A DNA stretch of 64,000 nucleotides from an uncultured Alphaproteobacteria bacterium (GTDB lineage Bacteria > Pseudomonadota > Alphaproteobacteria > RF32 > CAG-239): contig CALXTS010000001.1 in NCBI GenBank assembly GCA_944391465.1, positions 90,441 through 154,440 of the forward strand, given 5' to 3'. Below, piece after piece: positions 1-64,000 of the stretch. Position numbers and translations under genes: made by a program. The number at the start of each line of letters is the position of its first letter. Within the stretch, counting starts at the first letter, position 1. Below the pieces are notes generated by a model, which saw only the letters and a list, made by a program, of their open reading frames with translations, was not told where the DNA came from and did not search any database.

Positions 1-1675
1 TCATGGCGAAGATGGTGAAAAGCATTATTTTTCCATGAAAGATATGTCCTTACAGCGTGATGTTCTTAAAATGCCGGTCACTTCTTTGAAAATTGAAGGA
101 CGTAAAAAGTCAGATTTATATGTGGCTGCGGTTACGGATTATTATCGACGGATTTTGGACGGGAAGGGGGCTGATGCTTTTCGAGAAGATAATATCAAAC
201 AGATTTTCTCTCGTCCATGGACTAAGTTTCATTTTAACGGTAAAAATAAAGATATTATTGATAGAGATTTTGTCGGACATCGGGGCTTGGAAATCGGATT
301 GGCTTTGCCGGCAGATGGAAAAATTCTTAAATTTAAATCAAATCATATTCTGGAACGTCATGATGGTATTCAGATAGATGCGGAAGGTTGGGAAAAGCCG
401 TTCGGTTTTGCATTACTTAAGATGAAAGTTAATGGAAAAGATGTTTTTGAGGTTCATGCCGGAGAGGTTGTTGAAATCAAAATGCCACCGCATGCTCCAA
501 ATATTGAACCGGGAACAAAAATTTATTTGGCATCTTCAAGCTCGGTCAAGGCAACTTATAAGTATGAGAAGCCTAAACAAGGGCAGTATAAACAAAGACG
601 AAGCATTAAGGTTGAAGTGGAGATTAATCCTGATTATCTTACAGCTAAAAGTAACGGTTTTGAATATGTTTTAAAAGGTGTTTTTGAACCGGCATCTAAC
701 GTTCAGAAAACAACGGAGGCTCTTGAAAAAGCCTTTGCAAAAACCGGAGATACTTCTTTTGAACTTGAAAAATTAAGCATTGCAAATCCTAAAGGTTTAT
801 TTGTTCCGGCTTCTTTAGCAAATGAATTGCGCAGAGGCTTATATGTACAGATGGTTTTTGAAGATAAAAAGGTTAAATTGCCTGAAATTGTAGAACATAA
901 AAGAAAAGAAAAATTAGAATGGTTAATCAAAACAGATGATTTATCTTGTTTAAATGAAATTGATATCTCTGATGTTTCTGAAATAATTTATTTGCTGGAT
1001 AAAAACTCTCAGTCCTCTGATGTTAAAGGTTTTCCTAAAGATAAAATACGTTTGGCTTTACCGACGGTTTGTCGGAAAACAAAAGAGTTTGAAGCGGTTG
1101 TCAGCGATTTTATTCAAGTCGGATATAATAAGTGGGAGGTTGGTAATTATTGGGGAATAGAGGCATTGTCTGCTTTTGATGTTCATTTAAGTTTTGACAG
1201 CTCAATTTATATGATGAATACACAAGCTGTTTTGCAGGCAAAGGATATGAATGCCGAAAGAATGACTTTGTCTTTGGAGGATACTTTAGAAAACCTTGCG
1301 GAAATTACTGAAAAGTCTTCTTTACCGGTGGTTATGTGTCTTTATACCGATGCGCCTTTATTTACGAGTGCGGGTTGTATTCGTTCTAATCCGTGCCAGA
1401 TGTGTGATGCTAAAGAAAAATGGATTGAACTTTCTAAAGATGGCGAAAAATATTCAGCCTTATCAAAGAATTGTCAAACGATGCTTTTTGCAGACAAGGC
1501 TCTTTGTTTTGCTTCTGATGCCAAAAATGTTCATGCTGATTATTATCGGGTTGATTTTGTTTATAAAAAATATACAGCTAAACAAGCAAAAGAAATATGG
1601 GAAAAAGTACATAATTTTGAAGATGTTGAGAATACTCAAAAGGCAAATCTGCAAAGACGAAAAATTATGTTTTGA
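1..1675 (+). CDS. Peptidase U32 family protein, RlhA-like (5'-truncated by window edge)
   Basis: The reading frame is open from base 2, so the start lies upstream of the window. The first visible residues (HGEDGEKHYFSMKDMSL, then LKIEGRKKSDLYVAAVTDYYRR about 20 residues later) match the end of the U32 'collagenase-like' domain, where a (S/N)xKD(L/M) segment is followed by KIEGR and a YVAxVT helix. Residues ~200-290 resemble the DUF3656 domain of E. coli RlhA (KTGDTSFELE, then FVPASLANELRR). A C-terminal cysteine group (CIRSNPCQMC) could hold a metal or Fe-S cluster. Family members hydroxylate rRNA or tRNA bases (RlhA for 23S C2501, TrhP for tRNA U34) and are not proven proteases. The domain order favours RlhA, but the substrate is inferred. 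Confidence 0.8.
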   Translation, partial: HGEDGEKHYFSMKDMSLQRDVLKMPVTSLKIEGRKKSDLYVAAVTDYYRRILDGKGADAFREDNIKQIFSRPWTKFHFNGKNKDIIDRDFVGHRGLEIGLALPADGKILKFKSNHILERHDGIQIDAEGWEKPFGFALLKMKVNGKDVFEVHAGEVVEIKMPPHAPNIEPGTKIYLASSSSVKATYKYEKPKQGQYKQRRSIKVEVEINPDYLTAKSNGFEYVLKGVFEPASNVQKTTEALEKAFAKTGDTSFELEKLSIANPKGLFVPASLANELRRGLYVQMVFEDKKVKLPEIVEHKRKEKLEWLIKTDDLSCLNEIDISDVSEIIYLLDKNSQSSDVKGFPKDKIRLALPTVCRKTKEFEAVVSDFIQVGYNKWEVGNYWGIEALSAFDVHLSFDSSIYMMNTQAVLQAKDMNAERMTLSLEDTLENLAEITEKSSLPVVMCLYTDAPLFTSAGCIRSNPCQMCDAKEKWIELSKDGEKYSALSKNCQTMLFADKALCFASDAKNVHADYYRVDFVYKKYTAKQAKEIWEKVHNFEDVENTQKANLQRRKIMF

Positions 1676-1766
1676 TAATTCTTTTGTACACACTCTTAAA
1701 TGTTCTATTTACAAGTGTTGGTTTTTTATTTACTGTTCTCTTATATAAATAATATAAGAGGGCTTT

Positions 1767-2633
1767 ATGAATAAATTTTTGATTAGATTAACTTCTTGTT
1801 TTTTATTAAAAAAGAAAAAAAGAGTTGCTTATCGTGAACAGAAATTCAAAGAATTATATCAAGAACAGAGAAAAAAATCACGTTGGGGTGTCTCTTATTC
1901 CGTATTTGACGGAGAAGAACTCTTAAAACCATCTTTGCTTAATATCAGAAAACATGTCGATTATATCAATGTTGTTTATCAGCGTAATTCTTGGTATGGA
2001 AATCCGGCTAATCCTAATCTCAAGGAAATGTTGATGGCATTAAAAGACGAGGGCTTGGTTGACGAGTTAATTGAATATGTTCCTGATTATACTAAAACGC
2101 CGGGGCATCAAGAACGAGAAAAACGAAATCTTGGATTAGCTGCGGCCAGAAAAAACGGTGTCCATTATTTTATGACTATGGATGTTGATGAATTTTATTT
2201 TGAAAAAGAGTTTGAAAAAGCCAAAGATATCATCATAGAACGTGATATTACACAAAGTTTTGTTCCTATTTGTGATTACGGATATTCTCCGAGAAAAAGG
2301 AGAATTGACACAATGGTTACATATGTTCCTTTTTTTGCAAAGCTCAGAAAAAATAATAAACTTGGTAAAAATCCTCATACACCGTGTTTTGTTGATAAAA
2401 CTCGGAAGTTTGGACATTCTTGGAATGATAAATATTATATTCCCGAAGGTGTTGCCATGCATCATATGAGTTTTGTACGGCGAAGTTTGATGTCTAAGTT
2501 TGTTAATTCATCAACTTTAAGAGATGATATGGATGGTATAACCTTTGATGATGTTTTTAAAGGTCAGTATGTTGATGTTGAAGATTACTTTGGGATTGAA
2601 CCGTTTTTAGATTATGAAAAATCCGCACTTTAA
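1767..2633 (+). CDS. Glycosyltransferase family 2-like protein
   Basis: 288 aa. The N-terminus is basic and hydrophobic (MNKFLIRLTSCFLLKKKKR) and is followed by a GT-A-like core. Visible features are a VFDGEELLKPSLLNIRKHVDYINVV segment (donor side), a conserved REKRNLGLAAARKNG helix and the metal-binding acidic motif MDVDEFY at about residue 135. This pattern fits small GT2/GT92-like enzymes of glycan loci that transfer a sugar from a nucleotide sugar in the cytoplasm. The start has a GAGGG ribosome site 5 bases upstream. The gene opens the polysaccharide locus, and its stop codon lies inside the loop of a terminator hairpin. The sugar and acceptor cannot be predicted. Confidence 0.7.
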   Translation: MNKFLIRLTSCFLLKKKKRVAYREQKFKELYQEQRKKSRWGVSYSVFDGEELLKPSLLNIRKHVDYINVVYQRNSWYGNPANPNLKEMLMALKDEGLVDELIEYVPDYTKTPGHQEREKRNLGLAAARKNGVHYFMTMDVDEFYFEKEFEKAKDIIIERDITQSFVPICDYGYSPRKRRIDTMVTYVPFFAKLRKNNKLGKNPHTPCFVDKTRKFGHSWNDKYYIPEGVAMHHMSFVRRSLMSKFVNSSTLRDDMDGITFDDVFKGQYVDVEDYFGIEPFLDYEKSAL

Positions 2634-2649
2634 AGGTGCGGATTTTTTT
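2618..2649. terminator. Bidirectional rho-independent terminator
   Basis: The stem AATCCGCAC / GTGCGGATT flanks a CTTTAAAG loop, with a T-run on the plus side and an A-run (T-run on the minus strand) on the other. It sits between convergent genes, overlaps the stop codon of the upstream glycosyltransferase and ends just at the ppa stop, so it probably serves both. Confidence 0.85.
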
Positions 2650-3199
2650 AAGCTTCTAATCCCGGAAGGGTTCCTCTTTTTTGGTCATAGAGGTTGAAAG
2701 CATCCGTGATGACATCTCTTGCTTCATCAGGGCCTAAAAAGGCTTCAATTTTAACTTCTTTGTTTTCCAGAATTTTATAGTCCTCAAAAAAGCGTTTGAG
2801 TGTTTTTAATATATGTTGCGGAAGTTCATCAATACTTTCGTATTGAGCATATTCAGGATCATCGACATGGACGGCGATGATTTTATCATCGGCTTCACCT
2901 TGATCAATCATTTTCATGACACCTATCGGTTTTGCACGCAGTAATGACATCGGTAAAACACATTCTTGACCGAGAACTAAAATGTCTAACGGGTCATTAT
3001 CATCACAATAGCTTTGAGGTATAAATCCATAATTGGCAGGATAATGAACCGCGCTGTATAATATTCGGTCAACTCTTAATAATCCGCTGGCTTTGTCTAA
3101 TTCATATTTTACTTTTGAACCGCGGGGAACTTCTATTACGGCGGTAATGATGCGAGGAGCATCGGTTCCTCTGCTGACACTGTGCCAAGGGTGTTTCAT
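2648..3199 (-). CDS. ppa: Inorganic pyrophosphatase (family I)
   Basis: 183 aa, the usual length for the bacterial enzyme. It hydrolyses PPi to two phosphates in the cytoplasm and drives nucleotide-sugar and macromolecule synthesis. The family signature D-x-D-P-x-D-x-x is present as [12 protein letters not shown] (about residues 67-78). Other conserved segments are [15 protein letters not shown] near the N-terminus, ANYGFIPQ, and a C-terminal region ending GTLPG. It is the only minus-strand gene in the first 20 kb and appears monocistronic, with its 3' end sharing the hairpin at 2618-2649. Confidence 0.97.
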
Positions 3200-3660
3200 T
3201 GGTGTTTATCCTTCTGTTGGTTATTGTTTTCTGTATAGTATATATTTTTTTTACAAAGTAAAGTTTTTTTGTGGGGAACTTATGTAAAGGTTTGAAAATC
3301 AAATTTATGAAGAAATACTGCAAATTTTCTTTTTATCTTGTTGATATTTGTGAGTTTATTTGTTTTGAATGTTTGAGCTTGCGGCAAGAACGTGTGTAGA
3401 AGATAAAATGTGCTTTACTTATGAAAATTTATGTGTAAGTTTATATGTAATGCGAAGTGACTTCGTATAGTGTCGGAGACGGCGCGGGCCTTGATAAGCT
3501 CTGAAATTCGCGGTACAGTTTTAATATCGGTTTTTTTAACCGGTATGCTGTCTCTTATATGGGGATTTTTTTGTATCTGGTAAAGTTTGCATTTTCTGAT
3601 GCAATGCTTTCTATTTTGGTTTTGTTTATCAACGCTTTGGTTTTGATGAAGGAATAAATA
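3200..3660. other. 461-bp intergenic stretch with no supported gene
   Basis: This lies between divergent ppa and the small gene at 3661. The first part (3200-3440) is very AT-rich. A short GC-richer island at about 3452-3515 contains a small hairpin (CGAAGTGACTTCG) and GGCGCGGGCC. A 32-aa hydrophobic reading frame (3559-3657) ends 3 bases before the next start. It has no clear ribosome site and may be decayed coding sequence. No tRNA or known RNA family is recognised. Confidence 0.4.
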
Positions 3661-3834
3661 ATGGCAAGCATTGATAAGGTAAATTCTGTTGATTCTTACT
3701 GGAAAACAATTTTCGATATTCGTTTATTAGGGGTTTCCCTTTTAAAAAAAGAAGCATGTGTTCTTGGAACAAAGTTTTCTTTTTTGGGCTTTTTGTCTTA
3801 TGTAAAAAGCTATTCTTCAGAAAAGGATTTTTAA
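3661..3834 (+). CDS. Small hypothetical protein (57 aa) in the glycan locus
   Basis: ATG is preceded by AAGGA with good spacing, and the stop is one base before the DUF4422 start, so the gene looks translated and co-transcribed. The middle reads YWKTIFDIRLLGVSLLKKE and then FSFLGFLSYVK. This aromatic/basic/Leu pattern recalls the short C-terminal tails (LFGIPILK-type repeats) seen on many enzymes of bacterial glycan loci, including the aldo/keto reductase at 17726-18766 in this window. It may be a free-standing or broken-off version of such a tail. No function is known. Confidence 0.45.
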   Translation: MASIDKVNSVDSYWKTIFDIRLLGVSLLKKEACVLGTKFSFLGFLSYVKSYSSEKDF

Positions 3835-3835
3835 A

Positions 3836-4675
3836 ATGATACAGATTTATACATGTTATCATAAACCTTTTACTATTCCCAATAGTGACATTTTGGTTCC
3901 GATACATGTCGGAAAGGAGTTGTCTTCCGTTAAAATGGATATAATCGGGGATAATACAGGGGACAATATTTCTCAAAAAAATCCTTATTACTGTGAATTA
4001 ACCGCGACATATTGGATTTGGAAAAATGCAACAGCGGATATTGTCGGCTTATTTCATTATCGTCGTTTTTTGAATTTTGCCAATGATGAGACTTCTTTTT
4101 GTCATTTTGGTAATGATTTTTGCCAAAAGTATGGAATTACCGCAGAGAGAGTTTCAGCAGTTTTGGCGGATTATGATGTTGTTTTGCCTAAGGTAAAGCG
4201 TAAAAGAAAAAATCCTCTTTCCATATATGAACATTATAAAGAGGATCATATCGGAACAGACATGGATTGTGTTTTGCAGGTTATTGATGAAAAGTATCCG
4301 GATGTGTCTGCAACAGCTCGCGAAGTTATTAAAAATGGCGTGGAAACATATATAACAAATATTCTTGTTTGTCGGAAGGATATTTTTGATAAATATGCCG
4401 CGTGGTTGTTTGGAGTTTTGTTTGAAGTCGAAAAGCGCATTCAGGAGAATGTGTTAACGCGTGATAGTTATCAGCAAAGAGTTTACGGATTTTTAGCTGA
4501 AAGAATGATGACGATATTTATTCGGCATATGCAAAAAGTTGCCGGACTTAAAGTAAAAGAGTTGCCTTCTCTTTATTATGAAGATGATGCTAAAAGATGG
4601 CGAAAATATAAGCTAAGACGCTTAAAAAGAAAAATTCTTCACTTTTTTGGGTTAAGGAGAGATGCTGATGCCTAA
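3836..4675 (+). CDS. DUF4422 glycosyltransferase (capsular polysaccharide synthesis type)
   Basis: 279 aa. The N-terminus IQIYTCYHKPFTIPNSDILVPIHVGKEL and the block DNISQKNPYYCELTATYWIWKN followed by GLFHYRRFL are characteristic of DUF4422, a family found in capsule and O-antigen loci and annotated as glycosyltransferase. The C-terminus is strongly basic (KLRRLKRKILHFF), consistent with membrane-surface binding. It overlaps the start of glf by a few bases, indicating translational coupling. The sugar specificity is unknown. A neighbouring UDP-galactopyranose mutase makes a galactofuranosyltransferase role possible, but this is not shown. Confidence 0.8.
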   Translation: MIQIYTCYHKPFTIPNSDILVPIHVGKELSSVKMDIIGDNTGDNISQKNPYYCELTATYWIWKNATADIVGLFHYRRFLNFANDETSFCHFGNDFCQKYGITAERVSAVLADYDVVLPKVKRKRKNPLSIYEHYKEDHIGTDMDCVLQVIDEKYPDVSATAREVIKNGVETYITNILVCRKDIFDKYAAWLFGVLFEVEKRIQENVLTRDSYQQRVYGFLAERMMTIFIRHMQKVAGLKVKELPSLYYEDDAKRWRKYKLRRLKRKILHFFGLRRDADA

Positions 4676-5789
4676 GGTTAATCTGGTTGTCGGTTGTGGT
4701 TTTTCTGGAGCTACAATAGCTCGTAAGTTAGCCGAAGAGTTTGATGAAAAAGTTGTTATTATTGATGCAAAGGATCATATTGCCGGAAATGCTTATGATT
4801 ACAGGGACGAAAACGGGATTATGATTCATAAGTATGGCTCTCATATCTTTCATACAAATTTTGAAAATGTATGGGCGTTTTTAAATCGTTTCTCCTCTTT
4901 TAATACCTATATGCACAAGGTTGTTGCGCTGATTGATGGTGTTGAAACGAATATTCCTTTTAATCTACGAACATTGTATGATGTTTTTCCTCATAGTATG
5001 GCGGAGAGATTAGAGAATAAATTATTGCAAAGTTTTAAATATAATCAAAAAGTACCGATTTTAGAATTTCAGAAGCAAGAAGATGAAGATTTGAAATTTC
5101 TATCCAATTATGTTTATGAAAAAGTTTTTTTGCACTACACTTCTAAACAGTGGGGAACCAGTCCTCAAGATGTTGATGGTGCCGTTACGGCTCGAGTTCC
5201 GGTTTATATTTCTTGTGACCCGAGGTATTTTCAAGATAAGTATCAAGGTATTCCATTAGAAGGATATACGAATTTGGTACAGAAAATGCTTAGTCATTCC
5301 AATATTGAGGTGCGTTTGAATACTTCTTATAAAGATGTGACTGAAAATTACGATAGAGTTTTTTATACCGGTTCAATTGATGAGTTTTTTGATTATAAGT
5401 ACGGAAAGTTGCCGTATCGCAGCGTTAATTTTAAATTAGAAAAATATCATACCGAGTATTATCAGAAAAATGCCGTTGTTAATTATCCGGTTAATTATGA
5501 TTTTACTCGTGTGCATGAATATAAATATTATTTGAATGATGTATCTGATTATACGGTCATTGCAAAAGAATATTCTGAAGCCTTTGAACTAGGTAAAAAT
5601 GAACGGTATTATCCAATTCCCGATGAAAAAAATGTAGTTTTATATAATCAATATTTAAATGAAGCCAAAAAGTATCCGCAGGTTTATTTCCTCGGACGTT
5701 TAGGCGATTATAAATATTATGATATGGATAACGCCGTTTATCGAGCATTGGAACTTTTTGAACGGTTGAGAAATCAAGATAAGTTATAA
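4668..5789 (+). CDS. glf: UDP-galactopyranose mutase
   Basis: About 373 aa, typical for Glf. The flavoenzyme interconverts UDP-Galp and UDP-Galf, the donor for galactofuranose in surface glycans. An N-terminal Rossmann motif VVGCGFSGATIARKL and an acidic strand end (VVIIDAKDHIAGNAYD) bind FAD. The segment KYGSHIFHTN and the C-terminal YFLGRLGDYKYYDMDNAVYRAL are Glf signatures. An in-frame ATG at 4662 is too close to the AAGGAG site (4654-4659), so the ATG at 4668 is preferred. It implies that the glycan made by this locus contains galactofuranose. Confidence 0.95.
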   Translation: MPKVNLVVGCGFSGATIARKLAEEFDEKVVIIDAKDHIAGNAYDYRDENGIMIHKYGSHIFHTNFENVWAFLNRFSSFNTYMHKVVALIDGVETNIPFNLRTLYDVFPHSMAERLENKLLQSFKYNQKVPILEFQKQEDEDLKFLSNYVYEKVFLHYTSKQWGTSPQDVDGAVTARVPVYISCDPRYFQDKYQGIPLEGYTNLVQKMLSHSNIEVRLNTSYKDVTENYDRVFYTGSIDEFFDYKYGKLPYRSVNFKLEKYHTEYYQKNAVVNYPVNYDFTRVHEYKYYLNDVSDYTVIAKEYSEAFELGKNERYYPIPDEKNVVLYNQYLNEAKKYPQVYFLGRLGDYKYYDMDNAVYRALELFERLRNQDKL

Positions 5790-5798
5790 GGCTAAGCT

Positions 5799-7070
5799 AT
5801 GAGTAGTAATAATTTGTTTTTTGATATTGAAACAAAAGATAAATTTGCTGAAGCAGATAATGTTGATTATTATCACAAAAGTCCTGTTGATATTTGTCAT
5901 ATCGTAGAAAAAGGTTTTATTTTACCGGCTAAGAAAAATATCTTATCTTCCGGTAGGCCGTACTTTCAAGGCGGGGTTGTTGATGATAAAAATAATTTTA
6001 TAGAAGGCTCGAAGTGTCTGCGAAAAGACGAGGAAGGCGCATTATTAGAAAGTTATGATTTTAATCAGAAACATGTGGAATATATTGATAAAGATGTATT
6101 GTATGCCGGAATTTTGATTAATCATTTTGGACATTTTCTGGTAGAAAGCTCAAATAGACTGTGGTATTGGCTGGAAAATAGGGATAAAAATTTAGATATT
6201 GTTTTCTTGATAACAAAAAATGCTCATATTTTTCCTCAGTTTTGGGAATTTATGCAGTTGTTGGGGATTGAAAAAGATAAAATACATATCGTTAAGCGCG
6301 TTACACAGTTCAGAACTGTTTATGTTCCGTTTCAGTCTCATGTAATCAGATCTTTTTATACGGATAAATTTCTGGTGCCGTTTGAGTATATTCGTTCTGT
6401 TTTGCCGGATGGAAAAAAGCAAAAAGTTTATTTGTCTCGTACTAAATTAAAAAACGGAACAGTCTGTTTGGGAGAGCAATATATTGAAAAATTGTTCCGT
6501 GATAATGGGTATCGTATTGTATATCCAGAAAAAATTAGTCTCAAAGAACAATTTTCGATAATCAAGAATTCATCGGAATTAGCCGGAGTTAGCGGGACTG
6601 CTATGCATCTGGCACTATGCGCGGATAAACATATTCCGATAACAATTTTAGAAAGAACCGATGTACCGGAGATTGAACAAATTATTATTAATCAGGCTTT
6701 ACAGGCTCAGTCATATCATGTTGGCGTTAATCTAAATCCATTTCCGGTTAATCATAGCGTAGGTCCTATTCTTTTGGGTGTATCGGATAACTTAGTTGCG
6801 TATTGCAAGGATAGAAGATTTAATGTCAATTTGAAATTTGTTAATTTCATTAACAAGTCTGATGCCAGACGTTTTGCCAGCGAATATTTTAGAAAATATT
6901 GTCAAAAATCATATAATAGACTTTTATCAATAGAGGCTCCTTTAGTCGCTCGGAGGATGTTGCTTTTTTCCGGAGCTTTTATTCCGTTAAAACGATTGAT
7001 TAAAGAAAAGTTTAGGGCGATTAGAGCATCTTTGGGAAAGAAATTTCATCAACATTTTGTATCAAACTAA
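5799..7070 (+). CDS. Glycosyltransferase family 61 protein (DUF563)
   Basis: 423 aa. The N-terminal half has the GT61 pattern in which a photogenic loop is followed by an H-x-x-H-F segment, here LINHFGHFLVESSNRLWYW. The C-terminal half has VYLSRTKLKNG and the sequence ELAGVSGTAMHLALCADKHIPITILE, matching the conserved G-x-x-G-x-x-x-x-x-x motif of DUF563 proteins. GT61 enzymes transfer sugars such as xylose or GlcNAc in plants and occur in bacterial capsule loci. The C-terminus is basic. It lies downstream of glf in an uninterrupted plus-strand run. The donor is not predictable. Confidence 0.82.
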   Translation: MSSNNLFFDIETKDKFAEADNVDYYHKSPVDICHIVEKGFILPAKKNILSSGRPYFQGGVVDDKNNFIEGSKCLRKDEEGALLESYDFNQKHVEYIDKDVLYAGILINHFGHFLVESSNRLWYWLENRDKNLDIVFLITKNAHIFPQFWEFMQLLGIEKDKIHIVKRVTQFRTVYVPFQSHVIRSFYTDKFLVPFEYIRSVLPDGKKQKVYLSRTKLKNGTVCLGEQYIEKLFRDNGYRIVYPEKISLKEQFSIIKNSSELAGVSGTAMHLALCADKHIPITILERTDVPEIEQIIINQALQAQSYHVGVNLNPFPVNHSVGPILLGVSDNLVAYCKDRRFNVNLKFVNFINKSDARRFASEYFRKYCQKSYNRLLSIEAPLVARRMLLFSGAFIPLKRLIKEKFRAIRASLGKKFHQHFVSN

Positions 7071-7095
7071 TGGATTAAATAGAGGTTTAAATTTT

Positions 7096-8283
7096 ATGGC
7101 TAATGTATATGCTCGTCAGATGTATGATCTTATAAGAAACAATCCTAAAATCGGAGAGTTTGAGCTTGTTGATGAGTTGGTGGAAACTTTTTACGGAGAG
7201 ATTGTTTCTCAAGATGATCAAAAACTGCTTAATTTAGCTTTTTGTGAAAAAGTTGAACAATCTCAAATAGATAAGTTTTTGGAAGAGTGGGATATTGAAC
7301 GTTTTGGCGGTAACAAAGCGTTGATGCTTGCTTATGTTATGAAACAGCATCCTGATTTGAATTTCTCAGATTACGCAGGACCAAGATTATCCGGATTGCT
7401 TAATTTTTGGCGTTTCAAAAATTTAAATCTCATTTCTCATTTTACTAAAATTGTTCGGGAAATGAATAAAAACGGAATTGTTCCGATGATTCTCAAGGGT
7501 GGGGCAATGAAATATTTGCGTCAGGATTTGCCGAGAGTTATGGGTGATATTGATATTTTGGTTCAAACTTTGCCTGAATATAATAAGTCTAAAGAGATTT
7601 CGAAAAAAATGGGGTATGTCTTTTTAGATGAAAAAGATAACGCTCCTTATTCCGTTGATTTACACTTACCTAATAATGAAGATGGGGTTTTGGATATTCA
7701 CGCCTATCTTGATTTTGGAGAAAAGTATAATAAGCGCTTTTTGAAAAATCTGTTCGAAAGAGCAGAGAAAAAACAGGTTTTTGGAGCAGAGGTTTTTGTT
7801 CCGTCAGTTGAAGATATGCTGTTTATCGGTTTGTTAAACATGACGAAGAATTTGCGCTTTAAGACCAGCGTGAGCGGAATTTTATATACTCTGTTTGATT
7901 GTCATTATTTGCAGTCTGTTACAAAAAAGCTCAGATGGGATATTATTCTGGATAATATTGCACAAACACATACACAAGCGCAGATGTATATTGCTATGAA
8001 ATTTGCCAATAGAGTTGTTTCTGGTTTGTTGCCGGAAGATTTATTGGAAGATGATAAACTGCAGAAAAGTATTATAGATTGTTGTAATCAGGAGATTTTT
8101 TATTGCAAATATGTTGATGAAGTCAAGTATATTTGCAAAGGACTAAAGTGGCATCAGGCTTTGGGAGGCTGGCATGCTTTTAAGTATTATGTGAAAAATG
8201 AACTTCTTCATTTTGTTGTTAAAAATATTAGAAAAAGCAAATGCTTGGTCAATATTTTTATGAAAGTTGCAAGAAAAAAGTAA
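7096..8283 (+). CDS. Nucleotidyltransferase family protein (NTP_transf_5 type)
   Basis: 395 aa from the ATG at 7096, which has AGAGG upstream. An in-frame ATG at 7057 lacks a ribosome site and overlaps the preceding gene. The core MILKGGAMKYL, followed by PRVMGDIDILV, is the nucleotidyltransferase fold motif (GG/A helix, then D-x-D). This family is often found beside HprK-like kinases and PqqD-like proteins in lasso-peptide and exopolysaccharide clusters, exactly the arrangement seen here. The nucleotide and target are unknown. It could be an adenylyl- or guanylyltransferase acting on a small molecule or on a partner protein. Confidence 0.75.
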   Translation: MANVYARQMYDLIRNNPKIGEFELVDELVETFYGEIVSQDDQKLLNLAFCEKVEQSQIDKFLEEWDIERFGGNKALMLAYVMKQHPDLNFSDYAGPRLSGLLNFWRFKNLNLISHFTKIVREMNKNGIVPMILKGGAMKYLRQDLPRVMGDIDILVQTLPEYNKSKEISKKMGYVFLDEKDNAPYSVDLHLPNNEDGVLDIHAYLDFGEKYNKRFLKNLFERAEKKQVFGAEVFVPSVEDMLFIGLLNMTKNLRFKTSVSGILYTLFDCHYLQSVTKKLRWDIILDNIAQTHTQAQMYIAMKFANRVVSGLLPEDLLEDDKLQKSIIDCCNQEIFYCKYVDEVKYICKGLKWHQALGGWHAFKYYVKNELLHFVVKNIRKSKCLVNIFMKVARKK

Positions 8284-8293
8284 GGAAAAGCCA

Positions 8294-9778
8294 ATGCAAT
8301 TAAATATAAAAAATAAAGAACAAAAAGAGCAATTTTTGCAAAAAATTAAAGAGAGAGTTGAACAAAATTCTCTATGTTGCCAAAAATATATTGATTTGGG
8401 CGTTAAGGTTGTTCGGGTATTATGTTATGCCCCTGAGTTTTTGCCGTTAATGCAAAAACAGTTGACTTATACTTTAAAAGATTACGCCGATAAGTATGAT
8501 TCTACGTTGGTTATTTGGAAAGAAACAGATGTTGTATCTTTGGCCATGTCTTTAGGTAATGAGTTCGACCCTAAAAAGAATATGCGTTTACGTCTGGATA
8601 TGCTGTATAGCAAAGGAAAATATCCGCAGGTTGAAATTTTAGATGAAACATATTCTTCTTGTGTGCCGATTATGTATTTTAACGGAGAGCATGGTGTTGT
8701 TGAGGCTATGGATACGGATAACCAAATATATTACTATGGTGTAAGTAATCTTGAGCCGGAGGAATTTATTAAACAAGGGCATATTTTTGTTCAGCAACTT
8801 AACAATATTATTAAGACGCCAACGGTTAATTTGGTTCATGGCGCAGTTGTGGGCATGAATAATAACGGAGTGTTGTTTTGTGCCAGAGGTCAACGTGGAA
8901 AATCAACACTTACGGTTTTATCCATGATGAAAGGGTTTGAATATGTTTCAGATGATTATCTGATTTTGGAGGAAAAAGACGAAAAACTATATTCATCTCC
9001 AATTTATTCAATTATTACCCTTAGCCCAAAAATGTATAATGAGCTTTATGATGAATTGAAAGGAAAGTTTGTTTCAAATAATGCTCGTAAAGATAAATAT
9101 GTTATTAATATTGCCGATTATCATAATCAGTTTCGGGTTAATTATCCGATTAAACTTTGTATCTTTCCTGAAATCGTTACGGATAAGGAGCCTAGTATTT
9201 ATGCGTGTTCTTCCGCAGATAAGGGAAGGGCAATTGTTCAGTTGATTCAGTCAACGGTTTCTCAAATGAGGGATTTGAATAATAAGCAGGTAATTCGCAA
9301 GTTATTGAATATGGTTAAAGATTTAGATTTTTATAAATTTAACTTATGTCATGATATTCAGAAAAATACGGCATTTTTAAGAGATTTTCTGCAGAATTTT
9401 AGTGCTAAAAAACTGGAAAATCAAAAGATTGATAAAATTATGGTCGATATAACTTTTGATCTTGCCAATATTTTAGATGCGGAAACCTGTACAATTTATT
9501 CAATGAATAAATTTTCAACGAATATTTATGAGAATTTATTAAACGGAGTAAAAAAAGAAGAAATTTCTGCAGCTTTGCAAAGTGTTTTTGATAAACAAGC
9601 AGGGCTTTCTGAAGTGTTTGATAAATTTGTAAAAACTTTGTTTGACAAAGGTTTTATTATTAATACTGAAGGTTCTTGGAAAGAGCCGAAGATTAATTTA
9701 GATTTTGCCAAAGAAGACAAATATAGATTGTCAATTTTGGAATATACTGGGTCTAAAGCACAAGAGTTAATAAAATAA
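8294..9778 (+). CDS. HprK-related kinase fused to a C-terminal PqqD-like domain
   Basis: About 494 aa from the ATG at 8294 (AAGGA upstream). An earlier in-frame ATG at 8267 overlaps the previous gene. Residues ~180-240 contain VNLVHGAVVGMNNNGVLFCARGQRGKSTLT, an HPr-kinase-like P-loop, followed by FEYVSDDYLIL, the conserved acidic pair of this family. The last ~110 residues form a PqqD-like winged helix (VDITFDLANILDAETCTIYSMN through FDKGFI). HPr kinases phosphorylate a serine of HPr, and relatives such as PadeK phosphorylate lasso peptides. No HPr gene is near. Fusion to a peptide-binding PqqD-like domain suggests a peptide or protein substrate. The function is inferred only. Confidence 0.75.
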   Translation: MQLNIKNKEQKEQFLQKIKERVEQNSLCCQKYIDLGVKVVRVLCYAPEFLPLMQKQLTYTLKDYADKYDSTLVIWKETDVVSLAMSLGNEFDPKKNMRLRLDMLYSKGKYPQVEILDETYSSCVPIMYFNGEHGVVEAMDTDNQIYYYGVSNLEPEEFIKQGHIFVQQLNNIIKTPTVNLVHGAVVGMNNNGVLFCARGQRGKSTLTVLSMMKGFEYVSDDYLILEEKDEKLYSSPIYSIITLSPKMYNELYDELKGKFVSNNARKDKYVINIADYHNQFRVNYPIKLCIFPEIVTDKEPSIYACSSADKGRAIVQLIQSTVSQMRDLNNKQVIRKLLNMVKDLDFYKFNLCHDIQKNTAFLRDFLQNFSAKKLENQKIDKIMVDITFDLANILDAETCTIYSMNKFSTNIYENLLNGVKKEEISAALQSVFDKQAGLSEVFDKFVKTLFDKGFIINTEGSWKEPKINLDFAKEDKYRLSILEYTGSKAQELIK

Positions 9779-9794
9779 GCTAAAGGAGTATAAA

Positions 9795-10268
9795 ATGGCT
9801 AGCTATAAATTAAATGAAGAAAAAATGTTTGCTGATATTACAGATGGTATTGCAATTGTAATCAATAGCGAAACAGGTATTTATTATGGAATGAACGGAT
9901 TGGGTTCCAATGTTTTTGAGAATCTGATGAAAGGGATTTCTGTTGAAAATGTTTTGACAGCATTAAAAGGGATTTCAGGGGCTCCGGCCGATATTGAAAA
10001 TCGTCTGAATGCTTTTGTTGAGGCCGTTGTTGCAAAAGAATTGTTGATTGAAGGTTCTGACAGTTCTGAGACTGCAAATATTGATTCTGGGGCTGCAACT
10101 GAAGATGAATTTACAATGACGGTTGATGAGTATAATGATGCTCAAGAGTTATTGCTGGCAGATCCGATTCATGAAGTTAAGGAAGAAACCGGTTGGACAC
10201 CGGAGAAAGATTCTATCGGATATACCAAAGAAGAAACTCGTGAACGCGAAAAGAAAATGGAAAATTAG
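9795..10268 (+). CDS. PqqD-family protein with acidic C-terminal tail (possible substrate of the adjacent kinase)
   Basis: 157 aa. Residues 1-~95 are a PqqD-like domain: MFADITDGIAIVINSETGIYYGMN, a helix with VFENLMKGIS, and VVAKELLIEG. It is clearly related to the C-terminal domain of the preceding kinase. The remaining ~60 residues are a low-complexity acidic tail (DSSETANIDSGAATEDEFTM onward) with several Ser/Thr, ending in a charged helix KEETREREKKMEN. PqqD-like domains bind leader peptides. A stand-alone copy carrying its own tail could be a carrier or precursor modified by the kinase and nucleotidyltransferase. GGAG-type ribosome site. No peptidase, cyclase or exporter specific to RiPPs lies next to it. 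Confidence 0.7.
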   Translation: MASYKLNEEKMFADITDGIAIVINSETGIYYGMNGLGSNVFENLMKGISVENVLTALKGISGAPADIENRLNAFVEAVVAKELLIEGSDSSETANIDSGAATEDEFTMTVDEYNDAQELLLADPIHEVKEETGWTPEKDSIGYTKEETREREKKMEN

Positions 10269-10269
10269 A

Positions 10270-11202
10270 ATGGAAAATTGCGGTATTCCTGTTTTTTTAT
10301 CCGCAGATAACGGGTATGCGCCGTTTGTTGCAACGACAATTGCGTCAATATGCGATCATACCCGTTCATTTATTGATTTTTATATTTTAGATGGCGGAAT
10401 AACTGAGGAAAATAAAAGAAAAATTGAGGAGTTAAAAAAACTGTTTTCTAATTTTTCTATAGAGTTTATTCCTATAGATGTTGATTTTTATTTTAGAAAA
10501 TTTCAGACGAATTCTCAATATTATAGTAAATCAATGTATAGTCGCTACTTGATTCCTGATATAAAACCAAATATTCAGAAAGCTATTTATTCTGATGTTG
10601 ATGTTATTGTTCTTGGCGATATAAAATCAATGTATGATATTGATTTAGAAAATTATATAATAGGTGCTATCGCTTCTCCATTTTTGATGGATAAGCCTAT
10701 TATGTCTGAGATTAAAAAAAATTATAATATTTCTCAAGAACATATTTATTTTTGTTCTGGTAATTTGTTGATAGATTGCCAAAAATGGCGTGAAAATAAT
10801 ATTTTGAAGAAACTTTTTGATATTCAAAAAGCATTTCTTTCTGATACGCCTGCTTGCGATCAGGATATATTAAATAAATGTTTTGATGCTAATTATAAAG
10901 AAATATCATATAGATATTGTGCGACAGAATATCATTTAAAGTATTTTCAGTCATGCCCTGATATGGTTATAAGGCATTTTGGAGTGCCAACAAAACCGTG
11001 GATGATAAATCCTTCGACTAAGACTTCTTTGTGTCCTAATTTGTTAGATTTTTGGAAATATGCTAAAATGACGTTATTTTATGATGAATTACTAAATAAT
11101 GTTTCTGATGATGAACAACAAAAATCTTTAATGAGAAAATTACATATAAGGAATATTTGGTTTTGTAAAGAATTTTCAAGTAAAAATGATGAGAATTGTT
11201 GA
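10270..11202 (+). CDS. Glycosyltransferase family 8 (LgtC-like)
   Basis: 310 aa from the ATG at 10270, one base after the preceding stop; the longer upstream reading is only overlap. The start CGIPVFLSADNGYAPFVATTIASIC is the GT8 N-terminus. The catalytic metal motif SDVDVIVLGDI (about residue 105) and the conserved CSGNLLIDCQKWRE, DQDILNKCF and VIRHFGVPTKPW segments follow. GT8 enzymes are retaining galactosyl- or glucosyltransferases in LPS and capsule synthesis. It is the first of three related GT8 genes in this locus. Confidence 0.88.
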   Translation: MENCGIPVFLSADNGYAPFVATTIASICDHTRSFIDFYILDGGITEENKRKIEELKKLFSNFSIEFIPIDVDFYFRKFQTNSQYYSKSMYSRYLIPDIKPNIQKAIYSDVDVIVLGDIKSMYDIDLENYIIGAIASPFLMDKPIMSEIKKNYNISQEHIYFCSGNLLIDCQKWRENNILKKLFDIQKAFLSDTPACDQDILNKCFDANYKEISYRYCATEYHLKYFQSCPDMVIRHFGVPTKPWMINPSTKTSLCPNLLDFWKYAKMTLFYDELLNNVSDDEQQKSLMRKLHIRNIWFCKEFSSKNDENC

Positions 11203-11215
11203 AGGTTAGTGAGAA

Positions 11216-12763
11216 ATGTTGGCTAAAGAATTAGTTGAAAAAATAAATAAGGTTGATGTTGTATCTTTTGATATCTTTGATACTTTGTTATGTAGGACTT
11301 TTTTATATCCGACGGATGTTTTTAAATATGTAGCAAGTATGAGTAATTGTCTTGATTTTTATAATGTTCGCAGGGTTGCGGAAAATAGGGCTTTTAATGC
11401 GATAAAATCTACGAGCAAAGAAGATGTTACCTATGATGAGATTTATCAAAATATGGGAGATAAATATCTATATTTAAAAAACTTAGAAATGAATATTGAA
11501 GAAAAATGTCTTTATCAAAATCCAATAGCTTTTGAAATTTACGAATATGCCAGAAAGCAGAAAAAGAAAATTATTGCTGTATCAGATATGTATCTTTCTG
11601 AAAAATTTTTAAGTGATGTTTTAGAAAAGCGTGGGTATATGATTGATAAAGTATATGTTTCAAATACATATGCTTTAACTAAAAGAGAAGGGTCTTTGTA
11701 TAATTTTGTTGTTTCTGATTTGAAACTTTCATCAGATAGATTTTTACATATAGGTGATAATCAGTTGTCTGATGTAAAAAAAGCCTCTGAATGTGGATGG
11801 AATGTTTATTATTTACCAGCACCTAGGGATAATTTGAGATTACCTTTTAAATTAGTTGATTGCGATAAAGTTCCTGGGTTAATGTCAGGGATGTCTGTGT
11901 ATGGTATGTTATATGGGCGTGTCGATGATTATTGGTATAATGTCGGATATTATTTAGGCGGAATATTGCTTTATTCATATGTCGCTGAATTAAAAAAGAT
12001 TTTAGAAATTCGAAAGATAAAAAATGTTTTTTTTGTTGCGCGGGACGGTTGGCCACTTTATCAGGTTTTTTCGATTTTGAATAATGATAGTGATATAAAA
12101 TTTCATTATATATATGCTTCTAGGATATTGAAAAAGAAATATATGAATTCAGATACATATGCTGTTGATAAGAAATACAAAGATTATTTGTCGAAATTAG
12201 TAACAGGTAATGAAGATGTTGCCATAGTAGATACATGTGCTGAAAATTTCTCTGCTCAAACGTTAATAGAGGCAACTTTACCAAATAATAAATTTTTAGG
12301 GGTTTATATTACGGCAAAGCAAAATTATAAATTCAATTTTATTAATTTGATTAATAGTGATTTCCCCGCTAGAGATAATTGGTTGTTTGTTGAAACGTTA
12401 TTGACATCATTTGAAAATCCTATTGAAGAAATTAGTAACGGACAACCGGTATATCGTTCAGATACTATTGAGGATACTAAGATTCATGAACGTTTTAAAA
12501 GTATATATAAAGGAGAAATGGATTTTATTTCAGATGTAAAAAAGATGTTTGGAGACTTTTTGTTGTGTTCAAATATAAAAGACATAATAGATTTTTATGG
12601 TTTCTTTTTTAATAATATGTCCGAAGAAGATAAATCGTATTTTAAAACAGTTAAAATATCTGTCGATATTGAACAAAAAAATTTTCAGACGTTGCTTGAT
12701 AGTTCTTCAAATTTGTTTTCACTCTTAAGAAAAAAAATTAAAAAGGAAACAGATAATGACTAA
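11216..12763 (+). CDS. HAD-superfamily protein of polysaccharide loci
   Basis: 515 aa. HAD motif I is FDIFDTLLCR (residues ~18-27), motif II is in the IIAVSDMYLS region, a conserved lysine lies in ALTKREGS, and motif III is FLHIGDNQLSDVKKA. The second Asp of the usual DxDGT motif is present as D-I-F-D. The C-terminal half (from ~230) is an unassigned domain with VFFVARDGWPLYQVF and DTCAENFSAQTL, seen in many large proteins of glycan clusters. It may be a phosphatase of a sugar phosphate or a glycosyltransferase-associated module; the exact role is unknown. It lies 13 bases after the GT8 gene. Confidence 0.7.
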   Translation: MLAKELVEKINKVDVVSFDIFDTLLCRTFLYPTDVFKYVASMSNCLDFYNVRRVAENRAFNAIKSTSKEDVTYDEIYQNMGDKYLYLKNLEMNIEEKCLYQNPIAFEIYEYARKQKKKIIAVSDMYLSEKFLSDVLEKRGYMIDKVYVSNTYALTKREGSLYNFVVSDLKLSSDRFLHIGDNQLSDVKKASECGWNVYYLPAPRDNLRLPFKLVDCDKVPGLMSGMSVYGMLYGRVDDYWYNVGYYLGGILLYSYVAELKKILEIRKIKNVFFVARDGWPLYQVFSILNNDSDIKFHYIYASRILKKKYMNSDTYAVDKKYKDYLSKLVTGNEDVAIVDTCAENFSAQTLIEATLPNNKFLGVYITAKQNYKFNFINLINSDFPARDNWLFVETLLTSFENPIEEISNGQPVYRSDTIEDTKIHERFKSIYKGEMDFISDVKKMFGDFLLCSNIKDIIDFYGFFFNNMSEEDKSYFKTVKISVDIEQKNFQTLLDSSSNLFSLLRKKIKKETDND

Positions 12764-13775
12764 AATTTCTGTGATTATACCGGTTTATAATGCTCAAGAA
12801 TATTTAAGACGTTGTTTGGATAGCGTTGTCAATCAAACTTTAAAAGATATAGAAATTATCTGCGTAAATGATTGTTCAACGGATAATTCTTTACAAATTT
12901 TGAAAGTGTATGCTTTAAAGCATAAAAATTTGAAAGTTATTGACTGTAAAGTAAATGGTGGGGAATCTGTTGCCCGAAATATTGGTTTAGAAAACGCCAA
13001 AGGTGAATACCTTGGCTTTGTTGATAATGATGATGCTATAGATTTGGATTTTTATGAAAAGCTTTATAAGAAAGCTAAAGCAGAGAATGCAGATATCTGT
13101 AAAGGGGAAGTTCATGAAATTTCTTATGATGGCAAGGATGTTTTTGGATATTTGAATCAGTTGATCCGTAAACATGGAAGTAAATTATATTTTTCATATT
13201 ATTGGTGGACGGCTATTTATAGACATTCAATTGTTAAAGATTTTAAAATTAGATTTCCCGAAGGGTATCCTTTGGGAGGAGATGTTTTGTTTTTGAATCA
13301 GGTTTTACTGAATTCACAAAAAATTTCTTTGGTCGATGATGCTTTTTATCATTATTATCGTCGAAAAGATAGCGGGGATTCAAAGGTTTTATCAATGGAA
13401 AAATTGAAATCTGTTCTTACAATTCATGGTATAATTTTAGATAATTTATTGTCTTCATCAGTGTGTGTTACAGATATAAAAGGGGTTAGTTACGTTTGTT
13501 CTTGGTGTTTAGATTCTGCTTTAAGTTATGCTTTTAGGGTTAATAGTTTAGAAGGATTGGATTATTGTGTTGAAAAAGCATTTATCTTTTATAAAAAAGC
13601 AAAAAATAAATTTTTAGCTGACTGTGTTAGTGTTTTGCCAATTGTTATGGATTTTTTAAGGAGAGATGACAAAGAAGGGTTAAAGTTATTTTATCAGGCA
13701 AATAATTCTCCGTCTAAAATGTTTATGGCAAATTTAAGATGGTTGCATAATAAGAAGGAGAAGAAAAATGATTAA
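12756..13775 (+). CDS. Glycosyltransferase family 2 (copy A)
   Basis: 339 aa. The N-terminal GT-A domain has ISVIIPVYNAQEYLRRCLDSV, the NDCSTDNS loop, the NGGESVARNIGLENAKGEYLGFVDNDDAID donor/metal region and, later, YYWWTAIYRHSIVKDF. It overlaps the preceding gene by 8 bases with AAGGA before its start, so the two are coupled. The first ~230 bp are nearly identical to the gene at 14655, while the second halves differ, pointing to duplication and later divergence of the acceptor domain. Confidence 0.9.
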   Translation: MTKISVIIPVYNAQEYLRRCLDSVVNQTLKDIEIICVNDCSTDNSLQILKVYALKHKNLKVIDCKVNGGESVARNIGLENAKGEYLGFVDNDDAIDLDFYEKLYKKAKAENADICKGEVHEISYDGKDVFGYLNQLIRKHGSKLYFSYYWWTAIYRHSIVKDFKIRFPEGYPLGGDVLFLNQVLLNSQKISLVDDAFYHYYRRKDSGDSKVLSMEKLKSVLTIHGIILDNLLSSSVCVTDIKGVSYVCSWCLDSALSYAFRVNSLEGLDYCVEKAFIFYKKAKNKFLADCVSVLPIVMDFLRRDDKEGLKLFYQANNSPSKMFMANLRWLHNKKEKKND

Positions 13776-14673
13776 TATTCCGATTTTTTTATCATCTGAT
13801 GATAATTATGCACCATTTGTTGCAACAACGATTGCAAGTATTTGTGATAATACAAAATCATTTTGTGATTTTTATATTCTTGATGGTGGGATATCAGATG
13901 AAAATAAAAGAAAAATTTGTGAGCTTAAAAGTTTATTTAGTAATTTTTCAATTGAATTTATTAGAATTGATATAAATAGTTCTTTTAAAGAATTTGCTGA
14001 GTCTTCTTATATTACTAAATCTATGTATAGTCGTTTTCTTATACCTAATATTAAGCCAGAGATTGATAAGGCTATTTATTCTGATGTTGATGTTATTGTT
14101 TTAGGTGATATTGCAAGAATGTATTTAGAAAATTTAGATGGTTACGATGTAGGAGCTGTTTGGGAAGGTTGGATAGCTAATGAAATCAATAAGTCTATAT
14201 ATATCAACGGACATGAACCTTTTTTTTCAGGAAACTTGTTGATAGATTGTTGTAAATGGAGAGAAAAAAATATTGGTGATGAATTAATAAAAATTGCGAA
14301 GAGTAATAAAGAAAATAGAAATATTTATGATCAAGAAATTTTGAATTTATATTTTGGAAATAATTATAAAAAATTGTCATGCCGCTATTGTTATGCTGTT
14401 CAATTTTCTCTTGTAAATTATGATAGTGTGACTCCAATTATTAGGCATTTTAATGGAAGTATAAAACCATGGAATATTCATCCAGACATTAAGACATCTT
14501 TAATGAAAAATTTAGATGATTTTTGGTTTTATATGAAGAAAACTTCTTTTTATGATGAAATTTTAAATAAAGTCACAAATACGGATGAACAGAAAAAAAT
14601 AACAAGGCAATTGCAAATGAGTAACTTTATTATAGCTAGAAGGATGAAAAATTTATGCCAAAACTCTCGGTAA
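13768..14673 (+). CDS. Glycosyltransferase family 8 (copy B)
   Basis: 301 aa. NIPIFLSSDDNYAPFVATTIASIC at the N-terminus, the metal motif SDVDVIVLGDIARM near residue 105, FFSGNLLIDCCKWREKN, YDQEILNLYF and IIRHFNGSIKPWNIHP are GT8 hallmarks. It overlaps the upstream GT2 and the downstream GT2 by short stretches, so A-B-A-B genes are translationally linked. Its N-terminal third is close to the GT8 genes at 10270 and 15667. The composition is markedly AT-rich. Confidence 0.88.
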   Translation: MINIPIFLSSDDNYAPFVATTIASICDNTKSFCDFYILDGGISDENKRKICELKSLFSNFSIEFIRIDINSSFKEFAESSYITKSMYSRFLIPNIKPEIDKAIYSDVDVIVLGDIARMYLENLDGYDVGAVWEGWIANEINKSIYINGHEPFFSGNLLIDCCKWREKNIGDELIKIAKSNKENRNIYDQEILNLYFGNNYKKLSCRYCYAVQFSLVNYDSVTPIIRHFNGSIKPWNIHPDIKTSLMKNLDDFWFYMKKTSFYDEILNKVTNTDEQKKITRQLQMSNFIIARRMKNLCQNSR

Positions 14674-15665
14674 TTATACCAGTTTATAATGCTCAAGAAT
14701 ATTTAAGACGTTGTTTGGATAGCGTTATCAATCAAACATTAAAAGATATAGAAATTATCTGCGTAAATGATTGTTCAACGGATAGTTCTTTACAAATTTT
14801 GGAAGAATATGCTTTAAAGCATAAAAATTTGAAAGTTATTGATTGTAAAGTTAACGGCGGGGAATCTGTTGCCAGAAATATTGGTTTAGAAAATGTTGCG
14901 GGAGAATATCTTGCGTTTGTTGATAATGACGATGCAATAGATTTAGATTTTTTTGAGAAACTTTATAATAAAGCTAAGGCTGAAGATGCGGATATTGCTA
15001 GAGGAGAAGCTCATTATGTGAGTTATGATGGTAAGTCATTTATCAATAAAGATCATATTAAGAGAACAGCTCGTAATAAGTTTTATTTTTCTAATGATTG
15101 GTGGTGTGGAATTTTTAAAACATCTCTGATAAAAAAGCATGAGATTAAGCTATTGCCAGGTTTTTATATTAGTTCTGATGTTATCTTTTTGATTAAAGCT
15201 GTGACTTATGCAAATAGGGTTGCCACGGTTGCAGATGTTTATTATCACCATTACGATAGAGAAAATAGCGGATTTTCTAAATTTTTAACTAAAGAAAAGA
15301 TTCTTTCAGGTGTAAAAGCTGTGCAAATTGTTCTTAATTTTTTAAATCAAGAATATTTGTATGATAAGGATACTGAAGGTTATGATTGGTTATTTGAAGA
15401 ACAATTTCGGATTTTATTAAATTTACATTATCATAATAACGATGCTTCATTAGTCTATTTGTATTCAGACGCAATGATTAAATTGTATAATTGTTGTGAA
15501 AGAGCTGAGAATTTATATAGCTTTTTGGAAAAAGATTTTCCTTGTATTGCTCATTTTATTAAGAATGAAAATTATAGGGAGCTTAGCATGTTTTTAACTT
15601 GCTATATGACACAAATAAAATTTTTATCTGAAAATCTAAGAGCTAATTTGAAGAAAAGGAAGTAA
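14655..15665 (+). CDS. Glycosyltransferase family 2 (copy C)
   Basis: 336 aa. The same N-terminal GT2 domain as the gene at 12756 (LSVIIPVYNAQEYLRRCLD, NDCSTDSS, FVDNDDAIDLDFFEKLY) precedes a distinct C-terminal half (FSNDWWCGIFKTSLIKKHEI). It overlaps the preceding GT8 by 19 bases and ends one base before the next GT8. The duplicated GT2-GT8 arrangement suggests that each pair adds a disaccharide step, but the order cannot be read from sequence. Confidence 0.9.
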   Translation: MPKLSVIIPVYNAQEYLRRCLDSVINQTLKDIEIICVNDCSTDSSLQILEEYALKHKNLKVIDCKVNGGESVARNIGLENVAGEYLAFVDNDDAIDLDFFEKLYNKAKAEDADIARGEAHYVSYDGKSFINKDHIKRTARNKFYFSNDWWCGIFKTSLIKKHEIKLLPGFYISSDVIFLIKAVTYANRVATVADVYYHHYDRENSGFSKFLTKEKILSGVKAVQIVLNFLNQEYLYDKDTEGYDWLFEEQFRILLNLHYHNNDASLVYLYSDAMIKLYNCCERAENLYSFLEKDFPCIAHFIKNENYRELSMFLTCYMTQIKFLSENLRANLKKRK

Positions 15666-15666
15666 T

Positions 15667-16545
15667 ATGCAGAATATTCCAATCTTTTTATCGTCTGATG
15701 ATAATTATGCTCCGTTTGTGGCAACGACAATTGCAAGTGTTTGTGATAATACAAAATCATTTTGTGATTTTTATATTCTTGATGGCGGTATAACAGATGA
15801 AAATAAAAGAAAAATTGAGGAGTTGAAGAAAAGGTTTGATAATTTTTCTATTAATTTCATAAGTGTTAGTTATGACGATTTAAATAACATTGTTTATAAA
15901 AATTACTCTACAAATGTTACAATTGCGACATATAATCGTTTTCTTATTCCGAAATTTTGTAAATCTGATAAATGTATTTATCTTGATGTTGATGTTATTT
16001 TATTAGGAAATATTGAAGATTTATATAATATTGATTTAATGGGGTATCCTTTAGGTGCTGTCAAGGATCAGTATAATGAAGATTTTATTACTAAGATTAA
16101 AGAAAAAATGCAGATTGATAATTTATCTCCATATTTTAATGCTGGTGTTTTATTAATTGATTGTTCTAAATGGAAAAATTTAGAGATAACCCAAAAATTG
16201 TTTGATATTGATAAATGTTATAAGGATAGTTTGACGTTTGCAGATCAAGATGTTTTAAATAAATGTTTTGAAAATAATTATCTTTTATTAGATAAAAAAT
16301 TTAATGTCATTGTTGATAATGATGAGATTGTTGTTAGACATTTTGCTGGTTTGATTAAACCATGGCAAGCAGACTTTATGCTTGATGATAAAAACAAGCC
16401 TTACAAAAATAAAAATGTGGATTGTTTTTGGAAATATGCGGCAATGACGCCATTTTATGAAAAAATTTGTTTGATAAAAGAACGCTTCTTGTCTTCGAGT
16501 ATGCTTTGGAAACATTATAATAATATGGTTAATAAAGGGGTATAA
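15667..16545 (+). CDS. Glycosyltransferase family 8 (copy D)
   Basis: 292 aa with an AGGAAG ribosome site. It starts NIPIFLSSDDNYAPFVATTIASVC and carries LDVDVILLGNIEDLYN (metal motif), YFNAGVLLIDCSKWKN, ADQDVLNKCF and VVRHFAGLIKPWQ. It uses YLDVDV where copies at 10270 and 13768 have YSDVDV, and has a shorter C-terminus. It probably transfers a hexose to the growing surface glycan from UDP-sugar in the cytoplasm. Confidence 0.88.
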   Translation: MQNIPIFLSSDDNYAPFVATTIASVCDNTKSFCDFYILDGGITDENKRKIEELKKRFDNFSINFISVSYDDLNNIVYKNYSTNVTIATYNRFLIPKFCKSDKCIYLDVDVILLGNIEDLYNIDLMGYPLGAVKDQYNEDFITKIKEKMQIDNLSPYFNAGVLLIDCSKWKNLEITQKLFDIDKCYKDSLTFADQDVLNKCFENNYLLLDKKFNVIVDNDEIVVRHFAGLIKPWQADFMLDDKNKPYKNKNVDCFWKYAAMTPFYEKICLIKERFLSSSMLWKHYNNMVNKGV

Positions 16546-16547
16546 AC

Positions 16548-17729
16548 ATGGATTTGAAAGAACGATTAAGTAAAATAATGGCGCAGAAAAATCAAGTGTC
16601 TGATACAGATGCTTTGAAAATTAAAAATGAATTGGCTAAGGTTCATTCATTTCCATTAAACAATAACACGGTTGCCGTAATTGAGTCTCATAGGAAACAT
16701 GCTGAAGTTTATCCTTCAGTTATTAAATATTTTTTGGATTTGGGTTATGATGTTCATTTATTTCATTTAGAAGAACATAAAAAAGATAATTCTTTATGCA
16801 GATGTTCTTTTGATGTAAACAGATTTCATGAATTCGTTTTTCCTCAAATGCCTGAAACAGAAGAATTTTTTGATATTTTGACAAAGTATTCTTATGTTTT
16901 TGTTATGACAATGTTTACGCATAATGGATATAATTTCTTAAATTCTTTAGAAAAAGGTTTTATGCAAAAATATCAACGGGATAATGTATATTGTATTGAT
17001 CATGATTTTGTTTCTTTTCAAAAAAATATGCAAAGTATTGAACAACGCTTTTTGAATCAAAACAAGGTTTTTGTTCTTCGTGATGGAATTGAGTATAACG
17101 GAAAAACTTTACCGTTCGTTTCTCCAATATATTTTGGACAATCTAAAATTACTCCCAAAAATGATAAAACAAATTTTATTTGTGTTGGAGGCGGATGGCA
17201 AAATAATCTGCGCAACTTTAAGTTGTTGTTTGAAAACATTAATAATTTGATTGAAAATGCTCATACTGATTTTAAAGTAACTTTTATTGGAGCAACCAGA
17301 ACGATGTTAGAAGAGTTTATTACCCCTCTAAATGAATCTTTTTTAGATATCAGAGGTTTTGCTCCGTTTTCTGAACTTTATGATTGTATGGAACAAGCTG
17401 ATTTTATATTGTTTAATATTGATGATACATGCAATGAGTTTGAAAAATATTTGAAGTTGGGAATTACCGGATCTTATTCTTTAGCTATCGGATTTTCAAA
17501 ACCAGCTATCATTTTTGAGCCTTTGGTCTCTGTTTATGGAATGAATGGGGCGGTTATTTCTTATACAAAAGCAACTTTGGGAAATGCTATGGAACAAGCC
17601 ATTATGCTATCTAAGCAGAATTATGAGCAATTGCAAAAAAATATGAGACTGTTAAATGAAACTTGCATGTCTCGTTCTTTGAATAATATGAAAAAATTTT
17701 TGTTAGGTAGGGTAGAGGAAAATAAATGA
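16548..17729 (+). CDS. Putative glycosyltransferase (GT-B-like)
   Basis: 393 aa. The first half has VAVIESHRKHAEVYPSVIKYFLDLGYDVHLFHLEEHK and the second half FICVGGGWQNNLRNFKLLFENI, VTFIGATRTML, LDIRGFAPFSELYDCMEQADFILFNID and ITGSYSLAIGFSKPAIIFEPL. A Gly-rich loop followed by an E/D-containing helix and a search-type C-terminus fits a GT-B fold. No exact family is recognised. It overlaps the next start by 4 bases (ATGA). Confidence 0.6.
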   Translation: MDLKERLSKIMAQKNQVSDTDALKIKNELAKVHSFPLNNNTVAVIESHRKHAEVYPSVIKYFLDLGYDVHLFHLEEHKKDNSLCRCSFDVNRFHEFVFPQMPETEEFFDILTKYSYVFVMTMFTHNGYNFLNSLEKGFMQKYQRDNVYCIDHDFVSFQKNMQSIEQRFLNQNKVFVLRDGIEYNGKTLPFVSPIYFGQSKITPKNDKTNFICVGGGWQNNLRNFKLLFENINNLIENAHTDFKVTFIGATRTMLEEFITPLNESFLDIRGFAPFSELYDCMEQADFILFNIDDTCNEFEKYLKLGITGSYSLAIGFSKPAIIFEPLVSVYGMNGAVISYTKATLGNAMEQAIMLSKQNYEQLQKNMRLLNETCMSRSLNNMKKFLLGRVEENK

Positions 17730-18766
17730 ATAAGAATTTAAGTGAAGATATGTTGGTAACCTTAAATAACGGGATAAAAATGCCTAGGCTTGGTATTGGT
17801 GTAGATAGATTGAAAGGAGATGATGTTGTATCTTCAGTTTATTTAGCAATTAAAGCAGGATATAGAATGATTGATACTGCTTCTTTGTATCGGAATGAAA
17901 AAGAAGTTGGGAAAGCTATACAGATGAGCATGGCAGAAGGAATAGTAAAAAGAGAAGATTTATTTGTTTCTTCAAAAGCACCTTATTTTTTTCCAGGAAG
18001 AAAAGAAACTATTGATGGTTATAAAGAAAGTTGTAGAAATTTAGGACTTGAATATTTGGATTTATATATGTTGCATCATCCGTATAGGGAATATTTTTCA
18101 TGGCAAAAAGAAATAGTTTCTTCTTGGGAAGGATTAGAGGATTTATATTTTTCAGGAGACGTGAAATCTATTGGGGTTAGTAATTTTTCGTGGCCTTATT
18201 TTGATGTGTTGTTTAATTGTTGTAAAATTATGCCTGTTACTAATCAACTAGAGTGTCATCCTCAACATCAGAATATTGAAGCTGTTTTAACTTGTAGAGA
18301 AAGGGGAATTCAAGTTGTTTCATGGTCTCCTCTTAATAGAGGAAGAATCGTTGAAGAGCCTTTAATAAAAAATTTAGCTCTGAAATATAACAAAACGGCA
18401 GCTCAGATTGCATTAAGATGGAATATTCAAAAAGGTAATGCCTTGCTTGTACGTTCAACTAAAGAAGAAAGAATTTTGTCAAATAACGATATTTGGAATT
18501 TTTCTTTATCTTCTGATGATATGGAGCTTTTAAATCAATTAAAACCAGATAATTATGCAAGAGGACATACAAGCGATGTTGTTCCAATAGGGATGATGCC
18601 TTTTAAAAGCTATCAATCTTATTTTTTTTCAAAGGATTATGTAAAGAAGTATAAATTGTTTGGCTTTATTCCCTTCCTTAAAATAAAAAGATACAATCAA
18701 ACAATAAAATGGTTTTTATTTGGAATCCCTATCTTAAAATGTAAGTTTGTAAAGAAAGAAGGTTAA
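17726..18766 (+). CDS. Aldo/keto reductase with a glycan-locus C-terminal tail
   Basis: 346 aa. Residues ~10-285 are an AKR TIM barrel: MPRLGIGVDRL, AGYRMIDTASLYRNEKEVGKAI (catalytic Asp/Tyr), FVSSKAP (Lys), YLDLYMLHHPY (His), GVSNFSWP, and NADP-binding LVRSTKEERILSNN. The last ~40 residues are unlike AKRs: a pair of short repeats KLFGFIPFLKIK and FLFGIPILKCK in a basic/aromatic setting. This tail is shared by many enzymes of bacterial surface-glycan loci and may be a membrane or complex anchor. The enzyme could reduce a keto-sugar precursor or aldehyde used by the locus. Confidence 0.85.
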   Translation: MNKNLSEDMLVTLNNGIKMPRLGIGVDRLKGDDVVSSVYLAIKAGYRMIDTASLYRNEKEVGKAIQMSMAEGIVKREDLFVSSKAPYFFPGRKETIDGYKESCRNLGLEYLDLYMLHHPYREYFSWQKEIVSSWEGLEDLYFSGDVKSIGVSNFSWPYFDVLFNCCKIMPVTNQLECHPQHQNIEAVLTCRERGIQVVSWSPLNRGRIVEEPLIKNLALKYNKTAAQIALRWNIQKGNALLVRSTKEERILSNNDIWNFSLSSDDMELLNQLKPDNYARGHTSDVVPIGMMPFKSYQSYFFSKDYVKKYKLFGFIPFLKIKRYNQTIKWFLFGIPILKCKFVKKEG

Positions 18767-18781
18767 AAAATAGGAGGTAAA

Positions 18782-19444
18782 ATGAGTGATTTAATTAGTG
18801 TCATTATTCCGTGCAAAAATGGGACAAATTATTTAAAAGATGCTATTGAAAGCGTTCAAAAACAAAATATGAATACTGAAATCATAGTTGTTGATGATGG
18901 TTCTACAGATGCAACTGCTGATTTGGCCAAAAGTTTGGGAGCAAGAGTCTTTTCTATTCCTTCTTCCGGTTTATCTGCTGCAAGAAATGTTGCATTGAAA
19001 AATATGAAAGGCGATTTTGTTGTATTTTTGGATCACGATGATGTTATTGTCGATGGTGGATTAAAACGTTTATATGATGAATTTGGAAAAGATGCTGATT
19101 TACAATATGTTCAGGCAAAATTAAGAGATTTTATATCTCCGGAACTTTCTGATGAAGATAAAAAAGTTTTATCTCCTCGTTCTGATACTTATGGTGGATT
19201 GCTAACAGGAGCCATGCTGTTTAAGAAAAATGTGATTGATGTTGTCGGTGGTTTTGATGAAAAGTTACAAACCGGACAAGGCGTTGATTTCTTGTTGCGT
19301 TGTGAAAAGCATGGTTTGAAAACCGTTAAGTTGGATTTTGTTTCGGCAATGCGTCGTTTCCACAATAATAATATGGGGCGAACTATGCAAAAACAAGAAT
19401 TTAATGATTATGCTTCAATTTTAAGAATGAGGATGAAAAAATAA
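18782..19444 (+). CDS. Glycosyltransferase family 2 (short form)
   Basis: 220 aa. LISVIIPCKNGTNYLKDAIESV, VVDDGSTDATADLA, SGLSAARNVALKNMKGDFVVFLDHDDVI and the later GGFDEKLQTGQGVDFLLRCEKHG are complete GT2 signatures (two metal motifs and the ED/QxxD-like helix). It has a strong AGGAGG site. It is 100 aa shorter than the GT2 pair above and belongs to another subgroup. No membrane anchor is visible. The acceptor is unknown. Confidence 0.88.
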   Translation: MSDLISVIIPCKNGTNYLKDAIESVQKQNMNTEIIVVDDGSTDATADLAKSLGARVFSIPSSGLSAARNVALKNMKGDFVVFLDHDDVIVDGGLKRLYDEFGKDADLQYVQAKLRDFISPELSDEDKKVLSPRSDTYGGLLTGAMLFKKNVIDVVGGFDEKLQTGQGVDFLLRCEKHGLKTVKLDFVSAMRRFHNNNMGRTMQKQEFNDYASILRMRMKK

Positions 19445-19445
19445 T

Positions 19446-19886
19446 ATGCAGAAATTGTATTACGTTGTTTCCGGAGGGTTTGATCCTATTCATGAGGGGC
19501 ATATAGAATTGATAAAAGCAAGCGCGGCGGCGAGTGACGGCGTGATTGTTCTTGCAAATTCTGATGCTTGGTTACAACGGAAAAAAGGTAAAAATTTTCA
19601 TAGTATGCATACTCGTAAAATGATTCTTGAAAATTTGAAGGGTGTTGTCGATGTATTGGAATTTGATGATTCTGATAATTCGGCTTGTGATGGAATTCGT
19701 AAAGTTCGGCAAAAGTATCCTAATGACAAGCTCGTTTTTGCCAATGGAGGCGACAGAGGGAAAGATAATATTCCGGAAATCTCTGTTTGTGCAGAATGTC
19801 AAGTTGATTTGGCTTTTGGCGTTGGCGGTGAAAATAAAGCAAATTCCTCTTCGTGGATATTAAAAAAGTGGAACGAAAAAGGTTAA
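19446..19886 (+). CDS. Cytidylyltransferase-like nucleotidyltransferase
   Basis: 146 aa. The N-terminal SGGFDPIHEGHIELIKASAAASD is the HxGH nucleotidyltransferase motif (here H-E-G-H). GVIVLANSDAWLQRKKG and a late WILKKW complete the small alpha/beta domain. Such proteins activate glycerol-3-phosphate, phosphocholine, phosphoethanolamine or heptose phosphate with CTP or ATP. In this context it probably makes an activated decoration for the surface glycan. The ISSSS/T motif of tagD-type enzymes is replaced by NSSSW. Confidence 0.8.
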   Translation: MQKLYYVVSGGFDPIHEGHIELIKASAAASDGVIVLANSDAWLQRKKGKNFHSMHTRKMILENLKGVVDVLEFDDSDNSACDGIRKVRQKYPNDKLVFANGGDRGKDNIPEISVCAECQVDLAFGVGGENKANSSSWILKKWNEKG

Positions 19887-19903
19887 TTTTTAGGAGTTTT
19901 AGA

Positions 19904-20724
19904 ATGTTGAAGATTTTAGACAAAGTATGCGGTGCGTTTTTTAGGGTAGAGATACGAAAAAAGTATAGTAAACATGGCACAGATTTAATTTCTATAAAGA
20001 AAATAATTCATTGTTGTGGTTTAAAATTTACATCAGCTCTACCCCCCCCATTGGACAAAATAATCTAATTTTGTTTAATGGCAAACCGGTGAAACAGATT
20101 AAAGGTCTTACTGTATTTTTTGAAGGTGATAATAATATTGTATCAATTGAAGCTACGGAGAATTGCTTTATTGAAAGTACGAAGATTTCTATTCGAGGGA
20201 ATGGTAACTCTATTTTGATTATTCAGCCTAAACAAATTAGAAATACAAATTTTCATATCTATGGTAATACCAATTCTATTAAATTATTAAATATAAGAAA
20301 AATAATTTATTCTAGTTTTTGTGTTGCTGATTGTTATGAAAAAAACTTTAATAGTCGAGAAATTATAATTGGTAGGGATTTTAGATGTTCTGGAATAGAG
20401 TTTGGATTATTTGGAAATAATCGGAAAATTAAAATAGGTGATGATTGTATGTTTTCTTGTGAAATTGTGTGTTGGAATACAGATTGGCATAAGATTTTTG
20501 ATAAAAATACAAAAAAATTATTGAATGAAGAAAAAGATATAGAAATAGGAAATCATGTTTGGATAGGGAGAGGCGTTTCTATTCTTAAAGGAGCAAAGAT
20601 TCCTGATGGTTGTATTGTTGGTATCAATTCTATCGTTACAAAGCCTTTTGAGGAAAAAGATGCCGTTATTGCAGGAAACCCGGCAAAAGTTGTAAAGCAC
20701 AATATTGTTTGGGAAGAAAAGTAG
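19904..20724 (+). pseudogene. Left-handed beta-helix acyltransferase, out of frame in a poly-C tract (probable phase-variable gene)
   Basis: The expected start is ATG 19904 (AGGAG upstream). The frame is open through SIKKIIHCCGLKFTSAL, meets eight C residues (20042-20049) and then stops at 20066-20068. One additional C (or loss of two) would join it to the long downstream frame, which carries hexapeptide-repeat acetyltransferase sequence: IEIGNHVWIGRGVSILKGAKIPDGCIVGINSIVT and IAGNPAKVV. Restored, the protein would be about 273 aa. Maa/NodL-like enzymes O- or N-acetylate sugars, so switching this gene would change glycan decoration. The homopolymer could also be a sequencing error. Confidence 0.75.
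20042..20049 (+). repeat. Poly-C tract (eight C), candidate contingency switch
   Basis: Eight consecutive C lie in an AT-rich gene, at exactly the point where the acyltransferase reading frame changes. G/C runs of this size are unexpected at this base composition and are the classic substrate for slipped-strand mispairing. Confidence 0.8.
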
Positions 20725-20730
20725 TTTATA

Positions 20731-20772
20731 AAAAAGAGTTGTTGAAAATTTTTATTGACAACTCTTTTTTTT
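20731..20772 (+). terminator. Rho-independent terminator of the glycan locus
   Basis: AAAAAGAGTTGT pairs with ACAACTCTTTTT across a 15-base loop and is followed by further T residues. It lies 7 bases after the acyltransferase stop and closes the long plus-strand locus. Confidence 0.85.
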
Positions 20773-20978
20773 GATTTTAGCCTATCTTCGTTTTTAGTTT
20801 TTATCATCTTCATTTGAGGATATGGAAAGTTGATACTGTTAGTTCATAATATTTTGAAGGCTAATATGTTCTGGTGGCACTGCTAGTGCCATATTTTTCC
20901 GTGTCTGTTTTTTTATATCAATTTTAATCTGATTAAATTTTTTCATTAAATTTGTTTTTTTTGTAAATGGAGATGAAG

Positions 20979-22595
20979 ATGTCCTTTGATTATGCTATTG
21001 AGGACTGCGGGCGTGTGAAAATGGCCGGTGGTTCTTTCGCAACTTATTTTGATTTGGCTGATGCTTTGATTGGTGTGGATGCTCCCAGCGCAGAGGCTAT
21101 TATTTCTACTAATAATAATTTTAAAAATATTCGCAAACAACCGCCTTTTGATTTATTGTTAGCCTTTTTTCCTGATGATTATACAAATATTCAATATCGA
21201 CTTAGGGGTGCCGGAGCTTATCGTCATTTGAGGATGGATCAAGGGCCGGGAGGAAATTTTACTCGTTTTGATTTGGGAAATGACAATTCCTTGCATTATA
21301 ATATCGTTAAAGAAAAAGGTTTCGCCATGCCTGAGGAATTGATTGAACGGCAATTGAACGAAAATGTGTCTTCTCCGGAATTGTTGGCTTTGAAATCTGC
21401 TATTCAAAAATCTTTTGAAAAAAATGACTATAATAAAACCGCTATTTTAATTAATAAATTTAAAACATTGGCGGAAAGGCAAGGGCTTATGTTGCATGAT
21501 GGAGCTCATGTCGGTAGTAAGAGCGGATTTTTCTTTATTCGTCCGGCAGAAACGGATTCTCAAGTTCAGTTTCCGTTGGATAAACTTCCCGTTTTGCGTT
21601 CTAAAATAGATGAGGCTCTAAATAAAACTTTATCTTTAGCCGAGTATGCCAGATCATATATTAAACAGGGAATGCCTTTTGAAGCGGCAGTGCAGAAAGC
21701 AAAAGAAGCCTATAAAGAGCAAGGTATTGTAGCTTATCAGAAGCGGGGAACTTTGTATTTTCAGCCGGACTGTTTTGTTGACAATAAAGCTAATGTGGAA
21801 GTCGAGAAAATAAATATGCCAGATGTCGGTATGTTTATGACTATGTTAAATCGCCCGACAAATCAGCCATTGCAAAAGGTAATTGATGCTAATTTTGGAT
21901 TAAAAGAACGTTTAAAAAAGACTGCTCAGCGTTTTTTGGAAAAAGATGAAGTTGTTTTACTCACCCGCGATGATGTTCTTGATTATCAGTCCGATACCTT
22001 GGAACTCCTAGAGATAAAGGCTTTAAAGAATATGTTAGAGAGTATCGGAAAACAAGTTAAAATAAGCAGATTGAGCGCGTATGCCGAGATTAATAAAAAG
22101 CAAGAAGTCTTGTTGTTAAATGTTTGTAATGAAGATAAGAATTTTGCTCGATTTGCCGAGCATTTGATTAAAAATGATATTGTTTGTTATGCTGATCCTT
22201 TAGTCTATTATTTTAAAGATCAGGCAACAACTCTGAAAACAATGCAAATTCCCGGACGCCATATGGAGCAGTTTATGCAATTAATCAAACCTAAGGAGAT
22301 AAACCGAAAAAATGCAGAAAATTTGTATAATCGTTTGCAATATATTATGAAGCATTTTGGTATGAGTGAAGATATTATTTATGCCAGTGTCAGCGGTTAT
22401 AAAATGCCTATACCGGTTTTGAAATATTCTATGCATAGTTTCGGGCAGATTTATAAGGCTTATGATAAACTTAATAATCCTCAAGCGGAGATTAAATTAT
22501 CGGCAGTGCCGTTAACTCGCGATAATGCTGTGTTTTATGGTAAGGGGCAGCCAAGACTGGCGGCGTATCGTTTTATGTGTACAAAGGAGAGATAA
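20979..22595 (+). CDS. Hypothetical protein (538 aa)
   Basis: I do not recognise the family. The ATG at 20979 has GGAG at a good distance and is preferred over 20967. The protein is soluble and mixed alpha/beta, with GGSFATYFDLADALIGV near the N-terminus, RGAGAYRHLRMDQGPGGNF around residue 85, a helical charged middle (LKERLKKTAQRFLEKDEVVLLTRDD) and no signal peptide or transmembrane segment. It stands directly before, and is coupled to, a small partner gene. The 240-bp leader upstream is AT-rich and holds only the previous terminator and a possible promoter. No function is assigned. Confidence 0.7.
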   Translation: MSFDYAIEDCGRVKMAGGSFATYFDLADALIGVDAPSAEAIISTNNNFKNIRKQPPFDLLLAFFPDDYTNIQYRLRGAGAYRHLRMDQGPGGNFTRFDLGNDNSLHYNIVKEKGFAMPEELIERQLNENVSSPELLALKSAIQKSFEKNDYNKTAILINKFKTLAERQGLMLHDGAHVGSKSGFFFIRPAETDSQVQFPLDKLPVLRSKIDEALNKTLSLAEYARSYIKQGMPFEAAVQKAKEAYKEQGIVAYQKRGTLYFQPDCFVDNKANVEVEKINMPDVGMFMTMLNRPTNQPLQKVIDANFGLKERLKKTAQRFLEKDEVVLLTRDDVLDYQSDTLELLEIKALKNMLESIGKQVKISRLSAYAEINKKQEVLLLNVCNEDKNFARFAEHLIKNDIVCYADPLVYYFKDQATTLKTMQIPGRHMEQFMQLIKPKEINRKNAENLYNRLQYIMKHFGMSEDIIYASVSGYKMPIPVLKYSMHSFGQIYKAYDKLNNPQAEIKLSAVPLTRDNAVFYGKGQPRLAAYRFMCTKER

Positions 22596-23015
22596 ATGCA
22601 TAAATTATATCAGCTTTTGGAAGAGCAAGATGTGCTAAATACGGTTACAGATGCTGTCTGCAAAACACAACAAATGCTTATATTGGTGCAAGGGCAGGTC
22701 GATAATAGTCCTGTTCAACCGGATAATCGTTATTTTAAAATTTTAAACGATTTATGTGATAAGAAAATTAAAATCCGTCGCTATTATTTTGGTTCTAAAG
22801 AAGCCTTTGATGATGAAAAAGTCATGCAATCGGGAATAGAATGGCGATGGGCCGGCAGTATGGAGGCTTATCAGCGTGCCATTATTATCGACGGGAAAAA
22901 GGCATTTTTTAAAATCGGCACGCAATTCGCTGTCAGCGAATATCCGCCGTTGATTGAACTATTGACACAGTATTTGGAAAATTGCTGTTTAGCCGCAGTT
23001 GGCAACTTGGGCTAA
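22596..23015 (+). CDS. Hypothetical protein (139 aa)
   Basis: It begins immediately after the TAA of the 538-aa gene, so the two form an operon. The protein is alpha/beta (MLILVQGQ, IKIRRYYFGSKEAFDDEKV, RAIIIDGKKAFFKIG) and resembles a small PLD-like or NTF2-sized domain only in general outline. The segment RAIIIDGKKAFF recalls the strand after the HKD motif of phospholipase-D-like proteins, but no HxK motif is present. The 3' end overlaps the convergent CoA-transferase gene by 27 bases. Confidence 0.6.
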   Translation: MHKLYQLLEEQDVLNTVTDAVCKTQQMLILVQGQVDNSPVQPDNRYFKILNDLCDKKIKIRRYYFGSKEAFDDEKVMQSGIEWRWAGSMEAYQRAIIIDGKKAFFKIGTQFAVSEYPPLIELLTQYLENCCLAAVGNLG

Positions 23016-23663
23016 TTCTTCCGGAATAATCAGCTCCGCTTCCGTATCTGCAATGATTTCATCCAGAGAAAACAGCGGATTTATTTCTTTTAGGGCTAAG
23101 CCTTCCGGTGTTACCTCAATGACACAACGTTCCGTAATAATTAGATTAACTTCTTTTGATGCTGTAAGGGGAAGGGTGCATTTTTTTAAAATTTTAGGTT
23201 GTCCTTTGGCCGTATGTTCCATGACCACTATAACTTTTTGTGCTCCGACGACCAAATCCATTGCGCCACCCATGCCGGGAGCAAATACTCCGGGAACTAA
23301 CCAATTGGCGAGGCTTCCTTCACTATCAACTTGCAAAGCTCCGAGTACGGTAGCGTCAACATGTCCGCCGCGCATCATTGCAAAGGCGAGTTCCGTATCA
23401 AAAAATGCTGCACCTTCTTGGGTTTCCACATGAACACCACCGGCGTTGGTTATGGCTTTATCAAGAGTTTGGAAATTAGCTTTAGGCCCAACGCCAAGTA
23501 AACCGTTTTCTGAGTGAAAAAGGACATGTAATGACGGAGAAACATAATTGGCTACCTCTGTCGGTAATCCAATTCCGAGAGTAACAACATCGCCTTCTTG
23601 GAATTCTTGTGCGGCACGGCGCGCTATAGTTTCACGAATTTGCTCTTTGGATAATTGTATCAT
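22989..23663 (-). CDS. 3-oxoacid/acetoacetate CoA-transferase, subunit B
   Basis: 224 aa from the ATG at 23663 (AGGA upstream); a longer reading to 23684 overlaps the A-subunit gene. The core RRAAQEFQEGDVVTLGIGLPTEVANYV and the catalytic-glutamate motif SENGLLGVGP are those of family-I CoA-transferase beta subunits, as are GGHVDATVLGALQVD and GGAMDLVVGAQKVIVVMEHT. The enzyme moves CoA between acetoacetate or butyrate and succinate or acetate. It could serve ketone, butyrate or amino-acid catabolism. ScoB/AtoA cannot be separated by eye. Confidence 0.93.
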   Translation of the reverse strand: MIQLSKEQIRETIARRAAQEFQEGDVVTLGIGLPTEVANYVSPSLHVLFHSENGLLGVGPKANFQTLDKAITNAGGVHVETQEGAAFFDTELAFAMMRGGHVDATVLGALQVDSEGSLANWLVPGVFAPGMGGAMDLVVGAQKVIVVMEHTAKGQPKILKKCTLPLTASKEVNLIITERCVIEVTPEGLALKEINPLFSLDEIIADTEAELIIPEELAQVANCG

Positions 23664-23673
23664 ATTTTGATTC

Positions 23674-24315
23674 CTATATTGCAATGTAATCTACAAAAAT
23701 TCCCGGAATGGTTATTTCATCAGGATTTAGGGGTGTTTCAGATAATTCTTCCGCCTCAACGATAACCGTTTGAGCGGCTGTTGCCATGACTTGGTTGAAG
23801 TTGCGGGCAGTTCCGTGAATGAATATGTTGCCGAATTTGTCAACTTTAGAACCATATATCAGAGCGTAGTCCGCCTTCAGAGGTTTTTCATAAAGGTAGG
23901 TCTTACCGTCAATTTCCATGGTTTGCTTACCTTCGGCGACCAGAGTCCCGACACCTGTCGGGGTTAAGACGCCGCCTAATCCAGCTCCCGCCGAACGGAT
24001 ACGCTCTACAAGCGTTCCCAATGGTACCAGCTCGACCTCCAATTCTCCGGCGTTCATTTGTTTTCCAGTTTCGGGGTTTGTGCCGATGTGACCGACTATG
24101 GCTTTGGACACTTGTTTGTTGACAATCAATTTTCCTCTGTCATTTTCCGGTGTCGATGTATCATTTGCGATGATTGTTAAATCAGATGTTTTGTTATTAA
24201 CTATTTCATCAATAATACGGGCAGGGGTTCCACAGCTCAAAAAACCTCCAATCATAACAGAAGCATGATTGGGAATCATTTTTCCGGCTTCGGATACTGA
24301 GATTATTTTTTTCAC
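23674..24315 (-). CDS. 3-oxoacid/acetoacetate CoA-transferase, subunit A
   Basis: 213 aa. IPNHASVMIGGFLSCGTPARIIDEI, the NAGELEVELVPLGTLVERIRSAGAGLGGVLTPTGVGT region and KADYALIYGSKVDKFGNIFIHGTARNFN are alpha-subunit signatures. It is transcribed first and followed 11 bases later by subunit B, the usual A-B order. No degradative genes (thiolase, dehydrogenase) are next to it, so the metabolic role is open. Confidence 0.93.
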   Translation of the reverse strand: MKKIISVSEAGKMIPNHASVMIGGFLSCGTPARIIDEIVNNKTSDLTIIANDTSTPENDRGKLIVNKQVSKAIVGHIGTNPETGKQMNAGELEVELVPLGTLVERIRSAGAGLGGVLTPTGVGTLVAEGKQTMEIDGKTYLYEKPLKADYALIYGSKVDKFGNIFIHGTARNFNQVMATAAQTVIVEAEELSETPLNPDEITIPGIFVDYIAI

Positions 24316-24375
24316 GTATATTTATCCTTTTTAATATTGCTCGCGATAATATACATGAAAAAAGGCGATTTGTCA

Positions 24376-25092
24376 TTATTTTTTTATATCTTGCAGTAAC
24401 GCCTCAACAAAAGGGGGAAAAGTTTCTCCGGCTTTTCCGTAAACATGGCGGTCAAAAAGATAGTTGTTGGCTGTTTGGTCTAATGTAAATTCAATCGTTT
24501 CTGCGCCGTAGTATTTGGCTGTTTGGACAAACCCCGCCGCCGGATAAACAACTCCGGAGGTTCCGATTGATATGAATAAATCACAATGGCGTAACGCATC
24601 ATCAACTTTATCCATATAAAGGAGGTTTTCTCCGAAAAAGACGATGTTGGGTTTCATCATTCCCATTACTTGGCATTGCGGACATATTGTTTGTGTATCT
24701 ACATCTCCCCAAGTTTCAAGAATATGTCCGCAGTTTAAGCATACGGCTTGATTAACTTGTCCGTGGATATGCCAAATATTTTGATTACCGGCTTTTTCAT
24801 GTAGAGTATCTACGTTTTGCGTTACAACGTCTATTTGCGCCGGATATTCTTGTTGGAGTTTTGTTATGGCTAAATGTGCGGCATTTGGTTTGGCTTTTTG
24901 TATTTCTGTTTTCAATTCATTATAAAAATCATGCACAAGAGCCGGATTACGTTGGAAACCTTCAATTGTCGCAACGTCGTCAACTTTGTGATTATTCCAT
25001 AATCCGTTAGAACTGCGAAAGGTAGCTAATCCTGATTCTGCAGATATGCCGGCTCCTGATAAAATTAATATTCTTGAATAGTGTTTGTTCAT
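24376..25092 (-). CDS. cobB: Sir2-family NAD-dependent protein deacylase
   Basis: 238 aa from the ATG at 25092, which overlaps the ROK gene's stop (ATGA). Sir2 motifs are in order: ILSGAGISAESGLATFRSSNGLW, TQNVDTLHEKAGNQNIWHIHG (catalytic His), the zinc cysteines CLNC and CPQC, PNIVFFGE, and the late ISIGTSGVVYPAAGF. The Y/R residues that mark desuccinylases are not obvious, so deacetylase versus desuccinylase specificity is left open. It removes acyl groups from lysine using NAD+. Confidence 0.92.
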   Translation of the reverse strand: MNKHYSRILILSGAGISAESGLATFRSSNGLWNNHKVDDVATIEGFQRNPALVHDFYNELKTEIQKAKPNAAHLAITKLQQEYPAQIDVVTQNVDTLHEKAGNQNIWHIHGQVNQAVCLNCGHILETWGDVDTQTICPQCQVMGMMKPNIVFFGENLLYMDKVDDALRHCDLFISIGTSGVVYPAAGFVQTAKYYGAETIEFTLDQTANNYLFDRHVYGKAGETFPPFVEALLQDIKK

Positions 25093-25997
25093 AGATTTTC
25101 TTTCCATAACCAAGCAGCACCTCTGACACCGGAGCTGTCTCCGTGCATTGCTTTTTTTATATTAATGTTCATTTTGCCGCGATTCCATAATTTTTCTATT
25201 ATCTCGGGGACTTTTTCATAAATTTCTTCCACGCGGGAACAACCACCGCCGACAACGATGATGTCTGGATCAACTACAACAATAATATCTAATAATGCGG
25301 AGGCCAGATGATTGTAAAAATCATTCATGATTTTAGAAGCCAGTTCGTCGCCTTTATTAGCTAATTTGCGAATGTCTCCAACTGTGTGAATCGGGGTTTG
25401 AGCTAATTTGTTGTATTTTTGTAAAACATATTTTCCGGAAACTTGCGTTTCAATACACCCCTTTCTTCCGCATCCGCATTGTGTTGATAACTGTTCTTGA
25501 GAGGCAAAGGGAAGGGGAATGTGCCCCCATTCTCCGGCAATGTTATTGGCTCCTTTGATGATTTGGCGGTTTACGACCAAGCTACCGCCAACGCCGGTTC
25601 CAATAATAATGCAATAGGCAACATTATAATCTTTTGCCGCACCGTCTATTGCTTCTGATAAAGCAAAGCATCGAGCATCATTTTCCATGCGAATTTCTCG
25701 TTGGAGTTCTCTTTCTACATCTTGAGCAAAATTGCGGTTTAAGAACGGTAAATTCGACGGCGTTTCATTAAATGTTTTATCTCGGTTAACAATGCCCGGA
25801 ATGCTGATACCGACAGTTGCCGTTGTTTTGAGTTCTTTTTCAGCCGTAAGTATCATTTTGATGATTGATGATAAAAATTCGGGATAGTTATCCGGCGTGT
25901 TAATGCGTTGGCGGTATAGCTCTTTTCCGGATTCCGAATCCAGAGCTATGATTTCAATCTTGGTTCCGCCGACGTCAATTCCTATATTTATACTCAT
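25089..25997 (-). CDS. ROK-family sugar kinase
   Basis: 302 aa from the ATG at 25997 (GGAG upstream). The ATP site NIGIDVGGTKIEIIAL, the substrate/catalytic region MENDARCFALSEAIDGAAKDYNVAYCIIIGTGVGGSLVVN, the GEWGHIPLP motif and the zinc site CGCGRKGCIE followed by SG are all present. ROK kinases phosphorylate glucose, fructose, GlcNAc or ManNAc. The sequence is closest by eye to NagK/Mak types. It is the first gene of a two-gene operon with the Sir2 deacylase. Confidence 0.9.
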   Translation of the reverse strand: MSINIGIDVGGTKIEIIALDSESGKELYRQRINTPDNYPEFLSSIIKMILTAEKELKTTATVGISIPGIVNRDKTFNETPSNLPFLNRNFAQDVERELQREIRMENDARCFALSEAIDGAAKDYNVAYCIIIGTGVGGSLVVNRQIIKGANNIAGEWGHIPLPFASQEQLSTQCGCGRKGCIETQVSGKYVLQKYNKLAQTPIHTVGDIRKLANKGDELASKIMNDFYNHLASALLDIIVVVDPDIIVVGGGCSRVEEIYEKVPEIIEKLWNRGKMNINIKKAMHGDSSGVRGAAWLWKENL

Positions 25998-26164
25998 TTT
26001 TTTCTCCATATTTTGCTTAATTTAGTCGCTAATATTTAAAATCTGGTTAGTAGTTGTTAAAAATCCTTGATTTTATCTGATATAAGTATTAATTACGACT
26101 CATTGGTTAATTATTATTGCAGAATGAAAGTTCTGCTTATTATATAATCTTAAAAGAGGTTGTT

Positions 26165-27097
26165 TTGAATTTTTTAGCATGGTTCTTTGAACCTAAACCT
26201 TTTAATTCCGGATATCTGCCTGCAAAAGACGGGCATGATGTTTTTTTTATGGAATTTGGAAATCCTTTTGGAAAGCCGATTGTTGTGACGCACGGTGGTC
26301 CGGGGGGAAGTTGTAAAGCCAAATATGCAAGGGTTCCTAAAGGGGATAAGTACCGGATTATTATGATGGATCAGAGAGGGTGTGGAAAATCACTCCCCGC
26401 CGGAAAATTGGAAAATAATACAACAGCGGATACTATTGATGATATTGCTCGTCTGCTTGATTTTTTGCAGATAAAAGAGAAAATCGTTTTACGTGGCGGC
26501 TCTTGGGGTTCGACAATTGCTTTGTTATTTGCCGAAAAGTATCCTGAACGAGTTGAAAAGTTGTTGTTATCACAGATTTTTTTGGCAGATAAGGCTAATA
26601 AGTATTGGATGAATCAGGAAAGCTCACTTTTTTATCCCGATATGCTTGAGCGGTTGTATCAAGAAGTGGAAAATCCTCAGAATTTGGAAGATGCTTACAG
26701 TGCTTTGATTTTGTCAGATGATGCGGAAAAACAGTCAAAAGCCGTAAAGTTTTATGGTAATTACGAAAGAGTTTTGGGGTGTTTGAATCCGGAATTCTTA
26801 GACGTTGATTTAGATGAAAAAACTTTGGCTTCAACTCGTATTTATATTGAGTATGCTAAAAATAATTTCTTTTTAAGTGATAACGAGATTATGGATAATA
26901 TTGCCAAGATTGAAAATATTCCGGCAGTGTTGGTTCATAATCGGTTGGATATGTCTTGTCCGCTTATCGGCGCATATCAGCTTCACAAAAAAATGAAAAA
27001 CTCAAAACTCGTTGTGGTTCCGGAACGGGGACATGTCGGAAAACTTCTTTATAAGACTATAGATAAGGAGTTTTGTGAGTTTTTGAGAAATGAATAA
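26165..27097 (+). CDS. pip: Prolyl aminopeptidase (S33 family)
   Basis: The oxyanion segment VVTHGGPGGSC, MMDQRGCGKSLPAG and the nucleophile GGSWGSTIAL (Ser of GxSxG) are signatures of proline iminopeptidase. The Asp (LVHNRLDMSCP) and His (PERGHVG) are present. The start is uncertain: TTG at 26165 has AGAGG upstream, and another TTG at 26117 would add 16 residues. It cleaves N-terminal proline from peptides in the cytoplasm. It overlaps the next gene by a few bases. Confidence 0.87.
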   Translation: MNFLAWFFEPKPFNSGYLPAKDGHDVFFMEFGNPFGKPIVVTHGGPGGSCKAKYARVPKGDKYRIIMMDQRGCGKSLPAGKLENNTTADTIDDIARLLDFLQIKEKIVLRGGSWGSTIALLFAEKYPERVEKLLLSQIFLADKANKYWMNQESSLFYPDMLERLYQEVENPQNLEDAYSALILSDDAEKQSKAVKFYGNYERVLGCLNPEFLDVDLDEKTLASTRIYIEYAKNNFFLSDNEIMDNIAKIENIPAVLVHNRLDMSCPLIGAYQLHKKMKNSKLVVVPERGHVGKLLYKTIDKEFCEFLRNE

Positions 27098-27428
27098 CCA
27101 AGATTTTGACTTGAAAGAAAAGCCAACTCTGGCAGATTTGCAAGAGTATGTTGCTAAAATGAAGTTGGCAAGAGGATTTAATACAACGGACAAGCCTTAT
27201 GAATGTATGCTGTTTGCCGAAGAATGCGGCGAACTGATTTCGGCTATCCGCAAAAATATGCAGCAAGGTTCTATTGGCAGCGGTTCTGTTCCGGGAAATG
27301 TAAAACTGGAATTGGCTGATGTGCTGATTTATTTATGCAGTTTGGCGAATATGCATGGTATTTCTTTAGAAGAGGCGTTTCGTGAAAAAGAAGAGATTAA
27401 CAAGAAAAGGGTGTGGAAAAGACTATGA
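27090..27428 (+). CDS. MazG-like nucleotide pyrophosphohydrolase
   Basis: 112 aa, all-alpha. FAEECGELISAIRKN (the EExxE-type metal helix) and LELADVLIYLCSLANMHG (the second ExxD helix) are MazG/dUTPase-like signatures. The family hydrolyses noncanonical or excess NTPs to NMP and PPi. It overlaps both neighbours, so it lies in a compact operon from the peptidase to the zeta-like kinase. Confidence 0.85.
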   Translation: MNNQDFDLKEKPTLADLQEYVAKMKLARGFNTTDKPYECMLFAEECGELISAIRKNMQQGSIGSGSVPGNVKLELADVLIYLCSLANMHGISLEEAFREKEEINKKRVWKRL

Positions 27429-28012
27429 AAAAAGATTTCTATATTTTTAGACATGGGCAGAGTACCTATAATTTGGCCGGTCGTACACAAGGACGCACAA
27501 ATGATTCTGTTTTAACGGATTTAGGAAAATCTCAGGCTCTGGAAGTCGGAAAAAAACTTAAAGGAAAAAATATTCAGGCAATTATCTGTTCTCCGCTCAA
27601 CAGAGCTAAGCAAACCGCTGAATTGGCTAATCAATCCTTGAATGTTCCCGTGGTTTATGATGATCATTTCATCGAAGTTAATGTCGGTGAAATCGAAGGA
27701 ATGCACTATGAAGACATTCAGGCTAAGTTTGGTGAAAAATATCAGCAATGGCGTAGTCTTGATCGTAAATACGAAAACTTATGCTTTAAGGGCGGAGAAA
27801 CCAAGAAACAAGTCAGAGAACGTGTTTTTGAGGGATTAAATTCTTATGCCAATGATAATAAATATTCGGCTTTGGCAATTTCTTCTCACGGAATTATGCT
27901 GGATCAGATCTTGCTTACTCTGGGGGTAGAAAACGAGAAAGTTGCCAACGGTTCTATTTTGCATTTGGAATTTGATAACGGTAATTGGACGGTTAAAGGT
28001 TTTGTGAGCTAA
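27425..28012 (+). CDS. Histidine phosphatase (phosphoglycerate-mutase-like)
   Basis: About 195 aa. The phosphohistidine motif FRHGQSTYNLAGRTQGRTND is at the N-terminus, followed by ICSPLNRAKQTAELA, the catalytic E in FIEVNVGEIEGMHYED, and the second His in ALAISSHGIMLDQIL. It might act on phosphosugars, cobalamin intermediates or phosphoglycerate; the substrate is unknown. The start is taken at ATG 27425 rather than the upstream GTG at 27413. Confidence 0.88.
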   Translation: MKKDFYIFRHGQSTYNLAGRTQGRTNDSVLTDLGKSQALEVGKKLKGKNIQAIICSPLNRAKQTAELANQSLNVPVVYDDHFIEVNVGEIEGMHYEDIQAKFGEKYQQWRSLDRKYENLCFKGGETKKQVRERVFEGLNSYANDNKYSALAISSHGIMLDQILLTLGVENEKVANGSILHLEFDNGNWTVKGFVS

Positions 28013-28014
28013 AA

Positions 28015-28260
28015 ATGACGGAAATCTTTAATCAAGATAAAGAAATTTCTATTGAAACGGCGAATTTTATTATTCTTTCGCTCTATAGAGAATTTTCAAA
28101 AACAATTCTTTCAAATACGGCAAATGAAGATGAAAAGTCTTTTTGTCGGAAGCAGATGTCTATTCTGCGCAAAGATATGCTGATGATTGATAAGGACCAG
28201 ATAATCAATAAAGCAAAAACATACTATGGTCCACTGTTAAAAAAAATAATGGAGAAATAA
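28015..28260 (+). CDS. Hypothetical small protein (81 aa), possible partner of the zeta-like kinase
   Basis: All-helical and charged (ISIETANFIILSLYREFSKTIL, EDEKSFCRKQMSILRKDMLM). It lies two bases after the phosphatase gene and one base before the zeta-like gene. Size, helical content and position match what an epsilon-type antitoxin would look like, but no sequence motif of a known antitoxin is seen. Confidence 0.5.
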   Translation: MTEIFNQDKEISIETANFIILSLYREFSKTILSNTANEDEKSFCRKQMSILRKDMLMIDKDQIINKAKTYYGPLLKKIMEK

Positions 28261-28261
28261 A

Positions 28262-29182
28262 ATGACAGACAATCCCAATGACAGATTCGTTTTGAGTGAA
28301 GATGAACATAACAAATGGATGGAAGAAGTTGTTCTTCCGATGTTTGCTCACGGTAAAGTATCTGTCGAACAGCCGACTTTTGTTTTATTAACCGGACAAC
28401 CCGGAGCCGGCAAAAGTTTTTCATCAATGGAATATGCCCGCCGTTTTTTGAATGAAGATCCGGTGCGTTTCGGGGCTGATGATTTGAGGGCGGTTTTGCC
28501 TTATGCCGGACGCGCTATGCAAGAAGATGAAGCTCAGTATCCGTTTTTGACTAAAAAAGATTCCGGTATCGGAAGAGAGAAGTTGGTCGATTATGCGATT
28601 GAAAATCAATTGAATATTTTGGTTGAGAGTATTTTGACAAATCCCGAAGATTATAAAATGGGTACTTTGATGAAAGTTAAAAATGCCGGATATAGAATTG
28701 AATGTTTGGCTCTCGGTGTGCATCGGAATGTGAGTGAAGCCGGTATGTTTATGCGTTATGAAGAACAAAAAAATATTTCCGGTTTTGGTTTTGCTCCGAC
28801 TTATGAGGTTCATAATAAAGCGTACGAATTAATGCCGGATATTGTCGCTAATATGTATGAATATGGTATTGCAGACAAAGTCAGTGTCTATAACCGCAAG
28901 TTTGATTGTTTTTATGATAGTGATAAGGATAAAGGTGGTTCTTTAGCTATTCGGAATGCGATTGTTCGTTCTCGTAACAGTTCTTTGAATTTCAGAGAAA
29001 TGTCAGATGTTGTTTCAAAATGGGAGAGTGTTCTTGACTATATGCGCAAACGTAATGCTTCTCCTGAAGAATTTAAGACGGTTAATATGATGTATGATAC
29101 CTTTAAGAAGAGTACGGGAATTATGTTTTCTCCGGAATTTCAAAAGTTTTCAAAATTCGGTAAGTCATCTAAAGGGGAATAA
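28262..29182 (+). CDS. Zeta-toxin-family P-loop kinase
   Basis: 306 aa. Walker A LLTGQPGAGKSFSSM (residues ~42-55) is followed by the acidic/arginine motif FGADDLRAVLP and a second segment VESILTNPEDY with VHRNVSEAGMFMRYEEQ, the pattern of zeta toxins and related kinases. Zeta toxins phosphorylate UDP-GlcNAc. A chromosomal member may instead be a housekeeping or phage-defence kinase. It is preceded by an 81-aa helical ORF. The ~100 C-terminal residues are not assigned. Confidence 0.78.
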   Translation: MTDNPNDRFVLSEDEHNKWMEEVVLPMFAHGKVSVEQPTFVLLTGQPGAGKSFSSMEYARRFLNEDPVRFGADDLRAVLPYAGRAMQEDEAQYPFLTKKDSGIGREKLVDYAIENQLNILVESILTNPEDYKMGTLMKVKNAGYRIECLALGVHRNVSEAGMFMRYEEQKNISGFGFAPTYEVHNKAYELMPDIVANMYEYGIADKVSVYNRKFDCFYDSDKDKGGSLAIRNAIVRSRNSSLNFREMSDVVSKWESVLDYMRKRNASPEEFKTVNMMYDTFKKSTGIMFSPEFQKFSKFGKSSKGE

Positions 29183-29187
29183 GGCGC

Positions 29188-30576
29188 TTGTTAGATAAAA
29201 ATCTGGTTAAAGACATTTTAGATGAGGCTTTATCATTTGGTGTCGATTTTGCCGAGGTCTTTGCTGAAAACAGCGAAGGGTTAACAATTAGACTTGTTGA
29301 CGGCAAAGTTAAAGAAATTGATGAAGGGAGAATTTATGGTGTCGGTATCAGAGTTTTTAAGGATTTATTCCAAGCTTATGCTTATACAAATATAATCAAT
29401 CGCGACAGTTTGTTGGAAGCTGCTCGAAAGGTGGCTCAGGCGGCAGATTGTCGCGATACTTCTTTTGTAAAAGCAATTGATTTGGTTGATTTGGAGATTG
29501 AAAACAAGCATAAAATTATCAGAGCTCCCGAAACTGTTAAAAAAGTTGAAAAAATTGGTTTAATCCGGAGAATCTCAGAATCAACTTATGCTTCTAATAA
29601 ATTGATTTTTAGTGCAGATATTAAGTATTTGGATAAACAAAGACAAATATTGGTAGCAAATTCGGAAGGTGTTTGGGCTGAAGATACTCAATATAGAACC
29701 AGAGTTTTTGGGGCTGCAATGGCGCAAAGCGGGGCGAGGGTAGAGAGTGCAACTCATTCTATCGGAGCTTTGTCCGGATTTGAATTGTATGATGACTTTG
29801 ATGAGAAAGCCTTTGCTGAAGAAATGGCTCGTAAAGCTGTTATTAAGTTGAGTGCAGAAGATTGTCCATCAGGAAAAATGCCGGTTATTATCAATAATTC
29901 TTTCGGCGGAGTTATTTTTCATGAGGCTTGCGGTCATGCGTTAGAGGCTACGGCGGTGGCCAAAGGAGTGTCGGTATTTTCTAACAAATTGGGGCAGAAA
30001 ATTGCAAGTGATGTTGTTTCTGCGGTTGATGATGCAACAATTCCTAATGCATGGGGTTCAACAAATATTGACGATGAAGGTGTAAAAACACAAAGAAAAC
30101 AACTTATTAAGAATGGCATCTTAAAGTCTTACATGATAGATAAATTTAATTCCAGACGAATGAATATGGCGGCCAATGGTACCGGAAAACGGCAAAGCTA
30201 TAAATTTATTCCGACATCCAGAATGAGTAATACTTTTATTGAAGCAGGAAACTCAAGTTTTGATGATATTCTTTTATCAACCGAAAAAGGATTATTTGCC
30301 AAGACGATGTCCGGTGGTTCGGTAAATCCGGCAACGGGAGACTTTAATTTTTCTGTAGATGAAGGATATATTATTGAAAAAGGCAAAATAAAACAGCCTG
30401 TTAAAGGTGCAAAGTTAATTGGTAATTGTGCTGAGATTTTACAAAAAATAGATATGGTCGGAAACAATCTTGAACTGGCTTGTGGAATGTGCGGTTCTAG
30501 TTCCGGAAGTATTCCGGTTACGGTTGGGCAACCAACAATACGTGTTTCTGAAATCACGGTCGGGGGACAGAAATAA
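29188..30576 (+). CDS. tldD: Metalloprotease TldD
   Basis: 462 aa, TTG start. FAEVFAENSEGLTIRLVDGKVKEIDEG opens the family, the zinc site HEACGHALEA (HExxxH) lies at about residues 248-257, and the late cysteine loop CGMCGSSSGSIPVTVGQP is conserved. TldD with TldE forms a protease that processes RiPPs such as microcin B17 and degrades CcdA. It is coupled to the TldE gene by an overlapping stop/start. Confidence 0.96.
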   Translation: MLDKNLVKDILDEALSFGVDFAEVFAENSEGLTIRLVDGKVKEIDEGRIYGVGIRVFKDLFQAYAYTNIINRDSLLEAARKVAQAADCRDTSFVKAIDLVDLEIENKHKIIRAPETVKKVEKIGLIRRISESTYASNKLIFSADIKYLDKQRQILVANSEGVWAEDTQYRTRVFGAAMAQSGARVESATHSIGALSGFELYDDFDEKAFAEEMARKAVIKLSAEDCPSGKMPVIINNSFGGVIFHEACGHALEATAVAKGVSVFSNKLGQKIASDVVSAVDDATIPNAWGSTNIDDEGVKTQRKQLIKNGILKSYMIDKFNSRRMNMAANGTGKRQSYKFIPTSRMSNTFIEAGNSSFDDILLSTEKGLFAKTMSGGSVNPATGDFNFSVDEGYIIEKGKIKQPVKGAKLIGNCAEILQKIDMVGNNLELACGMCGSSSGSIPVTVGQPTIRVSEITVGGQK

Positions 30577-31898
30577 TGCAAGCAAAACAATTTGTTGAAC
30601 AATTATATGATGCATGTTCTTCAGTCGGTTTAGAAGAGTTTCAAATCAGCTATTTTTGTAATCGTAGCGAAAATTTAGAAGTTTTTGAACAGAAAGTTTC
30701 AAAGCAAAGTAATAATGAAAATCAATATATTGTTTTGAAAATCAAGTACAACGGAAAGATTGGCGAATATACTTCTCAGCGATTTGATGAAGAAGATGTT
30801 TCTTTTATGATTGAGAAATCTCTTGAGAATGCCAAATTAATAGATGCTGAACAAGATGACTTTTTTTATGACGGAAGCGGAAGTTATCAAGAGGTTGTTC
30901 CTTATGTTCCTCTGGTTAATAAATTGAAAAACATGGATAAAATATGTTTTTTGAAAGAGGTTGAGGAGAGGGCATACCAAGCAGATAAACGTGTTAACAA
31001 GGTCATTGGTTCCGCATATGGATATAGCGAACATAAATTTATTATGCGTAATTCTTTGGGCTTAAATATTTCAGATGAAAGAACTGCGGCTTATGCTTAT
31101 GTTTATTTATCCGTAAAAGAAGGAAACATTATTAAGACAGAGGCTCAAGAAACAGCTTTTCAGAAAGATGATGATTTTAATCCCGAAATATTGGCTAAAA
31201 AAGCTGTTGATAAGGCTTTGAAAAAACTTAATGTTTTTGATATTCAGAGCGGTTCTCATCAGGTGATGTTCAAAGGCAGCGCCTTTATTGATATCGTTAA
31301 AATGTTAGCTGGCTTGGTTTCTGCTAAAAATATTCAGGAAGAAAAATCCAAATGGCAGAAAATGATAGGAAAATCAGTGGCTTCTGATTGCGTATCTCTT
31401 ATTGATAATCCTTTTTTGGAAGGCGGTTTCGGCACTTTATCTCATGATTATGAAGGTTATCCGAGCTCTTATAAAGAAGTTATTAAAAACGGCACTCTCC
31501 AAACATATCTTTATGGGCTAAAAACAGCTTATAATGATGGTGTTTCATCTACCGGCAATGGTGACGGAAATGATATTATGGTTTTTAATTTTTATTTGAA
31601 ACCGGGAGAGCAAAAGAAAGAAGATTTATTTTCAAAAATGATTAATGGTGTTTATATTGATGAATTAAATGGAATTCATGCTGGTTATGATATGGTTTCC
31701 GGAGATTTTTCTTTTGGTGCAAGTGGATTTGCCGTTAAAGATGGTTGTATTAGTCATTATTTGAATCAATTTACAATTTCCGGAAATATTTATGACTTAA
31801 TGAAAAATATTGTGGCGGTTGCGAATGATTTAGATTTTGATTATGGAAAAATCGGATCTCCGTCAGTATGGGTTGGTAAATTGAATCTTTCGAGATAA
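30576..31898 (+). CDS. tldE: TldE/PmbA, partner of TldD
   Basis: 440 aa. The N-terminus LEEFQISYFCNRSENLEVFEQKV parallels TldD, but no HExxxH motif is present, as expected for TldE. FEGGFGTLSHDYEGYPS-type and GVYIDELNGIHAGYDMVSGDFSFGASGF segments are the family signatures. It completes the TldDE heterodimer. This is the last host gene before the dif site. An imperfect hairpin (31918-31978) follows and may end the transcript. Confidence 0.94.
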   Translation: MQAKQFVEQLYDACSSVGLEEFQISYFCNRSENLEVFEQKVSKQSNNENQYIVLKIKYNGKIGEYTSQRFDEEDVSFMIEKSLENAKLIDAEQDDFFYDGSGSYQEVVPYVPLVNKLKNMDKICFLKEVEERAYQADKRVNKVIGSAYGYSEHKFIMRNSLGLNISDERTAAYAYVYLSVKEGNIIKTEAQETAFQKDDDFNPEILAKKAVDKALKKLNVFDIQSGSHQVMFKGSAFIDIVKMLAGLVSAKNIQEEKSKWQKMIGKSVASDCVSLIDNPFLEGGFGTLSHDYEGYPSSYKEVIKNGTLQTYLYGLKTAYNDGVSSTGNGDGNDIMVFNFYLKPGEQKKEDLFSKMINGVYIDELNGIHAGYDMVSGDFSFGASGFAVKDGCISHYLNQFTISGNIYDLMKNIVAVANDLDFDYGKIGSPSVWVGKLNLSR

Positions 31899-31917
31899 AA
31901 ATCTTGCAAGAAATATG

Positions 31918-31978
31918 CGCTGTGAGAACGAGCTGATGGTATAAATATACGTTTTTTATTTTTTGCTCGTTTACAGCG
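31918..31978 (+). other. Imperfect inverted repeat between tldE and dif
   Basis: CGCTGT pairs with ACAGCG and AACGAGC with GCTCGTT, interrupted by a small internal loop and with a 31-base loop. It has no T-run immediately after it, so it is not a typical terminator. It could be an RNA structure or protein-binding site near dif. Confidence 0.4.
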
Positions 31979-32041
31979 TCTTGTTTATGAAAAAAAATGT
32001 TTTGGCTTTTATAGAGGATGATGTTTCACTGCTACTCTCTT

Positions 32042-32069
32042 TGTATTCATAATATATATTATGCGACAA
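32042..32069 (-). other. dif: Chromosomal dif site (XerCD recombination), left junction of the prophage
   Basis: Read on the minus strand: XerC-type arm TTGTCGCATAA, six-base centre TATATA, XerD-type arm TTATGAATACA. E. coli dif has GGTGCGCATAA, TGTATA and TTATGTTAAAT, so the layout and key bases agree. Host genes on both sides converge on this point. The XerD arm lies on the host side and the XerC arm on the prophage side. Confidence 0.85.
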
Positions 32070-32072
32070 ATT
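32053..32072. repeat. Left attachment repeat (20 bp, identical to 39987-40006)
   Basis: A 20-bp perfect direct repeat with the copy 7,934 bp to the right. It contains the six-base exchange region and the XerC arm plus three flanking bases. Confidence 0.85.
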
Positions 32073-32141
32073 AAGAAAGATTTTATTGAACCTCAAAAAA
32101 ATGTTACTGCCCTTTTGTTTTAACAGATTTAGGAGTGTGCC

Positions 32142-32573
32142 ATGTTAGATAAAACGGACGAAGTAAAAAAAATTTCTGGGGCTGTGGATAACTTAATAAA
32201 AATCATAAACAATCAACAATCCCAAATTAAAGAACTTGAGGACAAACTGCGGGAAAAAGATGCCCACAACTGGGATAATTACGGTTTTAGAGTTGTCAAG
32301 GCAATTTTACGATATATCGCGCAGGGAATCGAAGAACAAGAGGCTATACGTCTCGCCTATGATGATTTTGGCGGCAAAATGTCTATGCGTACAATACTTT
32401 GCATTTGGCAATATTCCCACGCCTCAAAAGCCGGATTAATTTTATACGGGCGCGCCTATTGTGCAAAAAAAATGCGCCTCGCAGGCTTTAAAGCCTACGA
32501 AATAGCGCAAACTTTAGGGTTGTCGATAACAACCGTGCAAAAACTGTTAAAGCAGTGTTGTATTAGCGATTAG
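32142..32573 (+). CDS. Prophage coiled-coil / helix-turn-helix protein (143 aa)
   Basis: An AGGAG site precedes the ATG. Residues 1-45 form a coiled coil (VKKISGAVDNLIKIINNQQSQIKELEDKL). The C-terminus GFKAYEIAQTLGLSITTVQKLLKQ is a clear helix-turn-helix. It is one of only two plus-strand genes in the element and lies at its left edge. In the excised circle its start would overlap the end of the regulator gene at 39621, so the two would be one operon. Probably a transcriptional or replication regulator. Confidence 0.75.
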   Translation: MLDKTDEVKKISGAVDNLIKIINNQQSQIKELEDKLREKDAHNWDNYGFRVVKAILRYIAQGIEEQEAIRLAYDDFGGKMSMRTILCIWQYSHASKAGLILYGRAYCAKKMRLAGFKAYEIAQTLGLSITTVQKLLKQCCISD

Positions 32574-32724
32574 CTTTAGCATTTTCGGCAATGTACATCC
32601 CGATAAACGACAAAACAACGCCGATTATAGCGGTTTCGACTGCTCGGCCGTTTGAAATGTATGTTGCGGCCGCGGTACAAGCTAAGCCGGTTGCTAATAT
32701 TTTGTTTTTATTGTCACCCCTCAT
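32563..32724 (-). CDS. Small prophage membrane protein (53 aa)
   Basis: Two hydrophobic segments (ILATGLACTAAATYIS and ETAIIGVVLSFIGMYIA). The pattern NK-small/aromatic-G-x-A with a late IIxVxxxxIG resembles the 46-aa product at 32907-33047, suggesting an ancient duplication. It overlaps the convergent plus-strand gene by 11 bases. The ribosome site is weak and a hairpin lies just upstream. Possibly a holin or virion membrane protein. Confidence 0.5.
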   Translation of the reverse strand: MRGDNKNKILATGLACTAAATYISNGRAVETAIIGVVLSFIGMYIAENAKANR

Positions 32725-32728
32725 CTAA

Positions 32729-32760
32729 AATTGCCGGTATTTTAAACCGGCAATTCTTTT
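32729..32760. terminator. Hairpin, probable terminator near the left end of the prophage
   Basis: A ten-base-pair stem AATTGCCGGT / ACCGGCAATT with a 7-base loop is followed by CTTTT on the plus strand. It could stop the plus-strand transcript of the 143-aa gene or attenuate the minus-strand late operon. Confidence 0.65.
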
Positions 32761-32767
32761 AAGTCAA

Positions 32768-32905
32768 CTAATTAAAAATATCAAGACATTTGTCTATAAA
32801 GTCTTTTTTACGGCGTACAGCGCGTTTTTTCTTTTTCGGAGTCATAGACACCTTTTTAACGCATTTTGCTTTGTATGCCGTTTTTTTAGCTATTTTTGCC
32901 GCCAT
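32768..32905 (-). CDS. Very basic small prophage protein (45 aa)
   Basis: Lys/Arg make up over a third of the residues (KIAKKTAYKAKCVKK, TPKKKKRAVRRKK). An AGGGGG site precedes the ATG. The size and charge suggest a DNA-condensing virion protein, as in several small tailless phages, or a nucleic-acid-binding regulator. No homologue is recognised. Confidence 0.65.
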   Translation of the reverse strand: MAAKIAKKTAYKAKCVKKVSMTPKKKKRAVRRKKDFIDKCLDIFN

Positions 32906-32906
32906 T

Positions 32907-33047
32907 TTAACCCCCTATAAGTTGTTGTAAAATGTTAATGATAGCTTCTGGGGCAGACATAGCACCGGTAAGAACCCCAGCAATTGCAGTTGCTACACCA
33001 GCCCAAAAGCATTTATTTTTTAACTTCTCAATCGTTTTTTGCCACAT
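32907..33047 (-). CDS. Small prophage membrane protein, holin-like (46 aa)
   Basis: It starts MWQKTIEKLKNKCFW and has one long hydrophobic segment AGVATAIAGVLTGAM. Phage proteins with a short basic N-terminus, the K-x-K-x-FW motif and a helix followed by P-E are frequent near lysis genes. The longer reading to 33095 lacks a ribosome site; AGGATC lies before the ATG at 33047. It overlaps the next upstream gene by 28 bases. Confidence 0.6.
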   Translation of the reverse strand: MWQKTIEKLKNKCFWAGVATAIAGVLTGAMSAPEAIINILQQLIGG

Positions 33048-33178
33048 AGTTCTAGATCCTGTAAAGTTTCGATGTCCCTTTCGATAAGCGCGCACCGTTT
33101 ATCGAATTTGCTGTATAATAATAAAACCGCAATAAGTGTCGGCGAATTGCCTAAGAGCTGTATGAATAGGTCTGGCAT
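33020..33178 (-). CDS. Small prophage protein with N-terminal TM and charged tail (52 aa)
   Basis: GAGGTAGGA precedes the ATG. The residues NSPTLIAVLLLYSKF form a membrane segment and RCALIERDIETLQDLE a charged helix. The topology (one N-terminal TM, helical cytoplasmic or periplasmic part) is like small lysis accessory or spanin-like proteins. It overlaps the downstream 46-aa gene. Confidence 0.6.
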   Translation of the reverse strand: MPDLFIQLLGNSPTLIAVLLLYSKFDKRCALIERDIETLQDLELCGKKRLRS

Positions 33179-33182
33179 AGTC

Positions 33183-33368
33183 CTACCTCACTCTCTTGAA
33201 AATATAGAGCGCGGCAATACCGGCCGCCACCATAAGCGTTTTATCCCACCAGCTAAAACTTGGTGTTTTGTCCGTTGTTTGAGCAATTTTATCATCGGTT
33301 TCTTTTTCATAAATAATACCGCTAACTAACCCGCTCAACCCTGATAGAACTATCCATATAATAGGCAT
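33183..33368 (-). CDS. Small prophage membrane protein (61 aa)
   Basis: AGGGGGT ribosome site. Two hydrophobic helices (PIIWIVLSGLSGLVSGIIY and LMVAAGIAALYIF) are separated by a charged loop with SFSWWDKT. The hairpin topology is that of a class II holin or a virion membrane protein. It is next to the peptidoglycan hydrolase, which supports a lysis role. Confidence 0.65.
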   Translation of the reverse strand: MPIIWIVLSGLSGLVSGIIYEKETDDKIAQTTDKTPSFSWWDKTLMVAAGIAALYIFKRVR

Positions 33369-33380
33369 TTCGACTACCCC

Positions 33381-33863
33381 CTAAGCATAAAACGTATGAT
33401 TGCCGATACTAGCAACCACTTGCATTTTGTTAACCCATGACGGCGCTTTAGATAGACTACCAAGCGCCAAATAATTAGTTGCTCCGTTGGTGATGTCCGG
33501 GAGCGCGCCGGCATAAGCTAGGCCGGCCAGATTCTTGGCAACCGCAAAACTATCGTCGGAATCGTTCACAGCTAACATAGGCGCATAATTCGGGTCCGAC
33601 TTGTTCCAAACGCTGAATTGGCTTTTTTTAGTGCATACTTCTTTGGGAGTTGCACCCCACCAGCTGCCGGCTTTAACCCTATTCATGATTACATTTAAAA
33701 CTGCCTGCATTCCCTTTATTCCTTCTCCGCGTGCCTCTCCCCAAGCTGTTCGAGCCATTATATCAATTTCATGTTCATCGTTTGTTGCAATCATTTTGCC
33801 GCCTCTCAATAAAAAATAAATACCGGCAAAAGCTACAAGACCTGCGCCGATAGGATTTTCCAT
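33381..33863 (-). CDS. Prophage cell-wall hydrolase, SleB/Hydrolase_2 family
   Basis: 160 aa from the ATG at 33863 (GGAGGATAGT upstream; a longer reading to 33893 overlaps the next gene). An N-terminal TM (GAGLVAFAGIYFLLRGG) is followed by DIMARTAWGEARGEGIKGMQAVLNVIMNRV, with the catalytic Glu in GEARGE, and QFSVWNK. SleB-like lytic transglycosylases cut the glycan strand. The anchor suggests a virion-associated enzyme for entry or an endolysin held in the membrane. Confidence 0.88.
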   Translation of the reverse strand: MENPIGAGLVAFAGIYFLLRGGKMIATNDEHEIDIMARTAWGEARGEGIKGMQAVLNVIMNRVKAGSWWGATPKEVCTKKSQFSVWNKSDPNYAPMLAVNDSDDSFAVAKNLAGLAYAGALPDITNGATNYLALGSLSKAPSWVNKMQVVASIGNHTFYA

Positions 33864-33864
33864 A

Positions 33865-34185
33865 CTATCCTCCAAGCTCTTGAATACGAACACGCCAAGC
33901 AGCTCTTTGTTTAATTAATTCCGCATAATCTTCTGCAGTGGCTACCCCTTCTGAAATTTTAATAATAGCATAATCTGATTCTGATAACTTAGATTTTAAT
34001 TTAATTATTTCCTCTGCAGCTACAAGTTCTGCAGGTTTTTCTGGTGCATAGCCTTCCTGATAAAATTTCCCATTATATGAAAAATCCAAATCAACAAAAT
34101 CTAAATTTTTTTTTTCAGCTTCTATTTGATTTATCACTTTATATTCACGAGTTGTTTTATCAATTAATTCAGCTCTTAATCTCAT
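33865..34185 (-). CDS. Tail-fibre-chaperone-like protein of the prophage
   Basis: 106 aa. The end LKSKLSESDYAIIKISEGVATAEDYAELIKQRAAWRVRIQEL resembles the C-terminal helix pair of phage tail assembly chaperones (SDYxxxK, then AWRxxI). Such a protein in a genome without tail genes suggests that it assists folding of a receptor-binding spike. The base composition is more AT-rich than the other phage genes. Confidence 0.6.
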   Translation of the reverse strand: MRLRAELIDKTTREYKVINQIEAEKKNLDFVDLDFSYNGKFYQEGYAPEKPAELVAAEEIIKLKSKLSESDYAIIKISEGVATAEDYAELIKQRAAWRVRIQELGG

Positions 34186-34489
34186 TTCTTTCTCCTACAA
34201 AAAAACATACAACTCCTGATCCTGCTCCTACCAAATTTTTAAAAGTTATCACATCTCCTTTAAACACACGAATTGGAGTTTGAATATATGACCCACAAGA
34301 AAATGAGTACATATATATTATCATTGCTCTATTACCATTTATATATGTCTCAAAATGCATAACATTATTATATGTATGATCATTGAATGTCATAAATCCA
34401 TTTTCTTCACAAACATATCCTGAAGAAATTTGTTTTATGTTACTAAAATCAGGAGCTTTTTCTAAATAAGGATTGTTTAAAATTGTCAT
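34169..34489 (-). CDS. Putative receptor-binding/spike domain protein (106 aa)
   Basis: Soluble and beta-rich, with GYVCEENGFMTFNDHTYNNVMHFETYINGNRAMIIYMYSFSCG and VITFKNLVGAGSGVVCFFVG, like the distal beta-sandwich of phage fibres. It overlaps the chaperone-like gene by 17 bases and abuts the 209-aa beta-rich protein. It is AT-rich compared with the flanking genes, consistent with exchange of a host-range module. No exact family is recognised. Confidence 0.55.
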   Translation of the reverse strand: MTILNNPYLEKAPDFSNIKQISSGYVCEENGFMTFNDHTYNNVMHFETYINGNRAMIIYMYSFSCGSYIQTPIRVFKGDVITFKNLVGAGSGVVCFFVGERNEIKS

Positions 34490-35118
34490 TAGTCAAAACT
34501 CCCGACTGCTAAAGTGTCGCCGTCTGTACCGTAAACCGTTAAATCGGTTGCTAAGGCATATTCGAACGTGCCTTGAGGTTGTAATTGTAAGCCGTCAGTA
34601 CCTGTCCCGCCGATGTACATAACGTTGCCGCCGGTGTTTTGGATGACAATTTGCTGTGCGGCCGGAACGGTTACGCTACCGTCTGCGATTGTTAAGGTTG
34701 CCGCGCTAAAGCCGTTATATTGCGCCGGCTCTGTGCGTACGTTGCCGGTAACCGATAAGCGGCTGTCGTCAAAATAACCAATTCCCGCGCCTACTTTTAA
34801 GGTAATACCTTGATTTTCCGGCGCAAAAATTTGCGCGTACGGAATGACGGAGTTAAATTTAATACCTAAGCCGCTTTCAAAGTTGGTGCGGCCGGTATTA
34901 GTTGACCATGCGACATCAAATGTACTCGTTGCCGACAAGCACCGAAAATAGTTAAACGGATTGTTAAGCGTATAAACTTCGCCAGCCTTTAATGTGATTT
35001 CGAATTCACGATATGACGATTGCTGTTGCCCGTTGTTAATCGGCAACATGGTTACACTGCCGTTTAATGTATCCGTTAGGCGTTCGATTTTTTCGATAAC
35101 CTCGTTAATATCTGCCAT
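34489..35118 (-). CDS. Beta-rich prophage structural protein (vertex/spike candidate)
   Basis: 209 aa. A short N-terminal amphipathic helix (INEVIEKIERLTDTL) is followed by ~170 residues of beta-prone sequence (YREFEITLKAGEVYTLN, LGIKFNSVIPYAQIF, TLTIADGSVTVPAAQQIVIQ, GTFEYALATDLTVYG). The length and composition fit a jelly-roll penton or spike base in a tailless phage. It sits directly upstream of the receptor-like genes. Confidence 0.6.
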   Translation of the reverse strand: MADINEVIEKIERLTDTLNGSVTMLPINNGQQQSSYREFEITLKAGEVYTLNNPFNYFRCLSATSTFDVAWSTNTGRTNFESGLGIKFNSVIPYAQIFAPENQGITLKVGAGIGYFDDSRLSVTGNVRTEPAQYNGFSAATLTIADGSVTVPAAQQIVIQNTGGNVMYIGGTGTDGLQLQPQGTFEYALATDLTVYGTDGDTLAVGSFD

Positions 35119-35481
35119 TTATATACCTTTCAGAATTTTAGGAGCTAAAATAATGGCCAGCAGTCCCGCGCCAATCATTAATACCGGCTTTAACTGCTGG
35201 ATAATGCCGGTACTCTCGGAATATGCCGATTGATAACCTTTAGCCACCTGTTCAATTGATTTGCCAGCTAAGTTTGAATTACCGGTAGTCGCGGCATTAG
35301 CCATTGACTGAACGGCCTCTAAAAAGCCGCCTAAATCCTCACCGGCTAAACCGTAAATAGTTTGGTCGCCTGCTGATTGAAAGTTACCGGTTGCCAAATC
35401 GCCAAGGGTTTGTGATACCGTGGTTGTGTAGTTGGTTGTTGTACTGCTCGAATGTGATTTAGAGCCGCCAAATAAACCCAT
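35119..35481 (-). CDS. Single-TM prophage protein (120 aa)
   Basis: A Ser/Thr-rich N-terminus (SKSHSSSTTTNYTTT), a Gly/Ala-rich middle and a C-terminal TM (LMIGAGLLAIILAPKILKG). GAGGGGGTTATA upstream. It is one of three consecutive genes with a polar N-terminus and a C-terminal TM, as expected for proteins of an internal virion membrane. Confidence 0.7.
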   Translation of the reverse strand: MGLFGGSKSHSSSTTTNYTTTVSQTLGDLATGNFQSAGDQTIYGLAGEDLGGFLEAVQSMANAATTGNSNLAGKSIEQVAKGYQSAYSESTGIIQQLKPVLMIGAGLLAIILAPKILKGI

Positions 35482-35699
35482 TATAACCCCCTCTTAATCA
35501 GCTTTAACGCAATAAAGGCAAAGCCGGCAAGGGCTAGCGTTTTAACCAGCCCTAAACCTTGTTTGCCTGATGTGTTGGATATAAAATTGTTGCCGATTTT
35601 GCCGCCGGTTGCGGTTGATGTCGCCGAACTGCCAAAGTCATATGACATTTCGCCCGATGCTTTGCCAATTAATCCGGCGTTGCCGTCACTACCTGCCAT
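35481..35699 (-). CDS. Single-TM prophage protein (72 aa)
   Basis: A Gly/Ser/Ala-rich N-terminus and a C-terminal TM (VKTLALAGFAFIALKLIKR). AGGGGGATAAA upstream. It shares its architecture with the two flanking genes and overlaps the next start by one base. Confidence 0.7.
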   Translation of the reverse strand: MAGSDGNAGLIGKASGEMSYDFGSSATSTATGGKIGNNFISNTSGKQGLGLVKTLALAGFAFIALKLIKRGL

Positions 35700-35709
35700 T
35701 TTATCCCCC

Positions 35710-35982
35710 TTACATCAATTTTTTAACACCAAGCCCAACGGCTAACAGTCCAAGCGTACCGCCGATAATCCACAAAATCGAAGTGGTTGAGATTTCAACA
35801 TCACCGATTTTGATAACGCCGTCATCGCGGGTTTGTTCGGCCTGTTGCTTAAGAACATCATTAGCGCCCTTAAGATATGCGGCCTCATCGCTTGAACTAT
35901 TGCCGGTAAAGGCTTGGTAAACGTCACCTGCGCCTTTTCCTAAATCAGTTGCCGCGCCAATTAAATCGTTATACCAAGCCAT
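35710..35982 (-). CDS. Single-TM prophage protein (90 aa)
   Basis: An N-terminal helical soluble part (LKGANDVLKQQAEQTRDD) is followed by a C-terminal TM (ILWIIGGTLGLLAVGLGV). AGGGGGT upstream. It lies directly after the capsid-protein candidate, so it may be a virion membrane protein linking capsid and bilayer. Confidence 0.7.
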   Translation of the reverse strand: MAWYNDLIGAATDLGKGAGDVYQAFTGNSSSDEAAYLKGANDVLKQQAEQTRDDGVIKIGDVEISTTSILWIIGGTLGLLAVGLGVKKLM

Positions 35983-35992
35983 ATTTTACCCC

Positions 35993-36925
35993 CTATGCTG
36001 TGCGGATAGTGTCAAGAGCCAGTAAACCGTTAGAGTTTACCAAATTTTGAACGCTTGCCGGGCAATTATGAACCTTAACAACCGGCATATCATAAGAACC
36101 GGATGTCGGCGCAGTGGTGAATGTTGTGCGGACGGACAATTCAGACGTTACGTCTTGAACCATTAAGCCGCTGTTAGCCGTGCCGTCAGTGTAGGAGTGA
36201 ACAAAAGCGCCGTCAATAACGCCGTAGCCATCGAGGTTGTTCATTGCGTTGTTAGCCGACAAGCTGATTGCGCGCGCAACGTTAACGTTGTTAACCAAGG
36301 TTTCACCCTGAGAGATTACACCGCCGCCATTGTAGGCAATAGCCAACAAAAACAAATCGTTGGCGTTTTTCGGCAAAGTGTTAACTTGCGATTGTCCAAC
36401 GGCCGCAAATGACTGGACGTTGTTATTAAACTGAACATAGCTATCGTTCCAGTCAGCCTCAACCTGTTTGCGGATAGAATACAAGTTAACATCGGTAACG
36501 CCGGTAATGGTTGCGTTCGAATAGACTTGAACAACCAGCGAGCTGATTTTTTTGTTCGGGTCAGTACTACCGGATTTACCACAACGCCACGCGAACTCAT
36601 CGCGCATAATGCCTGCTTGGTACAGTAAGCGTCCGATGTTTAAAGAAAATACGTTAGTCAAAGTTGTTTGATTAACGCGAGTGCCTAAGTATGTGAACAA
36701 GTCGATAAGCTGGGTTAACTTTACATCAACCGCGTTCATACCATTAATCAGCACAACAACGCGGCTGATAGCGGCTTTACAAGCGGCCAAAGTTGCCGGC
36801 GCGCCGCTGTTGGTGAATTCGATAATCAAGTCGCGGATTACGTCATAGCAGTTAACGTTAAACGGAATCATTGAACTAGCCGTTACGGCTTTGGATTCCT
36901 CAAAGTTTCTAATAGGTGTCTGCAT
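35993..36925 (-). CDS. Putative major capsid protein of the prophage
   Basis: 310 aa, no signal or TM, the longest protein of the element. It is rich in Asn/Thr/Val beta strands with conserved turns (NSGAPATLAAC, GSTDPNKKISSLVVQVYSN, NDLFLLAIAYNGGGV, GSYDMPVVKVHNCPA) and has a long helical N-terminal part. The position between the packaging ATPase and a set of single-TM virion-like proteins is that of the double-jelly-roll capsid gene in PM2-like phages. The fold is inferred; no sequence match to PM2 P2 was verified. Confidence 0.65.
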   Translation of the reverse strand: MQTPIRNFEESKAVTASSMIPFNVNCYDVIRDLIIEFTNSGAPATLAACKAAISRVVVLINGMNAVDVKLTQLIDLFTYLGTRVNQTTLTNVFSLNIGRLLYQAGIMRDEFAWRCGKSGSTDPNKKISSLVVQVYSNATITGVTDVNLYSIRKQVEADWNDSYVQFNNNVQSFAAVGQSQVNTLPKNANDLFLLAIAYNGGGVISQGETLVNNVNVARAISLSANNAMNNLDGYGVIDGAFVHSYTDGTANSGLMVQDVTSELSVRTTFTTAPTSGSYDMPVVKVHNCPASVQNLVNSNGLLALDTIRTA

Positions 36926-36945
36926 TTGCTAAAACTCCCAAAAAA

Positions 36946-37032
36946 TTATTTAGACGACAATTTGGTTGACGCGTAGTTATAAATTACGATGCCGGCAACA
37001 ACTGCCAAAGCCATTTTTACCATTGATTTCAT
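36946..37032 (-). CDS. Tiny prophage membrane peptide (28 aa)
   Basis: It is one TM helix (MVKMALAVVAGIVIY) with a basic start and Ser/Lys end. AAGG lies 9 bases before the ATG. It leads the capsid operon. Such mini-proteins are common in membrane-containing phages, but translation of this one is not proven. Confidence 0.5.
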   Translation of the reverse strand: MKSMVKMALAVVAGIVIYNYASTKLSSK

Positions 37033-37108
37033 TGTGTTTACCTTTCAGTTATGGAAGAAGAATATTACGGGTAAACCTTATGGGAGTTTTTTGTTTTTTG
37101 CAAAAAAA

Positions 37109-37134
37109 CAAAAACGGCGGAAATCCGCCGTTTT
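37109..37134. terminator. Terminator between ATPase gene and capsid operon
   Basis: AAAACGGCGG / CCGCCGTTTT perfect stem with an AAAT loop (TTT rich on the minus strand, downstream of the ATPase stop at 37161). It divides the minus-strand genes into an early block (rep to ATPase) and a late structural block. Confidence 0.75.
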
Positions 37135-37138
37135 GTTC

Positions 37139-37155
37139 TACGTAACGTACGTAAC
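37139..37155. promoter_or_regulatory. Candidate operator: TACGTAACGT repeat
   Basis: Overlapping palindromic ACGT blocks (TACGTAACGT, GTACGTAAC) lie between the ATPase stop and the terminator. The same ten bases occur at 39595-39604, just upstream of the prophage repressor-like gene, next to the perfect palindrome GTTACGTAAC. Shared sites suggest binding by one regulator. Confidence 0.45.
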
Positions 37156-37160
37156 TTTTT

Positions 37161-37835
37161 TTAGAGGTGTGTTAAAGTTTGGCCGCCTGATTTGTAGATA
37201 TATTGATAATTTCCCAAATTCCGCAGGGTTTCACGGTATTCCTTGCCTAAAGCCCTGGCCGCAACATCAATATCGCTCGGCTCGGCGTGCCTAAACCAAT
37301 ACACCCCGGAGCAATTACCCCTGAAGCAAATATCGACTTGGTGCGGCCGCTGACTGATACCGATTAGGTTAATGCCATAATGACGGCCGCGGCGGCAAAG
37401 GTAAGCAAAACCGTTTTGTGGGTCTCGCTGGGTGATTCCGGACGGAAAAGCAATATCTAACTCGTCAACAAATAGCGTTATTTGCCCTTGGTGCGTGCCG
37501 GCTTTATATCCGCCTTGCAGTTCAAGTAAAAAATAACATAATTCGTTTAGCTCTTTGATTTCATTGCCAAAAGTCGGAATAAAATCAAATCTAAACCCCT
37601 TGCAAAAATCCCTTTTAAAGGCAATTTTAAGGCGGTCAATACTGCTAAAGACTCCGGTAATACCGGCGGAGGTTGCAAGCTCCGCCAGCGGGTCAAAATA
37701 AATCAATCGGCTAAGGTTAGCGGTTAATTCTCGGGCTTTGGTTGTTTTTCCGCAGCCTGACGCCCCAAAAATCCCCACCCTTTGCGCTTGCCTGATGATT
37801 GCGCCGCTTTTTGTTTGATTTTTTCGTTTAACCAT
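37161..37835 (-). CDS. Prophage packaging-type ATPase (P9-like / FtsK-HerA superfamily candidate)
   Basis: 224 aa. Walker A GIFGASGCGKTTKA (P-loop at residues 24-31), Walker B ITLFVDELD (~119-127), then ISQRPHQVD as the probable sensor/arginine region. Size and motif spacing fit genome-packaging ATPases of tectivirus/PM2-type phages. A Zot-like ATPase of filamentous phages is the alternative. No TM is seen. The first 112 bases overlap the preceding gene in another frame. Confidence 0.75.
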   Translation of the reverse strand: MVKRKNQTKSGAIIRQAQRVGIFGASGCGKTTKARELTANLSRLIYFDPLAELATSAGITGVFSSIDRLKIAFKRDFCKGFRFDFIPTFGNEIKELNELCYFLLELQGGYKAGTHQGQITLFVDELDIAFPSGITQRDPQNGFAYLCRRGRHYGINLIGISQRPHQVDICFRGNCSGVYWFRHAEPSDIDVAARALGKEYRETLRNLGNYQYIYKSGGQTLTHL

Positions 37836-38278
37836 ATCTTTGCTTTCTGTAAGTAGTTAATGCCCGTCCAATTTAGCAATATTGCGTTTGTTTCAGTGGT
37901 TGCCCATAGGCTCACAATCGCCAAATCGCCGAATAAATGCGCATTTTTGTCGATTAGGAACCGCAAAAAACGGTATTTGTTTGCCAACTCATAGATTTTT
38001 TGCGCGGCAATAGCTTGGCCGCGTTCATGGATGTTACCGAAAGCATCGGCGGCCACTTCCGGGGACTTTAGAAAAGTTAAAAAATCGTTAAAACATTTAT
38101 TAAATTCATCTTGCGTATAAAGCCCGCTATTCGTCATCGTCGGCGAGTAATTCGGCAAACCAGCCTCGGCCACTTGTTCCGGTTGTTCGTTGAGTTCCGG
38201 CACGGGCGGCAGGTTGTCCGTCTGTCCGTCCGTCAGTTGTGGCTCTGTCAATTCCGGTGTCGTTTCTTGGTTGTACAT
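37724..38278 (-). CDS. Hypothetical prophage protein (184 aa)
   Basis: An acidic, Pro/Glu-rich N-terminus (residues 1-50) followed by a helical domain (FNKCFNDFLTFLKSPEVAADAF, RFLRFLIDKNAHLFGDLAIVSLWATTETNAILLNW) with one moderately hydrophobic segment, and a basic C-terminus. AAAGGAG upstream. It overlaps the zinc-ribbon gene before it by 152 bases and the ATPase after it by 112 bases. The function is unknown; it may be a replication or packaging partner. Confidence 0.65.
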   Translation of the reverse strand: MYNQETTPELTEPQLTDGQTDNLPPVPELNEQPEQVAEAGLPNYSPTMTNSGLYTQDEFNKCFNDFLTFLKSPEVAADAFGNIHERGQAIAAQKIYELANKYRFLRFLIDKNAHLFGDLAIVSLWATTETNAILLNWTGINYLQKAKIWLNEKIKQKAAQSSGKRKGWGFLGRQAAEKQPKPEN

Positions 38279-38510
38279 CGTTTTTATTCTCCTTTGGTTT
38301 GATTGAGGTTATAACGCCTATTTTGTCGGTTGCTACGCTTTGTCCGGCCATTAGTAACGGCAAATATCTTTTAGACATTTTTCCGTTAAATTTAACCACG
38401 CATAGATTGTCGCAATACATGTACAGCTTGTTATTTTTGTCAACGCGCAAATCCTGCAATGGCTCGCCGCACACCGGGCAAGTTATGCGGCCGATTGTGT
38501 TATTTTTCAT
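38127..38510 (-). CDS. Zinc-ribbon prophage protein (127 aa)
   Basis: Residues 8-45 carry ITCPVCGEPL and MYCDNLC, four cysteines in a zinc-ribbon arrangement. The rest is polar and low complexity (TTDGRTDGQPAARAGTQRTTG). AGGGGGA before the ATG. The 3' 152 bases are also read in another frame by the next gene, so the low-complexity tail may be a by-product of that overlap. Possibly a single-stranded-DNA-binding or topoisomerase-like accessory. Confidence 0.65.
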   Translation of the reverse strand: MKNNTIGRITCPVCGEPLQDLRVDKNNKLYMYCDNLCVVKFNGKMSKRYLPLLMAGQSVATDKIGVITSIKPKENKNDVQPRNDTGIDRATTDGRTDGQPAARAGTQRTTGTSGRGWFAELLADDDE

Positions 38511-38524
38511 TATCGTCCCCCTGC

Positions 38525-38689
38525 TTATTGAAAGAATACGGCAAAAACTCGAATTTCATAGGTGTTACGGCGTTTTTTTTTGATTTTTTCCCATTGTTGC
38601 CGTACTTCCTCGGAAAATTCGCCGACAAAATCGTATATTTTGGTGTTGCTACGCTTGCCGCGCAACTCGGTAATCTTAACTTTATACAT
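38525..38689 (-). CDS. Small prophage protein (54 aa)
   Basis: It is charged and mixed alpha/beta: YKVKITELRGKRSNTKIYDF, a helix EEVRQQWEKIKKKRR and a hydrophobic end EIRVFAVFF. It overlaps the preceding 41-aa gene by 8 bases. No family is recognised. Confidence 0.5.
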   Translation of the reverse strand: MYKVKITELRGKRSNTKIYDFVGEFSEEVRQQWEKIKKKRRNTYEIRVFAVFFQ

Positions 38690-38807
38690 TTTTATTTTTC
38701 CTTTGCAAAAAATCTATGGTTTCCGCCAGTGCGCGGCGGTCTTGTTCGGTCAAAACACAATAATAATGCTCTAAAATTGCTAACAAAAACCGCGTGTAAA
38801 CTTCCAT
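38682..38807 (-). CDS. Small prophage protein (41 aa)
   Basis: A two-helix peptide (YTRFLLAILEHYYCVL and EQDRRALAETIDFLQRK). The ATG overlaps the stop of the replication gene (TAATG), the common sign of translational coupling. Function unknown. Confidence 0.5.
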   Translation of the reverse strand: MEVYTRFLLAILEHYYCVLTEQDRRALAETIDFLQRKNKNV

Positions 38808-39490
38808 TATACCACCTCTACGCTTTTTAATACGTTTGAGTTTGCCGGAAGTATCGCGAGCGGCGCGCCAAATTCGCTCTTAATATCCGCTACGAGTTCC
38901 GGAAGTCTTAGATTAATATTTTTTTCGCCTAAACGGCTAATTGGACGGATTGCTAAACCGGTATTTGTTTTTATAACTGTTGCCCACAAATAAACATCTT
39001 GATAATGATTAGCTATAAATTCGACTATTTGACGGTCTTTTGTTTCAATTTCCGGTTTTTCCTCAATAACCTCTTTTGATTTTTCGCGCGTGCGCGTTTT
39101 TAAATTCTTAGAATTTAAATATACTTCTTTTAAATCTACTTCTTGTGTCGCATTTTCGCGACTACCTAGTTGCATTTTTGAGACTACCCTAGTCGCATTT
39201 TCGCGACTAGGTAACGGATTAAAATCGATATAATAATAGTTAGCGCTAAGCCCTTTATTTACATCATTTTGGCGGCGGATATAACCTAGTTGCTCCAATT
39301 TGGAAAGGCTTCGAAATACTGAAGCACGGTTTAAGCCGGCCTTGGCCGCGATAGTGTTAGCAAATACATGACAAACCCTATCGGCGCGCGTATAGCTCGC
39401 CAGTGTTCCGAACACCTTGTAATCGGCAGCGCTTAAATTTTCGCTGAAGATGCTAACCGGCATCATTATAAAAGGATAATCATTTGCCAT
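38807..39490 (-). CDS. Prophage replication initiator-like winged-helix protein
   Basis: 227 aa. The N-terminal ~90 residues form a winged helix with the LSAADYKVFGTLASYTR opening and AAKAGLNRASVFRSLSKLEQLGYIRR, as in HTH_36-type plasmid and phage replication initiators. The middle is a charged linker, and the C-terminus (VADIKSEFGAPLAIL) is short. No rolling-circle HUH motif or primase motif is seen. It is the first gene of the minus-strand transcript, divergent from the repressor-like gene. AGGTGGTG upstream. Confidence 0.7.
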   Translation of the reverse strand: MANDYPFIMMPVSIFSENLSAADYKVFGTLASYTRADRVCHVFANTIAAKAGLNRASVFRSLSKLEQLGYIRRQNDVNKGLSANYYYIDFNPLPSRENATRVVSKMQLGSRENATQEVDLKEVYLNSKNLKTRTREKSKEVIEEKPEIETKDRQIVEFIANHYQDVYLWATVIKTNTGLAIRPISRLGEKNINLRLPELVADIKSEFGAPLAILPANSNVLKSVEVV

Positions 39491-39620
39491 TTACACCACC
39501 TTTAACAACTACTTACCTAATATAGTAAGTATAAGCTATACATTAAATAGTTAAAAAATAGTTGTCAATATTATGTTTTTGTGATACCTTAGGTTACGTA
39601 ACGTTAAAAGAGGTTGTAAA
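39491..39620. promoter_or_regulatory. Divergent promoter/operator region of the prophage
   Basis: This region separates the rep gene (minus) and the repressor-like gene (plus). A TTGACA box on the minus strand (39563-39568) points to a rep promoter. Inverted repeats TACTTAC / GTAAGTA (39510-39531) and GTATA / TATAC (39529-39541) overlap its start region. GTTACGTAAC (39593-39602) lies just before the repressor-like gene. The pattern is that of a lysogeny switch. Confidence 0.6.
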
Positions 39621-40022
39621 ATGAATGAATTTGATATGTATGCTAAGTCGGCTATTGCGCGTTGTAATCTTAAGAGTTACTACGGGTTAGCTAAAGAATT
39701 AGGCATCAGCCAGCCGGCATTATATAGGTTAAAAAAAGGGCAAAATCTCCCCTCATGTAATACTATGATAAAAATTTCAAAATTAGCGGGGATACCGGAA
39801 GAAAAAGCCCTGCTCGACTTAGCGGCGTGGGCAAACTCAGACAAGCCGGAAGTTCAAAAAATATGGTTGCGAATTGCTAAAATGATAGGTTGCGTTGCGC
39901 TGTTTTTAGTGTTTCATAGTTTTGATGTAAACGCTTGTATTTTCACGAAAAAAGCAGAAAGTTTTAACACTTTTGACTATGCAACTTATATATTATGCGA
40001 CAAATTTGTTTATAGGTTGTAA
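39621..40022 (+). CDS. Prophage repressor-like protein (XRE-type HTH plus TM; DUF3693-like)
   Basis: 133 aa. The HTH is YYGLAKELGISQPALYRLKKGQNLPSCNTMIKISKLAGI, followed by EEKALLDLAAWANSDKPEVQKIWLRIAKMI and a hydrophobic segment (GCVALFLVFHSF). This layout matches DUF3693-like proteins of filamentous phages. The last residues are read through the right attachment repeat and host DNA. In the excised circle the frame would continue from residue 129 for 25 residues to a stop that overlaps the start of the 32142 gene. It probably controls lysogeny. Confidence 0.75.
   Translation: MNEFDMYAKSAIARCNLKSYYGLAKELGISQPALYRLKKGQNLPSCNTMIKISKLAGIPEEKALLDLAAWANSDKPEVQKIWLRIAKMIGCVALFLVFHSFDVNACIFTKKAESFNTFDYATYILCDKFVYRL
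39987..40006. repeat. Right attachment repeat (20 bp)
   Basis: It is identical to 32053-32072. The XerC arm and centre are intact, but the adjacent XerD-side sequence (39976-39986, read on the minus strand AGTTGCATAGT) does not match an XerD arm. So the right junction is a half-site, as in Xer-dependent integrating elements. Confidence 0.8.
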
Positions 40023-40398
40023 GACCTCTCTCCTTCAAAATGGCTCTGAATTTGGACTTTGCTCCTTTTGTCAAATATTAATGGCGTGATTTATAAAATT
40101 TTTATTTTATAAATGCAATGAGGCTGAAAGTTTATATCTGATATTTAAAAATTTTGTTGCAGATATTTTGGTGTTTATTATTTTTTTTCTAAATTTTGTT
40201 GCTAACTAATGCTTTTTAATATATAGACTTTTGGATTTTAATATTTGTTTATTTTTTTAGCTGTGTGGAAATTTAATCAAAAATGACGTAATCAATCCCT
40301 CTTCAACCATTTGGGCATGTAATTTGTGGTATAGTAAAAAAACAGGGAAATATTCTCTTATTTCCCTGTTCTATTCAAAATTTATTTAATTATTTGGC
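40023..40398. other. Intergenic stretch after the prophage
   Basis: AT-rich, with no open reading frame supported and no RNA recognised. It contains only the terminator at 40341-40370, belonging to the downstream minus-strand gene. Confidence 0.5.
40341..40370 (-). terminator. Rho-independent terminator of the 115-aa membrane protein gene
   Basis: AACAGGGAAAT / ATTTCCCTGTT stem with an 8-base loop and a run of seven T on the minus strand. Confidence 0.85.
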
Positions 40399-40746
40399 TT
40401 ATGCCTCGTTGAAGATTAGTTTTACAAGATTCATCAAATAAACAATTGCGATGAAAGTACAAGCTCTTACCGCAACGGTAAATAAGGCTGCCCCATGGCC
40501 GATAACAAGGTATTGGATAGTCAGGGAGGTTACAATCGCGCAACCGGCTATAATTAACCAATAGTTTTTGTTGCCGAGGAATAAGAATGCGCAAACTGCA
40601 GCCGTTACGGATAGTGCCGGTTTTTTTGCATAAGCTATGGCAGATGCGCAAATTGTTTTGATTATTTGAATGTTCATTATATATCCGGCGGCAATTGCAA
40701 TTATTGCAATTGCGAGAATTATAAGGTAAATTTTGGTTTTACTCAT
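40399..40746 (-). CDS. Hypothetical membrane protein (115 aa)
   Basis: The start is at ATG 40746 (GGAG upstream); the longer reading to 40812 has no ribosome site. Three to four hydrophobic helices (IYLIILAIAIIAIAAGYIM, ALSVTAAVCAFLFLG, YWLIIAGCAIVTSLTIQYLVI, ALFTVAVRACTFIAIVYLM). No family recognised. It is the first host gene right of the prophage. Confidence 0.65.
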   Translation of the reverse strand: MSKTKIYLIILAIAIIAIAAGYIMNIQIIKTICASAIAYAKKPALSVTAAVCAFLFLGNKNYWLIIAGCAIVTSLTIQYLVIGHGAALFTVAVRACTFIAIVYLMNLVKLIFNEA

Positions 40747-40843
40747 AGTTTTAGTCTCCATTTGTGAATATAGTCCGCATTTTAACAAAAGTATGTGTTG
40801 ATAGCTAATCAAATCTTGAAATTATCTACTTTTAAATTAAAAA

Positions 40844-40880
40844 AAACACCAATTGGATTTGTTGTCCAAATGGTGTTTAA
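40844..40880 (-). terminator. Rho-independent terminator of the NDK-like gene
   Basis: AAACACCAATTGGA pairs with TCCAAATGGTGTTT. On the minus strand it is followed by a long T-run. Confidence 0.8.
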
Positions 40881-40896
40881 AATAGCTGAAAAAAGG

Positions 40897-41304
40897 TTAT
40901 CCGATAACTTTTTCAAAGTATGAAACCTCTTTTCTTACGGTTTCTTTCGGAGAAATATAGACAGAGTTGTGTATTCCATCAATTCCGAAACGAGATCTGA
41001 TGGTTCCGTTTTCTGCCTTTTTAGGGTCAGCGTTCCCTGCTAGGTTAATAATATCCCGCAGGGCATTATCTTTAGTTAAAATAAGGATTTCGCACGGACC
41101 GGTTTGCATATAATCTGCACATGTTTCGTGATCTTTACCAACGACATGTTCACTTTGCAAGTATAGGCATTGTTCTTCCGTCAGTTGTCGAAGAGCCGAT
41201 TTCCTTATTTCAAACCCCTTCTCTTCTAAGATTTTTTTTACATCTTCATTCAAGCCGCGCATTACTGTATCGGGCTTGATAATCATTAGAACTTTTTGTT
41301 TCAT
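40897..41304 (-). CDS. ndk: Nucleoside-diphosphate-kinase-like protein with His-to-Tyr at the active site
   Basis: 135 aa, full family length. KPDTVMRGL, ALRQLTEEQCLYLQSEH, GPCEILILTKDNALRDIINLAGNADPKKAENGTIRSRFG are NDK motifs. The catalytic segment normally N-x-x-H-G-S-D-S reads N-S-V-Y-I-S-P-K, so the phosphorylated His is Tyr (codon TAT, one base from CAT). A His lies just before the Asn but is out of register. The protein may be inactive, regulatory or use another residue. It is coupled in a cluster with an HD hydrolase gene. Confidence 0.85.
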   Translation of the reverse strand: MKQKVLMIIKPDTVMRGLNEDVKKILEEKGFEIRKSALRQLTEEQCLYLQSEHVVGKDHETCADYMQTGPCEILILTKDNALRDIINLAGNADPKKAENGTIRSRFGIDGIHNSVYISPKETVRKEVSYFEKVIG

Positions 41305-41316
41305 TTTTTTGTTGTT

Positions 41317-41877
41317 TTATAATAATTTTAAAATTTCTCTCAGGATATCAATATCTTGAGAATCTATTTCATTTAGAGCCTTGACCGCATTTTGCGCAAA
41401 TTCAGGCGTTAGCGGTTGTGGAAATTTACTTCGGTTGTTGTTGTCATAGTATTTTGCCGTCAGAACGGTTTCTAGTTTATCGATTGCTCTGACAAATTTT
41501 GCCTCTGCTGTTTGTTGAGCCTCAAATTCCTTGAAAAGTTCGTAGAATTCGTGGTTTTTTATCTCTTGTGAGATTTGCCGCATTCCTTTCTTTTCTAAGC
41601 GAGATTTTATTTCCTTTGTGACTTTTCCGGAAATAAAATCGTTGCTGTGGATTTCGGCTAAATCATGAATCAGTGCTAATTCAAGGCATCTTCTCTTATT
41701 TAGGTTATCCGGTGCGTAGAGCATTATCAGAATACCCATTCCAAAAGAATGATCCGCATCCGATTCCGGTCGTGAAACTTTGCATTTTTTCCATCCGGAA
41801 CGTTTCAAATCTTTTGTTTTGCCGAGAACATCTATGATGTTTTCAACAATCTCTGGTGAAATTTTCTTTTTTTTCAT
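41317..41877 (-). CDS. HD-domain hydrolase (YfbR/HDDC2-like)
   Basis: 186 aa. WKKCKVSRPESDADHSFGMGILIM (first His), ALIHDLAEIHSNDF (HD pair) and a later AKFVRAIDKLETVL (distal Asp) are the metal ligands of the HD family. HDDC2/YfbR enzymes dephosphorylate deoxyribonucleoside 5'-monophosphates. It lies 12 bases upstream of the NDK-like gene on the same strand, which fits a nucleotide-related pair. Confidence 0.85.
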   Translation of the reverse strand: MKKKKISPEIVENIIDVLGKTKDLKRSGWKKCKVSRPESDADHSFGMGILIMLYAPDNLNKRRCLELALIHDLAEIHSNDFISGKVTKEIKSRLEKKGMRQISQEIKNHEFYELFKEFEAQQTAEAKFVRAIDKLETVLTAKYYDNNNRSKFPQPLTPEFAQNAVKALNEIDSQDIDILREILKLL

Positions 41878-41973
41878 GGCTGTATATTTTAAGTGTTAAT
41901 AATTTATCTAATATATAAAAACAGCGTGCAGATTATCTCTGAAACGTTATTTTGTCAATATCTGCTCTTTATT

Positions 41974-43554
41974 TTAAAATGAGGCGCTTATTAGATTTTG
42001 GGTATATGGATTTTGAGGATGTTCAAATATAGACTTTGCTTTCCCTATCTCAATTATTTTTCCGTCTTTCATGACTGCTATTTCATCTGACATGGATTTA
42101 ATTGCTCTCATGTCGTGTGAAATGAAAATATATGTCAGTTGTTTGTCTTTTTGCAGTTTTTGCAAAAGTTTGATTATTTGAGCCTGAATGGTTACATCTA
42201 GCGCAGAGGTTGGTTCATCAAGGATTAAAAGTCTGGGATTAAGAATAATGGCTCGAGCAATTGCAATGCGTTGCCTTTGTCCGCCTGAAAATTCATGCGG
42301 ATATTTTCTTAAATCATTTTTATTCAGTCCAACATCTTTTGAAGTTTGGAGAATTTTCCTTGTTTTGGAATAAGTCGAAAGTTTGGGAAAATGAACCTCC
42401 AACCCTTCTCCGATAATTTGTGCTATTGTCATTCTCGGATTTAGGGAATTGTAAGGGTCTTGAAAAATTATTTGAATCTGACTGCGTAAATTTTTTAAGG
42501 ATTTTTTATCTATTTTCTTTATATTTTGATTTGAAAAGATAATTTCTCCTTCTGATTTAATAAGATTGCATATTGCTTGTCCGAGTGTGGTTTTTCCGGA
42601 ACCTGATTCTCCGACGATGCCGAGTGTTATTCCTTCCGGTATTGTTAGGTTGATGTTCTCCAGAGCATTTATTGTTTGCTTTGTTTTGCCCCAGAAGTTT
42701 TTTGATAAGGGGTATTTGACGGTAAGATTTTTGACTGACAACAGTTCTTTCTTTGGAATATTTTTTACAATATTCAATGTGTTAAAAGAATTTATTAAAT
42801 CTTTAGTGTAATTTTTTTGAGGAGAAGCAAATATTTGTTCTGTTCTTCCCTCCTCAATGATTTTTCCATCTTTCATAACGATAATTCTATCTGCAATTTT
42901 TTTGATTAAATTAAGGTCATGACTGATGAATATGATGGACATGTTAAATTTTTTTCTTAAATCCATCAGTAATTCAATGATTTGAGCTTGAATGGTTACA
43001 TCAAGTGCTGTTGTTGGTTCATCTGCAATTAAAATTTCAGGATGATTGGCTATGGCCATAGCTATCATAACGCGTTGTCTTTGTCCGCCGGAAAGTTCAT
43101 GCGGATATGCTTTTAATCTTTTCTCTGCCTGCGAAATTCCCGTGAGTTTTAATAATTCTATTACTTTTTTACGGGTTGCCGTTTCTGATATTTTTTGGTG
43201 CTGATTTATGTTTTCTGCGATTTGTTTTCCAATAGTGTGTAGCGGATTTAATGATGACATTGGTTCTTGAAAGATAAAGCCTATTTTGCTACCGCGGATT
43301 TTGCGAAGGTTGGGATTATATAGTAAGTTTTGATTATTATAGTATATGGCAGATTTTTTATCATGAAAGGCTTTGGGGTAAGGCAAAAGTCCTAAAATTG
43401 ATAAGACGCTTAATGATTTTCCTGAGCCGGATTCTCCTACTATTCCAAGAACCTCTCCTTTTTCTAATTTCCATGACACATCGTTAACCGCCGTGCTGAA
43501 ACCGTCATCGGTTTTGAAATAAACTGATAAATTTTTTACATCAATCAAGCTCAT
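41974..43554 (-). CDS. yejF: ABC transporter, dual ATPase (YejF-like, peptide/nickel family)
   Basis: 526 aa with two complete nucleotide-binding domains. Each has Walker A (GESGSGKS near 40; GESGSGKT near 320), the signature LSGGQRQR and FSGGQRQR, and Walker B LIADEPTTALD and LILDEPTSALD. Fused tandem ATPases of this type are YejF/DppDF-like oligopeptide or microcin-C transporters. It overlaps the permease gene by 4 bases (ATGA). Confidence 0.92.
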   Translation of the reverse strand: MSLIDVKNLSVYFKTDDGFSTAVNDVSWKLEKGEVLGIVGESGSGKSLSVLSILGLLPYPKAFHDKKSAIYYNNQNLLYNPNLRKIRGSKIGFIFQEPMSSLNPLHTIGKQIAENINQHQKISETATRKKVIELLKLTGISQAEKRLKAYPHELSGGQRQRVMIAMAIANHPEILIADEPTTALDVTIQAQIIELLMDLRKKFNMSIIFISHDLNLIKKIADRIIVMKDGKIIEEGRTEQIFASPQKNYTKDLINSFNTLNIVKNIPKKELLSVKNLTVKYPLSKNFWGKTKQTINALENINLTIPEGITLGIVGESGSGKTTLGQAICNLIKSEGEIIFSNQNIKKIDKKSLKNLRSQIQIIFQDPYNSLNPRMTIAQIIGEGLEVHFPKLSTYSKTRKILQTSKDVGLNKNDLRKYPHEFSGGQRQRIAIARAIILNPRLLILDEPTSALDVTIQAQIIKLLQKLQKDKQLTYIFISHDMRAIKSMSDEIAVMKDGKIIEIGKAKSIFEHPQNPYTQNLISASF

Positions 43555-44582
43555 TGATTTTTCCTGGTATCAAAAATATCTCTAACCCCTTCGCCTATAA
43601 AAATCAAAAGGGTTAGTAAGGTGGACAAAACAATAAATATTGATATCCCTATCCATGGCGCTTGGAGATTATCTTTGCCTTGGCGAACCAAATCTCCTAA
43701 TGACGGATAATCAGAGGGTAGTCCTAAGCCCAAAAAGTCTAGAGCTGTTAAAGCTGTGATAGCTTCTGCCAGTAAAAAAGGAATAAATGTGATTGTGGCT
43801 ATAACGGCATTGGGTAAAATATGCCGGAAAATAATTCTAAAATCATTTACGCCGAGCGCCTTGGCTGCTTTTACAAACTCAAAATTTCTTGTTCTCAGAA
43901 ATTCTGCGCGCACAACTCCGGTCAAGTTCATCCAACTGAAAAGTAACATTATTAATAATAAACTCCAAAATCCCGGAGTAAAAAGGCTGGCTACAATAAT
44001 TAATACAAAGAGTTGCGGCAGAGCTTCCCATATTTCTTGAACCCTTTGGAATGTAATATCTATCTTTCCTCCAAAATAGCCTTGTACGGCACCTGCAAAA
44101 ATGCCTATTATTGACGATATAAATGTTAGTAAAAAGGCAAAAATTATTGATATACGTAGCCCATAGAGAATTCTGACTAGGATGTCCCTTCCCTCATCAT
44201 CGGTTCCAAGCCAATGTTTCAATGACGGTGCGGCTGGTGTCGGTGTTGTCAGATTATAATCAATCGTATTAAAGGAATAAGGAAATAGCGGAAATATCAT
44301 GTATCCGTTTTGGTTGATTTTTTCTGATATATAAGGATCTCTGTAGTCTGTCGGTGTTGGAAAGTCTCCACCAAAGGTTTGTTCCGTATAGGTTTTTAAT
44401 ATCGGAAAATAAAATTTATCTTGGTATTTTACCAGCAAAGGTTGGTCATTTGCTATAAATTCAGCTAACAGGCTAACGATAAAGATGCCACAGAACAAAA
44501 GCAGAGATATATATGCTCGCCTGTTCTTATGAAGATATTTTATTTTTTCTGCACTTTGTTTGAAAGTCCGAGTATATCTCAT
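43551..44582 (-). CDS. yejE: ABC transporter permease (YejE-like)
   Basis: 343 aa. A long N-terminal periplasmic loop (residues ~45-140, with DYRDPYISEKINQNGYMIFPLFPYSFNTIDY) follows TM1, which is typical of YejE. HWLGTDDEGRDILVRILYGLRISIIFAFL and the EAA loop EFVKAAKALGVNDFRIIFRHILPNA identify the BPD permease domain. The YejA binding protein and second permease YejB are not in this operon; in their place is the 708-aa membrane protein, so the rest is presumably encoded elsewhere or lost. Confidence 0.9.
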   Translation of the reverse strand: MRYTRTFKQSAEKIKYLHKNRRAYISLLLFCGIFIVSLLAEFIANDQPLLVKYQDKFYFPILKTYTEQTFGGDFPTPTDYRDPYISEKINQNGYMIFPLFPYSFNTIDYNLTTPTPAAPSLKHWLGTDDEGRDILVRILYGLRISIIFAFLLTFISSIIGIFAGAVQGYFGGKIDITFQRVQEIWEALPQLFVLIIVASLFTPGFWSLLLIMLLFSWMNLTGVVRAEFLRTRNFEFVKAAKALGVNDFRIIFRHILPNAVIATITFIPFLLAEAITALTALDFLGLGLPSDYPSLGDLVRQGKDNLQAPWIGISIFIVLSTLLTLLIFIGEGVRDIFDTRKNQ

Positions 44583-46705
44583 TTTTTCTTAGTGCTCTTA
44601 GTTGAAGATGTTTTCTTTTTTTTAGATGTTGTTTGTTTTTTGTCTTCTTCTTTAGATTTTATTTTTTCAGCCTTTGTTTCTTTACTGTTATTTATGACCT
44701 CACTCAGAGGTTTGGTTTTAACCTCCGGATCTTGATTTTTGACTTCTGATGCACCAGGTGCCGTAGCTACGTTTTTACTCTCTTCAGGTGCTTGTGTCTC
44801 TTCTATTTTGGTATCTTTAAGCAAGTCTTCGACATGGTTAGTCTGCGCCCAAAGTCTATACCATTTAACAAATGCGCTGGCAGAGTCTTCAAGTTCTTTA
44901 TCTGTAATTTCATCGGCTTTATATTTTTCCGTTATTTCTTTGAGAGATTTATTGTCAAAATTTTGTCCGTTAAATTCCGTGCAACCTTCTTTTTTGTAAA
45001 GATAGTTGCGGATTATTTCCGGAGACTGGCATATATCTGACGGACGCTCAAATTTTTTCTGCTCAGGATCATATATTGCTAAAGTTGTTGATTTTTGCAT
45101 TCTCATATTTGCATAAAAGTCAGTTGATTTTACGCCGGTTAAAATGCTTGGATTATTTAAACCTTGAATTACAATAACGCTTTTTTGCAATTTGTTGCTA
45201 TTGGTTATTTTTTGTATAAAGTTTTCAAGCTGACCAATTAAACAATTGGTTTGTTCAAGGTAAGCAAGTCTTTTTTTGCCGATATCTTTATTCTCAGAAT
45301 CAATCCATTCAGATGGGGATTTTAAGCGGCACATACTGTCATAGACATACATTTCTGATGGTAAGTCTATAAAGGCAAAATATGCATTGCTTCCGGTGTC
45401 TCCATTAATATCTTGAGCAATTAAGTCTAGAATTTTGAATGAATTTATAACATTTAGGCCTTCGGTTGAAAAATTAAAGTCATTCAAGCTGTATTGTGGT
45501 GCAAATGTTTTTATAACGCTGTCAAGCGGAGATAAATTGATTTTGAAACCAGTACTGTCAAGCCATTGTTTGGCTAAGAGTGCTGCTTTTTGGTAGGTTC
45601 CATATTCAGTTTCATTTAAGTTGATTGGTAATGTTTGTTGTTTTACACATTTTGTTACGATAACGTTGTTATCAACAGAGCATAATTCTATGCCATTAGA
45701 TTGATATACTTTGATGGAGTATTTGTTGTTTTTGAAAATGTCATAAAGAGCATTTTCTTTAATATAAATTTTTGAGCCTCCGAGAGAGCTGAAATTCCAA
45801 TAGCCGTTTAAAACAACGTTTTCTGATGTATAATTTGAAACAGGTTGTGATAAGTCTTCCGGATTTAGCGTGCGAATGAGACTGAAAAACGGATTGCGCT
45901 CCTCGGTGAATGCATTTTGATAAAGCGTAAAATTATTTTGATAAAAGAAACCAAGATAGTTATTTAAGGTTTCTTTAATTTCAGGAGAGTTAGTCGTTGC
46001 ATTAAAACTACGGATATTAGAATAAGATGTTAAATTTGGTAATCCGATATAAATAAAACGTTTATTTTCGCTGTTTTCACCTTTTTGAGGCATAAAACTT
46101 TCATTGGTTGTGCGGAAATTATGTTTTATGGGGTTTAAATAAGCATTGAGTAATATTCCCCCTTCTACCAGTGCCAACAGGATAATGAAGTAAAATAAAA
46201 TTGAACGGTTTACAGCCACAATAAAAATCAAGAAAATAAGTGCGGCAAGTACTGATAATATTATGTGAGAGTAAGTATTTAGTATTGAAAGTAAAAATTC
46301 ATCTGAAAAATACTCTCCCAAATAGATGCCTAAAATTGCTGTTTCATCAAATGTGGCAAATTGTTTGAGCAGAGCATATGTAAAAAGACCAACAACGGAT
46401 GCAGCAACGCAATTTTGCAAGGGTCTGGATATTGATATAAAAAAGTTTGCAATTATTGATACAGCTAAAATCAGTGCATAGACATATACAGCTTCATTGT
46501 TGATTATTTGATTGCTGGAAAAAAGACTATAACTTCCGGATTGTGCAAATAAAGAAAAGTTTATCGCGAGAAAAAGAGCTACGATGAGTGGAAAAAACAG
46601 AAAATCTGCAAAAAATTGTCCGAATCTGCGTTTTTTGCTATTTTTTATTTTATTTTTTTTTCTTGCAGAATTTTGACGAGGGTCTCCCATATATATATCA
46701 TCCAT
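44579..46705 (-). CDS. Membrane protein with a sulfatase/EptA-like periplasmic domain and Lys-rich tail
   Basis: 708 aa. The basic N-terminus is followed by five TM helices (residues ~30-180), then a periplasmic domain of ~450 residues with RFIYIGLPNLTSYSNI, a helix QTNCLIGQLENFIQKI and VIVIQGLNNPSILTG, at the places where EptA/LTA-synthase-like enzymes have the nucleophile and the DHG metal motif. The metal residues (E, T, D, H) are not conserved, so it looks catalytically dead or very divergent. The last 60 residues are Lys/Ser/Thr repeats. It is coupled to yejE. Confidence 0.6.
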   Translation of the reverse strand: MDDIYMGDPRQNSARKKNKIKNSKKRRFGQFFADFLFFPLIVALFLAINFSLFAQSGSYSLFSSNQIINNEAVYVYALILAVSIIANFFISISRPLQNCVAASVVGLFTYALLKQFATFDETAILGIYLGEYFSDEFLLSILNTYSHIILSVLAALIFLIFIVAVNRSILFYFIILLALVEGGILLNAYLNPIKHNFRTTNESFMPQKGENSENKRFIYIGLPNLTSYSNIRSFNATTNSPEIKETLNNYLGFFYQNNFTLYQNAFTEERNPFFSLIRTLNPEDLSQPVSNYTSENVVLNGYWNFSSLGGSKIYIKENALYDIFKNNKYSIKVYQSNGIELCSVDNNVIVTKCVKQQTLPINLNETEYGTYQKAALLAKQWLDSTGFKINLSPLDSVIKTFAPQYSLNDFNFSTEGLNVINSFKILDLIAQDINGDTGSNAYFAFIDLPSEMYVYDSMCRLKSPSEWIDSENKDIGKKRLAYLEQTNCLIGQLENFIQKITNSNKLQKSVIVIQGLNNPSILTGVKSTDFYANMRMQKSTTLAIYDPEQKKFERPSDICQSPEIIRNYLYKKEGCTEFNGQNFDNKSLKEITEKYKADEITDKELEDSASAFVKWYRLWAQTNHVEDLLKDTKIEETQAPEESKNVATAPGASEVKNQDPEVKTKPLSEVINNSKETKAEKIKSKEEDKKQTTSKKKKTSSTKSTKKK

Positions 46706-46772
46706 AATTGCATTCCTTTCTTATTTTCCAGAATGAAATTATATAATCATATTTTTTTTGCTTTTTAAAGTA

Positions 46773-46808
46773 AAAATCCTCAAAAGTTGCACAACTTCTG
46801 AGGATTTT
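46773..46808 (-). terminator. Rho-independent terminator of rpsD
   Basis: AATCCTCA and AAGTTG pair with CAACTT and TGAGGATT. A T-run follows on the minus strand. Confidence 0.85.
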
Positions 46809-46830
46809 AATTTTGAAAAGAGTTCTTTTA

Positions 46831-47442
46831 TTATCTTGAGTAGAACTCGATAACCATATTCGGTTCCATGAGAGATGCATAAGGAATGTCATCAAATTTA
46901 GGAACAAATGCGAATTTTGCCGTGCATTTTTTGCTGTCAACTTCTACATATGACGGAACATCGCGAGAAGCTGATTCAAGAGCAGCAATAACCATAGGAA
47001 GCTGCTTTGATTTTTCACGGATTTCAATAACATCACCAGCTTTTAACATATATGAAGGGATGTTTACTTTCTTGCCGTTTACGGTTACATGTCCGTGGTT
47101 TACAAACTGACGAGCAGCAAAAATAGTCGGAACGAATTTTGCTTTGTAAACAATGTTATCTAAACGAGATTCCAAAATACCAACCAAGTTCTCAGCAGCA
47201 TCACCTGTACGACGGATAGCTTCTACATAGTATTTGTGGAATTGTTTCTCTGATACGTTACCATAGTAGGTTTTTAATTTTTGTTTTGCATAAAGTTGTT
47301 GACCATAGTCAGTCGTTTTTTTTCTTCTTTGACCATGTTGTCCCGGAGCATATTCTCTTTTGGCTACAGAAGCGTTCGGAGCACCCCAGATTACGCCATA
47401 TTGGCGTTCTTTCTTTTTCTTTGCAGAAACGATACTTTTCAT
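46831..47442 (-). CDS. rpsD: 30S ribosomal protein S4
   Basis: 203 aa. [22 protein letters not shown]-type N-terminus (here [21 protein letters not shown]), [58 protein letters not shown] (S4 domain) and the end [11 protein letters not shown]. It binds 16S rRNA and nucleates 30S assembly. It is monocistronic with its own terminator. The 242-bp gap to the divergent TPR gene is AT-rich and probably holds both promoters. Confidence 0.97.
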
Positions 47443-47684
47443 CTAAATTTTCCTTTATTTGCTTAATTTATTTATTGTCCCAGTAGTTTTGGCTTATGTT
47501 TGCCAAACGAGATAGTTTTTCTATCTTCATTCCTAGAAGTGAGCGCAATTTACAATGATTATTATTAAAAATCAAGACTTTTTTTGCTGCTAATTTGATT
47601 TTTTTTATAAAATATGTCTTTTATTAAAATTATTTAATAGATTTTTGATAGAATCCGAGATATTATACTGCCGAGGGGTGTTTT

Positions 47685-49523
47685 ATGTCATACGACTTGT
47701 TGTTTAATAAAGCTCTGAGCTTGCATGACGCCGGACAATTGGATGAAGCTGAAAAAGTGTATCGCCAAATATTGGAAACGGCTCCCAATAATGCAGAAGT
47801 CTTAAATCTGCTGGGATTGGTTGCGCAAGCTAAAGGGTTACAGCAACAAGCCGAAGAGCTTTTTTATTTTGCTCTGAAACAAAAACCCGATTTTGCTCCT
47901 TTTTATTATAATTTGGCTTTTTCTTTTAAGTTGGATAATAAGCCTTTGGAGGCTATTGAAAATTTTGAAAAAGTTATTGCTCTGAAGCCGGATATTAAAG
48001 AAGCGTATAATGAATTAGGCCTTTTGCACGAAAGTATCGGAAATACGGAAAAAGCTCTGCAAAATTGGCACAAAGCTCTTGAGTTAGATGAAAATTATCC
48101 TTTACCTCAGATTAATATTGCTAATTGTTTGGCAGAGAAAGATTTAGATAAGTCGATTGAATGCTTGATTTCTTTAATCAATAAATACCCAGATGAACCA
48201 CTTACTTATTTTTATTTAACCAGACATTATATGGAAATTTCAGATTGGGGAAAAGCGCTTGAAACTGCTCAAAAAGCTGAATTTCTTCTTCCTGCTTCTG
48301 ACGATATTAAGGCTATGTTGGGACAAATTTTTCAAGCTATGGGGAATGTTTCAAAAGCAAAAGAATATTTTGAAAAGGCTAAACTTTTAAATGCGGATAA
48401 TATCCCTTCTCTTCTGGCTTTGGCTGATTTTTACGCAAATGAAAATAATTTTTCGGAAGCGGAACGTTATTATAAAAGAGTGATAGAATTGGCTCCGAAA
48501 AATTTTGATGTTCATAATAATTATGCCGGAATGCTTTATAAACAGCAGAGGACTGCCGAAGCTCTTGAAGAATATAGGCAAGCGGTTATTCTGAATCCAA
48601 AATCCGCGGCGGTTAGTAATAATCTTGCTATAATTTTACGGAGTATCGGAGATTATGAGCAGGCTTTGGGATTATTGTTTAATGCTCTTAATTGTAATCC
48701 TGATATGGATGAAATTTCGGTTAATTTGTTTGAAACACTATTGTTGTATTATAGAACCGGAAACGCTGATGCTTTGCAAATTGCTCAGAACTGGCTCAAA
48801 AATATGCCGGATAATGTATTTGCCAAGAGGTTAGTTTCGGCTTTAAACGGAGAAAAAAATGGTGGGAATCCTCAATCTTGTTCTGATGATCTTCAATCTA
48901 CTGTTGTCAATATTCAGTCTGCTTTGGGGAGCAATTTCCTTAGTTCTGAAGATAATCAAAGTTATTCTGAAAAGTTGTTTGACCGTTTCGCTGATAATTA
49001 CGAATTGGTTATGCAGACTTTGGATTTTGCAGTGCCGATGGCTATGGGAAGAATTGCAGGATCTGTGGAAGGGCGTGTTGTGGATATTGGCTGCGGTACG
49101 GGGTTTCTTGGTATGGTTGTTAAAACGCCTCAGAATTATCTAATCGGCGTTGATATTTCTGCTAAAATGCTTGAAAAAGCCTCAGAAAAAAAAGTTTATG
49201 ATGAATTGATTAAAGCGGATGCTGTTGCTTTTTTGCAAAAAAATAAAGGTTTTGATTGGGTTATGGCGGCAGATGTATTGGGATATATCGGGGCGTTAAA
49301 AGATTTCTTTTTGGCTGCGAAAGACTCTAAACTTTGTTTTTCTACGGAAAATCTTAATGATGGAGATTTTAAGTTAGATGTGAGCGGACGTTTCAAACAT
49401 AATCCTCAGTATGTCAGAAAAATTTTAACTGAAGTCGGGTATAAAAATATTTATCAAGAAGAAATTATATTGAGGACGGAGAATAATGAAAATGTAAGGG
49501 GGACGATATGGAAGGCGGAATAA
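47685..49523 (+). CDS. TPR-repeat protein with C-terminal SAM methyltransferase domain
   Basis: 612 aa. Residues 1-~380 are about ten TPR repeats (AGQLDEAEKVYRQILETAPNNAEVLNLLG; KPLEAIENFEKVIALKPD; SEAERYYKRVIELAPKNFDVHNNY). Residues ~430-600 are a class I methyltransferase with motif I GRVVDIGCGTGFLGM and motif II region YDELIKADAVAFL. Such TPR-methyltransferases occur beside O-antigen or flagellar modification genes, and the substrate is unknown. GAGGGG precedes the start, and it overlaps the GNAT gene. Confidence 0.88.
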   Translation: MSYDLLFNKALSLHDAGQLDEAEKVYRQILETAPNNAEVLNLLGLVAQAKGLQQQAEELFYFALKQKPDFAPFYYNLAFSFKLDNKPLEAIENFEKVIALKPDIKEAYNELGLLHESIGNTEKALQNWHKALELDENYPLPQINIANCLAEKDLDKSIECLISLINKYPDEPLTYFYLTRHYMEISDWGKALETAQKAEFLLPASDDIKAMLGQIFQAMGNVSKAKEYFEKAKLLNADNIPSLLALADFYANENNFSEAERYYKRVIELAPKNFDVHNNYAGMLYKQQRTAEALEEYRQAVILNPKSAAVSNNLAIILRSIGDYEQALGLLFNALNCNPDMDEISVNLFETLLLYYRTGNADALQIAQNWLKNMPDNVFAKRLVSALNGEKNGGNPQSCSDDLQSTVVNIQSALGSNFLSSEDNQSYSEKLFDRFADNYELVMQTLDFAVPMAMGRIAGSVEGRVVDIGCGTGFLGMVVKTPQNYLIGVDISAKMLEKASEKKVYDELIKADAVAFLQKNKGFDWVMAADVLGYIGALKDFFLAAKDSKLCFSTENLNDGDFKLDVSGRFKHNPQYVRKILTEVGYKNIYQEEIILRTENNENVRGTIWKAE

Positions 49524-50377
49524 TCAGAAAGGCAGTTTCCGATGATATTCAGAAATTAGTCGATTTGTGGGAGGCTTCAGTCAGAGCCAGCCATAATTTT
49601 ATTACCGAAAAAGATATTCAAGTTTATAAGAAAATGATTTTTGATCATACTTTACGTCAAGTACCGACCTATGTTTTTGAGAAAAACGGTGAAATATTAG
49701 GATTTATCGGGATAGAAGACGGACAATGCGAAATGTTGTTTGTTCATCCTGTAGCATTTGGTAAAAAAATCGGTAGCCGATTAATGAAGTATGGTATTGA
49801 GAAATGTGGTGTGCGGAAAGTATGTGTTAATGAGCAAAATCCTAGAGCTTTGCATTTTTATCAGAAACTCGGGTTCGTTGTTGTTAAACGCGATGATAAA
49901 GATAGTAGCGGAAATCCCTACCCGATTTTGCATTTGGAATTACAAGGCGCGATTGAAGAAGCCTCTCCTTCTGATTGGGATGAACTGGTTGACGTTTTTA
50001 TGAATTCTCTTCCGGTTACCGAAAATTATACTCCTGAAGAATATGAGCGGTTCAGAGAAGCTCTTTATCGGAAATCTTTTCCGAGTTACCGAACTTTTGT
50101 TTATAGAATGAATGGTAAGATTTGTGGATATGTGAGCCTTCGCGGAAATTTTGTGGAAATGTTGTATGTTCGTCCGGAATATATGCGTCAAGGAATTGGT
50201 ACAAGACTGATGAATTATGTGATGGAAAATTTTAATGCTAACGGGGTTGGCGTTTCCAAATGTAATAAAGTGGCGCGTAAATTATATGAAAAATTAGGCT
50301 TTTCTATCTATGATGAAGCGGATTTTGATGAAAATTCAGGTGTATATGAACCGTATTATCTGATGAAGAAAAAATAA
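49508..50377 (+). CDS. Tandem GNAT acetyltransferase (two domains)
   Basis: 289 aa. Two GNAT units: residues 1-145 (IRKAVSDDIQKLVDLWEASV, VHPVAFGKKIGSRLMKYGIEK with the acetyl-CoA loop, VCVNEQNPRALHFYQKLGFVV) and 150-285 (VRPEYMRQGIGTRLMNYVME, VSKCNKVARKLYEKLGF). The ArnT/YjaB-like layout is of unknown specificity. The start is inside the end of the upstream methyltransferase gene, so the two are co-expressed. Confidence 0.85.
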   Translation: MEGGIIRKAVSDDIQKLVDLWEASVRASHNFITEKDIQVYKKMIFDHTLRQVPTYVFEKNGEILGFIGIEDGQCEMLFVHPVAFGKKIGSRLMKYGIEKCGVRKVCVNEQNPRALHFYQKLGFVVVKRDDKDSSGNPYPILHLELQGAIEEASPSDWDELVDVFMNSLPVTENYTPEEYERFREALYRKSFPSYRTFVYRMNGKICGYVSLRGNFVEMLYVRPEYMRQGIGTRLMNYVMENFNANGVGVSKCNKVARKLYEKLGFSIYDEADFDENSGVYEPYYLMKKK

Positions 50378-50398
50378 ATACCAGAAAGGAGATTTGAT

Positions 50399-51025
50399 AT
50401 GGCTGATGAATTGATAGATATATATGATGAAAATATGAACCATTTGGGAACGGCTATGAAATCTCAAGCCCATCGAGAAGGTTTATGGCATAAGGCTTTT
50501 CATTGTTGGATTTTGTCTCATGGAAAAGTTTGGTTCCAACTTAGAGGAAAAGAAAAAGCCTTATATCCTAATTTGCTTGATGTTTCTTCTGCCGGACATC
50601 TTCAAGCCGGAGAAACGGCAAAGGACGGTATAAGGGAAATTGAAGAAGAGCTTGGTCTTAAAGTCGATTTTAACAATTTAACCAAACTTTTTACCGCAAA
50701 AATTGCCAGTGATGATTGCGGAATTTGTAATCGGGAATTTTGTCCGACCTATGTTTTGGAAACATCGGCTAAAATAGATACATTAAAATTACAGCCGGAG
50801 GAAGTTGATGGTATCTATGAAATAGATATTGATGAAATGATTAATCTTTTGAAGCGAAAAGTTGATTTTATAACAGCTATCGGAATGAAACGGCAAGATG
50901 ATAATTCATGTGTCAAAGAAGTTAAATCCGTTAGTTTGAAAGATTTTGTTCCTCACGACAGCTATCCGAAAGCGATGGAAATGTTAAAGCGTTATTTGGA
51001 CGGGTGTCGAGATTTTGCCGCATAA
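50399..51025 (+). CDS. NUDIX hydrolase (IPP-isomerase-like)
   Basis: 208 aa, strong AAAGGAG site. LIDIYDENMNHLGTAMKSQAHREGLWHKAFHCWIL followed by GHLQAGETAKDGIREIEEELGL, a Nudix box (GX5EX7REUXEEXGU). The first part resembles isopentenyl-diphosphate isomerases and YfcD-type enzymes. The substrate is not predicted. The terminator at 51030-51064 follows. Confidence 0.88.
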   Translation: MADELIDIYDENMNHLGTAMKSQAHREGLWHKAFHCWILSHGKVWFQLRGKEKALYPNLLDVSSAGHLQAGETAKDGIREIEEELGLKVDFNNLTKLFTAKIASDDCGICNREFCPTYVLETSAKIDTLKLQPEEVDGIYEIDIDEMINLLKRKVDFITAIGMKRQDDNSCVKEVKSVSLKDFVPHDSYPKAMEMLKRYLDGCRDFAA

Positions 51026-51027
51026 AT

Positions 51028-51066
51028 AAAAAAACACCGCTTTTATTTCAAAGCGGTGTTTTTTTG
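51028..51066. terminator. Bidirectional terminator
   Basis: AAACACCGCTTT / AAAGCGGTGTTT stem, with A-run before and T-run after. It lies between the convergent NUDIX and outer-membrane protein genes. Confidence 0.9.
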
Positions 51067-51075
51067 TTTTTTAAC

Positions 51076-51642
51076 TTAGAAAGAGTATCTTAAACCGGCG
51101 GTAACTTCTGCCAAGCTCTTTAAATCTTTTGTATGAATATATGAATATCTACCCATTACACGAGCTGACAAATGTTCTGTGAAGTTATATTGAGCACCTG
51201 CACCTACACGGTATCCGATACGGTCTTTATCGTATTTTCCGGAAGCCAAGTCTTTAACTTTAAGTTTATAGTTAGCGGCACCGATTGAACCTAACAAATC
51301 AACTTTGTCGTTGCATCCGAGCGGTAAATATCCGTAAAGATCTAAACCATATGCTTGGATACGGCTTTTGATTTCATTATCTTCTCTGTGCGTTTTGCGA
51401 TTACCGGAGTGTTGATAGAAAGCCTCAAGCCCCATGTATTTACCAACGCGGACACCGGCATTAACAGCACCGGAGTTATAACTTTTTTTCAAACCTTTGG
51501 CATCACCTTTGTAGTCTGCTGATGAATAAACGTAATCAGCTCCGACATATGGTTTTACCTCATGTCCCATCATTTTTGCATTTGCGATTGATGAAAAAGA
51601 AATGATGCAAGCTGCGCTTGCCAATAATAAAGCTTTATTCAT
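51076..51642 (-). CDS. Outer-membrane beta-barrel protein (OmpW/OmpA-like, Opa-type)
   Basis: 188 aa with a signal peptide (LLLASAACIISFSSIANA; cleavage near residue 22). KPYVGADYVYSSADYKG, NAGVRVGKYMGLEAFYQHSG, YGLDLYGYLPLGCNDKVDLLGSIGAANYKLKV, RVGAGAQYNFTEHLSARVMGRYSYIH and the C-terminal aromatic LRYSF are a typical eight-stranded outer-membrane barrel ending in Phe. It has its own GGAG site and is monocistronic. The function may be adhesion or serum resistance. Confidence 0.88.
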   Translation of the reverse strand: MNKALLLASAACIISFSSIANAKMMGHEVKPYVGADYVYSSADYKGDAKGLKKSYNSGAVNAGVRVGKYMGLEAFYQHSGNRKTHREDNEIKSRIQAYGLDLYGYLPLGCNDKVDLLGSIGAANYKLKVKDLASGKYDKDRIGYRVGAGAQYNFTEHLSARVMGRYSYIHTKDLKSLAEVTAGLRYSF

Positions 51643-51858
51643 TTTTTATAAACTCCATTTTATAAATAAGTTTTAACATTAGTGTTGTAGTCCATATTTA
51701 TAGTCCCGGAGAGCCGTACTCTTGATTTAATCATTCGGCTGTTAATTACAATATTATCAATAAAAAAATTTTCAATGTCTAATTTAGATTTTTTTATTTA
51801 CGCCAAATTAAGAATATTGTTGTAAGCATGATATTTGTTATGTTTTAGAGGATTGGAT

Positions 51859-52494
51859 ATGTCTTTTGTTTGTCCAGATAAAAAGTGTGATAAATGTAAG
51901 CGATTGTTAGAGTTTAGGGCTCAAAATGTTGCGAAATTTCCTTCGTATTATAATGGTCCGGTCGAATCTTTTGGAAATTTAGATGCAAAAGTGTTGATTG
52001 TCGGGTTGGCTCCGGGGCTAAATGGTGCAAACCAGACGAATCGTCCGTTTACCAATGATTATGCCGGAGATGTCCTTTATCCGATACTTAAAAAGTATGG
52101 ATTTGGAAAAGGAAATTATGCAAAACGTAAAGATGATGGGTTTGAACTTGTCGGTGTTCGTGTTACAAATTCGGTTCGTTGTGTCCCTCCTCAAAATAAG
52201 GTTACGGCTGAAGAAGTTAAAAATTGCGGGCAATATTTGATTAAAGAACTTGCAGCGATGCCTGATTTGAAAATTATTTTAACGCTTGGAAGTGTTGCTC
52301 ACAATGCTGTTTTGAGTGTCTTGGGGTATAAAAAATCAGCTTATAAGTTTGCTCATGGAGCTGTTCATCAATTAAATAAACATAATCTATTGATGATTAA
52401 TTCTTATCATACTTCTCGTTATAACATCAATACGGGGGTTCTAACTTATGAAATGTTTGAAGATATTGTAAAAAAAGTTAAATCCATGCTGTGA
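51859..52494 (+). CDS. Uracil-DNA glycosylase, family 5-like (UDGb)
   Basis: 211 aa from the ATG at 51859 (GAGG upstream). Motif A VLIVGLAPGLNGANQTNRPFTNDYAGDVLYPIL and motif B LLMINSYHTSRYN-type (H at the base-flipping site) are those of UDGb, and CPDKKCDKCKRLLEF with a later C ligand suggests the Fe-S cysteines of families 4/5. The GLAPG motif lacks the catalytic Asp/Asn as in UDGb. It removes uracil and other deaminated bases from DNA. Monocistronic. Confidence 0.87.
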   Translation: MSFVCPDKKCDKCKRLLEFRAQNVAKFPSYYNGPVESFGNLDAKVLIVGLAPGLNGANQTNRPFTNDYAGDVLYPILKKYGFGKGNYAKRKDDGFELVGVRVTNSVRCVPPQNKVTAEEVKNCGQYLIKELAAMPDLKIILTLGSVAHNAVLSVLGYKKSAYKFAHGAVHQLNKHNLLMINSYHTSRYNINTGVLTYEMFEDIVKKVKSML

Positions 52495-52589
52495 GTTTAT
52501 TGACAAAAAGATATTTTTTTTCTAAATTTCAATCTTACTAAATATAAGAAAAAGAAATTATTTATTGTTTAACTTAATCTTCAAATAAA

Positions 52590-52952
52590 ATGAAAAGCTA
52601 TGGATATGGCTATCATTGCTGTATTATGCGTGATAGAGGAAGCCATGATTTGAAAGACGTTCTTCAAAAAGCAATATCTGAAGGATATTCTTTTGTAGTT
52701 GAATATCAGGAGGAACCAGAAATTTCCAGAAAATTAATGTTTTGGAAAGGGATGGTTTTAGATTACAATGAAGCAATGTCTTGTTTGCAGCATAATTTGG
52801 AGTATCAAAGAATGTTGCAGGCATATTTTGAAAAAGGCAATAAAGTCTTTATGCTTGCTCCTGCCCCGAATGGTGAATTAAACGTATTTCCGGTTCAGGA
52901 ATTTGAGGAAATTGAGGATATCTCTCAAAATATTGATGAGATGTTAAAGTAA
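52590..52952 (+). CDS. Hypothetical protein (120 aa)
   Basis: Small, acidic and mixed alpha/beta (LKDVLQKAISEGYSFVVEYQEE, then HNLEYQRMLQAYFEKGNKVFML). No signal peptide, TM or known motif. The ribosome site is weak. A terminator follows at 52957. I do not recognise it. Confidence 0.55.
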   Translation: MKSYGYGYHCCIMRDRGSHDLKDVLQKAISEGYSFVVEYQEEPEISRKLMFWKGMVLDYNEAMSCLQHNLEYQRMLQAYFEKGNKVFMLAPAPNGELNVFPVQEFEEIEDISQNIDEMLK

Positions 52953-52956
52953 AAAA

Positions 52957-52999
52957 ACGGGCTGTCTTCTTGTTAATGCAAGATTACAGCCCCTTTTTT
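52957..52999. terminator. Rho-independent terminator between the 120-aa gene and rnfA
   Basis: GGGCTGT / ACAGCCC outer stem with T-run on the plus side (CCCCTTTTTT) and A-rich flank. It is convergent between plus gene 52590 and the rnf operon, so it may serve both. Confidence 0.75.
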
Positions 53000-53016
53000 A
53001 TGAAAAAATCCAAAAT

Positions 53017-53595
53017 TTAATGGACAATTCCTGAAAAACCCATAAAGGCCATTGAAAGAAGACCTGCAGTTATTAAAGCAATCGGGGCTCCTTTTAGGTT
53101 TTCAGGAATATGGGTTATAGCCAAACGTTCTCGAATTCCTGCAAAAACAACCGTTGCCAGAGTGAAGCCGACTGCGCTTGAAAAGGCGTAACATACGGAA
53201 GCCGTTAAAGTATAGTTTTTTTGAACCGTGATGATTGCTATTCCCAAAACAGCGCAATTTGTTGTTATTAGCGGTAAAAATATGCCCAGAGCCTGATATA
53301 AAATCGGTGATGTCTTTTTTAAAATTATCTCAACCATTTGTACCATTGAGGCAATAACCAAGATAAAGGTAATGGTGGTCATAAACATTAAATTATTGGG
53401 GCGCAGGTAACTATAATAAATTATGTGTGTTACAATGGTTGAAAGCGTCATAACAAACATAACGGCAAACCCCATGCCTAAGGCTGTCGAAATCTTTTTA
53501 GAAACACCAAGAAACGGGCATATTCCTAAAAATTGCGTTAAAATAATGTTATTTACAAAAACGGCGCTGATAAAAATTATAAAATATGATGACAT
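53017..53595 (-). CDS. rnfA: Rnf electron-transport complex subunit A
   Basis: 192 aa, six TM. IISAVFVNNIILTQFLGICPFLGVSKK is the RnfA/NqrE signature, and later TTNCAVLGIAIITVQKNYTLTASVCYAFSSAVGFTLATVVFAGIRERL. It is one of the two core membrane subunits coordinating an Fe-S centre. It is the last gene of apbE-rseC-rnfBCDGEA and overlaps rnfE by one base. Confidence 0.95.
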   Translation of the reverse strand: MSSYFIIFISAVFVNNIILTQFLGICPFLGVSKKISTALGMGFAVMFVMTLSTIVTHIIYYSYLRPNNLMFMTTITFILVIASMVQMVEIILKKTSPILYQALGIFLPLITTNCAVLGIAIITVQKNYTLTASVCYAFSSAVGFTLATVVFAGIRERLAITHIPENLKGAPIALITAGLLSMAFMGFSGIVH

Positions 53596-54191
53596 TAGCG
53601 CGCTCCTCTAAAATGATTAACGGTTATAATTATTCCGCCCAATGCCAAAAAGGCTCCGGGAGGCATAATAAACATCAGCATCGGGTTGATCTCTTCCGGT
53701 AGAAATTGCCAGCCAAACAGTGAACCATTGCCGAGGACTTCTCTTACAGAGCCTAATATGGTCAGAGCTATTGTAAAACCTATTCCCATTCCTAATGCAT
53801 CAAGCAGAGATTGATAAAGGTTATTTTTTGAGGCAAAAGCCTCTGCTCTTCCCAAGATAATACAATTAACGACTATAAGCGGAATGTAAATTCCCAAAGC
53901 CTCGTGCAAACTGGGAAGGTAGGCCTGCATTAAAAGCTCAATAACCGTAACAAATGAGGCTATTATGACGATAAAGCATGGGATTCTTACCATGTCAGGA
54001 ATTAAATTTTTAATTAATGATATGGCTGCGTTTGAGAGTAAAAGCACAAAAAGCGTTGCTATTCCCATCCCTACTCCATTGATTGCGGAGGTTGTAACCC
54101 CTAGTGTCGGGCACATGCCGAGCATCATTACAAAGGTCGGATTTTCTTTGATTATACCGCGTGTCAGATTATCTAAACTTTGTTTATTCAT
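53595..54191 (-). CDS. rnfE: Rnf complex subunit E
   Basis: 198 aa from the ATG at 54191 (AAGGA upstream; the longer reading to 54224 overlaps rnfG). Six TM. GIIKENPTFVMMLGMCPTLGVTTSAINGVGMGIATLFVLLLSN and PLIVVNCIILGRAEAFASKNNLYQSLLDALGMGIGFTIALTILGSVREVLGNGSLFG are RnfE/NqrD marks. It pairs with RnfA in the membrane core. Confidence 0.95.
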   Translation of the reverse strand: MNKQSLDNLTRGIIKENPTFVMMLGMCPTLGVTTSAINGVGMGIATLFVLLLSNAAISLIKNLIPDMVRIPCFIVIIASFVTVIELLMQAYLPSLHEALGIYIPLIVVNCIILGRAEAFASKNNLYQSLLDALGMGIGFTIALTILGSVREVLGNGSLFGWQFLPEEINPMLMFIMPPGAFLALGGIIITVNHFRGAR

Positions 54192-54783
54192 CTTTTGTTC
54201 CTTTGTAAAAATTATTAAAGGCATCTACAGCTCTTTGGATTGCCCCAACAACAGCTCTTGAGCTTATGGTAGCTCCGGTTACCGCATCTATTTCTCCGCC
54301 GTCTTGTCTGACTTTGAATATTCTTTTTCTCGGATTAAAGCCATTAAATTGTTTCTTGAACTTTGCATCATTTATTTTGCTGCCAAGTCCGGGGGTTTCT
54401 TTGTGTTCGGTAATTACAAAGTCTTTGATGGCTCCGTCTATATAAAAGCCGACTATCAGGTTTATTCTTCCACTGAAACCGGCTTTACTATATGTTTTTA
54501 TGGCATATGAATTGACAATTCCGTCTTTACGAATGGGAAATAACTGTAATTTATGCTTTTTATCCGGCGTGGTTATTATCATTTTTTCTTCATAGGGATT
54601 GTTATTAAATTCATTAACAACCGAGGCTATGCCGGCCAGTTCTTTTTGGTATCGTGCTTTTTTTATGGGTTGTGCCGTGATTTTGTGAACGTATCCAACC
54701 GCAAATGCCGATATACTGCAAGTTATCAGCAAGGCAAGAGCCATGTTTATGAAGTTTGATGATATTTTACGACTTTTTTTCAT
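54184..54783 (-). CDS. rnfG: Rnf complex subunit G (covalent-FMN subunit)
   Basis: 199 aa from the ATG at 54783; the upstream ATG (54801) overlaps rnfD. One N-terminal TM (FINMALALLITCSISAFAVGYV) is followed by a periplasmic domain containing FKKQFNGFNP and DAVTGATISSRAVVGAIQ, where the Thr of (S/T)GAT accepts FMN from ApbE. ETPGLGSKI is also conserved. It takes electrons between RnfB/D and the core. Confidence 0.94.
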   Translation of the reverse strand: MKKSRKISSNFINMALALLITCSISAFAVGYVHKITAQPIKKARYQKELAGIASVVNEFNNNPYEEKMIITTPDKKHKLQLFPIRKDGIVNSYAIKTYSKAGFSGRINLIVGFYIDGAIKDFVITEHKETPGLGSKINDAKFKKQFNGFNPRKRIFKVRQDGGEIDAVTGATISSRAVVGAIQRAVDAFNNFYKGTKDE

Positions 54784-54784
54784 C

Positions 54785-55768
54785 TTATTTTTTGACTCCA
54801 AATCTGCGAGGGGTAAAATAACGGTCTATCAGCGGAACAAAGGCGTTCATAATGAGAATTGCGAAAGAAACACCTTCCGGATATCCGCTGAAAAAACGTA
54901 TAACCACCGTTAAAATGCCACAACAAATTGCAAAAAATATTTTGCCGTTCAAACTCATGGGAGATGTGGTGTAATCCGTTGCCATAAAAATGGCTCCGAG
55001 CATTAAGCCTCCTGATAAAATGTGAGTCAGCGGCTCAAAGCGGATATCATGTGTAAACAACCATGTTATGCCAGAAATAATAAATACGGTACCGATGTAG
55101 TAAAAAGGAATATGCCAACTGATAATCTTTTTCCATAATAAGTAACCAAAACCAAGTAATAAGGCAAGAGAGGATACTTCCCCGATACAGCCACCGGTAT
55201 AACCTACAAACATTTTCCAGTATTCCGGCAATAAGCTATTGGATTGTATCAATGTGGTTTCTGCAGCATCTAAATGTTTTAAAATCCCGAGCGGTGTTGC
55301 TCCGGTTTGCGCATCAATATTCAAAAAATTCATAAATTGTGGGACTGGCCAACGCGTCATTTCTACTGGAAAAGAGATAAATAGGAAAACTCGTCCGACC
55401 AATGCCGGATTAAAAATATTCTTTCCTAAACCTCCATAGCAAAGTTTGGCAACGACAATAGACATGAAACATCCGGCTAAAACCATCGGCAAAGGCAAAG
55501 AAGACGGCAGATTATAGGCTAACAGAAGTCCTGTAATAACCGCGGAATAATCTCTGGTTGTGTTTTCTGTTTTGAGCCAAAAACGTCCGGCTAAGTATTC
55601 AAGCAAGACGCATCCGGCAACGGAAGTCGCTATGATAATTAATGCCGGTAATCCAAAAAATAACACGGCTACCAAGCCGGCCGGTATCAGAGCAATAACA
55701 ACATCTTTCATAATACCGGAAACGGTTTGCGGTGAATGTATGTGCGGTGCGGTGGATATTTTCAGCAT
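54785..55768 (-). CDS. rnfD: Rnf complex subunit D
   Basis: 327 aa, about nine TM. APHIHSPQTVSGIMKDVVIALIPA opens the family. Residues with the flavinylation motif (T/S)GAT occur in AQTGATPLGIL, GGxxFNPALVGRVFLFISFP, GGCIGEVSSLALLLGFGYLLWKKIISWHIPF, and ATDYTTSPMSLNGKI are NqrB/RnfD signatures. It binds FMN covalently and, in Na+-type complexes, forms the ion path. Confidence 0.95.
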   Translation of the reverse strand: MLKISTAPHIHSPQTVSGIMKDVVIALIPAGLVAVLFFGLPALIIIATSVAGCVLLEYLAGRFWLKTENTTRDYSAVITGLLLAYNLPSSLPLPMVLAGCFMSIVVAKLCYGGLGKNIFNPALVGRVFLFISFPVEMTRWPVPQFMNFLNIDAQTGATPLGILKHLDAAETTLIQSNSLLPEYWKMFVGYTGGCIGEVSSLALLLGFGYLLWKKIISWHIPFYYIGTVFIISGITWLFTHDIRFEPLTHILSGGLMLGAIFMATDYTTSPMSLNGKIFFAICCGILTVVIRFFSGYPEGVSFAILIMNAFVPLIDRYFTPRRFGVKK

Positions 55769-55773
55769 TGTTT

Positions 55774-57093
55774 CTAACGGTTCCTTTTTAGTTCTGATTT
55801 TGCCAGTTTACAATAGTCAAGCAATGGAATGTTGGCCGGGCAAGTATAAGCACAACACCCACATTCAATACAGTCAAGGGCGTGGCAGTCCTTTACTTCT
55901 TCAAACATATCTTCTTTGACAAGTTTTCCGATGAGGTATGGTTGAAGTCCCATAGGGCAAACCTCGGCGCATTTACTGCAACGGATACAGTTTTGCTCTT
56001 CTTTTTTGTGTGATAAGCTATCTGAGAGTAGCAAAATTCCTCCGGTTAATTTGGTTACCGGTGCTTGGGTGTTGATTATTGAGCTCCCCATCATGGGGCC
56101 GCCATATATAATTTGCGCAACCTCTTCTGATGCTCCTCCGGCTTTTTCTATTAAATAATTTGCCGGTGTTCCTATTCTGACTCTATAATTGGCGGGATGT
56201 TTACATTCGTCACCGCTAATTGTTATAATTCGCTCAAAAAGAGGCTTTTTCTTTTGTACTGCCTCATAAACGGCAAAAACGGTCGCTACATTTTGGACAA
56301 TACAGCCAATATCTATGGGTAGTTTTCCTGATGGAACTTCTTTTCCCGTAATTGCTTTTATTAATTGCTTTTCTCCGCCTTGCGGGTATTTGGTTGCACA
56401 GACTTGAACATTTACACCAACATAACGTTTGCTCAATCTTTGCATAATTTCTATTGCTTCCGGTTTGTTTTCATCTATTGCAATAATGGCATTTTGGATA
56501 TTGAGTAGTTTATTCAAAATTTTTGCGCCAATGATGATTTCTTCTGCTTTTTCTATCATTAGGCGTCCGTCTGCCGTTAAAAACGGTTCACATTCAATAC
56601 CGTTGACAATTAAAATTCGAGCTTTGCGGTTGGGTGGAACTGTCGTCTTTACCGGTGTTGGAAAACCGGCGCCTCCCATTCCGACAATGCCGCTTTCTCT
56701 AATGCGTTGTGCAATAATATCTGCTTCGGGGATTTCTGTAATCAGTTCTGGAGATGTGTCTATCTCTTTTTCAAATTCATCACCTTCAACTTTTATGGTT
56801 ATGCAATCTTCATAATAGCCAAACTCTCCCTCAATAGGTTCCAGACTAGTAACTTCCCCTGAAACGGACGAATGGATGTCTGCAGAAATTATGCCATCCG
56901 AATCCGCAAGAAGTGTTCCGACTTTTACTTTGTCTCCTTTTTGTACGGTGATTTTTGCTGGAGCTCCGATGTGTTGTTTTATCGGAATATATACATATTC
57001 AGGAAGCCCTGCGTCTATTATCGGAGAATCGGCTGTTAGTTTATATTTGTTCGGATGGATGCCGCCCAGAGGAAATGTTTTAATTTTTTTCAT
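55774..57093 (-). CDS. rnfC: Rnf complex subunit C
   Basis: 439 aa. FPLGGIHPNKYK, the flavin/NADH-binding GIVGMGGAGFPTPVK and the two C-terminal ferredoxin clusters CIRCSKCAEVCP and CIECGCCAYTCP are present. It is the NADH-oxidising peripheral subunit. The length is short, as in anaerobe-type RnfC without the Ala-rich C-terminal extension of E. coli RsxC. It overlaps rnfB by 14 bases. Confidence 0.95.
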   Translation of the reverse strand: MKKIKTFPLGGIHPNKYKLTADSPIIDAGLPEYVYIPIKQHIGAPAKITVQKGDKVKVGTLLADSDGIISADIHSSVSGEVTSLEPIEGEFGYYEDCITIKVEGDEFEKEIDTSPELITEIPEADIIAQRIRESGIVGMGGAGFPTPVKTTVPPNRKARILIVNGIECEPFLTADGRLMIEKAEEIIIGAKILNKLLNIQNAIIAIDENKPEAIEIMQRLSKRYVGVNVQVCATKYPQGGEKQLIKAITGKEVPSGKLPIDIGCIVQNVATVFAVYEAVQKKKPLFERIITISGDECKHPANYRVRIGTPANYLIEKAGGASEEVAQIIYGGPMMGSSIINTQAPVTKLTGGILLLSDSLSHKKEEQNCIRCSKCAEVCPMGLQPYLIGKLVKEDMFEEVKDCHALDCIECGCCAYTCPANIPLLDYCKLAKSELKRNR

Positions 57094-57937
57094 GTGCTTT
57101 CTCCGTTTTTTCTGTTCCGTTTATATAAATAATCGCGCCGGTCGGGCATGTTTTTGCTAATTCTGCTCCGTATTTTTCAGCCGAAACGGTTGTCGGTATG
57201 TATGAAAGATTATTTTTTACTTTAACCAATGAGTTTATGCTTGTGCATTTTTGACATCCTATGCAGGCGACTTTACAATTTTTGCGTGCAATGTTGCCTT
57301 TTTGAGTATTCCGGCATGCTACATATACTCTTTTGCCGTTTTTACCGCGCGGGCGGAGCTCAAATAAGCCTCGTGGGCAAGTTTTTACGCATTTTCCGCA
57401 AGAAGTGCATTTATTTTCATCAACTATCGGCATTTGGCTTGCTTTATCCATATGGATTGCGCCGAAAGGGCATGCTTTTACGCAATCTCCCAGATGTACG
57501 CATCCTTCAGGACAACCATTGGGACTGCTTGAAATTCCGACGGCTATACGGCAACTGGATATTCCATCATATATTTTTTTTGCCGGTGCATTTTGGCAGC
57601 TTCCGTTACAGCGTAAGACTGCGACAGTTTCTTCTTTTGTTTCTTGTTTGCTGTATCCGAGAATGTCGGCGATCTTGTCCATGACATCCTTTCCCCCTAC
57701 TGTGCAATACAGTTTTGAGAATTCCTCTTCATTGCTGTTTGCACAAGCGGTGGCAAAGTCGCGACAACCTGCTTTTCCGCATGCTCCGCAATTGGCTTGC
57801 GGGAGGCATTCGTCTATTTCTGAAATCTTATGATTTTCACGGGTTTTGAATTTTTTGGATACAAAATAAAGAATAATGGCGGCGCTAACCGCGATGGCAT
57901 CTAAAACATAAATGTTGGTTATTATGGTATCTGACAT
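57080..57937 (-). CDS. rnfB: Rnf complex subunit B (ferredoxin-like)
   Basis: 285 aa. An N-terminal TM (VLDAIAVSAAIILYFVS) is followed by the Fe-S domain CLPQANCGACGKAGCRDFATACA, two [4Fe-4S] ferredoxin motifs (CVKACPFGAIHMDKASQMP; CTSCGKCVKTCP) and extra cysteines CKVACIGCQKC. The electron entry from ferredoxin is here. The extended C-terminus is typical of RnfB from anaerobes. It is the first rnf structural gene. Confidence 0.95.
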   Translation of the reverse strand: MSDTIITNIYVLDAIAVSAAIILYFVSKKFKTRENHKISEIDECLPQANCGACGKAGCRDFATACANSNEEEFSKLYCTVGGKDVMDKIADILGYSKQETKEETVAVLRCNGSCQNAPAKKIYDGISSCRIAVGISSSPNGCPEGCVHLGDCVKACPFGAIHMDKASQMPIVDENKCTSCGKCVKTCPRGLFELRPRGKNGKRVYVACRNTQKGNIARKNCKVACIGCQKCTSINSLVKVKNNLSYIPTTVSAEKYGAELAKTCPTGAIIYINGTEKTEKAHEKN

Positions 57938-57949
57938 ATTTTTTCCGGA

Positions 57950-58369
57950 TTATTCTGAGCTTTTGTTAATTATATATTTAAAATGAATTTGAAAGTACTT
58001 TTGTGTTAAGAATAATCCTAAATAGTACGGAATCAAGATAATAATGGCAGATATTCCAGTGCTAATTTCCGTCCACTGATGATATTCACCTATTGCAATG
58101 GTTGTTAAAACAAGCATTAAGGGTAAAATGTAGGCATAAAATACGGCCGTGAATCCAAAGCGGCTGTCTATGCCGATGTTTACTTTATCTCCTATATTAA
58201 ATATGTGCGGTTCATTAACTGCCGCAGATATGTGCCTTTCTTTACACTCTCCCATGTTGCAATGTTTTTTTAGCTCACATGAACTGCATGCCGATACCAT
58301 ATCTATGGAAATGGTTATTATGTTTTTGTCTTTATTTATGATGGTGCCGGAACGGAAAAGATTTTCCAT
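57950..58369 (-). CDS. rseC: SoxR-reducing/RseC-family protein
   Basis: 139 aa. CSSCELKKHCNMGECKERH (CxxCxxxxxCxxxxC, probable Fe-S ligands) is followed by two TM (AVFYAYILPLMLVLTTIA; ISAIIILIPYYLGLFLTQ), as in RseC. RseC-family proteins are often encoded with rnf genes. It lies between apbE and rnfB. The function in this complex is probably assembly or electron exchange. Confidence 0.88.
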   Translation of the reverse strand: MENLFRSGTIINKDKNIITISIDMVSACSSCELKKHCNMGECKERHISAAVNEPHIFNIGDKVNIGIDSRFGFTAVFYAYILPLMLVLTTIAIGEYHQWTEISTGISAIIILIPYYLGLFLTQKYFQIHFKYIINKSSE

Positions 58370-58372
58370 GTC

Positions 58373-59398
58373 TTATTCTTTCTGTAATGAACGAGCTGCT
58401 TGAGAATAGATAATCTCAAAGTTTTCATTTTGAGGGTTCCTGAGGATTAAAATGGCTTGCAAATCTAGCGCATCTGCCATTTTGAGCCCTTCTTCGGCGC
58501 CTAAAGCCATGATTGCTGTTGCATAAGCATCGGCAATTGCCGCATGAGGATAAAAGACCGTAGCAGATGCTAAATCTCCTTCAACAGGGTATCCGCTTTG
58601 CGGCGAAATGGTGTGTGATATTTTTTTTCCGTCGTAGTATGTGAAATTGCGATAATCTCCTGATGTGGCAACGGCAGTATTGCTTAATGTTAAAACCAAT
58701 GTGTTCTCGTTTTTATTTTCAAGCGGAGCGGCTATGGCAACATTCCATCCAGTTTCTTTGGGGCTACGATTTCCGGAAATTCTCATTTCTCCACCGATAT
58801 CAACCAAATAATCGTGATAATCATGAAGTTCAAGAAAATTGGCAACACTATCAACGGCGTAACCTTTGGCTATTGCTGATAGATTCAAGTTTACTCGGCT
58901 GTCTTGTTTTTGCAGAGTATCAAAATTGGGACTGAAAGCCAATTTATCAAATCCGGTATATTCGAGAATTTTGCTGATTTTTTCCGGAGTGGGCTTTTCT
59001 TTTGTTTGTTGAGTCCCAAAACCCCATATTTCGACCAACGGACCGACTGTCGGATCAAAGGCATGATTACTCTTTTGGTACACTTCATTAATTTTTTTCA
59101 TTAAATTTTGCATGGGGGCTGAGAGTTTTATTTTTTTATCTGCAGCCGTTTGATTAATTCTTGAAATTTCTGAATGTGGGTTAAATACCGACATTTGATT
59201 GTCAATCATTTTAAGTATTTGTTTGATGTCATTATCAAGTTCGGGATTTTGTTTTGGGGAATTTATTATTATCTTATAGTAGGTTCCGTATGTCTTACCC
59301 TCAAAAACCATGCGTCCTTTTTTGTCTTTGCCAATAAAAAACATACAAAGGGCTATGCTGATTATCAGCAATATTGAAAAAATTTTTAATGTACGCAT
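58373..59398 (-). CDS. apbE: FAD:protein FMN transferase
   Basis: 341 aa from the ATG at 59398; an upstream ATG (59419) adds seven residues and neither has a clear ribosome site. An N-terminal TM (FSILLIISIALCMFF) anchors it to the periplasmic side. NPHSEISRINQ, HAFDPTVGPLVEIWGFG, LSAIAKGYAVDSVANFL, YLVDIGGEMRISG and the metal/FAD motif DAYATAIMALGAEEGLKMA are ApbE signatures. It transfers FMN to RnfG and RnfD. It is the first gene of the rnf operon. Confidence 0.94.
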   Translation of the reverse strand: MRTLKIFSILLIISIALCMFFIGKDKKGRMVFEGKTYGTYYKIIINSPKQNPELDNDIKQILKMIDNQMSVFNPHSEISRINQTAADKKIKLSAPMQNLMKKINEVYQKSNHAFDPTVGPLVEIWGFGTQQTKEKPTPEKISKILEYTGFDKLAFSPNFDTLQKQDSRVNLNLSAIAKGYAVDSVANFLELHDYHDYLVDIGGEMRISGNRSPKETGWNVAIAAPLENKNENTLVLTLSNTAVATSGDYRNFTYYDGKKISHTISPQSGYPVEGDLASATVFYPHAAIADAYATAIMALGAEEGLKMADALDLQAILILRNPQNENFEIIYSQAARSLQKE

Positions 59399-59500
59399 AT
59401 TATCTATCATGATTTGCACAATGCCGAAGTTGTTTTTTACAAGTACTTTTTTTTATTATAAAGTATCCCGAGGAAACTTTATTTATAAGGGGATTATACT

Positions 59501-60163
59501 ATGGCTACAGACTTAAACGCAACTGTAAAAAAAATTATGTCACAGTTAAATAAAATTAAAGATTTATACTTTAAATATATGAATGTTACAGCTCAGATTC
59601 TCTATAAACACGGAGTTTCGGCAAATATCGTTTCGGTTGTGGGATTTGCTTTCGGCATTTTTGCTCTCAACTTTTTATCAATCGGTTATTACGGAAATGC
59701 ATTGATTTGTATTTTGTGTAATCGTTTTCTTGATGGGGTTGACGGTGTTATTGCCCGCAAAGAAGATGTTACTGATTTCGGTGTCTTTTTAGATGCTTGT
59801 TTGGATTATGCTTTTTATGCAGGTATTATTTTCGGTTTTGCTTTGGCTAATCCCTCCTCTAATGCTGTTGCTGCTTGTTTCTGGTTGTTTGGATTTGCTG
59901 TTTCGGCTTGTGCTATGCTGGCTTATGCAGTTGTTTCTTATAAAAACTATTGCGAGAAAAAAGGCGAAAGAAAAAAATTACCGATGTATTTGGGTGGTTT
60001 TTTCCAAGGTTTTGAAATGCTTGTCGGAGTTATTTTATTGTGCTTTATTCCGAGTTGGTTCGTGCCTGCTGCCGTGATTTTAGGGTGTTTGGCTTTAGTT
60101 AAGGCTTTAACCGTTGTTAGTGTGGCATATTATAATTTGGTTATTTTTCAAAAGAAAAAGTAA
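59501..60163 (+). CDS. CDP-alcohol phosphatidyltransferase
   Basis: 220 aa, about six TM. The metal motif DGVDGVIARKEDVTDFGVFLDACLD (D-x2-DG-x2-AR-x8-G-x3-D-x3-D) is at residues ~78-104. YxYMN..ITAQILYKHGVSANIVSVVGFAFGIFAL is the usual entry. Substrate (glycerophosphate, inositol, serine or other) is unclear; the closest layout is a small PgsA/Ept-like enzyme. AAGGGG upstream. DsbD follows 13 bases later. Confidence 0.88.
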   Translation: MATDLNATVKKIMSQLNKIKDLYFKYMNVTAQILYKHGVSANIVSVVGFAFGIFALNFLSIGYYGNALICILCNRFLDGVDGVIARKEDVTDFGVFLDACLDYAFYAGIIFGFALANPSSNAVAACFWLFGFAVSACAMLAYAVVSYKNYCEKKGERKKLPMYLGGFFQGFEMLVGVILLCFIPSWFVPAAVILGCLALVKALTVVSVAYYNLVIFQKKK

Positions 60164-60176
60164 GAGTTGAAGTTAG

Positions 60177-61784
60177 ATGAAAAATTTTTGGATTGCAATT
60201 TTAGTAAGTTTTTGCTTTGTTTTGACGGCTGCCTCAGCAGAAGCTCTGGAGGCCTCTGTCACGGAAGGTCCTGTTAAACTTGAGTTGTTTACTCAATATG
60301 AGCAGGTTAATCCCAGAAAAAGTCTTGATGTTATTATCAAGTTTACTATTGCCGAGGGGTGGCATATCTTTTCTGATAATCCGGGAGAGATTGGTTTGCC
60401 GACAACTGTTTCTTGGAATAAAACCGCTAATTATAAGTTAAAAAAACGTCGTTGGAGCCTTGGTGAAGATTTTATTACCGATGATATCGTTCAAAACGGG
60501 TTCAAAAATACGGCTTATTATATGGCTAAGTTTCGACCTGATCGTAAACTAACAAGTGCTGATACTGCGGCTTTTGAAGCGGAAATTAATTGGCTGGCTT
60601 GTAAAGAAGAGTGTATTCCTGGAAAAGCAGTCTTGCCTTTTGAACTTCCGATAAAAAAAGATTCTCTTACTCAGTCACCTAATTGGGAAAGAGTTTCGCA
60701 AGCGGCAGAGCTTAGTTTTGTTTCAATGTCTTTGGCTCAGAATATAAACTTTATTCTGATTTTGTTAATGGCTTTTGTCGGCGGCATTATCTTAAACTTT
60801 ATGCCTTGTATTTTTCCGATTTTGACAATTAAGGTTATTTCTCTGGCTCATAATGCTTATCATAAAAAAGTTAGCAGAGCTAAGGCAGGAATGTATGTTT
60901 TGGGTGTATTTTCATCCTTTATGGTTGTTGCTACGATTTTGTATATTTTGCGCCTGCAAGGTGAAGAAATCGGATGGGGTTTTCAATTGCAGTCTCCGGT
61001 TTTTGTCGGTTTGATGATTGTGATTTTCTTTGTTATCTCATTGATGTTGCTTGATATTGTAAATGTAAATATTGCTGTGTTCGGAAGAATGGCTCGGGTG
61101 TCTGTTAAAGGCGCTTTGTGGAATTCTTATTTAACAGGATTGTTATCTGTGTTAATTGCCAGTCCTTGTACGGCTCCGTTTATGGGAATCGCTATCGGTT
61201 ATACTTTGACGGCTCCTATTTATATTTATTATCCTATCTTTATTTCTCTTAGTCTTGGTTATGCCCTGCCCTTTGCTTTGGCTGAGTTGTTCCCGAAGGT
61301 TATTCGCGGAATATTACCTAAACCGGGACGTTGGATGGATATCTTAAAGAAAATTTTTGCTATTCCCGTTCTTTTGACTTGTGTTTGGCTTGGGTGGATA
61401 TTGTATAACCAAATGCATGTTCGTTTTGAAGATGATAAGCAAAATCTTGGCTGGCAAGAATATGATGCCGTTAAAGTTGCTAAGCTCGTTTCTGAAAACA
61501 AGCCTGTCTTTATTGATTTTACGGCCAAATGGTGTGTTACATGTTTGGTTAACAAAAGAATTGCCTTACAATCAAATGATTTTGCTAAGTTTGTTAAAGA
61601 TAAAAATGTAACACTCTTTCGAGCTGACTGGACCAATAAAGCTGCCAAAATAGCTTCTGCTCTGGAGTTTTATGGACGCAACAGTATTCCTTTATATGTT
61701 TATTATGATGGAAGCGGTTCGGAATATACAATATTGCCTCAATTGTTGACACCTAAGGTGTTTACGGATCAGCTTAAAGAGTAA
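60177..61784 (+). CDS. dsbD: Thiol:disulfide interchange protein DsbD (ScsB-like)
   Basis: 535 aa. A signal peptide (ILVSFCFVLTAASAEA) is followed by an alpha domain with WLACKEECIPGKA (CxxxxC), an eight-TM core (GIILNFMPCIFPILTIKVI; LIASPCTAPFMGIAIGY, the two TM cysteines) and a C-terminal thioredoxin domain (DFTAKWCVTCLVNK). It passes electrons from cytoplasmic thioredoxin to periplasmic substrates. The 61785 hairpin terminates the transcript. Confidence 0.95.
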   Translation: MKNFWIAILVSFCFVLTAASAEALEASVTEGPVKLELFTQYEQVNPRKSLDVIIKFTIAEGWHIFSDNPGEIGLPTTVSWNKTANYKLKKRRWSLGEDFITDDIVQNGFKNTAYYMAKFRPDRKLTSADTAAFEAEINWLACKEECIPGKAVLPFELPIKKDSLTQSPNWERVSQAAELSFVSMSLAQNINFILILLMAFVGGIILNFMPCIFPILTIKVISLAHNAYHKKVSRAKAGMYVLGVFSSFMVVATILYILRLQGEEIGWGFQLQSPVFVGLMIVIFFVISLMLLDIVNVNIAVFGRMARVSVKGALWNSYLTGLLSVLIASPCTAPFMGIAIGYTLTAPIYIYYPIFISLSLGYALPFALAELFPKVIRGILPKPGRWMDILKKIFAIPVLLTCVWLGWILYNQMHVRFEDDKQNLGWQEYDAVKVAKLVSENKPVFIDFTAKWCVTCLVNKRIALQSNDFAKFVKDKNVTLFRADWTNKAAKIASALEFYGRNSIPLYVYYDGSGSEYTILPQLLTPKVFTDQLKE

Positions 61785-61818
61785 GAAAAAAAGCCTCTCA
61801 TATGAGAGGCTTTTTTTT
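61785..61818. terminator. Bidirectional terminator between dsbD and the AsmA-like gene
   Basis: AAGCCTCTCA / TGAGAGGCTT stem with a two-base loop, A-run before and T-run after. Active for both convergent transcripts. Confidence 0.9.
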
Positions 61819-61831
61819 CTTAGGATTTTTC

Positions 61832-62611
61832 TTACTTTCCAAAAATTCCCAGATTTTTTACTTTGTCTTTTACATCATCAACAACGTTGTTCATATTTTC
61901 TTGGGCAACGTTTTTCAGGTTTCCCAATTGGGCTTTGACAACGGTTTGTGATGCTGTTGCAAGCATTTTGTTGAAAATAGTTGCTATTGAAGCGGCAATG
62001 TTAGTTCCGTCTTTTTTCTCTTCGCCGATATTTGTTAAAGTAATATCAGGCATTTTGAGACTGACGGAATCTTCATTTCCTTCAGATGTCGGCATAAGAG
62101 CGTTTAACTCTGCGCCGGTGATTTTAACGAGTTTTACAACAACTTTTTTACCTGCTGTATCATCGCTTTTCTCTGTTTTTTGTCCTTCAGACTTTTCTTG
62201 TTTGGCTGGTTCAGATGCTGTATTTTTAGCGACGTTTTCTTGAATTTGTTTTACGTTGTTTTGTGTGATTGAAAGCATTTCATATGTGATTATCGGTTTA
62301 TCAATCAAAATTTCTTCAATAATGATTTTATCACTGGTCAGACTTTTTAAATCAACTTTGGCAGAAACACTACCTAAGTCAATAATATATGGACTCTTAT
62401 AATTTGCAGGGTTAGCAACGGTTAAACCTTTTATAGAAGCCTCTCCAGAAGTTAAAGAGAGTTTAAAACCTTTCAAATTAACATCTGTACCAGTTACTTG
62501 GCTACCGTATTTGTGAACAAGTTTTTGAACGACGGATTCAAGTGACGGACTTAAAAACCAGGCTGCAACGCCGGCAATGATTATTACACCCAGAATGATT
62601 AGTTTTTTCAT
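61832..62611 (-). CDS. AsmA-like / DUF748-type periplasmic protein
   Basis: 259 aa. An N-terminal TM (LIILGVIIIAGVAAWFL) is followed by VTGTDVNLKGFKLSLTSGEASIKGLTVANPANYKSPYIIDLGSVSAKVDLKSL, a repeat typical of AsmA-like bridge proteins. A Lys/Glu/Ser linker (residues ~130-155) precedes a helical C-terminus. The role may be in envelope lipid or protein handling. It is coupled to the upstream HD gene, which starts its transcript. Confidence 0.7.
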   Translation of the reverse strand: MKKLIILGVIIIAGVAAWFLSPSLESVVQKLVHKYGSQVTGTDVNLKGFKLSLTSGEASIKGLTVANPANYKSPYIIDLGSVSAKVDLKSLTSDKIIIEEILIDKPIITYEMLSITQNNVKQIQENVAKNTASEPAKQEKSEGQKTEKSDDTAGKKVVVKLVKITGAELNALMPTSEGNEDSVSLKMPDITLTNIGEEKKDGTNIAASIATIFNKMLATASQTVVKAQLGNLKNVAQENMNNVVDDVKDKVKNLGIFGK

Positions 62612-63469
62612 TTATAATAACTCCTTAAAATTGTTGTATCTTAATGTTATATAGTTTTTTACTGTTTTTGCAACAGTTTGTTGCAGTTCTTTATTTTTTG
62701 TGTACTCTCCGAGTTGTTCAATTAAAAAATCAACGCCTCCTGCCCGACATGTAAAATCAAATGCAGCTTTATAATTAATATCAAATATCCATGCTATGAA
62801 GCATAATATATTATCAGTTGCAGTTTTAGTCATGTGTTTATTTATAGTTTGGCAATTTTGAAATTGGCAAAACAAATCTGTTGATACTGTTTTTTCTTTT
62901 TCTTGAGAAGTTTTTGTATCAAAAAAAAGTTCACTAAAATGATTTTTATCAATTTTTATTAAGTTAAAATTGGCTGTTTTATCTGCATCTCTGACTAAAA
63001 ATATAACTTTTTTGATATCTTCTTTTAGTTGTTCGTCTTTTATTGAGGTGTATTCCTTATCTTCATACAGTTCTTCTATTAAATGTCCGTGATGTTTGAC
63101 AGGAATTACTATCAGGGGGTGATTATATTCGGGTATATTTCTTAAAATATCAGCTCCAAGCAAGCTATGGTCATATTTTTTGCTGGTGTTTGAATTTTTG
63201 TAATCATCATATTTACGGCGAATTTCTTCAAATCGGCCGATATCGTGCAATAAATATGCTAAACGAGCTTTTCTTATAAATTCGGAATCTCTATTATTAA
63301 AAGATGATTCATGCTTCAGAATATAGTTTCCGGCTCCGAGGACTTGGAGAGAATGATGAATTTTTTCATCAGCATAAAGGCTGTAAAAATGGGAATCTGA
63401 AACATGTTGACGACAATTTTGATAGTGTTGTTTCAGAAGTTGGATATCTTTGCTTAAATCTGTTTTCAT
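62612..63469 (-). CDS. HD-domain metal-dependent phosphohydrolase
   Basis: 285 aa from the ATG at 63469 (AGGAAAACA upstream; the longer reading to 63499 is not supported). HSLQVLGAGNYIL, LAYLLHDIGRFEEIRRKYDDY (HD pair), HSLLGADIL, VIPVKHHGHLIEEL and RDADKTANFNL are HD ligands. It may act on a nucleotide; the substrate is unknown. Confidence 0.83.
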   Translation of the reverse strand: MKTDLSKDIQLLKQHYQNCRQHVSDSHFYSLYADEKIHHSLQVLGAGNYILKHESSFNNRDSEFIRKARLAYLLHDIGRFEEIRRKYDDYKNSNTSKKYDHSLLGADILRNIPEYNHPLIVIPVKHHGHLIEELYEDKEYTSIKDEQLKEDIKKVIFLVRDADKTANFNLIKIDKNHFSELFFDTKTSQEKEKTVSTDLFCQFQNCQTINKHMTKTATDNILCFIAWIFDINYKAAFDFTCRAGGVDFLIEQLGEYTKNKELQQTVAKTVKNYITLRYNNFKELL

Positions 63470-63501
63470 TGTTTTCCTGCAAAATAATTGGTTGCACAAA
63501 T

Positions 63502-63528
63502 AAAGCCCCCTGATTGACAGGAGGCTTT
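63502..63528 (-). terminator. Rho-independent terminator of the tRNA-Lys gene
   Basis: AAAGCCCCCT / AGGAGGCTTT stem with one mismatch. On the minus strand TTTATTT follows. It is 8 bases beyond the tRNA 3' end. Confidence 0.75.
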
Positions 63529-63535
63529 CTGTTTA

Positions 63536-63611
63536 TGGTAGGCGCGTGGGGGTTCGAACCCCAGACCCACTGATTAAGAGTCAGTTGCTCTACCAACTGA
63601 GCTACGCACCC
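63536..63611 (-). tRNA. tRNA-Lys (anticodon CUU)
   Basis: 76 nt including encoded CCA. Acceptor GGGTGCG pairs with CGCGCCT. The D arm contains AGCTCAGTTGGTAGAGC, the anticodon stem ACTGA / TCAGT holds the loop CTCTTAA with anticodon CTT, and the T arm contains GGTTCGAACCC. It reads codon AAG. Confidence 0.95.
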
Positions 63612-63664
63612 ATAAGCAATCTAACAGTGCGGAATATAAAACCAAAAAAAGATAATTGCAACAA

Positions 63665-64000
63665 TTATTTTAACGGTAAAACTATTTTAAATGCTGTATA
63701 TTGATTTAAACTGGATTTTACACGGATTGTACCTCTAAGAATGTTTATTATTTTTTTGACTATGCTTAATCCCAGCCCTGCTCCGCAGGTTTTGCAATCT
63801 AATTGGTTTTGACATTGATAAAACTCATCAAAAATTTTTGATATATCTTCTTTTTGAATTCCGATGCCGTCATCAATGATGGTTATTTCTATTTTATTTT
63901 TTTGCTGTATGAGAAATATTTTTATCTGGCTTTTAGCATATTTCAAGGCATTACTTAATATATTACGAATGATGCGCTCTAACAGCATAATGTCTATTGA
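63665..64000 (-). CDS. Sensor histidine kinase, C-terminal ATPase part (truncated by window edge)
   Basis: The frame is open to the end of the window, so the N-terminal sensor and His-containing part lie outside it. LERIIRNILSNALKYAK (N box), IDDGIGIQKEDISKIFDEFYQ (G1/F box) and GAGLGLSIVKKIINILRGTIRVKSS (G2) form the HATPase_c domain. An unusual CQNQLDCKTCGAG inserted before the G2 box brings three Cys near the ATP lid. Confidence 0.9.
   Translation of the reverse strand, partial: SIDIMLLERIIRNILSNALKYAKSQIKIFLIQQKNKIEITIIDDGIGIQKEDISKIFDEFYQCQNQLDCKTCGAGLGLSIVKKIINILRGTIRVKSSLNQYTAFKIVLPLK

Follow-up and report, generated by a model that had tools for sequence, protein, structure and literature searches.

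A conserved nucleotidyltransferase, HprK-like kinase and tailed PqqD protein in glycan loci of gut bacteria: a possible RiPP-like module with recognition element and peptide in one chain

Three adjoining genes in a 64,000-nucleotide stretch of DNA from an uncultured alphaproteobacterium (hereafter the window; its genome, G000, amounts to 1.58 Mb) encode a nucleotidyltransferase (P0001), an HprK-like kinase (P0002) and a PqqD protein with a conserved C-terminal tail (P0003). Sequence comparison identifies this trio as a conserved module. It is common to gut bacteria from two phyla, and cyanobacteria and free-living alphaproteobacteria have relatives of it. Our working interpretation, to which we assign slightly less than an even chance, is that it constitutes a RiPP-like peptide-modification module, tied to glycan assembly, in which the recognition element (RRE) and the peptide are one protein. 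An earlier note on this DNA had called the three open reading frames and their domains, and had placed them inside a polysaccharide locus; our coordinates and domain calls agree with it, and DUF4422, GT61, GT8, GT2, HAD-type and aldo/keto reductase genes are indeed the neighbours (Table 1). The trio lies on the plus strand with gaps of only 10 and 16 bases, a single base separates P0003 from the GT8 gene, and a TM scan of the window's operon found no polytopic membrane protein. The arrangement is not due to chance, since the trio is found again, with its gene order unchanged, in dozens of genomes and the differences between genomes in the tail are mostly synonymous.

Table 1 Features of the trio and its surroundings, in positions of the window
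Feature	Position	Strand	Evidence
P0001, NTP_transf_5 family nucleotidyltransferase, 395 aa	7096..8283	+	Pfam PF14907, E 3e-16
P0002, HprK-like kinase with C-terminal PqqD (RRE) domain, 494 aa	8294..9778	+	Pfam/TIGR models, AlphaFold model, PDB comparison
P0003, PqqD/RRE protein with built-in peptide tail, 157 aa	9795..10268	+	Pfam PqqD, E 3.1e-6; TbiB1 similarity
P0003 leader-like segment, residues 106-122, FTMTVDEYNDAQELLLA	10110..10160	+	Alignments, predicted strand/helix, motif survey
P0003 core-like segment, residues 123-148, DPIHEVKEETGWTPEKDSIGYTKEET, contains Ser140	10161..10238	+	Pairwise identity, pLDDT
Stretch of the gut-lineage P0003 tail, DPIHEVKEETGWTPEK			
GT8 glycosyltransferase, first glycosyltransferase gene after the trio	10270..11202	+	PF01501, E 4e-43
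Downstream, same operon: HAD-type protein, GT2, GT8, GT2, GT8, 393-aa protein without family, aldo/keto reductase	11216..18766	+	
Upstream glycan genes: DUF4422, UDP-galactopyranose-mutase-like protein (by eye), GT61	3836..7070	+	

The earlier note had called for a survey of co-occurrence with glycosyltransferase genes, and this proved strongly positive. We fetched 31 gut loci that hold P0003, 29 of which, from Candidatus Gastranaerophilales, reach far enough to test the gene order; nucleotidyltransferase, kinase and P0003 follow one another in this order on one strand in 25 of them, with GT2, GT8, DUF4422/HAD-type and further glycan genes coming after. The kinase gene lies directly upstream of P0003 in 30 of the 31, the exception being a locus (L076) whose kinase is encoded on a different contig (L027) of that genome. 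Recurrent extra cargo comprises an aldo/keto reductase, a radical SAM protein, an FkbM methyltransferase and a split transketolase, and four loci (L029, L080, L081 and L084) end at their 3' side in an MsbA-like ABC exporter; the TM scan of the gut loci found no other recurrent polytopic membrane proteins, and flippase and polymerase genes do not recur there. With respect to a separate precursor, a search up to 4 kb from the trio revealed no small open reading frame conserved in at least three gut loci. The scanned window genes and the recurrent gut-locus genes include neither a lasso cyclase (asparagine-synthetase-like) nor a B2 peptidase, as the earlier note had also remarked. An apparent fusion of P0003 to GT2 in one locus (L077) was set aside: there are undetermined bases at the joint (XX in the translation), and the adjoining nucleotidyltransferase is frameshifted.

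None of the other sampled genomes of the window's genus has the kinase, and in its order it is nearly absent; the only close relative there is a kinase/nucleotidyltransferase fragment at a contig end (G190). A scan of GTDB contigs returned twelve close relatives, eleven from Candidatus Gastranaerophilales and one from an 'uncultured bacterium', and a P0003 profile matched 33 of 286 sampled Gastranaerophilales genomes, one of them weakly and one as a fragment. In the kinase tree the window groups with the gut sequences, apart from the cyanobacterial kinases, with full support. Taken together, the distribution and the tree suggest that the cassette has been shared horizontally between gut lineages, the window's alphaproteobacterium included. 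Which gut lineage was the donor does not follow from the tree, which puts the window within the gut clade without resolving its sister. No relatives of the kinase were found in viral contigs.

The best conserved of the three proteins is P0003, whose relatives are 61-70% identical to the window's copy; relatives of the kinase reach 49-55% and those of the nucleotidyltransferase 30-42%. Its PqqD match exceeds the Pfam gathering threshold, and residues 1-87 match the RREs of lasso B1 proteins: the profile search recovers the TbiB1 RRE-leader complex with E 1.1e-5, the structural comparison with TbiB1 gives Z 11.0 and 2.0 Å rmsd over 83 residues, and TbiB1 and TfuB1 are the nearest known structures. 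Behind this domain, the model predicts a strand at 110-113 and a helix at 116-122, while residues 125-143 have a pLDDT under 50 and are predicted to be disordered. Conservation within P0003 runs opposite to what one would expect, with mean pairwise identities of 0.61 in the RRE, 0.35 in the linker, 0.71 in residues 106-122 and 0.86 in residues 123-148. The last 35 or so residues (LLADPIHEVKEETGWTPEKDSIGY) are the most conserved part of the whole cassette and yet predicted disordered. Between genomes, the tail differs by 17-21 synonymous versus 1-4 non-synonymous changes in 40 codons. The gut-lineage consensus reads Y-x-DAQELLLADPIHEVKEETGWTPEKDSIGYTKEET, with the near-invariant motif LLxxDPIHEVxxxxGW, given for the relatives as LLxLDPIHEVxxxGWP.

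The earlier note had singled out this tail for its acidity and its Ser and Thr content, and the composition is as described (19 D/E, 7 K/R and 9 S/T in the last 61 residues). The tail is indeed special, and it is the best candidate for a substrate; its key feature, however, is the motif above rather than acidity or Ser/Thr richness. Ser140, present in all 30 aligned gut-lineage members, is the sole invariant hydroxyl residue of the tail there; the relatives from cyanobacteria and free-living alphaproteobacteria have no conserved Ser or Thr.

These relatives allow the tail to be read at greater depth. The one useful match to P0003 in plasmids was on pCRI9333.04 of Crinalium epipsammum, where a PqqD protein ending in ...LEKFTDMEDLLLLDPIHEVDVEAGWPNAKTA, a nucleotidyltransferase and an HPr kinase are encoded consecutively, adjoining FkbM and glycosyltransferase genes. 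Searches by phylum and class found the same tail end on PqqD proteins of further cyanobacteria and free-living alphaproteobacteria, with an HprK-like kinase nearby and often nucleotidyltransferase and GT2 genes too. All tail-profile matches readable as real tails lie within PqqD proteins, at the C-terminus or, in one protein (L125), internally; a match at 1749527 in G970 proved to be no tail. L125 is a single chain of 649 aa comprising RRE, tail and kinase in that order, and this natural fusion ties the RRE-tail unit and the kinase together. Across all lineages the invariant residues are D, LL, DP, I/V, H, G and W.

Lasso and LPP RREs bind a motif [Y/W]xxPx[V/L] in the leader of their precursor (PMC13381572). 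We find [F/Y/W]xxPx[L/V] exactly 18 residues before the DP in 14 of 18 non-gut tails. Our script counted 13 of 18, whereas 5,000 shuffles gave 0.59 on average and never more than 4; it overlooked the fourteenth (YEIPEL, in L156) because this sequence has another DP earlier on. The leader segment of the relatives, [FYW]xxPxLxKYTDMxxLL, aligns with residues 106-122 of P0003. The canonical motif is found in none of the 30 gut-lineage members, the window included, where it is degenerate; this lineage keeps the position as [F/Y]x[L/M]x[V/L]xxY, without the proline. Since an RRE-binding motif sits before the core in the relatives, the P0003 proteins look most simply like RREs fused to a leader and core of their own.

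Turning to the two enzymes, P0001 reaches the gathering score of NTP_transf_5 (60.2 bits, cut-off 31.2), and the Asp residues of the nucleotidyltransferase fold, D151, D153 and D200, are invariant in an alignment of 10 sequences. The P-loop region of P0002 matches HprK_rel_A (E 2.8e-6) far below the model cut-off, with 26.7 bits where TIGR04352 (HprK-related kinase A) requires 200. The models of HPr kinase/phosphorylase proper do not reach theirs either (TIGR00679, 14.3 of 240 bits; PF07475, 18.7 of 33.3 bits), and a sequence search of P0002 against PDB sequences found no match. The AlphaFold model (mean pLDDT 87.8) has a PEPCK/HprK fold by comparison with PDB structures. Among 28 kinase sequences, H182, the P-loop GQRGKST (with K203) and D220-D221 do not vary; such a His-Lys-Asp-Asp set is reported to be needed by lasso-tailoring kinases (PMC9266682). 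The VIA-align list for the kinase contains PEPCKs and no HprK, but it is restricted to the top chains from Foldseek and so does not speak against HprK.

The PqqD domain of the kinase (PF05402 at 393-455, E 0.0014) is by itself below gathering, but residues 379-492 align with P0003 at 30% identity, so the fusion, as already claimed in the earlier note, is real. This RRE spans about 380-455 and is followed by a degenerate leader-like end at 469-494; it looks like a copy that has a leader-like end and lacks the core. The earlier note's emphasis on the fusion does not hold up: the kinases of three divergent loci (L077-L079) measure 363-370 aa and end before the PqqD domain, which is therefore dispensable or accessory.

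The kinship with lasso-type tailoring proposed earlier is upheld. The paeninodin and pseudomycoidin systems (PadeK/ThcoK, PsmK/PsmN; PMC9266682) share with the trio the His-Lys-Asp-Asp kinase, an NTP_transf-like partner and a discrete B1-type RRE, while their lasso cyclase, B2 peptidase and separate A peptide are absent here. In the LPP system of Paenibacillus alginolyticus (LppA/K/B/S/D/N), LppK polyphosphorylates one Ser of LppA, and the RRE LppB and the NTP transferase LppN are encoded in capsule loci (PMC13381572). The joint encoding of HprK-like kinase, NTP transferase and RRE in capsule-type loci is common to both. The leader motif of LPP is seen here only in non-gut relatives, and the MsbA-like exporter in the four gut loci named above and not in the window's operon. 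In the trio, the RRE appears to carry leader and core in its own chain, and the core is nearly invariant rather than variable; the gut-lineage kinase has an RRE domain, and the phyla concerned are different. LPP also has a SipW-like leader peptidase, whereas neither such an enzyme nor an archaeal-type signal peptidase (SpI) was noticed here. The trio thus resembles paeninodin/LPP tailoring but lacks the cyclase, the peptidase, the separate precursor and, in the window, the exporter. NCBI's HPr-rel-A system (TIGR04352, with PqqD_rel_X, TIGR04353) likewise places an HprK-related kinase beside a PqqD protein, but the kinase scores are as given above, and TIGR04353 matched one of 30 PqqD proteins (E 0.099), P0003 not among them; the cyanobacterial relatives stay below cut-off as well. 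PQQ biosynthesis offers an RRE fold (PqqD) and a peptide with a conserved core (PqqA), but there are no PqqA/B/C/E genes here, RRE and peptide are one chain, and the constant partners are a kinase and a nucleotidyltransferase instead of radical SAM chemistry.

By analogy with these systems, the kinase and the nucleotidyltransferase may act on an RRE-presented core of P0003, the product of which would be used or extended by the glycosyltransferase operon. In such a scheme, the C-terminus of P0003 would supply a leader-like strand (about 106-122) and a fixed core (123-148), and the RRE would hold its own leader segment in cis and present the disordered core to the kinase. The kinase would then phosphorylate the core, most likely at Ser140 in the gut lineage; the homologous LppK and PadeK/ThcoK phosphorylate one Ser of an RRE-bound peptide, often several times (PMC13381572, PMC9266682). 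The NTP_transf_5 protein would subsequently attach a nucleotidyl or hexosyl group at this phosphate, a reaction of the kind proposed in pseudomycoidin for PsmN, a homologous 'nucleotidyltransferase' that adds hexoses to phospho-Ser (PMC9266682). The modified peptide would then be used by the adjoining GT8/GT2 operon, either to bear the glycan or to assist its assembly. The acceptor residue is uncertain, because nothing in the cyanobacterial or free-living alphaproteobacterial tails corresponds to Ser140, and several of these tails lack Ser and Thr altogether after the GWP. A universal Ser phosphosite is rejected, as the non-gut tails have no conserved Ser or Thr. RiPP cores usually vary, and the near-invariant core counts against reading the trio as a RiPP module, as do the missing canonical leader motif in the window's own lineage and the loss of the HEV...GWP part in two alphaproteobacterial copies (L158 and L160). 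LppK accepts only Ser (PMC13381572); with Ser140 confined to the gut lineage, either the acceptor differs by lineage or the tail is not a phospho-acceptor.

The latter alternative would make the tail a docking or activating peptide, with P0003 as a scaffold for a kinase acting on a glycan, a lipid-linked sugar or an unlinked peptide; the leader-like part would plug the RRE, and the DPIHEV...GWP part would bind the kinase or the nucleotidyltransferase. We consider this quite possible, if short of probable, and a pure docking role is nearly as likely as modification of the tail, since none of the most deeply invariant residues is a Ser or Thr and Ser140 is gut-confined. Near-invariance suits a binding motif, the tail is internal in the L125 fusion, and the gut kinase carries an RRE with a leader-like end and no core. 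Against docking, a leader motif of the type found in RiPP substrates directly precedes the core, and the surroundings of the trio offer no other conserved precursor. A peptide with conserved contacts might also be predicted to be ordered, although a single-chain model cannot test this.

One could also speculate, as an unlikely but specific version of tail modification, that P0003 is a peptide-tethered primer: phosphorylation of its invariant tail and attachment of a sugar there by the nucleotidyltransferase would start a glycan, which the adjacent GT8 and GT2 enzymes would extend on the protein in the cytoplasm. Synthesis of the polysaccharide or glycopeptide would then be protein-primed, with a starter of RiPP type. 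The operons have no recurrent flippase or polymerase genes, and some end in the MsbA-like exporter. Still less probable is an HPr-like regulation, in which the kinase reversibly phosphorylates P0003 or the glycosyltransferases and so switches glycan synthesis: the relation to HprK and the shared operon would fit, but the matches to HPr kinase/phosphorylase are confined to the P-loop region and far below cut-off (14 bits versus 240), the nearest family models are HprK-related kinases and not HprK itself, and neither a nucleotidyltransferase nor an RRE is part of HPr regulation. That the trio is the functionless remnant of a lasso-type cluster which lost its cyclase and peptidase is very improbable: the missing cyclase, peptidase and separate precursor and the lasso-like RRE would agree with decay, but the codon data indicate strong purifying selection on the tail, the catalytic residues are conserved and the gene order is kept across many genomes.

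Our literature search, outside the scope of which many subscription papers lie, found no mention of the DPIHEV motif and no earlier description of an RRE-leader-core architecture. RREs are used to locate RiPP clusters through a separate precursor nearby. According to a 2025 survey, 21% of PF05402 proteins are longer than a bare RRE and have no other annotation (PMC12710340); if some of them include their peptide within the one polypeptide, this is where a missing precursor should be sought. The biological roles of LPPs are stated to be unknown (PMC13381572), and the tail of P0003 provides a concrete candidate substrate for the pair of HprK-like kinase and NTP transferase. Should the tail be glycosylated, RiPP chemistry would be linked directly to glycan assembly. 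The kinase/NTP transferase pair itself recurs in capsule and exopolysaccharide loci.

The right flank of the window's glycan cluster is sporadic too, since the gene immediately 3' of it has a counterpart in just one other of the 34 same-genus genomes searched (G024, 70% identity). Further along, a set of genes, judged by eye from their translations only, resembles that of an integrated small tailless virus (window 33381-40022).

Features of the window to the right of the glycan cluster
Feature	Position in window	Basis
Gene immediately 3' of glycan cluster	20967-22595	
Cell-wall hydrolase	33381-33893 (-)	by eye from translation
Candidate capsid protein, 310 aa	35993-36925 (-)	by eye from translation
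FtsK/A32-like packaging ATPase	37161-37835 (-)	by eye from translation
DNA-binding regulator	within 33381-40022	by eye from translation

The length of the linker between the RRE and the tail motif (LLxLDPIHEVxxxGWP) of the P0003 proteins is unconstrained, because the homologue at locus L128 (genome G688) carries a long Asn/Thr/Ser-rich linker insertion and yet retains an intact motif. In about seven of the glycan operons at the Gastranaerophilales gut loci, L021, L024, L090, L095 and L096 among them, transketolase is encoded as a split pair (clusters 10 and 11), which suggests an unusual sugar precursor. At L091 (14726-15712), and likewise at eight further gut loci, a radical SAM protein roughly 330 aa long is encoded close to the operon's 3' part; enzymes of this kind are often partnered by RREs.

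While the gut NTP_transf_5 enzymes keep their DxD residues, the Crinalium epipsammum protein (L097, 6367-7428) seems, from its sequence (RPISNFHLLV), to have lost them; a second nucleotidyltransferase lies at the border of the fetched region. This cyanobacterial trio is carried by a mobilizable plasmid (NC_019735.1), with a group II intron reverse transcriptase (2736-4445) a short distance upstream, a possible route for its transfer.

Follow-up and report, generated by a model that had tools for sequence, protein, structure and literature searches.

Within the 64,000-nucleotide stretch of DNA that we analysed (the window), a chromosomal element, 7,934 bp long when measured from one dif to the other, lies on the minus strand of a gut alphaproteobacterium at 32042-40004, with a dif site at either end and with empty sites in sister genomes. 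Its minus strand encodes, in order, a replication initiator (Rep), two small ORFs, a CxxC protein, a protein at the position of ORF-h, a packaging ATPase, a P7 candidate, a capsid protein, three single-transmembrane (TM) proteins and a spike candidate, followed by two uncharacterized ORFs, a SleB-type lysin and a series of small hydrophobic genes; at each end stands a regulator encoded on the plus strand. This gene order is common to six relatives, the elements of the lineage measure 7.66-8.31 kb, and family matches revealed no integrase or recombinase among the ORFs of the element. Elsewhere in the window, a higher-GC block on the reverse strand (22989-26009), where GC skew drops, appears by eye to encode CoA-transferase subunits, a sirtuin and a ROK-type kinase.

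An XRE/cI-like regulator on the plus strand (39621-40022; HTH_3 at 1.5e-5, phrog_638 at 2e-16) crosses the att site with its 3' end. The genes that follow are all on the minus strand: Rep (38807-39490), whose family matches make it an HTH_36, O/DnaD-like initiator; a small conserved ORF (38525-38689) seen in one relative; the CxxC protein, a probable regulator (38127-38510), conserved in eight elements and matching a NO16 ORF at 2.4e-4; a probable assembly factor at the ORF-h position (37724-38278), directly upstream of the ATPase in eight elements; and the packaging ATPase itself (37161-37835), of the HerA/FtsK superfamily. By tblastn the ATPase matched Jorvik P9 (2e-9), the NO16 ATPase (8e-7) and also phage YY, and its profile reached HerA structures at 7e-11; its gene is upstream of the capsid gene, as in Vinavirales. 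Between the two, at 36946-37032 on the minus strand, a 28-aa TM peptide, MKSMVKMALAVVAGIVIYNYASTKLSSK, is by position a candidate P7.

A beta-rich capsid candidate of 310 aa had been proposed in the first-pass annotation, and we found it in place on the minus strand at 35993-36925. Alone, this sequence reached Pfam P2_N only at an E-value of 0.024 and gave no tblastn match among phage records; neither phmmer against PDB sequences nor a first, shallow profile matched any PDB chain, and deeper capsid alignments were therefore needed. Neither the capsid by itself nor alignment A1 detected a close relative among viral contigs, and a comparison of A1 by hhalign with the individual capsids of Jorvik and NO16 was not informative; bridging relatives came from the same host family and from other Alphaproteobacteria. 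A profile of 11 alphaproteobacterial relatives, with known phages left out, matched over nearly the full length both 9t9v (5.8e-21), a double jelly roll capsid protein whose aligned chain carries the NO16 sequence, and PM2 P2 (2vvf; 1.1e-11), and Pfam P2_N and P2_C were matched by 7/11 and 6/11 members of the family, respectively. A separate Python-built profile, from whose training set NO16, Jorvik and YY were absent, gave E-values of 8e-23 for the NO16 capsid, 3.5e-6 for Jorvik P2 and 1.7e-5 for the capsid of YY, which are relative only because the database was small. A PDB search with alignment A2 was discarded as evidence for the 9t9v match, which is circular because A2 contains NO16, and alignment A4 was built without NO16; a G003 match (L008/L015) was rejected as a NifU-like false positive.

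Structure prediction, the check that had been suggested for the capsid, led to PM2 P2 as well. The AlphaFold model, of modest confidence (pLDDT 60, pTM 0.59), retrieved double-jelly-roll capsids almost exclusively in Foldseek, and a BFVD search returned general double-jelly-roll relatives only; in VIA-align, PM2 P2 (2vvf) came top, with Z 11.6 and rmsd 5.9 for 217 residues across residues 2-287, followed by PRD1, STIV and phiCjT23. By its profiles and predicted fold, 35993-36925 is a P2-family double-jelly-roll capsid gene. The ssDNA phages of the Finnlakeviridae, FLiP and phiCjT23, also combine a double-jelly-roll capsid with a membrane at a similar genome size, and the model resembles both phiCjT23 (Z 9.3) and FLiP (Z 8.1); that the element is such a phage is nevertheless highly improbable, as the sequence profiles match PM2 P2 and NO16 but no capsid of FLiP, the O/DnaD-like HTH protein Rep has no rolling-circle endonuclease match, and the packaging ATPase is related to those of dsDNA Vinavirales.

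Immediately downstream of the capsid gene, and likewise on the minus strand, are the genes of three single-TM proteins of 90 aa (35710-35982), 72 aa (35481-35699) and 120 aa (35119-35481), at the positions of P3, P8 and P10; the third is conserved in nine elements. From the capsid gene through these three to 34489-35118 the gaps are +10, +10, -1 and 0 bases, a packing as expected of one operon. In agreement with the first-pass annotation, each protein has one hydrophobic segment near the C-terminus, with 19-residue Kyte-Doolittle maxima of 2.02, 1.88 and 2.14, respectively, and then a basic tail; their description as ending in Lys/Arg or Met was right about Met for the first protein only and about Lys/Arg for none, the ends being KKLM, KRGL and LKGI. 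Order and topology recur in the relatives, with identities of 48-73% for the small TM proteins and 75-81% for the capsid, and Jorvik P3, P8 and P10 have the same layout of one C-terminal TM; this recurrence in relatives and in Jorvik indicates that the arrangement of capsid and three TM genes is not due to chance. The Jorvik proteins, of 102, 75 and 179 aa, also follow the capsid gene and each have a basic last residue. No sequence match of the three proteins to known phages, including P3, P8 and P10 of PM2 or Jorvik, was detected, so these names are assignments by place. By analogy with PM2 and Jorvik, the three proteins would have a role in the virion membrane, and the presence of an inner lipid membrane is itself inferred from homology with these two phages.

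The spike or penton candidate (34489-35118, minus strand) is predicted to be a P1-like protein of two beta domains (model pLDDT 84) and is conserved at the place of P1 downstream of the capsid gene. Residues 129-209 of its model resemble PM2 P1 (2vve) with Z 8.6, a score equalled by cupin-like folds, and residues 35-114 resemble an HCIV-1 capsid protein (6h9c) with Z 8.3. Further along the minus strand come a 106-aa ORF (34169-34489), for which a family search gave no significant match, a second, conserved 106-aa ORF (33865-34185), and the lysin, a SleB-type cell wall hydrolase (33381-33893; Pfam Hydrolase_2 1.1e-18, phrog endolysin 1.6e-20). Three small hydrophobic ORFs (32907-33368), conserved in relatives, are by their place probable holin/lysis or virion-membrane genes, and two small ORFs (32563-32905) encode a Lys-rich 45-aa protein and a 53-aa TM protein. 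On the plus strand, an HTH regulator (32142-32573) with weak HTH matches, conserved in seven elements, is TR_Z1-like by position, standing at the place of P15, which is the TR_Z1 position in clade A.

Both ends of the element are 29-bp sites with an XerC arm and centre in common. The att at the Rep end (39976-40004, minus strand), TTTGTCGCATAA TATATA AGTTGCATAGT, combines a host-type XerC arm and centre with a degenerate XerD arm; the att at the other end (32042-32070, minus strand), TTTGTCGCATAA TATATA TTATGAATACA, alone has a proper XerD arm, and there the full dif is restored. Scanning the whole genome with a 17-bp dif probe at <=2 mismatches gave exactly two sites, both at the ends of the element, and a reversed control gave none; across the genus, 30/35 genomes contain a site with at most one mismatch to the dif pattern, and in almost every case just one such site. 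An empty dif with the same neighbours is present in several sister genomes (L022, L023, L031, L037, L039 and L040), and in L037 it lies between a homologue of the 40399 gene and PmbA. In the window, TldD and PmbA genes separate dif from a zeta-toxin-like P-loop kinase (28262-29182, by eye), homologues of which flank the empty dif in many sister genomes.

Other elements of the lineage lie at dif too. Those of L012, L013 and L014 are each flanked by two dif sites, with the window's att type in L012 and L013 (good XerC arm, degenerate XerD arm); L010 (4757-12448) is the mirror image, inverted at dif with the XerD arm kept and the XerC arm degenerate, and L011 (4144-12379) is probably inverted likewise, its second site being weaker. 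The restored dif is at the TR_Z1 end in the window and in L010-L013. On the L014 contig, 76 bp beyond the second att (17877-17952) repeat the start of the element, indicating a circle or tandem copy in that sample. As in XerCD-dependent integrative elements, there is a dif-like attP and no integrase gene, and the host has XerC and XerD homologues, which are encoded elsewhere in the genome and score just under curated cut-offs; the layout is consistent with integration driven by the host, after which a single dif would remain functional. Earlier studies had suggested dif use by NO16 (PMC9966536), by some tailless prophages of Vibrio (PMC11630473) and by Jorvik (PMC10589892), and the TLC-phi satellite phage has an att with a good XerC arm and a degenerate XerD arm (PMC4246890), the same type as in the window.

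This resemblance to TLC-phi (PMC4246890), the three consecutive small TM proteins and a weak Pfam Zot match of 0.16 could be read as signs of a filamentous-phage-like dif element with a Zot/gpI-type ATPase and the TM proteins as its coat proteins. We give this reading almost no credence: a filamentous phage should have neither a capsid of the P2 family nor a spike nor a SleB lysin, and among phages the ATPase is closest to those of Jorvik, YY and NO16. Both the filamentous and the Finnlakeviridae readings were rejected in favour of a PM2-type phage.

The frame of the XRE-like gene at the Rep end (39621-40022) reads through att, as do those of its homologues in L010, L011 and L014; a search of the host family with this regulator found no elements beyond these four. 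With att inside the regulator gene in four elements, integration would alter the C-terminus of the protein: predicted lengths in lysogen and circle are 133 and 153 aa for the window, 129 and 157 aa for L010, and 139 and 160 aa for L014, while for L011 they are 124 and 119 aa, with the crossover point uncertain. Composition-matched random sequence would stay open that far with chances of 0.11, 0.27, 0.23 and 0.12 in the four elements, and their product of ~8e-4 overstates the evidence because the four are related. The layout of a regulator over att resembles that of mycobacteriophage BPs, for which integration-dependent immunity is described (PMC4557955). By analogy, integration through host Xer might itself set the lysogeny decision in a tailless membrane phage, although we regard this as a rather doubtful possibility.

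To place the element, we compared capsid and ATPase trees that included Mestraviridae (Jorvik, YY), Asemoviridae (NO16, VruC), Corticoviridae (PM2, Cr39582) and four Autolykiviridae, and that were made without Parnassusviridae and HGV sequences. In the capsid and ATPase trees all eight gut rows cluster together (support 100/100 and 99/99), separate in both from Jorvik + YY, from NO16 and VruC, from PM2 and Cr39582 and from the four Autolykiviridae. Jorvik and YY pair with support of 99/99 in the capsid tree and 99/96 in the ATPase tree, both on long branches, and neither tree groups the window lineage with them; we therefore did not file the gut lineage under Mestraviridae, a family ratified in 2025 (PMC12451628) whose name was first proposed for all of clade A. 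As judged from these sequences, the gut lineage does appear to fall outside the ratified Vinavirales families sampled. The suggestion that the family may be new may thus hold as a matter of rank, within that sampling, and is not supported as to kind, given the profile matches to PM2 P2 and NO16 and an architecture equal to that published for gut clade A (PMC9502842). Within the gut group, the window is placed differently by the capsid and ATPase trees. The genome is a mosaic across 35993-39490: the capsid is 75-81% identical to those of L009-L011 and the ATPase only ~50%, whereas the Rep of the window resembles those of L012, L013 and L052 and not those of L009-L011. More distant proviruses in other alphaproteobacterial families (L070, L071 and L072) have their capsid, ATPase, TM and spike genes arranged as in the window, with a capsid 19% identical to that of the window.

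The closest published counterparts are the clade A and HGV prophages of gut Alphaproteobacteria, assigned to Vinavirales (Yutin et al. 2022, PMC9502842), to which we likened the element by their published order of ORF-h, ATPase, P7, capsid, membrane proteins and spike; a SleB lysin replacing P5 and small lysis genes are also common to them, and an HTH gene stands at the P15 place, where they have a distinct regulator. The same-family hosts of the relatives are mostly Alphaproteobacteria MAGs, several from deer gut. Unlike clade A and HGV, the window element showed no GNAT-like gene in the stretch from its membrane-protein genes to its spike, and it sits at dif, whereas integration in those prophages was called unclear except for HGV-2 (PMC9502842). 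Jorvik, a Rhodobacter phage of the Mestraviridae, is alike in its alphaproteobacterial host, capsid cassette, one-TM P3, P8 and P10, dif-resembling attP and lack of an integrase (PMC10589892), but is larger (8,762 bp), carries its packaging genes on the other strand and has M15 and Slt lysins, a GNAT gene and an att in an operon; its virion contains a membrane, as is predicted for the window element. NO16, a Vibrio phage of the Asemoviridae for which dif-like sites were reported (PMC9966536), has the closest known capsid by profile (5.8e-21) but a genome of 10.6 kb and a gammaproteobacterial host, and lies with PM2 in both trees. PM2 itself (Pseudoalteromonas; Corticoviridae) has a P2-family capsid and the order ORF h, P9, P7, P2, P3, P8, P1, and differs in its P12 replication initiator, P5 lysin, genome of 10.1 kb and marine gammaproteobacterial host; its P4 was not found in the window element.

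Taken together, the element is very probably a complete phage of the PM2 type (Vinavirales), temperate, without a tail and probably functional, that would have been integrated by Xer at dif. Gut viruses of this kind have been found almost only as prophages in surveys (PMC9502842), as would suit a phage that has become defective or been domesticated and has ceased to make particles; this is unlikely, however, as the core genes all have uninterrupted frames, keep their order and are conserved in relatives, the att site at each end is intact, and the contig of a relative, L014, shows a circle or tandem copy. In a functional PM2-type phage, capsid trimers would build an icosahedral shell around a lipid vesicle holding circular dsDNA, with the proteins at the P3, P8 and P10 positions and the 28-aa P7-like peptide in the membrane or linking it to the shell, and with the P1-like protein forming penton spikes; packaging would be driven by the ATPase, and host XerC/XerD would integrate the circular genome into the chromosomal dif, restoring one full dif.

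The kind of element is already known, and the dif integration site and overlapping regulator gene are added detail. The window provides a bounded gut vinavirus that appears intact, with precisely located ends, an empty site to compare it with and a likely integration route. Its 7.9 kb are fewer than the 8,762 bp of Jorvik, whose authors in 2023 called its genome the smallest among the membrane-containing dsDNA phages then known (PMC10589892). Its location at dif bears on the integration route of gut members, which the 2022 survey called unclear, HGV-2 excepted (PMC9502842); and if the regulator overlap matters, it would constitute a simple genetic switch tied to the chromosome-dimer resolution system of the host.

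What the first reader, a model, noticed from the sequence alone, without database searches (positions are those of the whole stretch)
39621..40022. Integration changes the C-terminus of the prophage regulator and separates it from its operon partner
In the integrated form the repressor-like gene runs across the right repeat and ends 5 residues into host sequence (133 aa). Joining the repeat at 39987 to 32053 keeps the frame open for 25 residues past the shared repeat-encoded residues, giving about 153 aa, and the stop then overlaps the ATG of the 143-aa HTH gene at 32142 (ATGTTAG). The circle would therefore have a coupled two-gene operon and a longer regulator, and the lysogen a shorter regulator and uncoupled partner. 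This could be a built-in sensor of integration state.
Basis: seen in the sequence. Interest (0 to 1): 0.8.

Follow-up and report, generated by a model that had tools for sequence, protein, structure and literature searches.

The report
Prophage repressor recoded by integration
A small tailless-phage genome sits in the bacterial chromosome at the site used to separate chromosomes (dif), and because the joining point lies inside its repressor gene, integrating swaps the end of the repressor and cuts it off from its partner gene; this switch layout is known from other phages but is newly seen in this virus group.

Summary
A 7,934-bp integrase-less prophage (double-jelly-roll capsid, Vinavirales type) lies between two 20-bp copies of a dif-derived core, at 32053 and 39987. 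Integrated, the HTH regulator is 133 aa and ends 5 residues into host DNA. Joined in silico, the frame runs on to 153 aa and its TAG overlaps the ATG of the 143-aa HTH gene by 7 nt. Three diverged relatives in the same bacterial family keep the layout (152, 157 and 160 aa; stop within 25 nt of the partner's ATG; product of chance probabilities about 6e-5). In one of them, attL, attR and the circular attP junction all occur in one public assembly. A related genome has the empty dif with orthologous flanks. The regulator belongs to PHROG 638, the family of VGJphi ORF154 and XacF1 ORF12, where dif also lies in the 3' end and a second gene overlaps. Published work reports phiRSS0 ORF13 shrinking from 156 to 130 aa on integration. 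Mycobacteriophage BPs shows how such a swap can control repressor activity. So this is a new member of a known kind, in a different virus realm. Which form is active here, and whether the tail or the coupling matters, is untested.

The parts
32053..39986 (.). DJR (Vinavirales-type) prophage, 7,934 bp, no integrase; crossover within the dif central hexamer
   Evidence: direct repeat; gene content; orthologous empty dif in G024
32042..32069 (-). attL: complete dif (XerC arm TTGTCGCATAA, centre TATATA, XerD arm TTATGAATACA read on - strand); the XerD arm comes from the host, the XerC arm from the phage
   Evidence: single-copy dif in 29 of 35 genomes of the genus; sequence
39976..40003 (-). attR: host XerC arm plus centre, and a degenerate phage arm that encodes part of the repressor
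   Evidence: sequence
39621..40022 (+). HTH regulator, lysogen form, 133 aa, last 5 codons from host DNA; PHROG 638 family
   Evidence: phrog_638 E 2e-16
32071..32148 (+). 25 codons plus TAG that extend the regulator to 153 aa in the circle
32142..32573 (+). 143-aa HTH protein (partner gene); start overlaps the stop of the circle-form regulator; own Shine-Dalgarno AGGAG
39550..39568 (+). Conserved box GTTAAAAAATAGTTGTCAA upstream of the regulator, probably part of its promoter/operator region
   Evidence: near-identical in all four elements; function inferred
38807..39490 (-). Replication initiation protein, divergent from the regulator
   Evidence: phrog_8102 E 2e-13
35993..36925 (-). Major capsid protein, PM2 P2-like (double jelly-roll)
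   Evidence: 37-40% identical to MCPs of which one passes Pfam P2_C (E 4e-9)
37161..37835 (-). Packaging ATPase
   Evidence: P-loop; phrog_2666 E 4e-15
33381..33893 (-). SleB-type cell-wall hydrolase (endolysin)
   Evidence: Pfam Hydrolase_2 E 1e-18

Best explanation
This is an integrase-less Vinavirales-type prophage that host XerC/XerD inserted at dif. Its attP lies inside the 3' end of its PHROG-638 repressor gene, which overlaps a second regulator gene in the circle. Shown from sequence: the circle encodes a ~153-aa repressor overlapping the partner gene; the lysogen encodes a 133-aa repressor with a host-derived end and leaves the partner 8 kb away at the other end of the element. Inferred: this works as an integration-dependent switch. 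In the free circle the long repressor is attenuated by its hydrophobic/basic tail (unstable, or held at the membrane) and the partner is co-expressed, favouring replication. After integration the short repressor is the stable, active form that maintains lysogeny, and partner expression falls because it loses the repressor's promoter. Excision restores the long form.
For: Architecture. Relatives: G029 157 aa (14-nt overlap), G012 152 aa (stop 14 nt before the ATG), G117 160 aa (25-nt overlap), regulators 39-42% identical to the window's. attL, attR and attP coexist in the G117 assembly. Host encodes XerC and XerD. Family: window regulator hits phrog_638 at 2e-16, VGJphi ORF154 at 8e-50, XacF1 ORF12 at 5e-43; hhalign 97.9%, E 4e-13. 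In VGJphi the annotated functional attP lies inside ORF154 and ORF136 overlaps it. In XacF1 dif lies in ORF12 with a 4-nt overlap to ORF11. [quoted passage not shown] The phiRSS0 lysogen, carrying the truncated 130-aa form, resists phiRSS0 (PMC3816273). BPs: short prophage form active, long viral form degraded (PMC4557955).
Against: No functional data for any of these elements. The tails are not alignable and none ends in an ssrA-like LAA. Tail charge or amphipathicity beats shuffles clearly only in some (window charge P 0.03; G117 hydrophobic moment P 0.009; G012 and G029 not). The partner has its own ribosome-binding site. The window's own circle was not observed.
Confidence: 0.55

Rival explanations
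1. Coupling only: the frame is kept open through attP so that ribosomes finishing the repressor re-initiate on the partner gene. The tail peptide has no function; what integration changes is partner expression.
For: Stop position relative to the partner ATG is conserved (-14 to +25 nt) while the tail sequence is not; inovirus pairs overlap too, by 4 to 77 nt.
Against: Partner genes carry their own Shine-Dalgarno. Tails repeatedly encode hydrophobic or basic-amphipathic segments, and in XacF1 a second strongly hydrophobic segment.
Confidence: 0.25
2. Neutral siting: dif was captured at a dispensable gene end, so the phage loses nothing on integration; both repressor forms work alike and there is no switch.
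For: attP sites at gene 3' ends are common (general knowledge); the host-derived ends of the lysogen form differ in every element; group-2 relatives have attP between genes and no repressor.
Against: A neutral tail should collect stops: four diverged elements are all open. The same siting recurs in inoviruses and in further alphaproteobacterial homologues.
Confidence: 0.15
3. Opposite polarity: the long circle form is the active regulator, for example limiting copy number or establishing lysogeny, and the lysogen form is a weakened derivative.
For: Free-phage phiRSS0 ORF13 has been proposed to act on host genes (PMC3816273).
Against: The phiRSS0 lysogen is immune to phiRSS0 although only the truncated form is expected there; the BPs precedent has the short form active.
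Confidence: 0.05

Closest known systems
phiRSS0 ORF13 (Ralstonia inovirus; PMC3816273)
   Same: HTH regulator with dif/attP in its 3' end; 156 aa in the phage, 130 aa in the lysogen (26-aa change); Xer integration; regulatory difference already proposed
   Different: Filamentous ssDNA phage; here a double-jelly-roll tailless phage. The phiRSS0 record was not in the collection, so its sequence was not compared
XacF1 ORF12 / Cf1c p8 (Xanthomonas; PMC4076744, PMC5666396)
   Same: PHROG 638 regulator of 152 aa, dif inside its 3' end, second gene overlapping by 4 nt; gene needed for a stable prophage
   Different: Filamentous phage; partner gene shows no evident similarity to the window's partner; circular state and integration shown experimentally
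VGJphi ORF154-ORF136 and relatives (VFJ, VCY, VfO3K6; Vibrio)
   Same: PHROG 638 regulator of 148-154 aa overlapping a second regulator gene; functional attP annotated inside ORF154 in VGJphi
   Different: Filamentous phages; VGJphi has a two-arm attP, here one arm is degenerate
Integration-dependent immunity of mycobacteriophage BPs (PMC4557955)
   Same: attP inside the repressor gene; integration shortens the repressor C-terminus (136 to 103 aa)
   Different: Own integrase, unrelated tailed phage, ssrA-like tag in the long form; no such tag here
Jorvik, NO16 and gut Vinavirales clade A (Mestraviridae) (PMC10589892, PMC9966536, PMC9502842)
   Same: Tailless double-jelly-roll phages; Xer/dif integration proposed for Jorvik and NO16; clade A has alphaproteobacterial hosts and SleB lysins
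   Different: attP inside the repressor was not mentioned in the passages read; Jorvik attP lies beside an HTH gene with a non-coding stretch between; the integration route of most gut Vinavirales was called unclear

Membership tests
PHROG 638 phage regulators (VGJphi ORF154 / XacF1 ORF12) | Sequence homology over the HTH and following region | tested here: met
   E 2e-16, residues 11-111 against 11-107/145; hhalign 97.9% over residues 16-88
PHROG 638 phage regulators (VGJphi ORF154 / XacF1 ORF12) | Pfam DUF3693 middle region, as in VGJphi, VfO3K6 and XacF1 | tested here: not met
   DUF3693 hit in those three but not in the window or its three relatives; filed at PHROG level only
Xer-dependent integrative elements (IMEX) | No integrase; insertion at host dif; dif restored at one end | tested here: met
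   No recombinase found among the main genes scanned; empty dif in G024; complete dif at 32042-32069; host XerC/XerD present
Xer-dependent integrative elements (IMEX) | Recombination catalysed by XerC/XerD | not testable with these tools
   needs xer mutants or in vitro recombination
Integration-dependent immunity | attP within the repressor ORF; two C-termini | tested here: met
Integration-dependent immunity | Prophage form active, viral form inactive through proteolysis | not testable with these tools
   no ssrA-like end seen in the long forms; activity unknown
Vinavirales (double jelly-roll) | PM2 P2-like capsid plus packaging ATPase | tested here: met
   relative G117 passes Pfam P2_C cutoff; window MCP itself only P2_N E 0.024 but 37% identical to G117's; ATPase phrog_2666. 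AlphaFold model too poor to use (pLDDT 38)

The most novel reading that the evidence does not exclude
A repressor-plus-dif cassette has moved between filamentous ssDNA phages and tailless double-jelly-roll phages, and in both the dif-adjacent tail acts as a removable membrane or instability module, so that the host's chromosome-resolution enzymes directly convert an inactive repressor into an active one.
Probability: 0.2. Interest if true: 0.72.

Novelty: new member of a known kind. Interest (0 to 1): 0.45.

Why it matters
It gives an integration route for gut alphaproteobacterial Vinavirales-type prophages, which the 2022 gut survey called unclear. It suggests that splitting the repressor at dif is a general lysogeny strategy across unrelated phages that borrow Xer, so integration state could be read directly from a protein's C-terminus. 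That is testable with simple reporter constructs.

Tried and rejected
Searches of IMG/VR with the regulator and capsid and of the phage collection with the window's capsid and regulator found no close relative, so no dN/dS on the tail was possible. phiRSS0 record not in the collection. AlphaFold model of the capsid was too poor to use. The extended 153-aa form was not folded because it is not a contiguous sequence of the window. More distant regulator homologues (L108, L109, L110, L113, L117) end at or near dif-like sequence, but no second att copy was found in the fetched stretches, so their circle forms could not be built. Considered and rejected: the extended frame as chance. An ssrA-type degron is not visible.

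Full report
What is there. The window holds a 7,934-bp prophage between two identical 20-bp sequences, 32053-32072 and 39987-40006. Its genes include a PM2 P2-like major capsid protein (35993-36925), a packaging ATPase (phrog_2666), a SleB-type lysin (Pfam Hydrolase_2), a replication initiator, an HTH regulator at the right end and a second HTH gene at the left end. No integrase was found among the ten main genes scanned. The host genome encodes XerD- and XerC-like recombinases.

Where it sits. The repeats derive from dif. A TTGTCGCATAA-TATATA-TTATG site occurs once in each of 29 of 35 genomes of the genus. G024 has an empty dif between orthologues of both window flanks, a TldD-like gene (55% identity) and a small membrane protein (84%). 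The left end of the prophage carries a complete dif (32042-32069). The right end carries the host XerC arm and a degenerate phage arm that encodes part of the regulator.

The observation. Integrated, the regulator (39621-40022) has 133 residues and the last five come from host DNA. Joining the two repeats gives 153 residues and a TAG that overlaps the ATG of the 143-aa HTH gene by 7 nt.

Chance or not. In one element the open frame has P about 0.08. Three more prophages were found. G029 gives 157 aa with a 14-nt overlap, G012 gives 152 aa with the stop 14 nt before the ATG, and G117 gives 160 aa with a 25-nt overlap. The product of the four probabilities is 5.8e-5. This is not a strict probability because the elements share ancestry, but the regulators are only 39-42% identical to the window's and the tails are no longer alignable, so stops had time to arise. 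In G012 the two cores are not identical, so its joining point is less certain.

Circle junction in an assembly. In G117 the contig C22 reads from host through attR and the prophage, then past the far att into the start of the same prophage, ending in a 77-bp overlap. Contig C3 begins with the attL junction, the far end of the phage joined to host DNA. So attL, attR and attP are all represented in one assembly, as expected if circles or tandem copies coexist with the integrated form.

Both orientations. In the window and G117 the phage keeps the XerC arm on the partner-gene side; in G012 and G029 it keeps the XerD arm there, and those elements sit the other way round relative to host genes compared with the window. 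The central hexamer TATATA is self-complementary in the window, G029 and G117, which would permit this. The regulator reads the core in different frames in different elements (YILCDK, YIMRQ, YYVY), so the core-coded peptide itself is not the conserved thing.

Regulation. All four elements share a box, GTTAAAAAATAGTTGTCAA or close to it, upstream of the regulator and divergent from the replication gene, probably the regulator's promoter/operator region (inferred). In the circle this promoter would serve both genes. In the lysogen the partner lies beyond attL, behind a host gene and a stable hairpin, but keeps its own Shine-Dalgarno, so it may still be translated if transcribed. All four regulators carry a conserved hydrophobic stretch (KMIG...), kept in both forms. 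The circle tails add a hydrophobic helix (G029) or basic, partly amphipathic segments (window, G012, G117); statistical support for these properties is mixed.

What it is like. The regulator belongs to PHROG 638 (2e-16), the family of VGJphi ORF154 and XacF1 ORF12. In those filamentous phages the dif-like attP also lies in the 3' end and a second gene overlaps. For XacF1 the split of ORF12 and its need for a stable prophage are published (PMC4076744, PMC5666396). For phiRSS0 ORF13 the change from 156 to 130 aa is published together with the proposal that function differs before and after integration (PMC3816273). Mycobacteriophage BPs shows the logic experimentally with an unrelated repressor (PMC4557955). 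So the kind is known; new is its occurrence in double-jelly-roll phages of gut-type Alphaproteobacteria, for which the integration route was described as unclear (PMC9502842).

Verdict. Observation confirmed; architecture conserved and real; the sensor-of-integration reading is plausible, already proposed for related phages, and untested here.

Noticed in passing
L031 (G050) 4641 and 12875; L033 (G037) 6854 and 15165: Related double-jelly-roll prophages at dif that lack the repressor: the replication gene and the HTH partner gene diverge across attP instead.
   Followed up: partly
window 32053-39986 versus L005 and L006: Elements of one family sit at the host dif in opposite orientations, with either the XerC or the XerD arm retained by the phage.
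   Followed up: partly
window 39147-39209; L005 9344-9523; L006 9957-10086; L032 7473-7566: Short direct-repeat arrays inside the replication initiator gene, iteron-like, in all four elements; possibly the replication origin.
   Followed up: no
L108, L109, L110, L113, L117: Further alphaproteobacterial PHROG 638-like regulators (several beside packaging ATPase genes) whose 3' ends run into or lie close to dif-like sequence; L113 has a stop just before it.
   Followed up: partly
L111 (G063) about 13027-13362 on the reverse strand: A regulator homologue ending in KKLAA (ssrA-like) with a dif-like sequence about 100 nt downstream rather than inside the gene.
   Followed up: no
window 28262-29182: P-loop kinase-like gene (GQPGAGKS) found next to dif in many genomes of the genus.
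   Followed up: no
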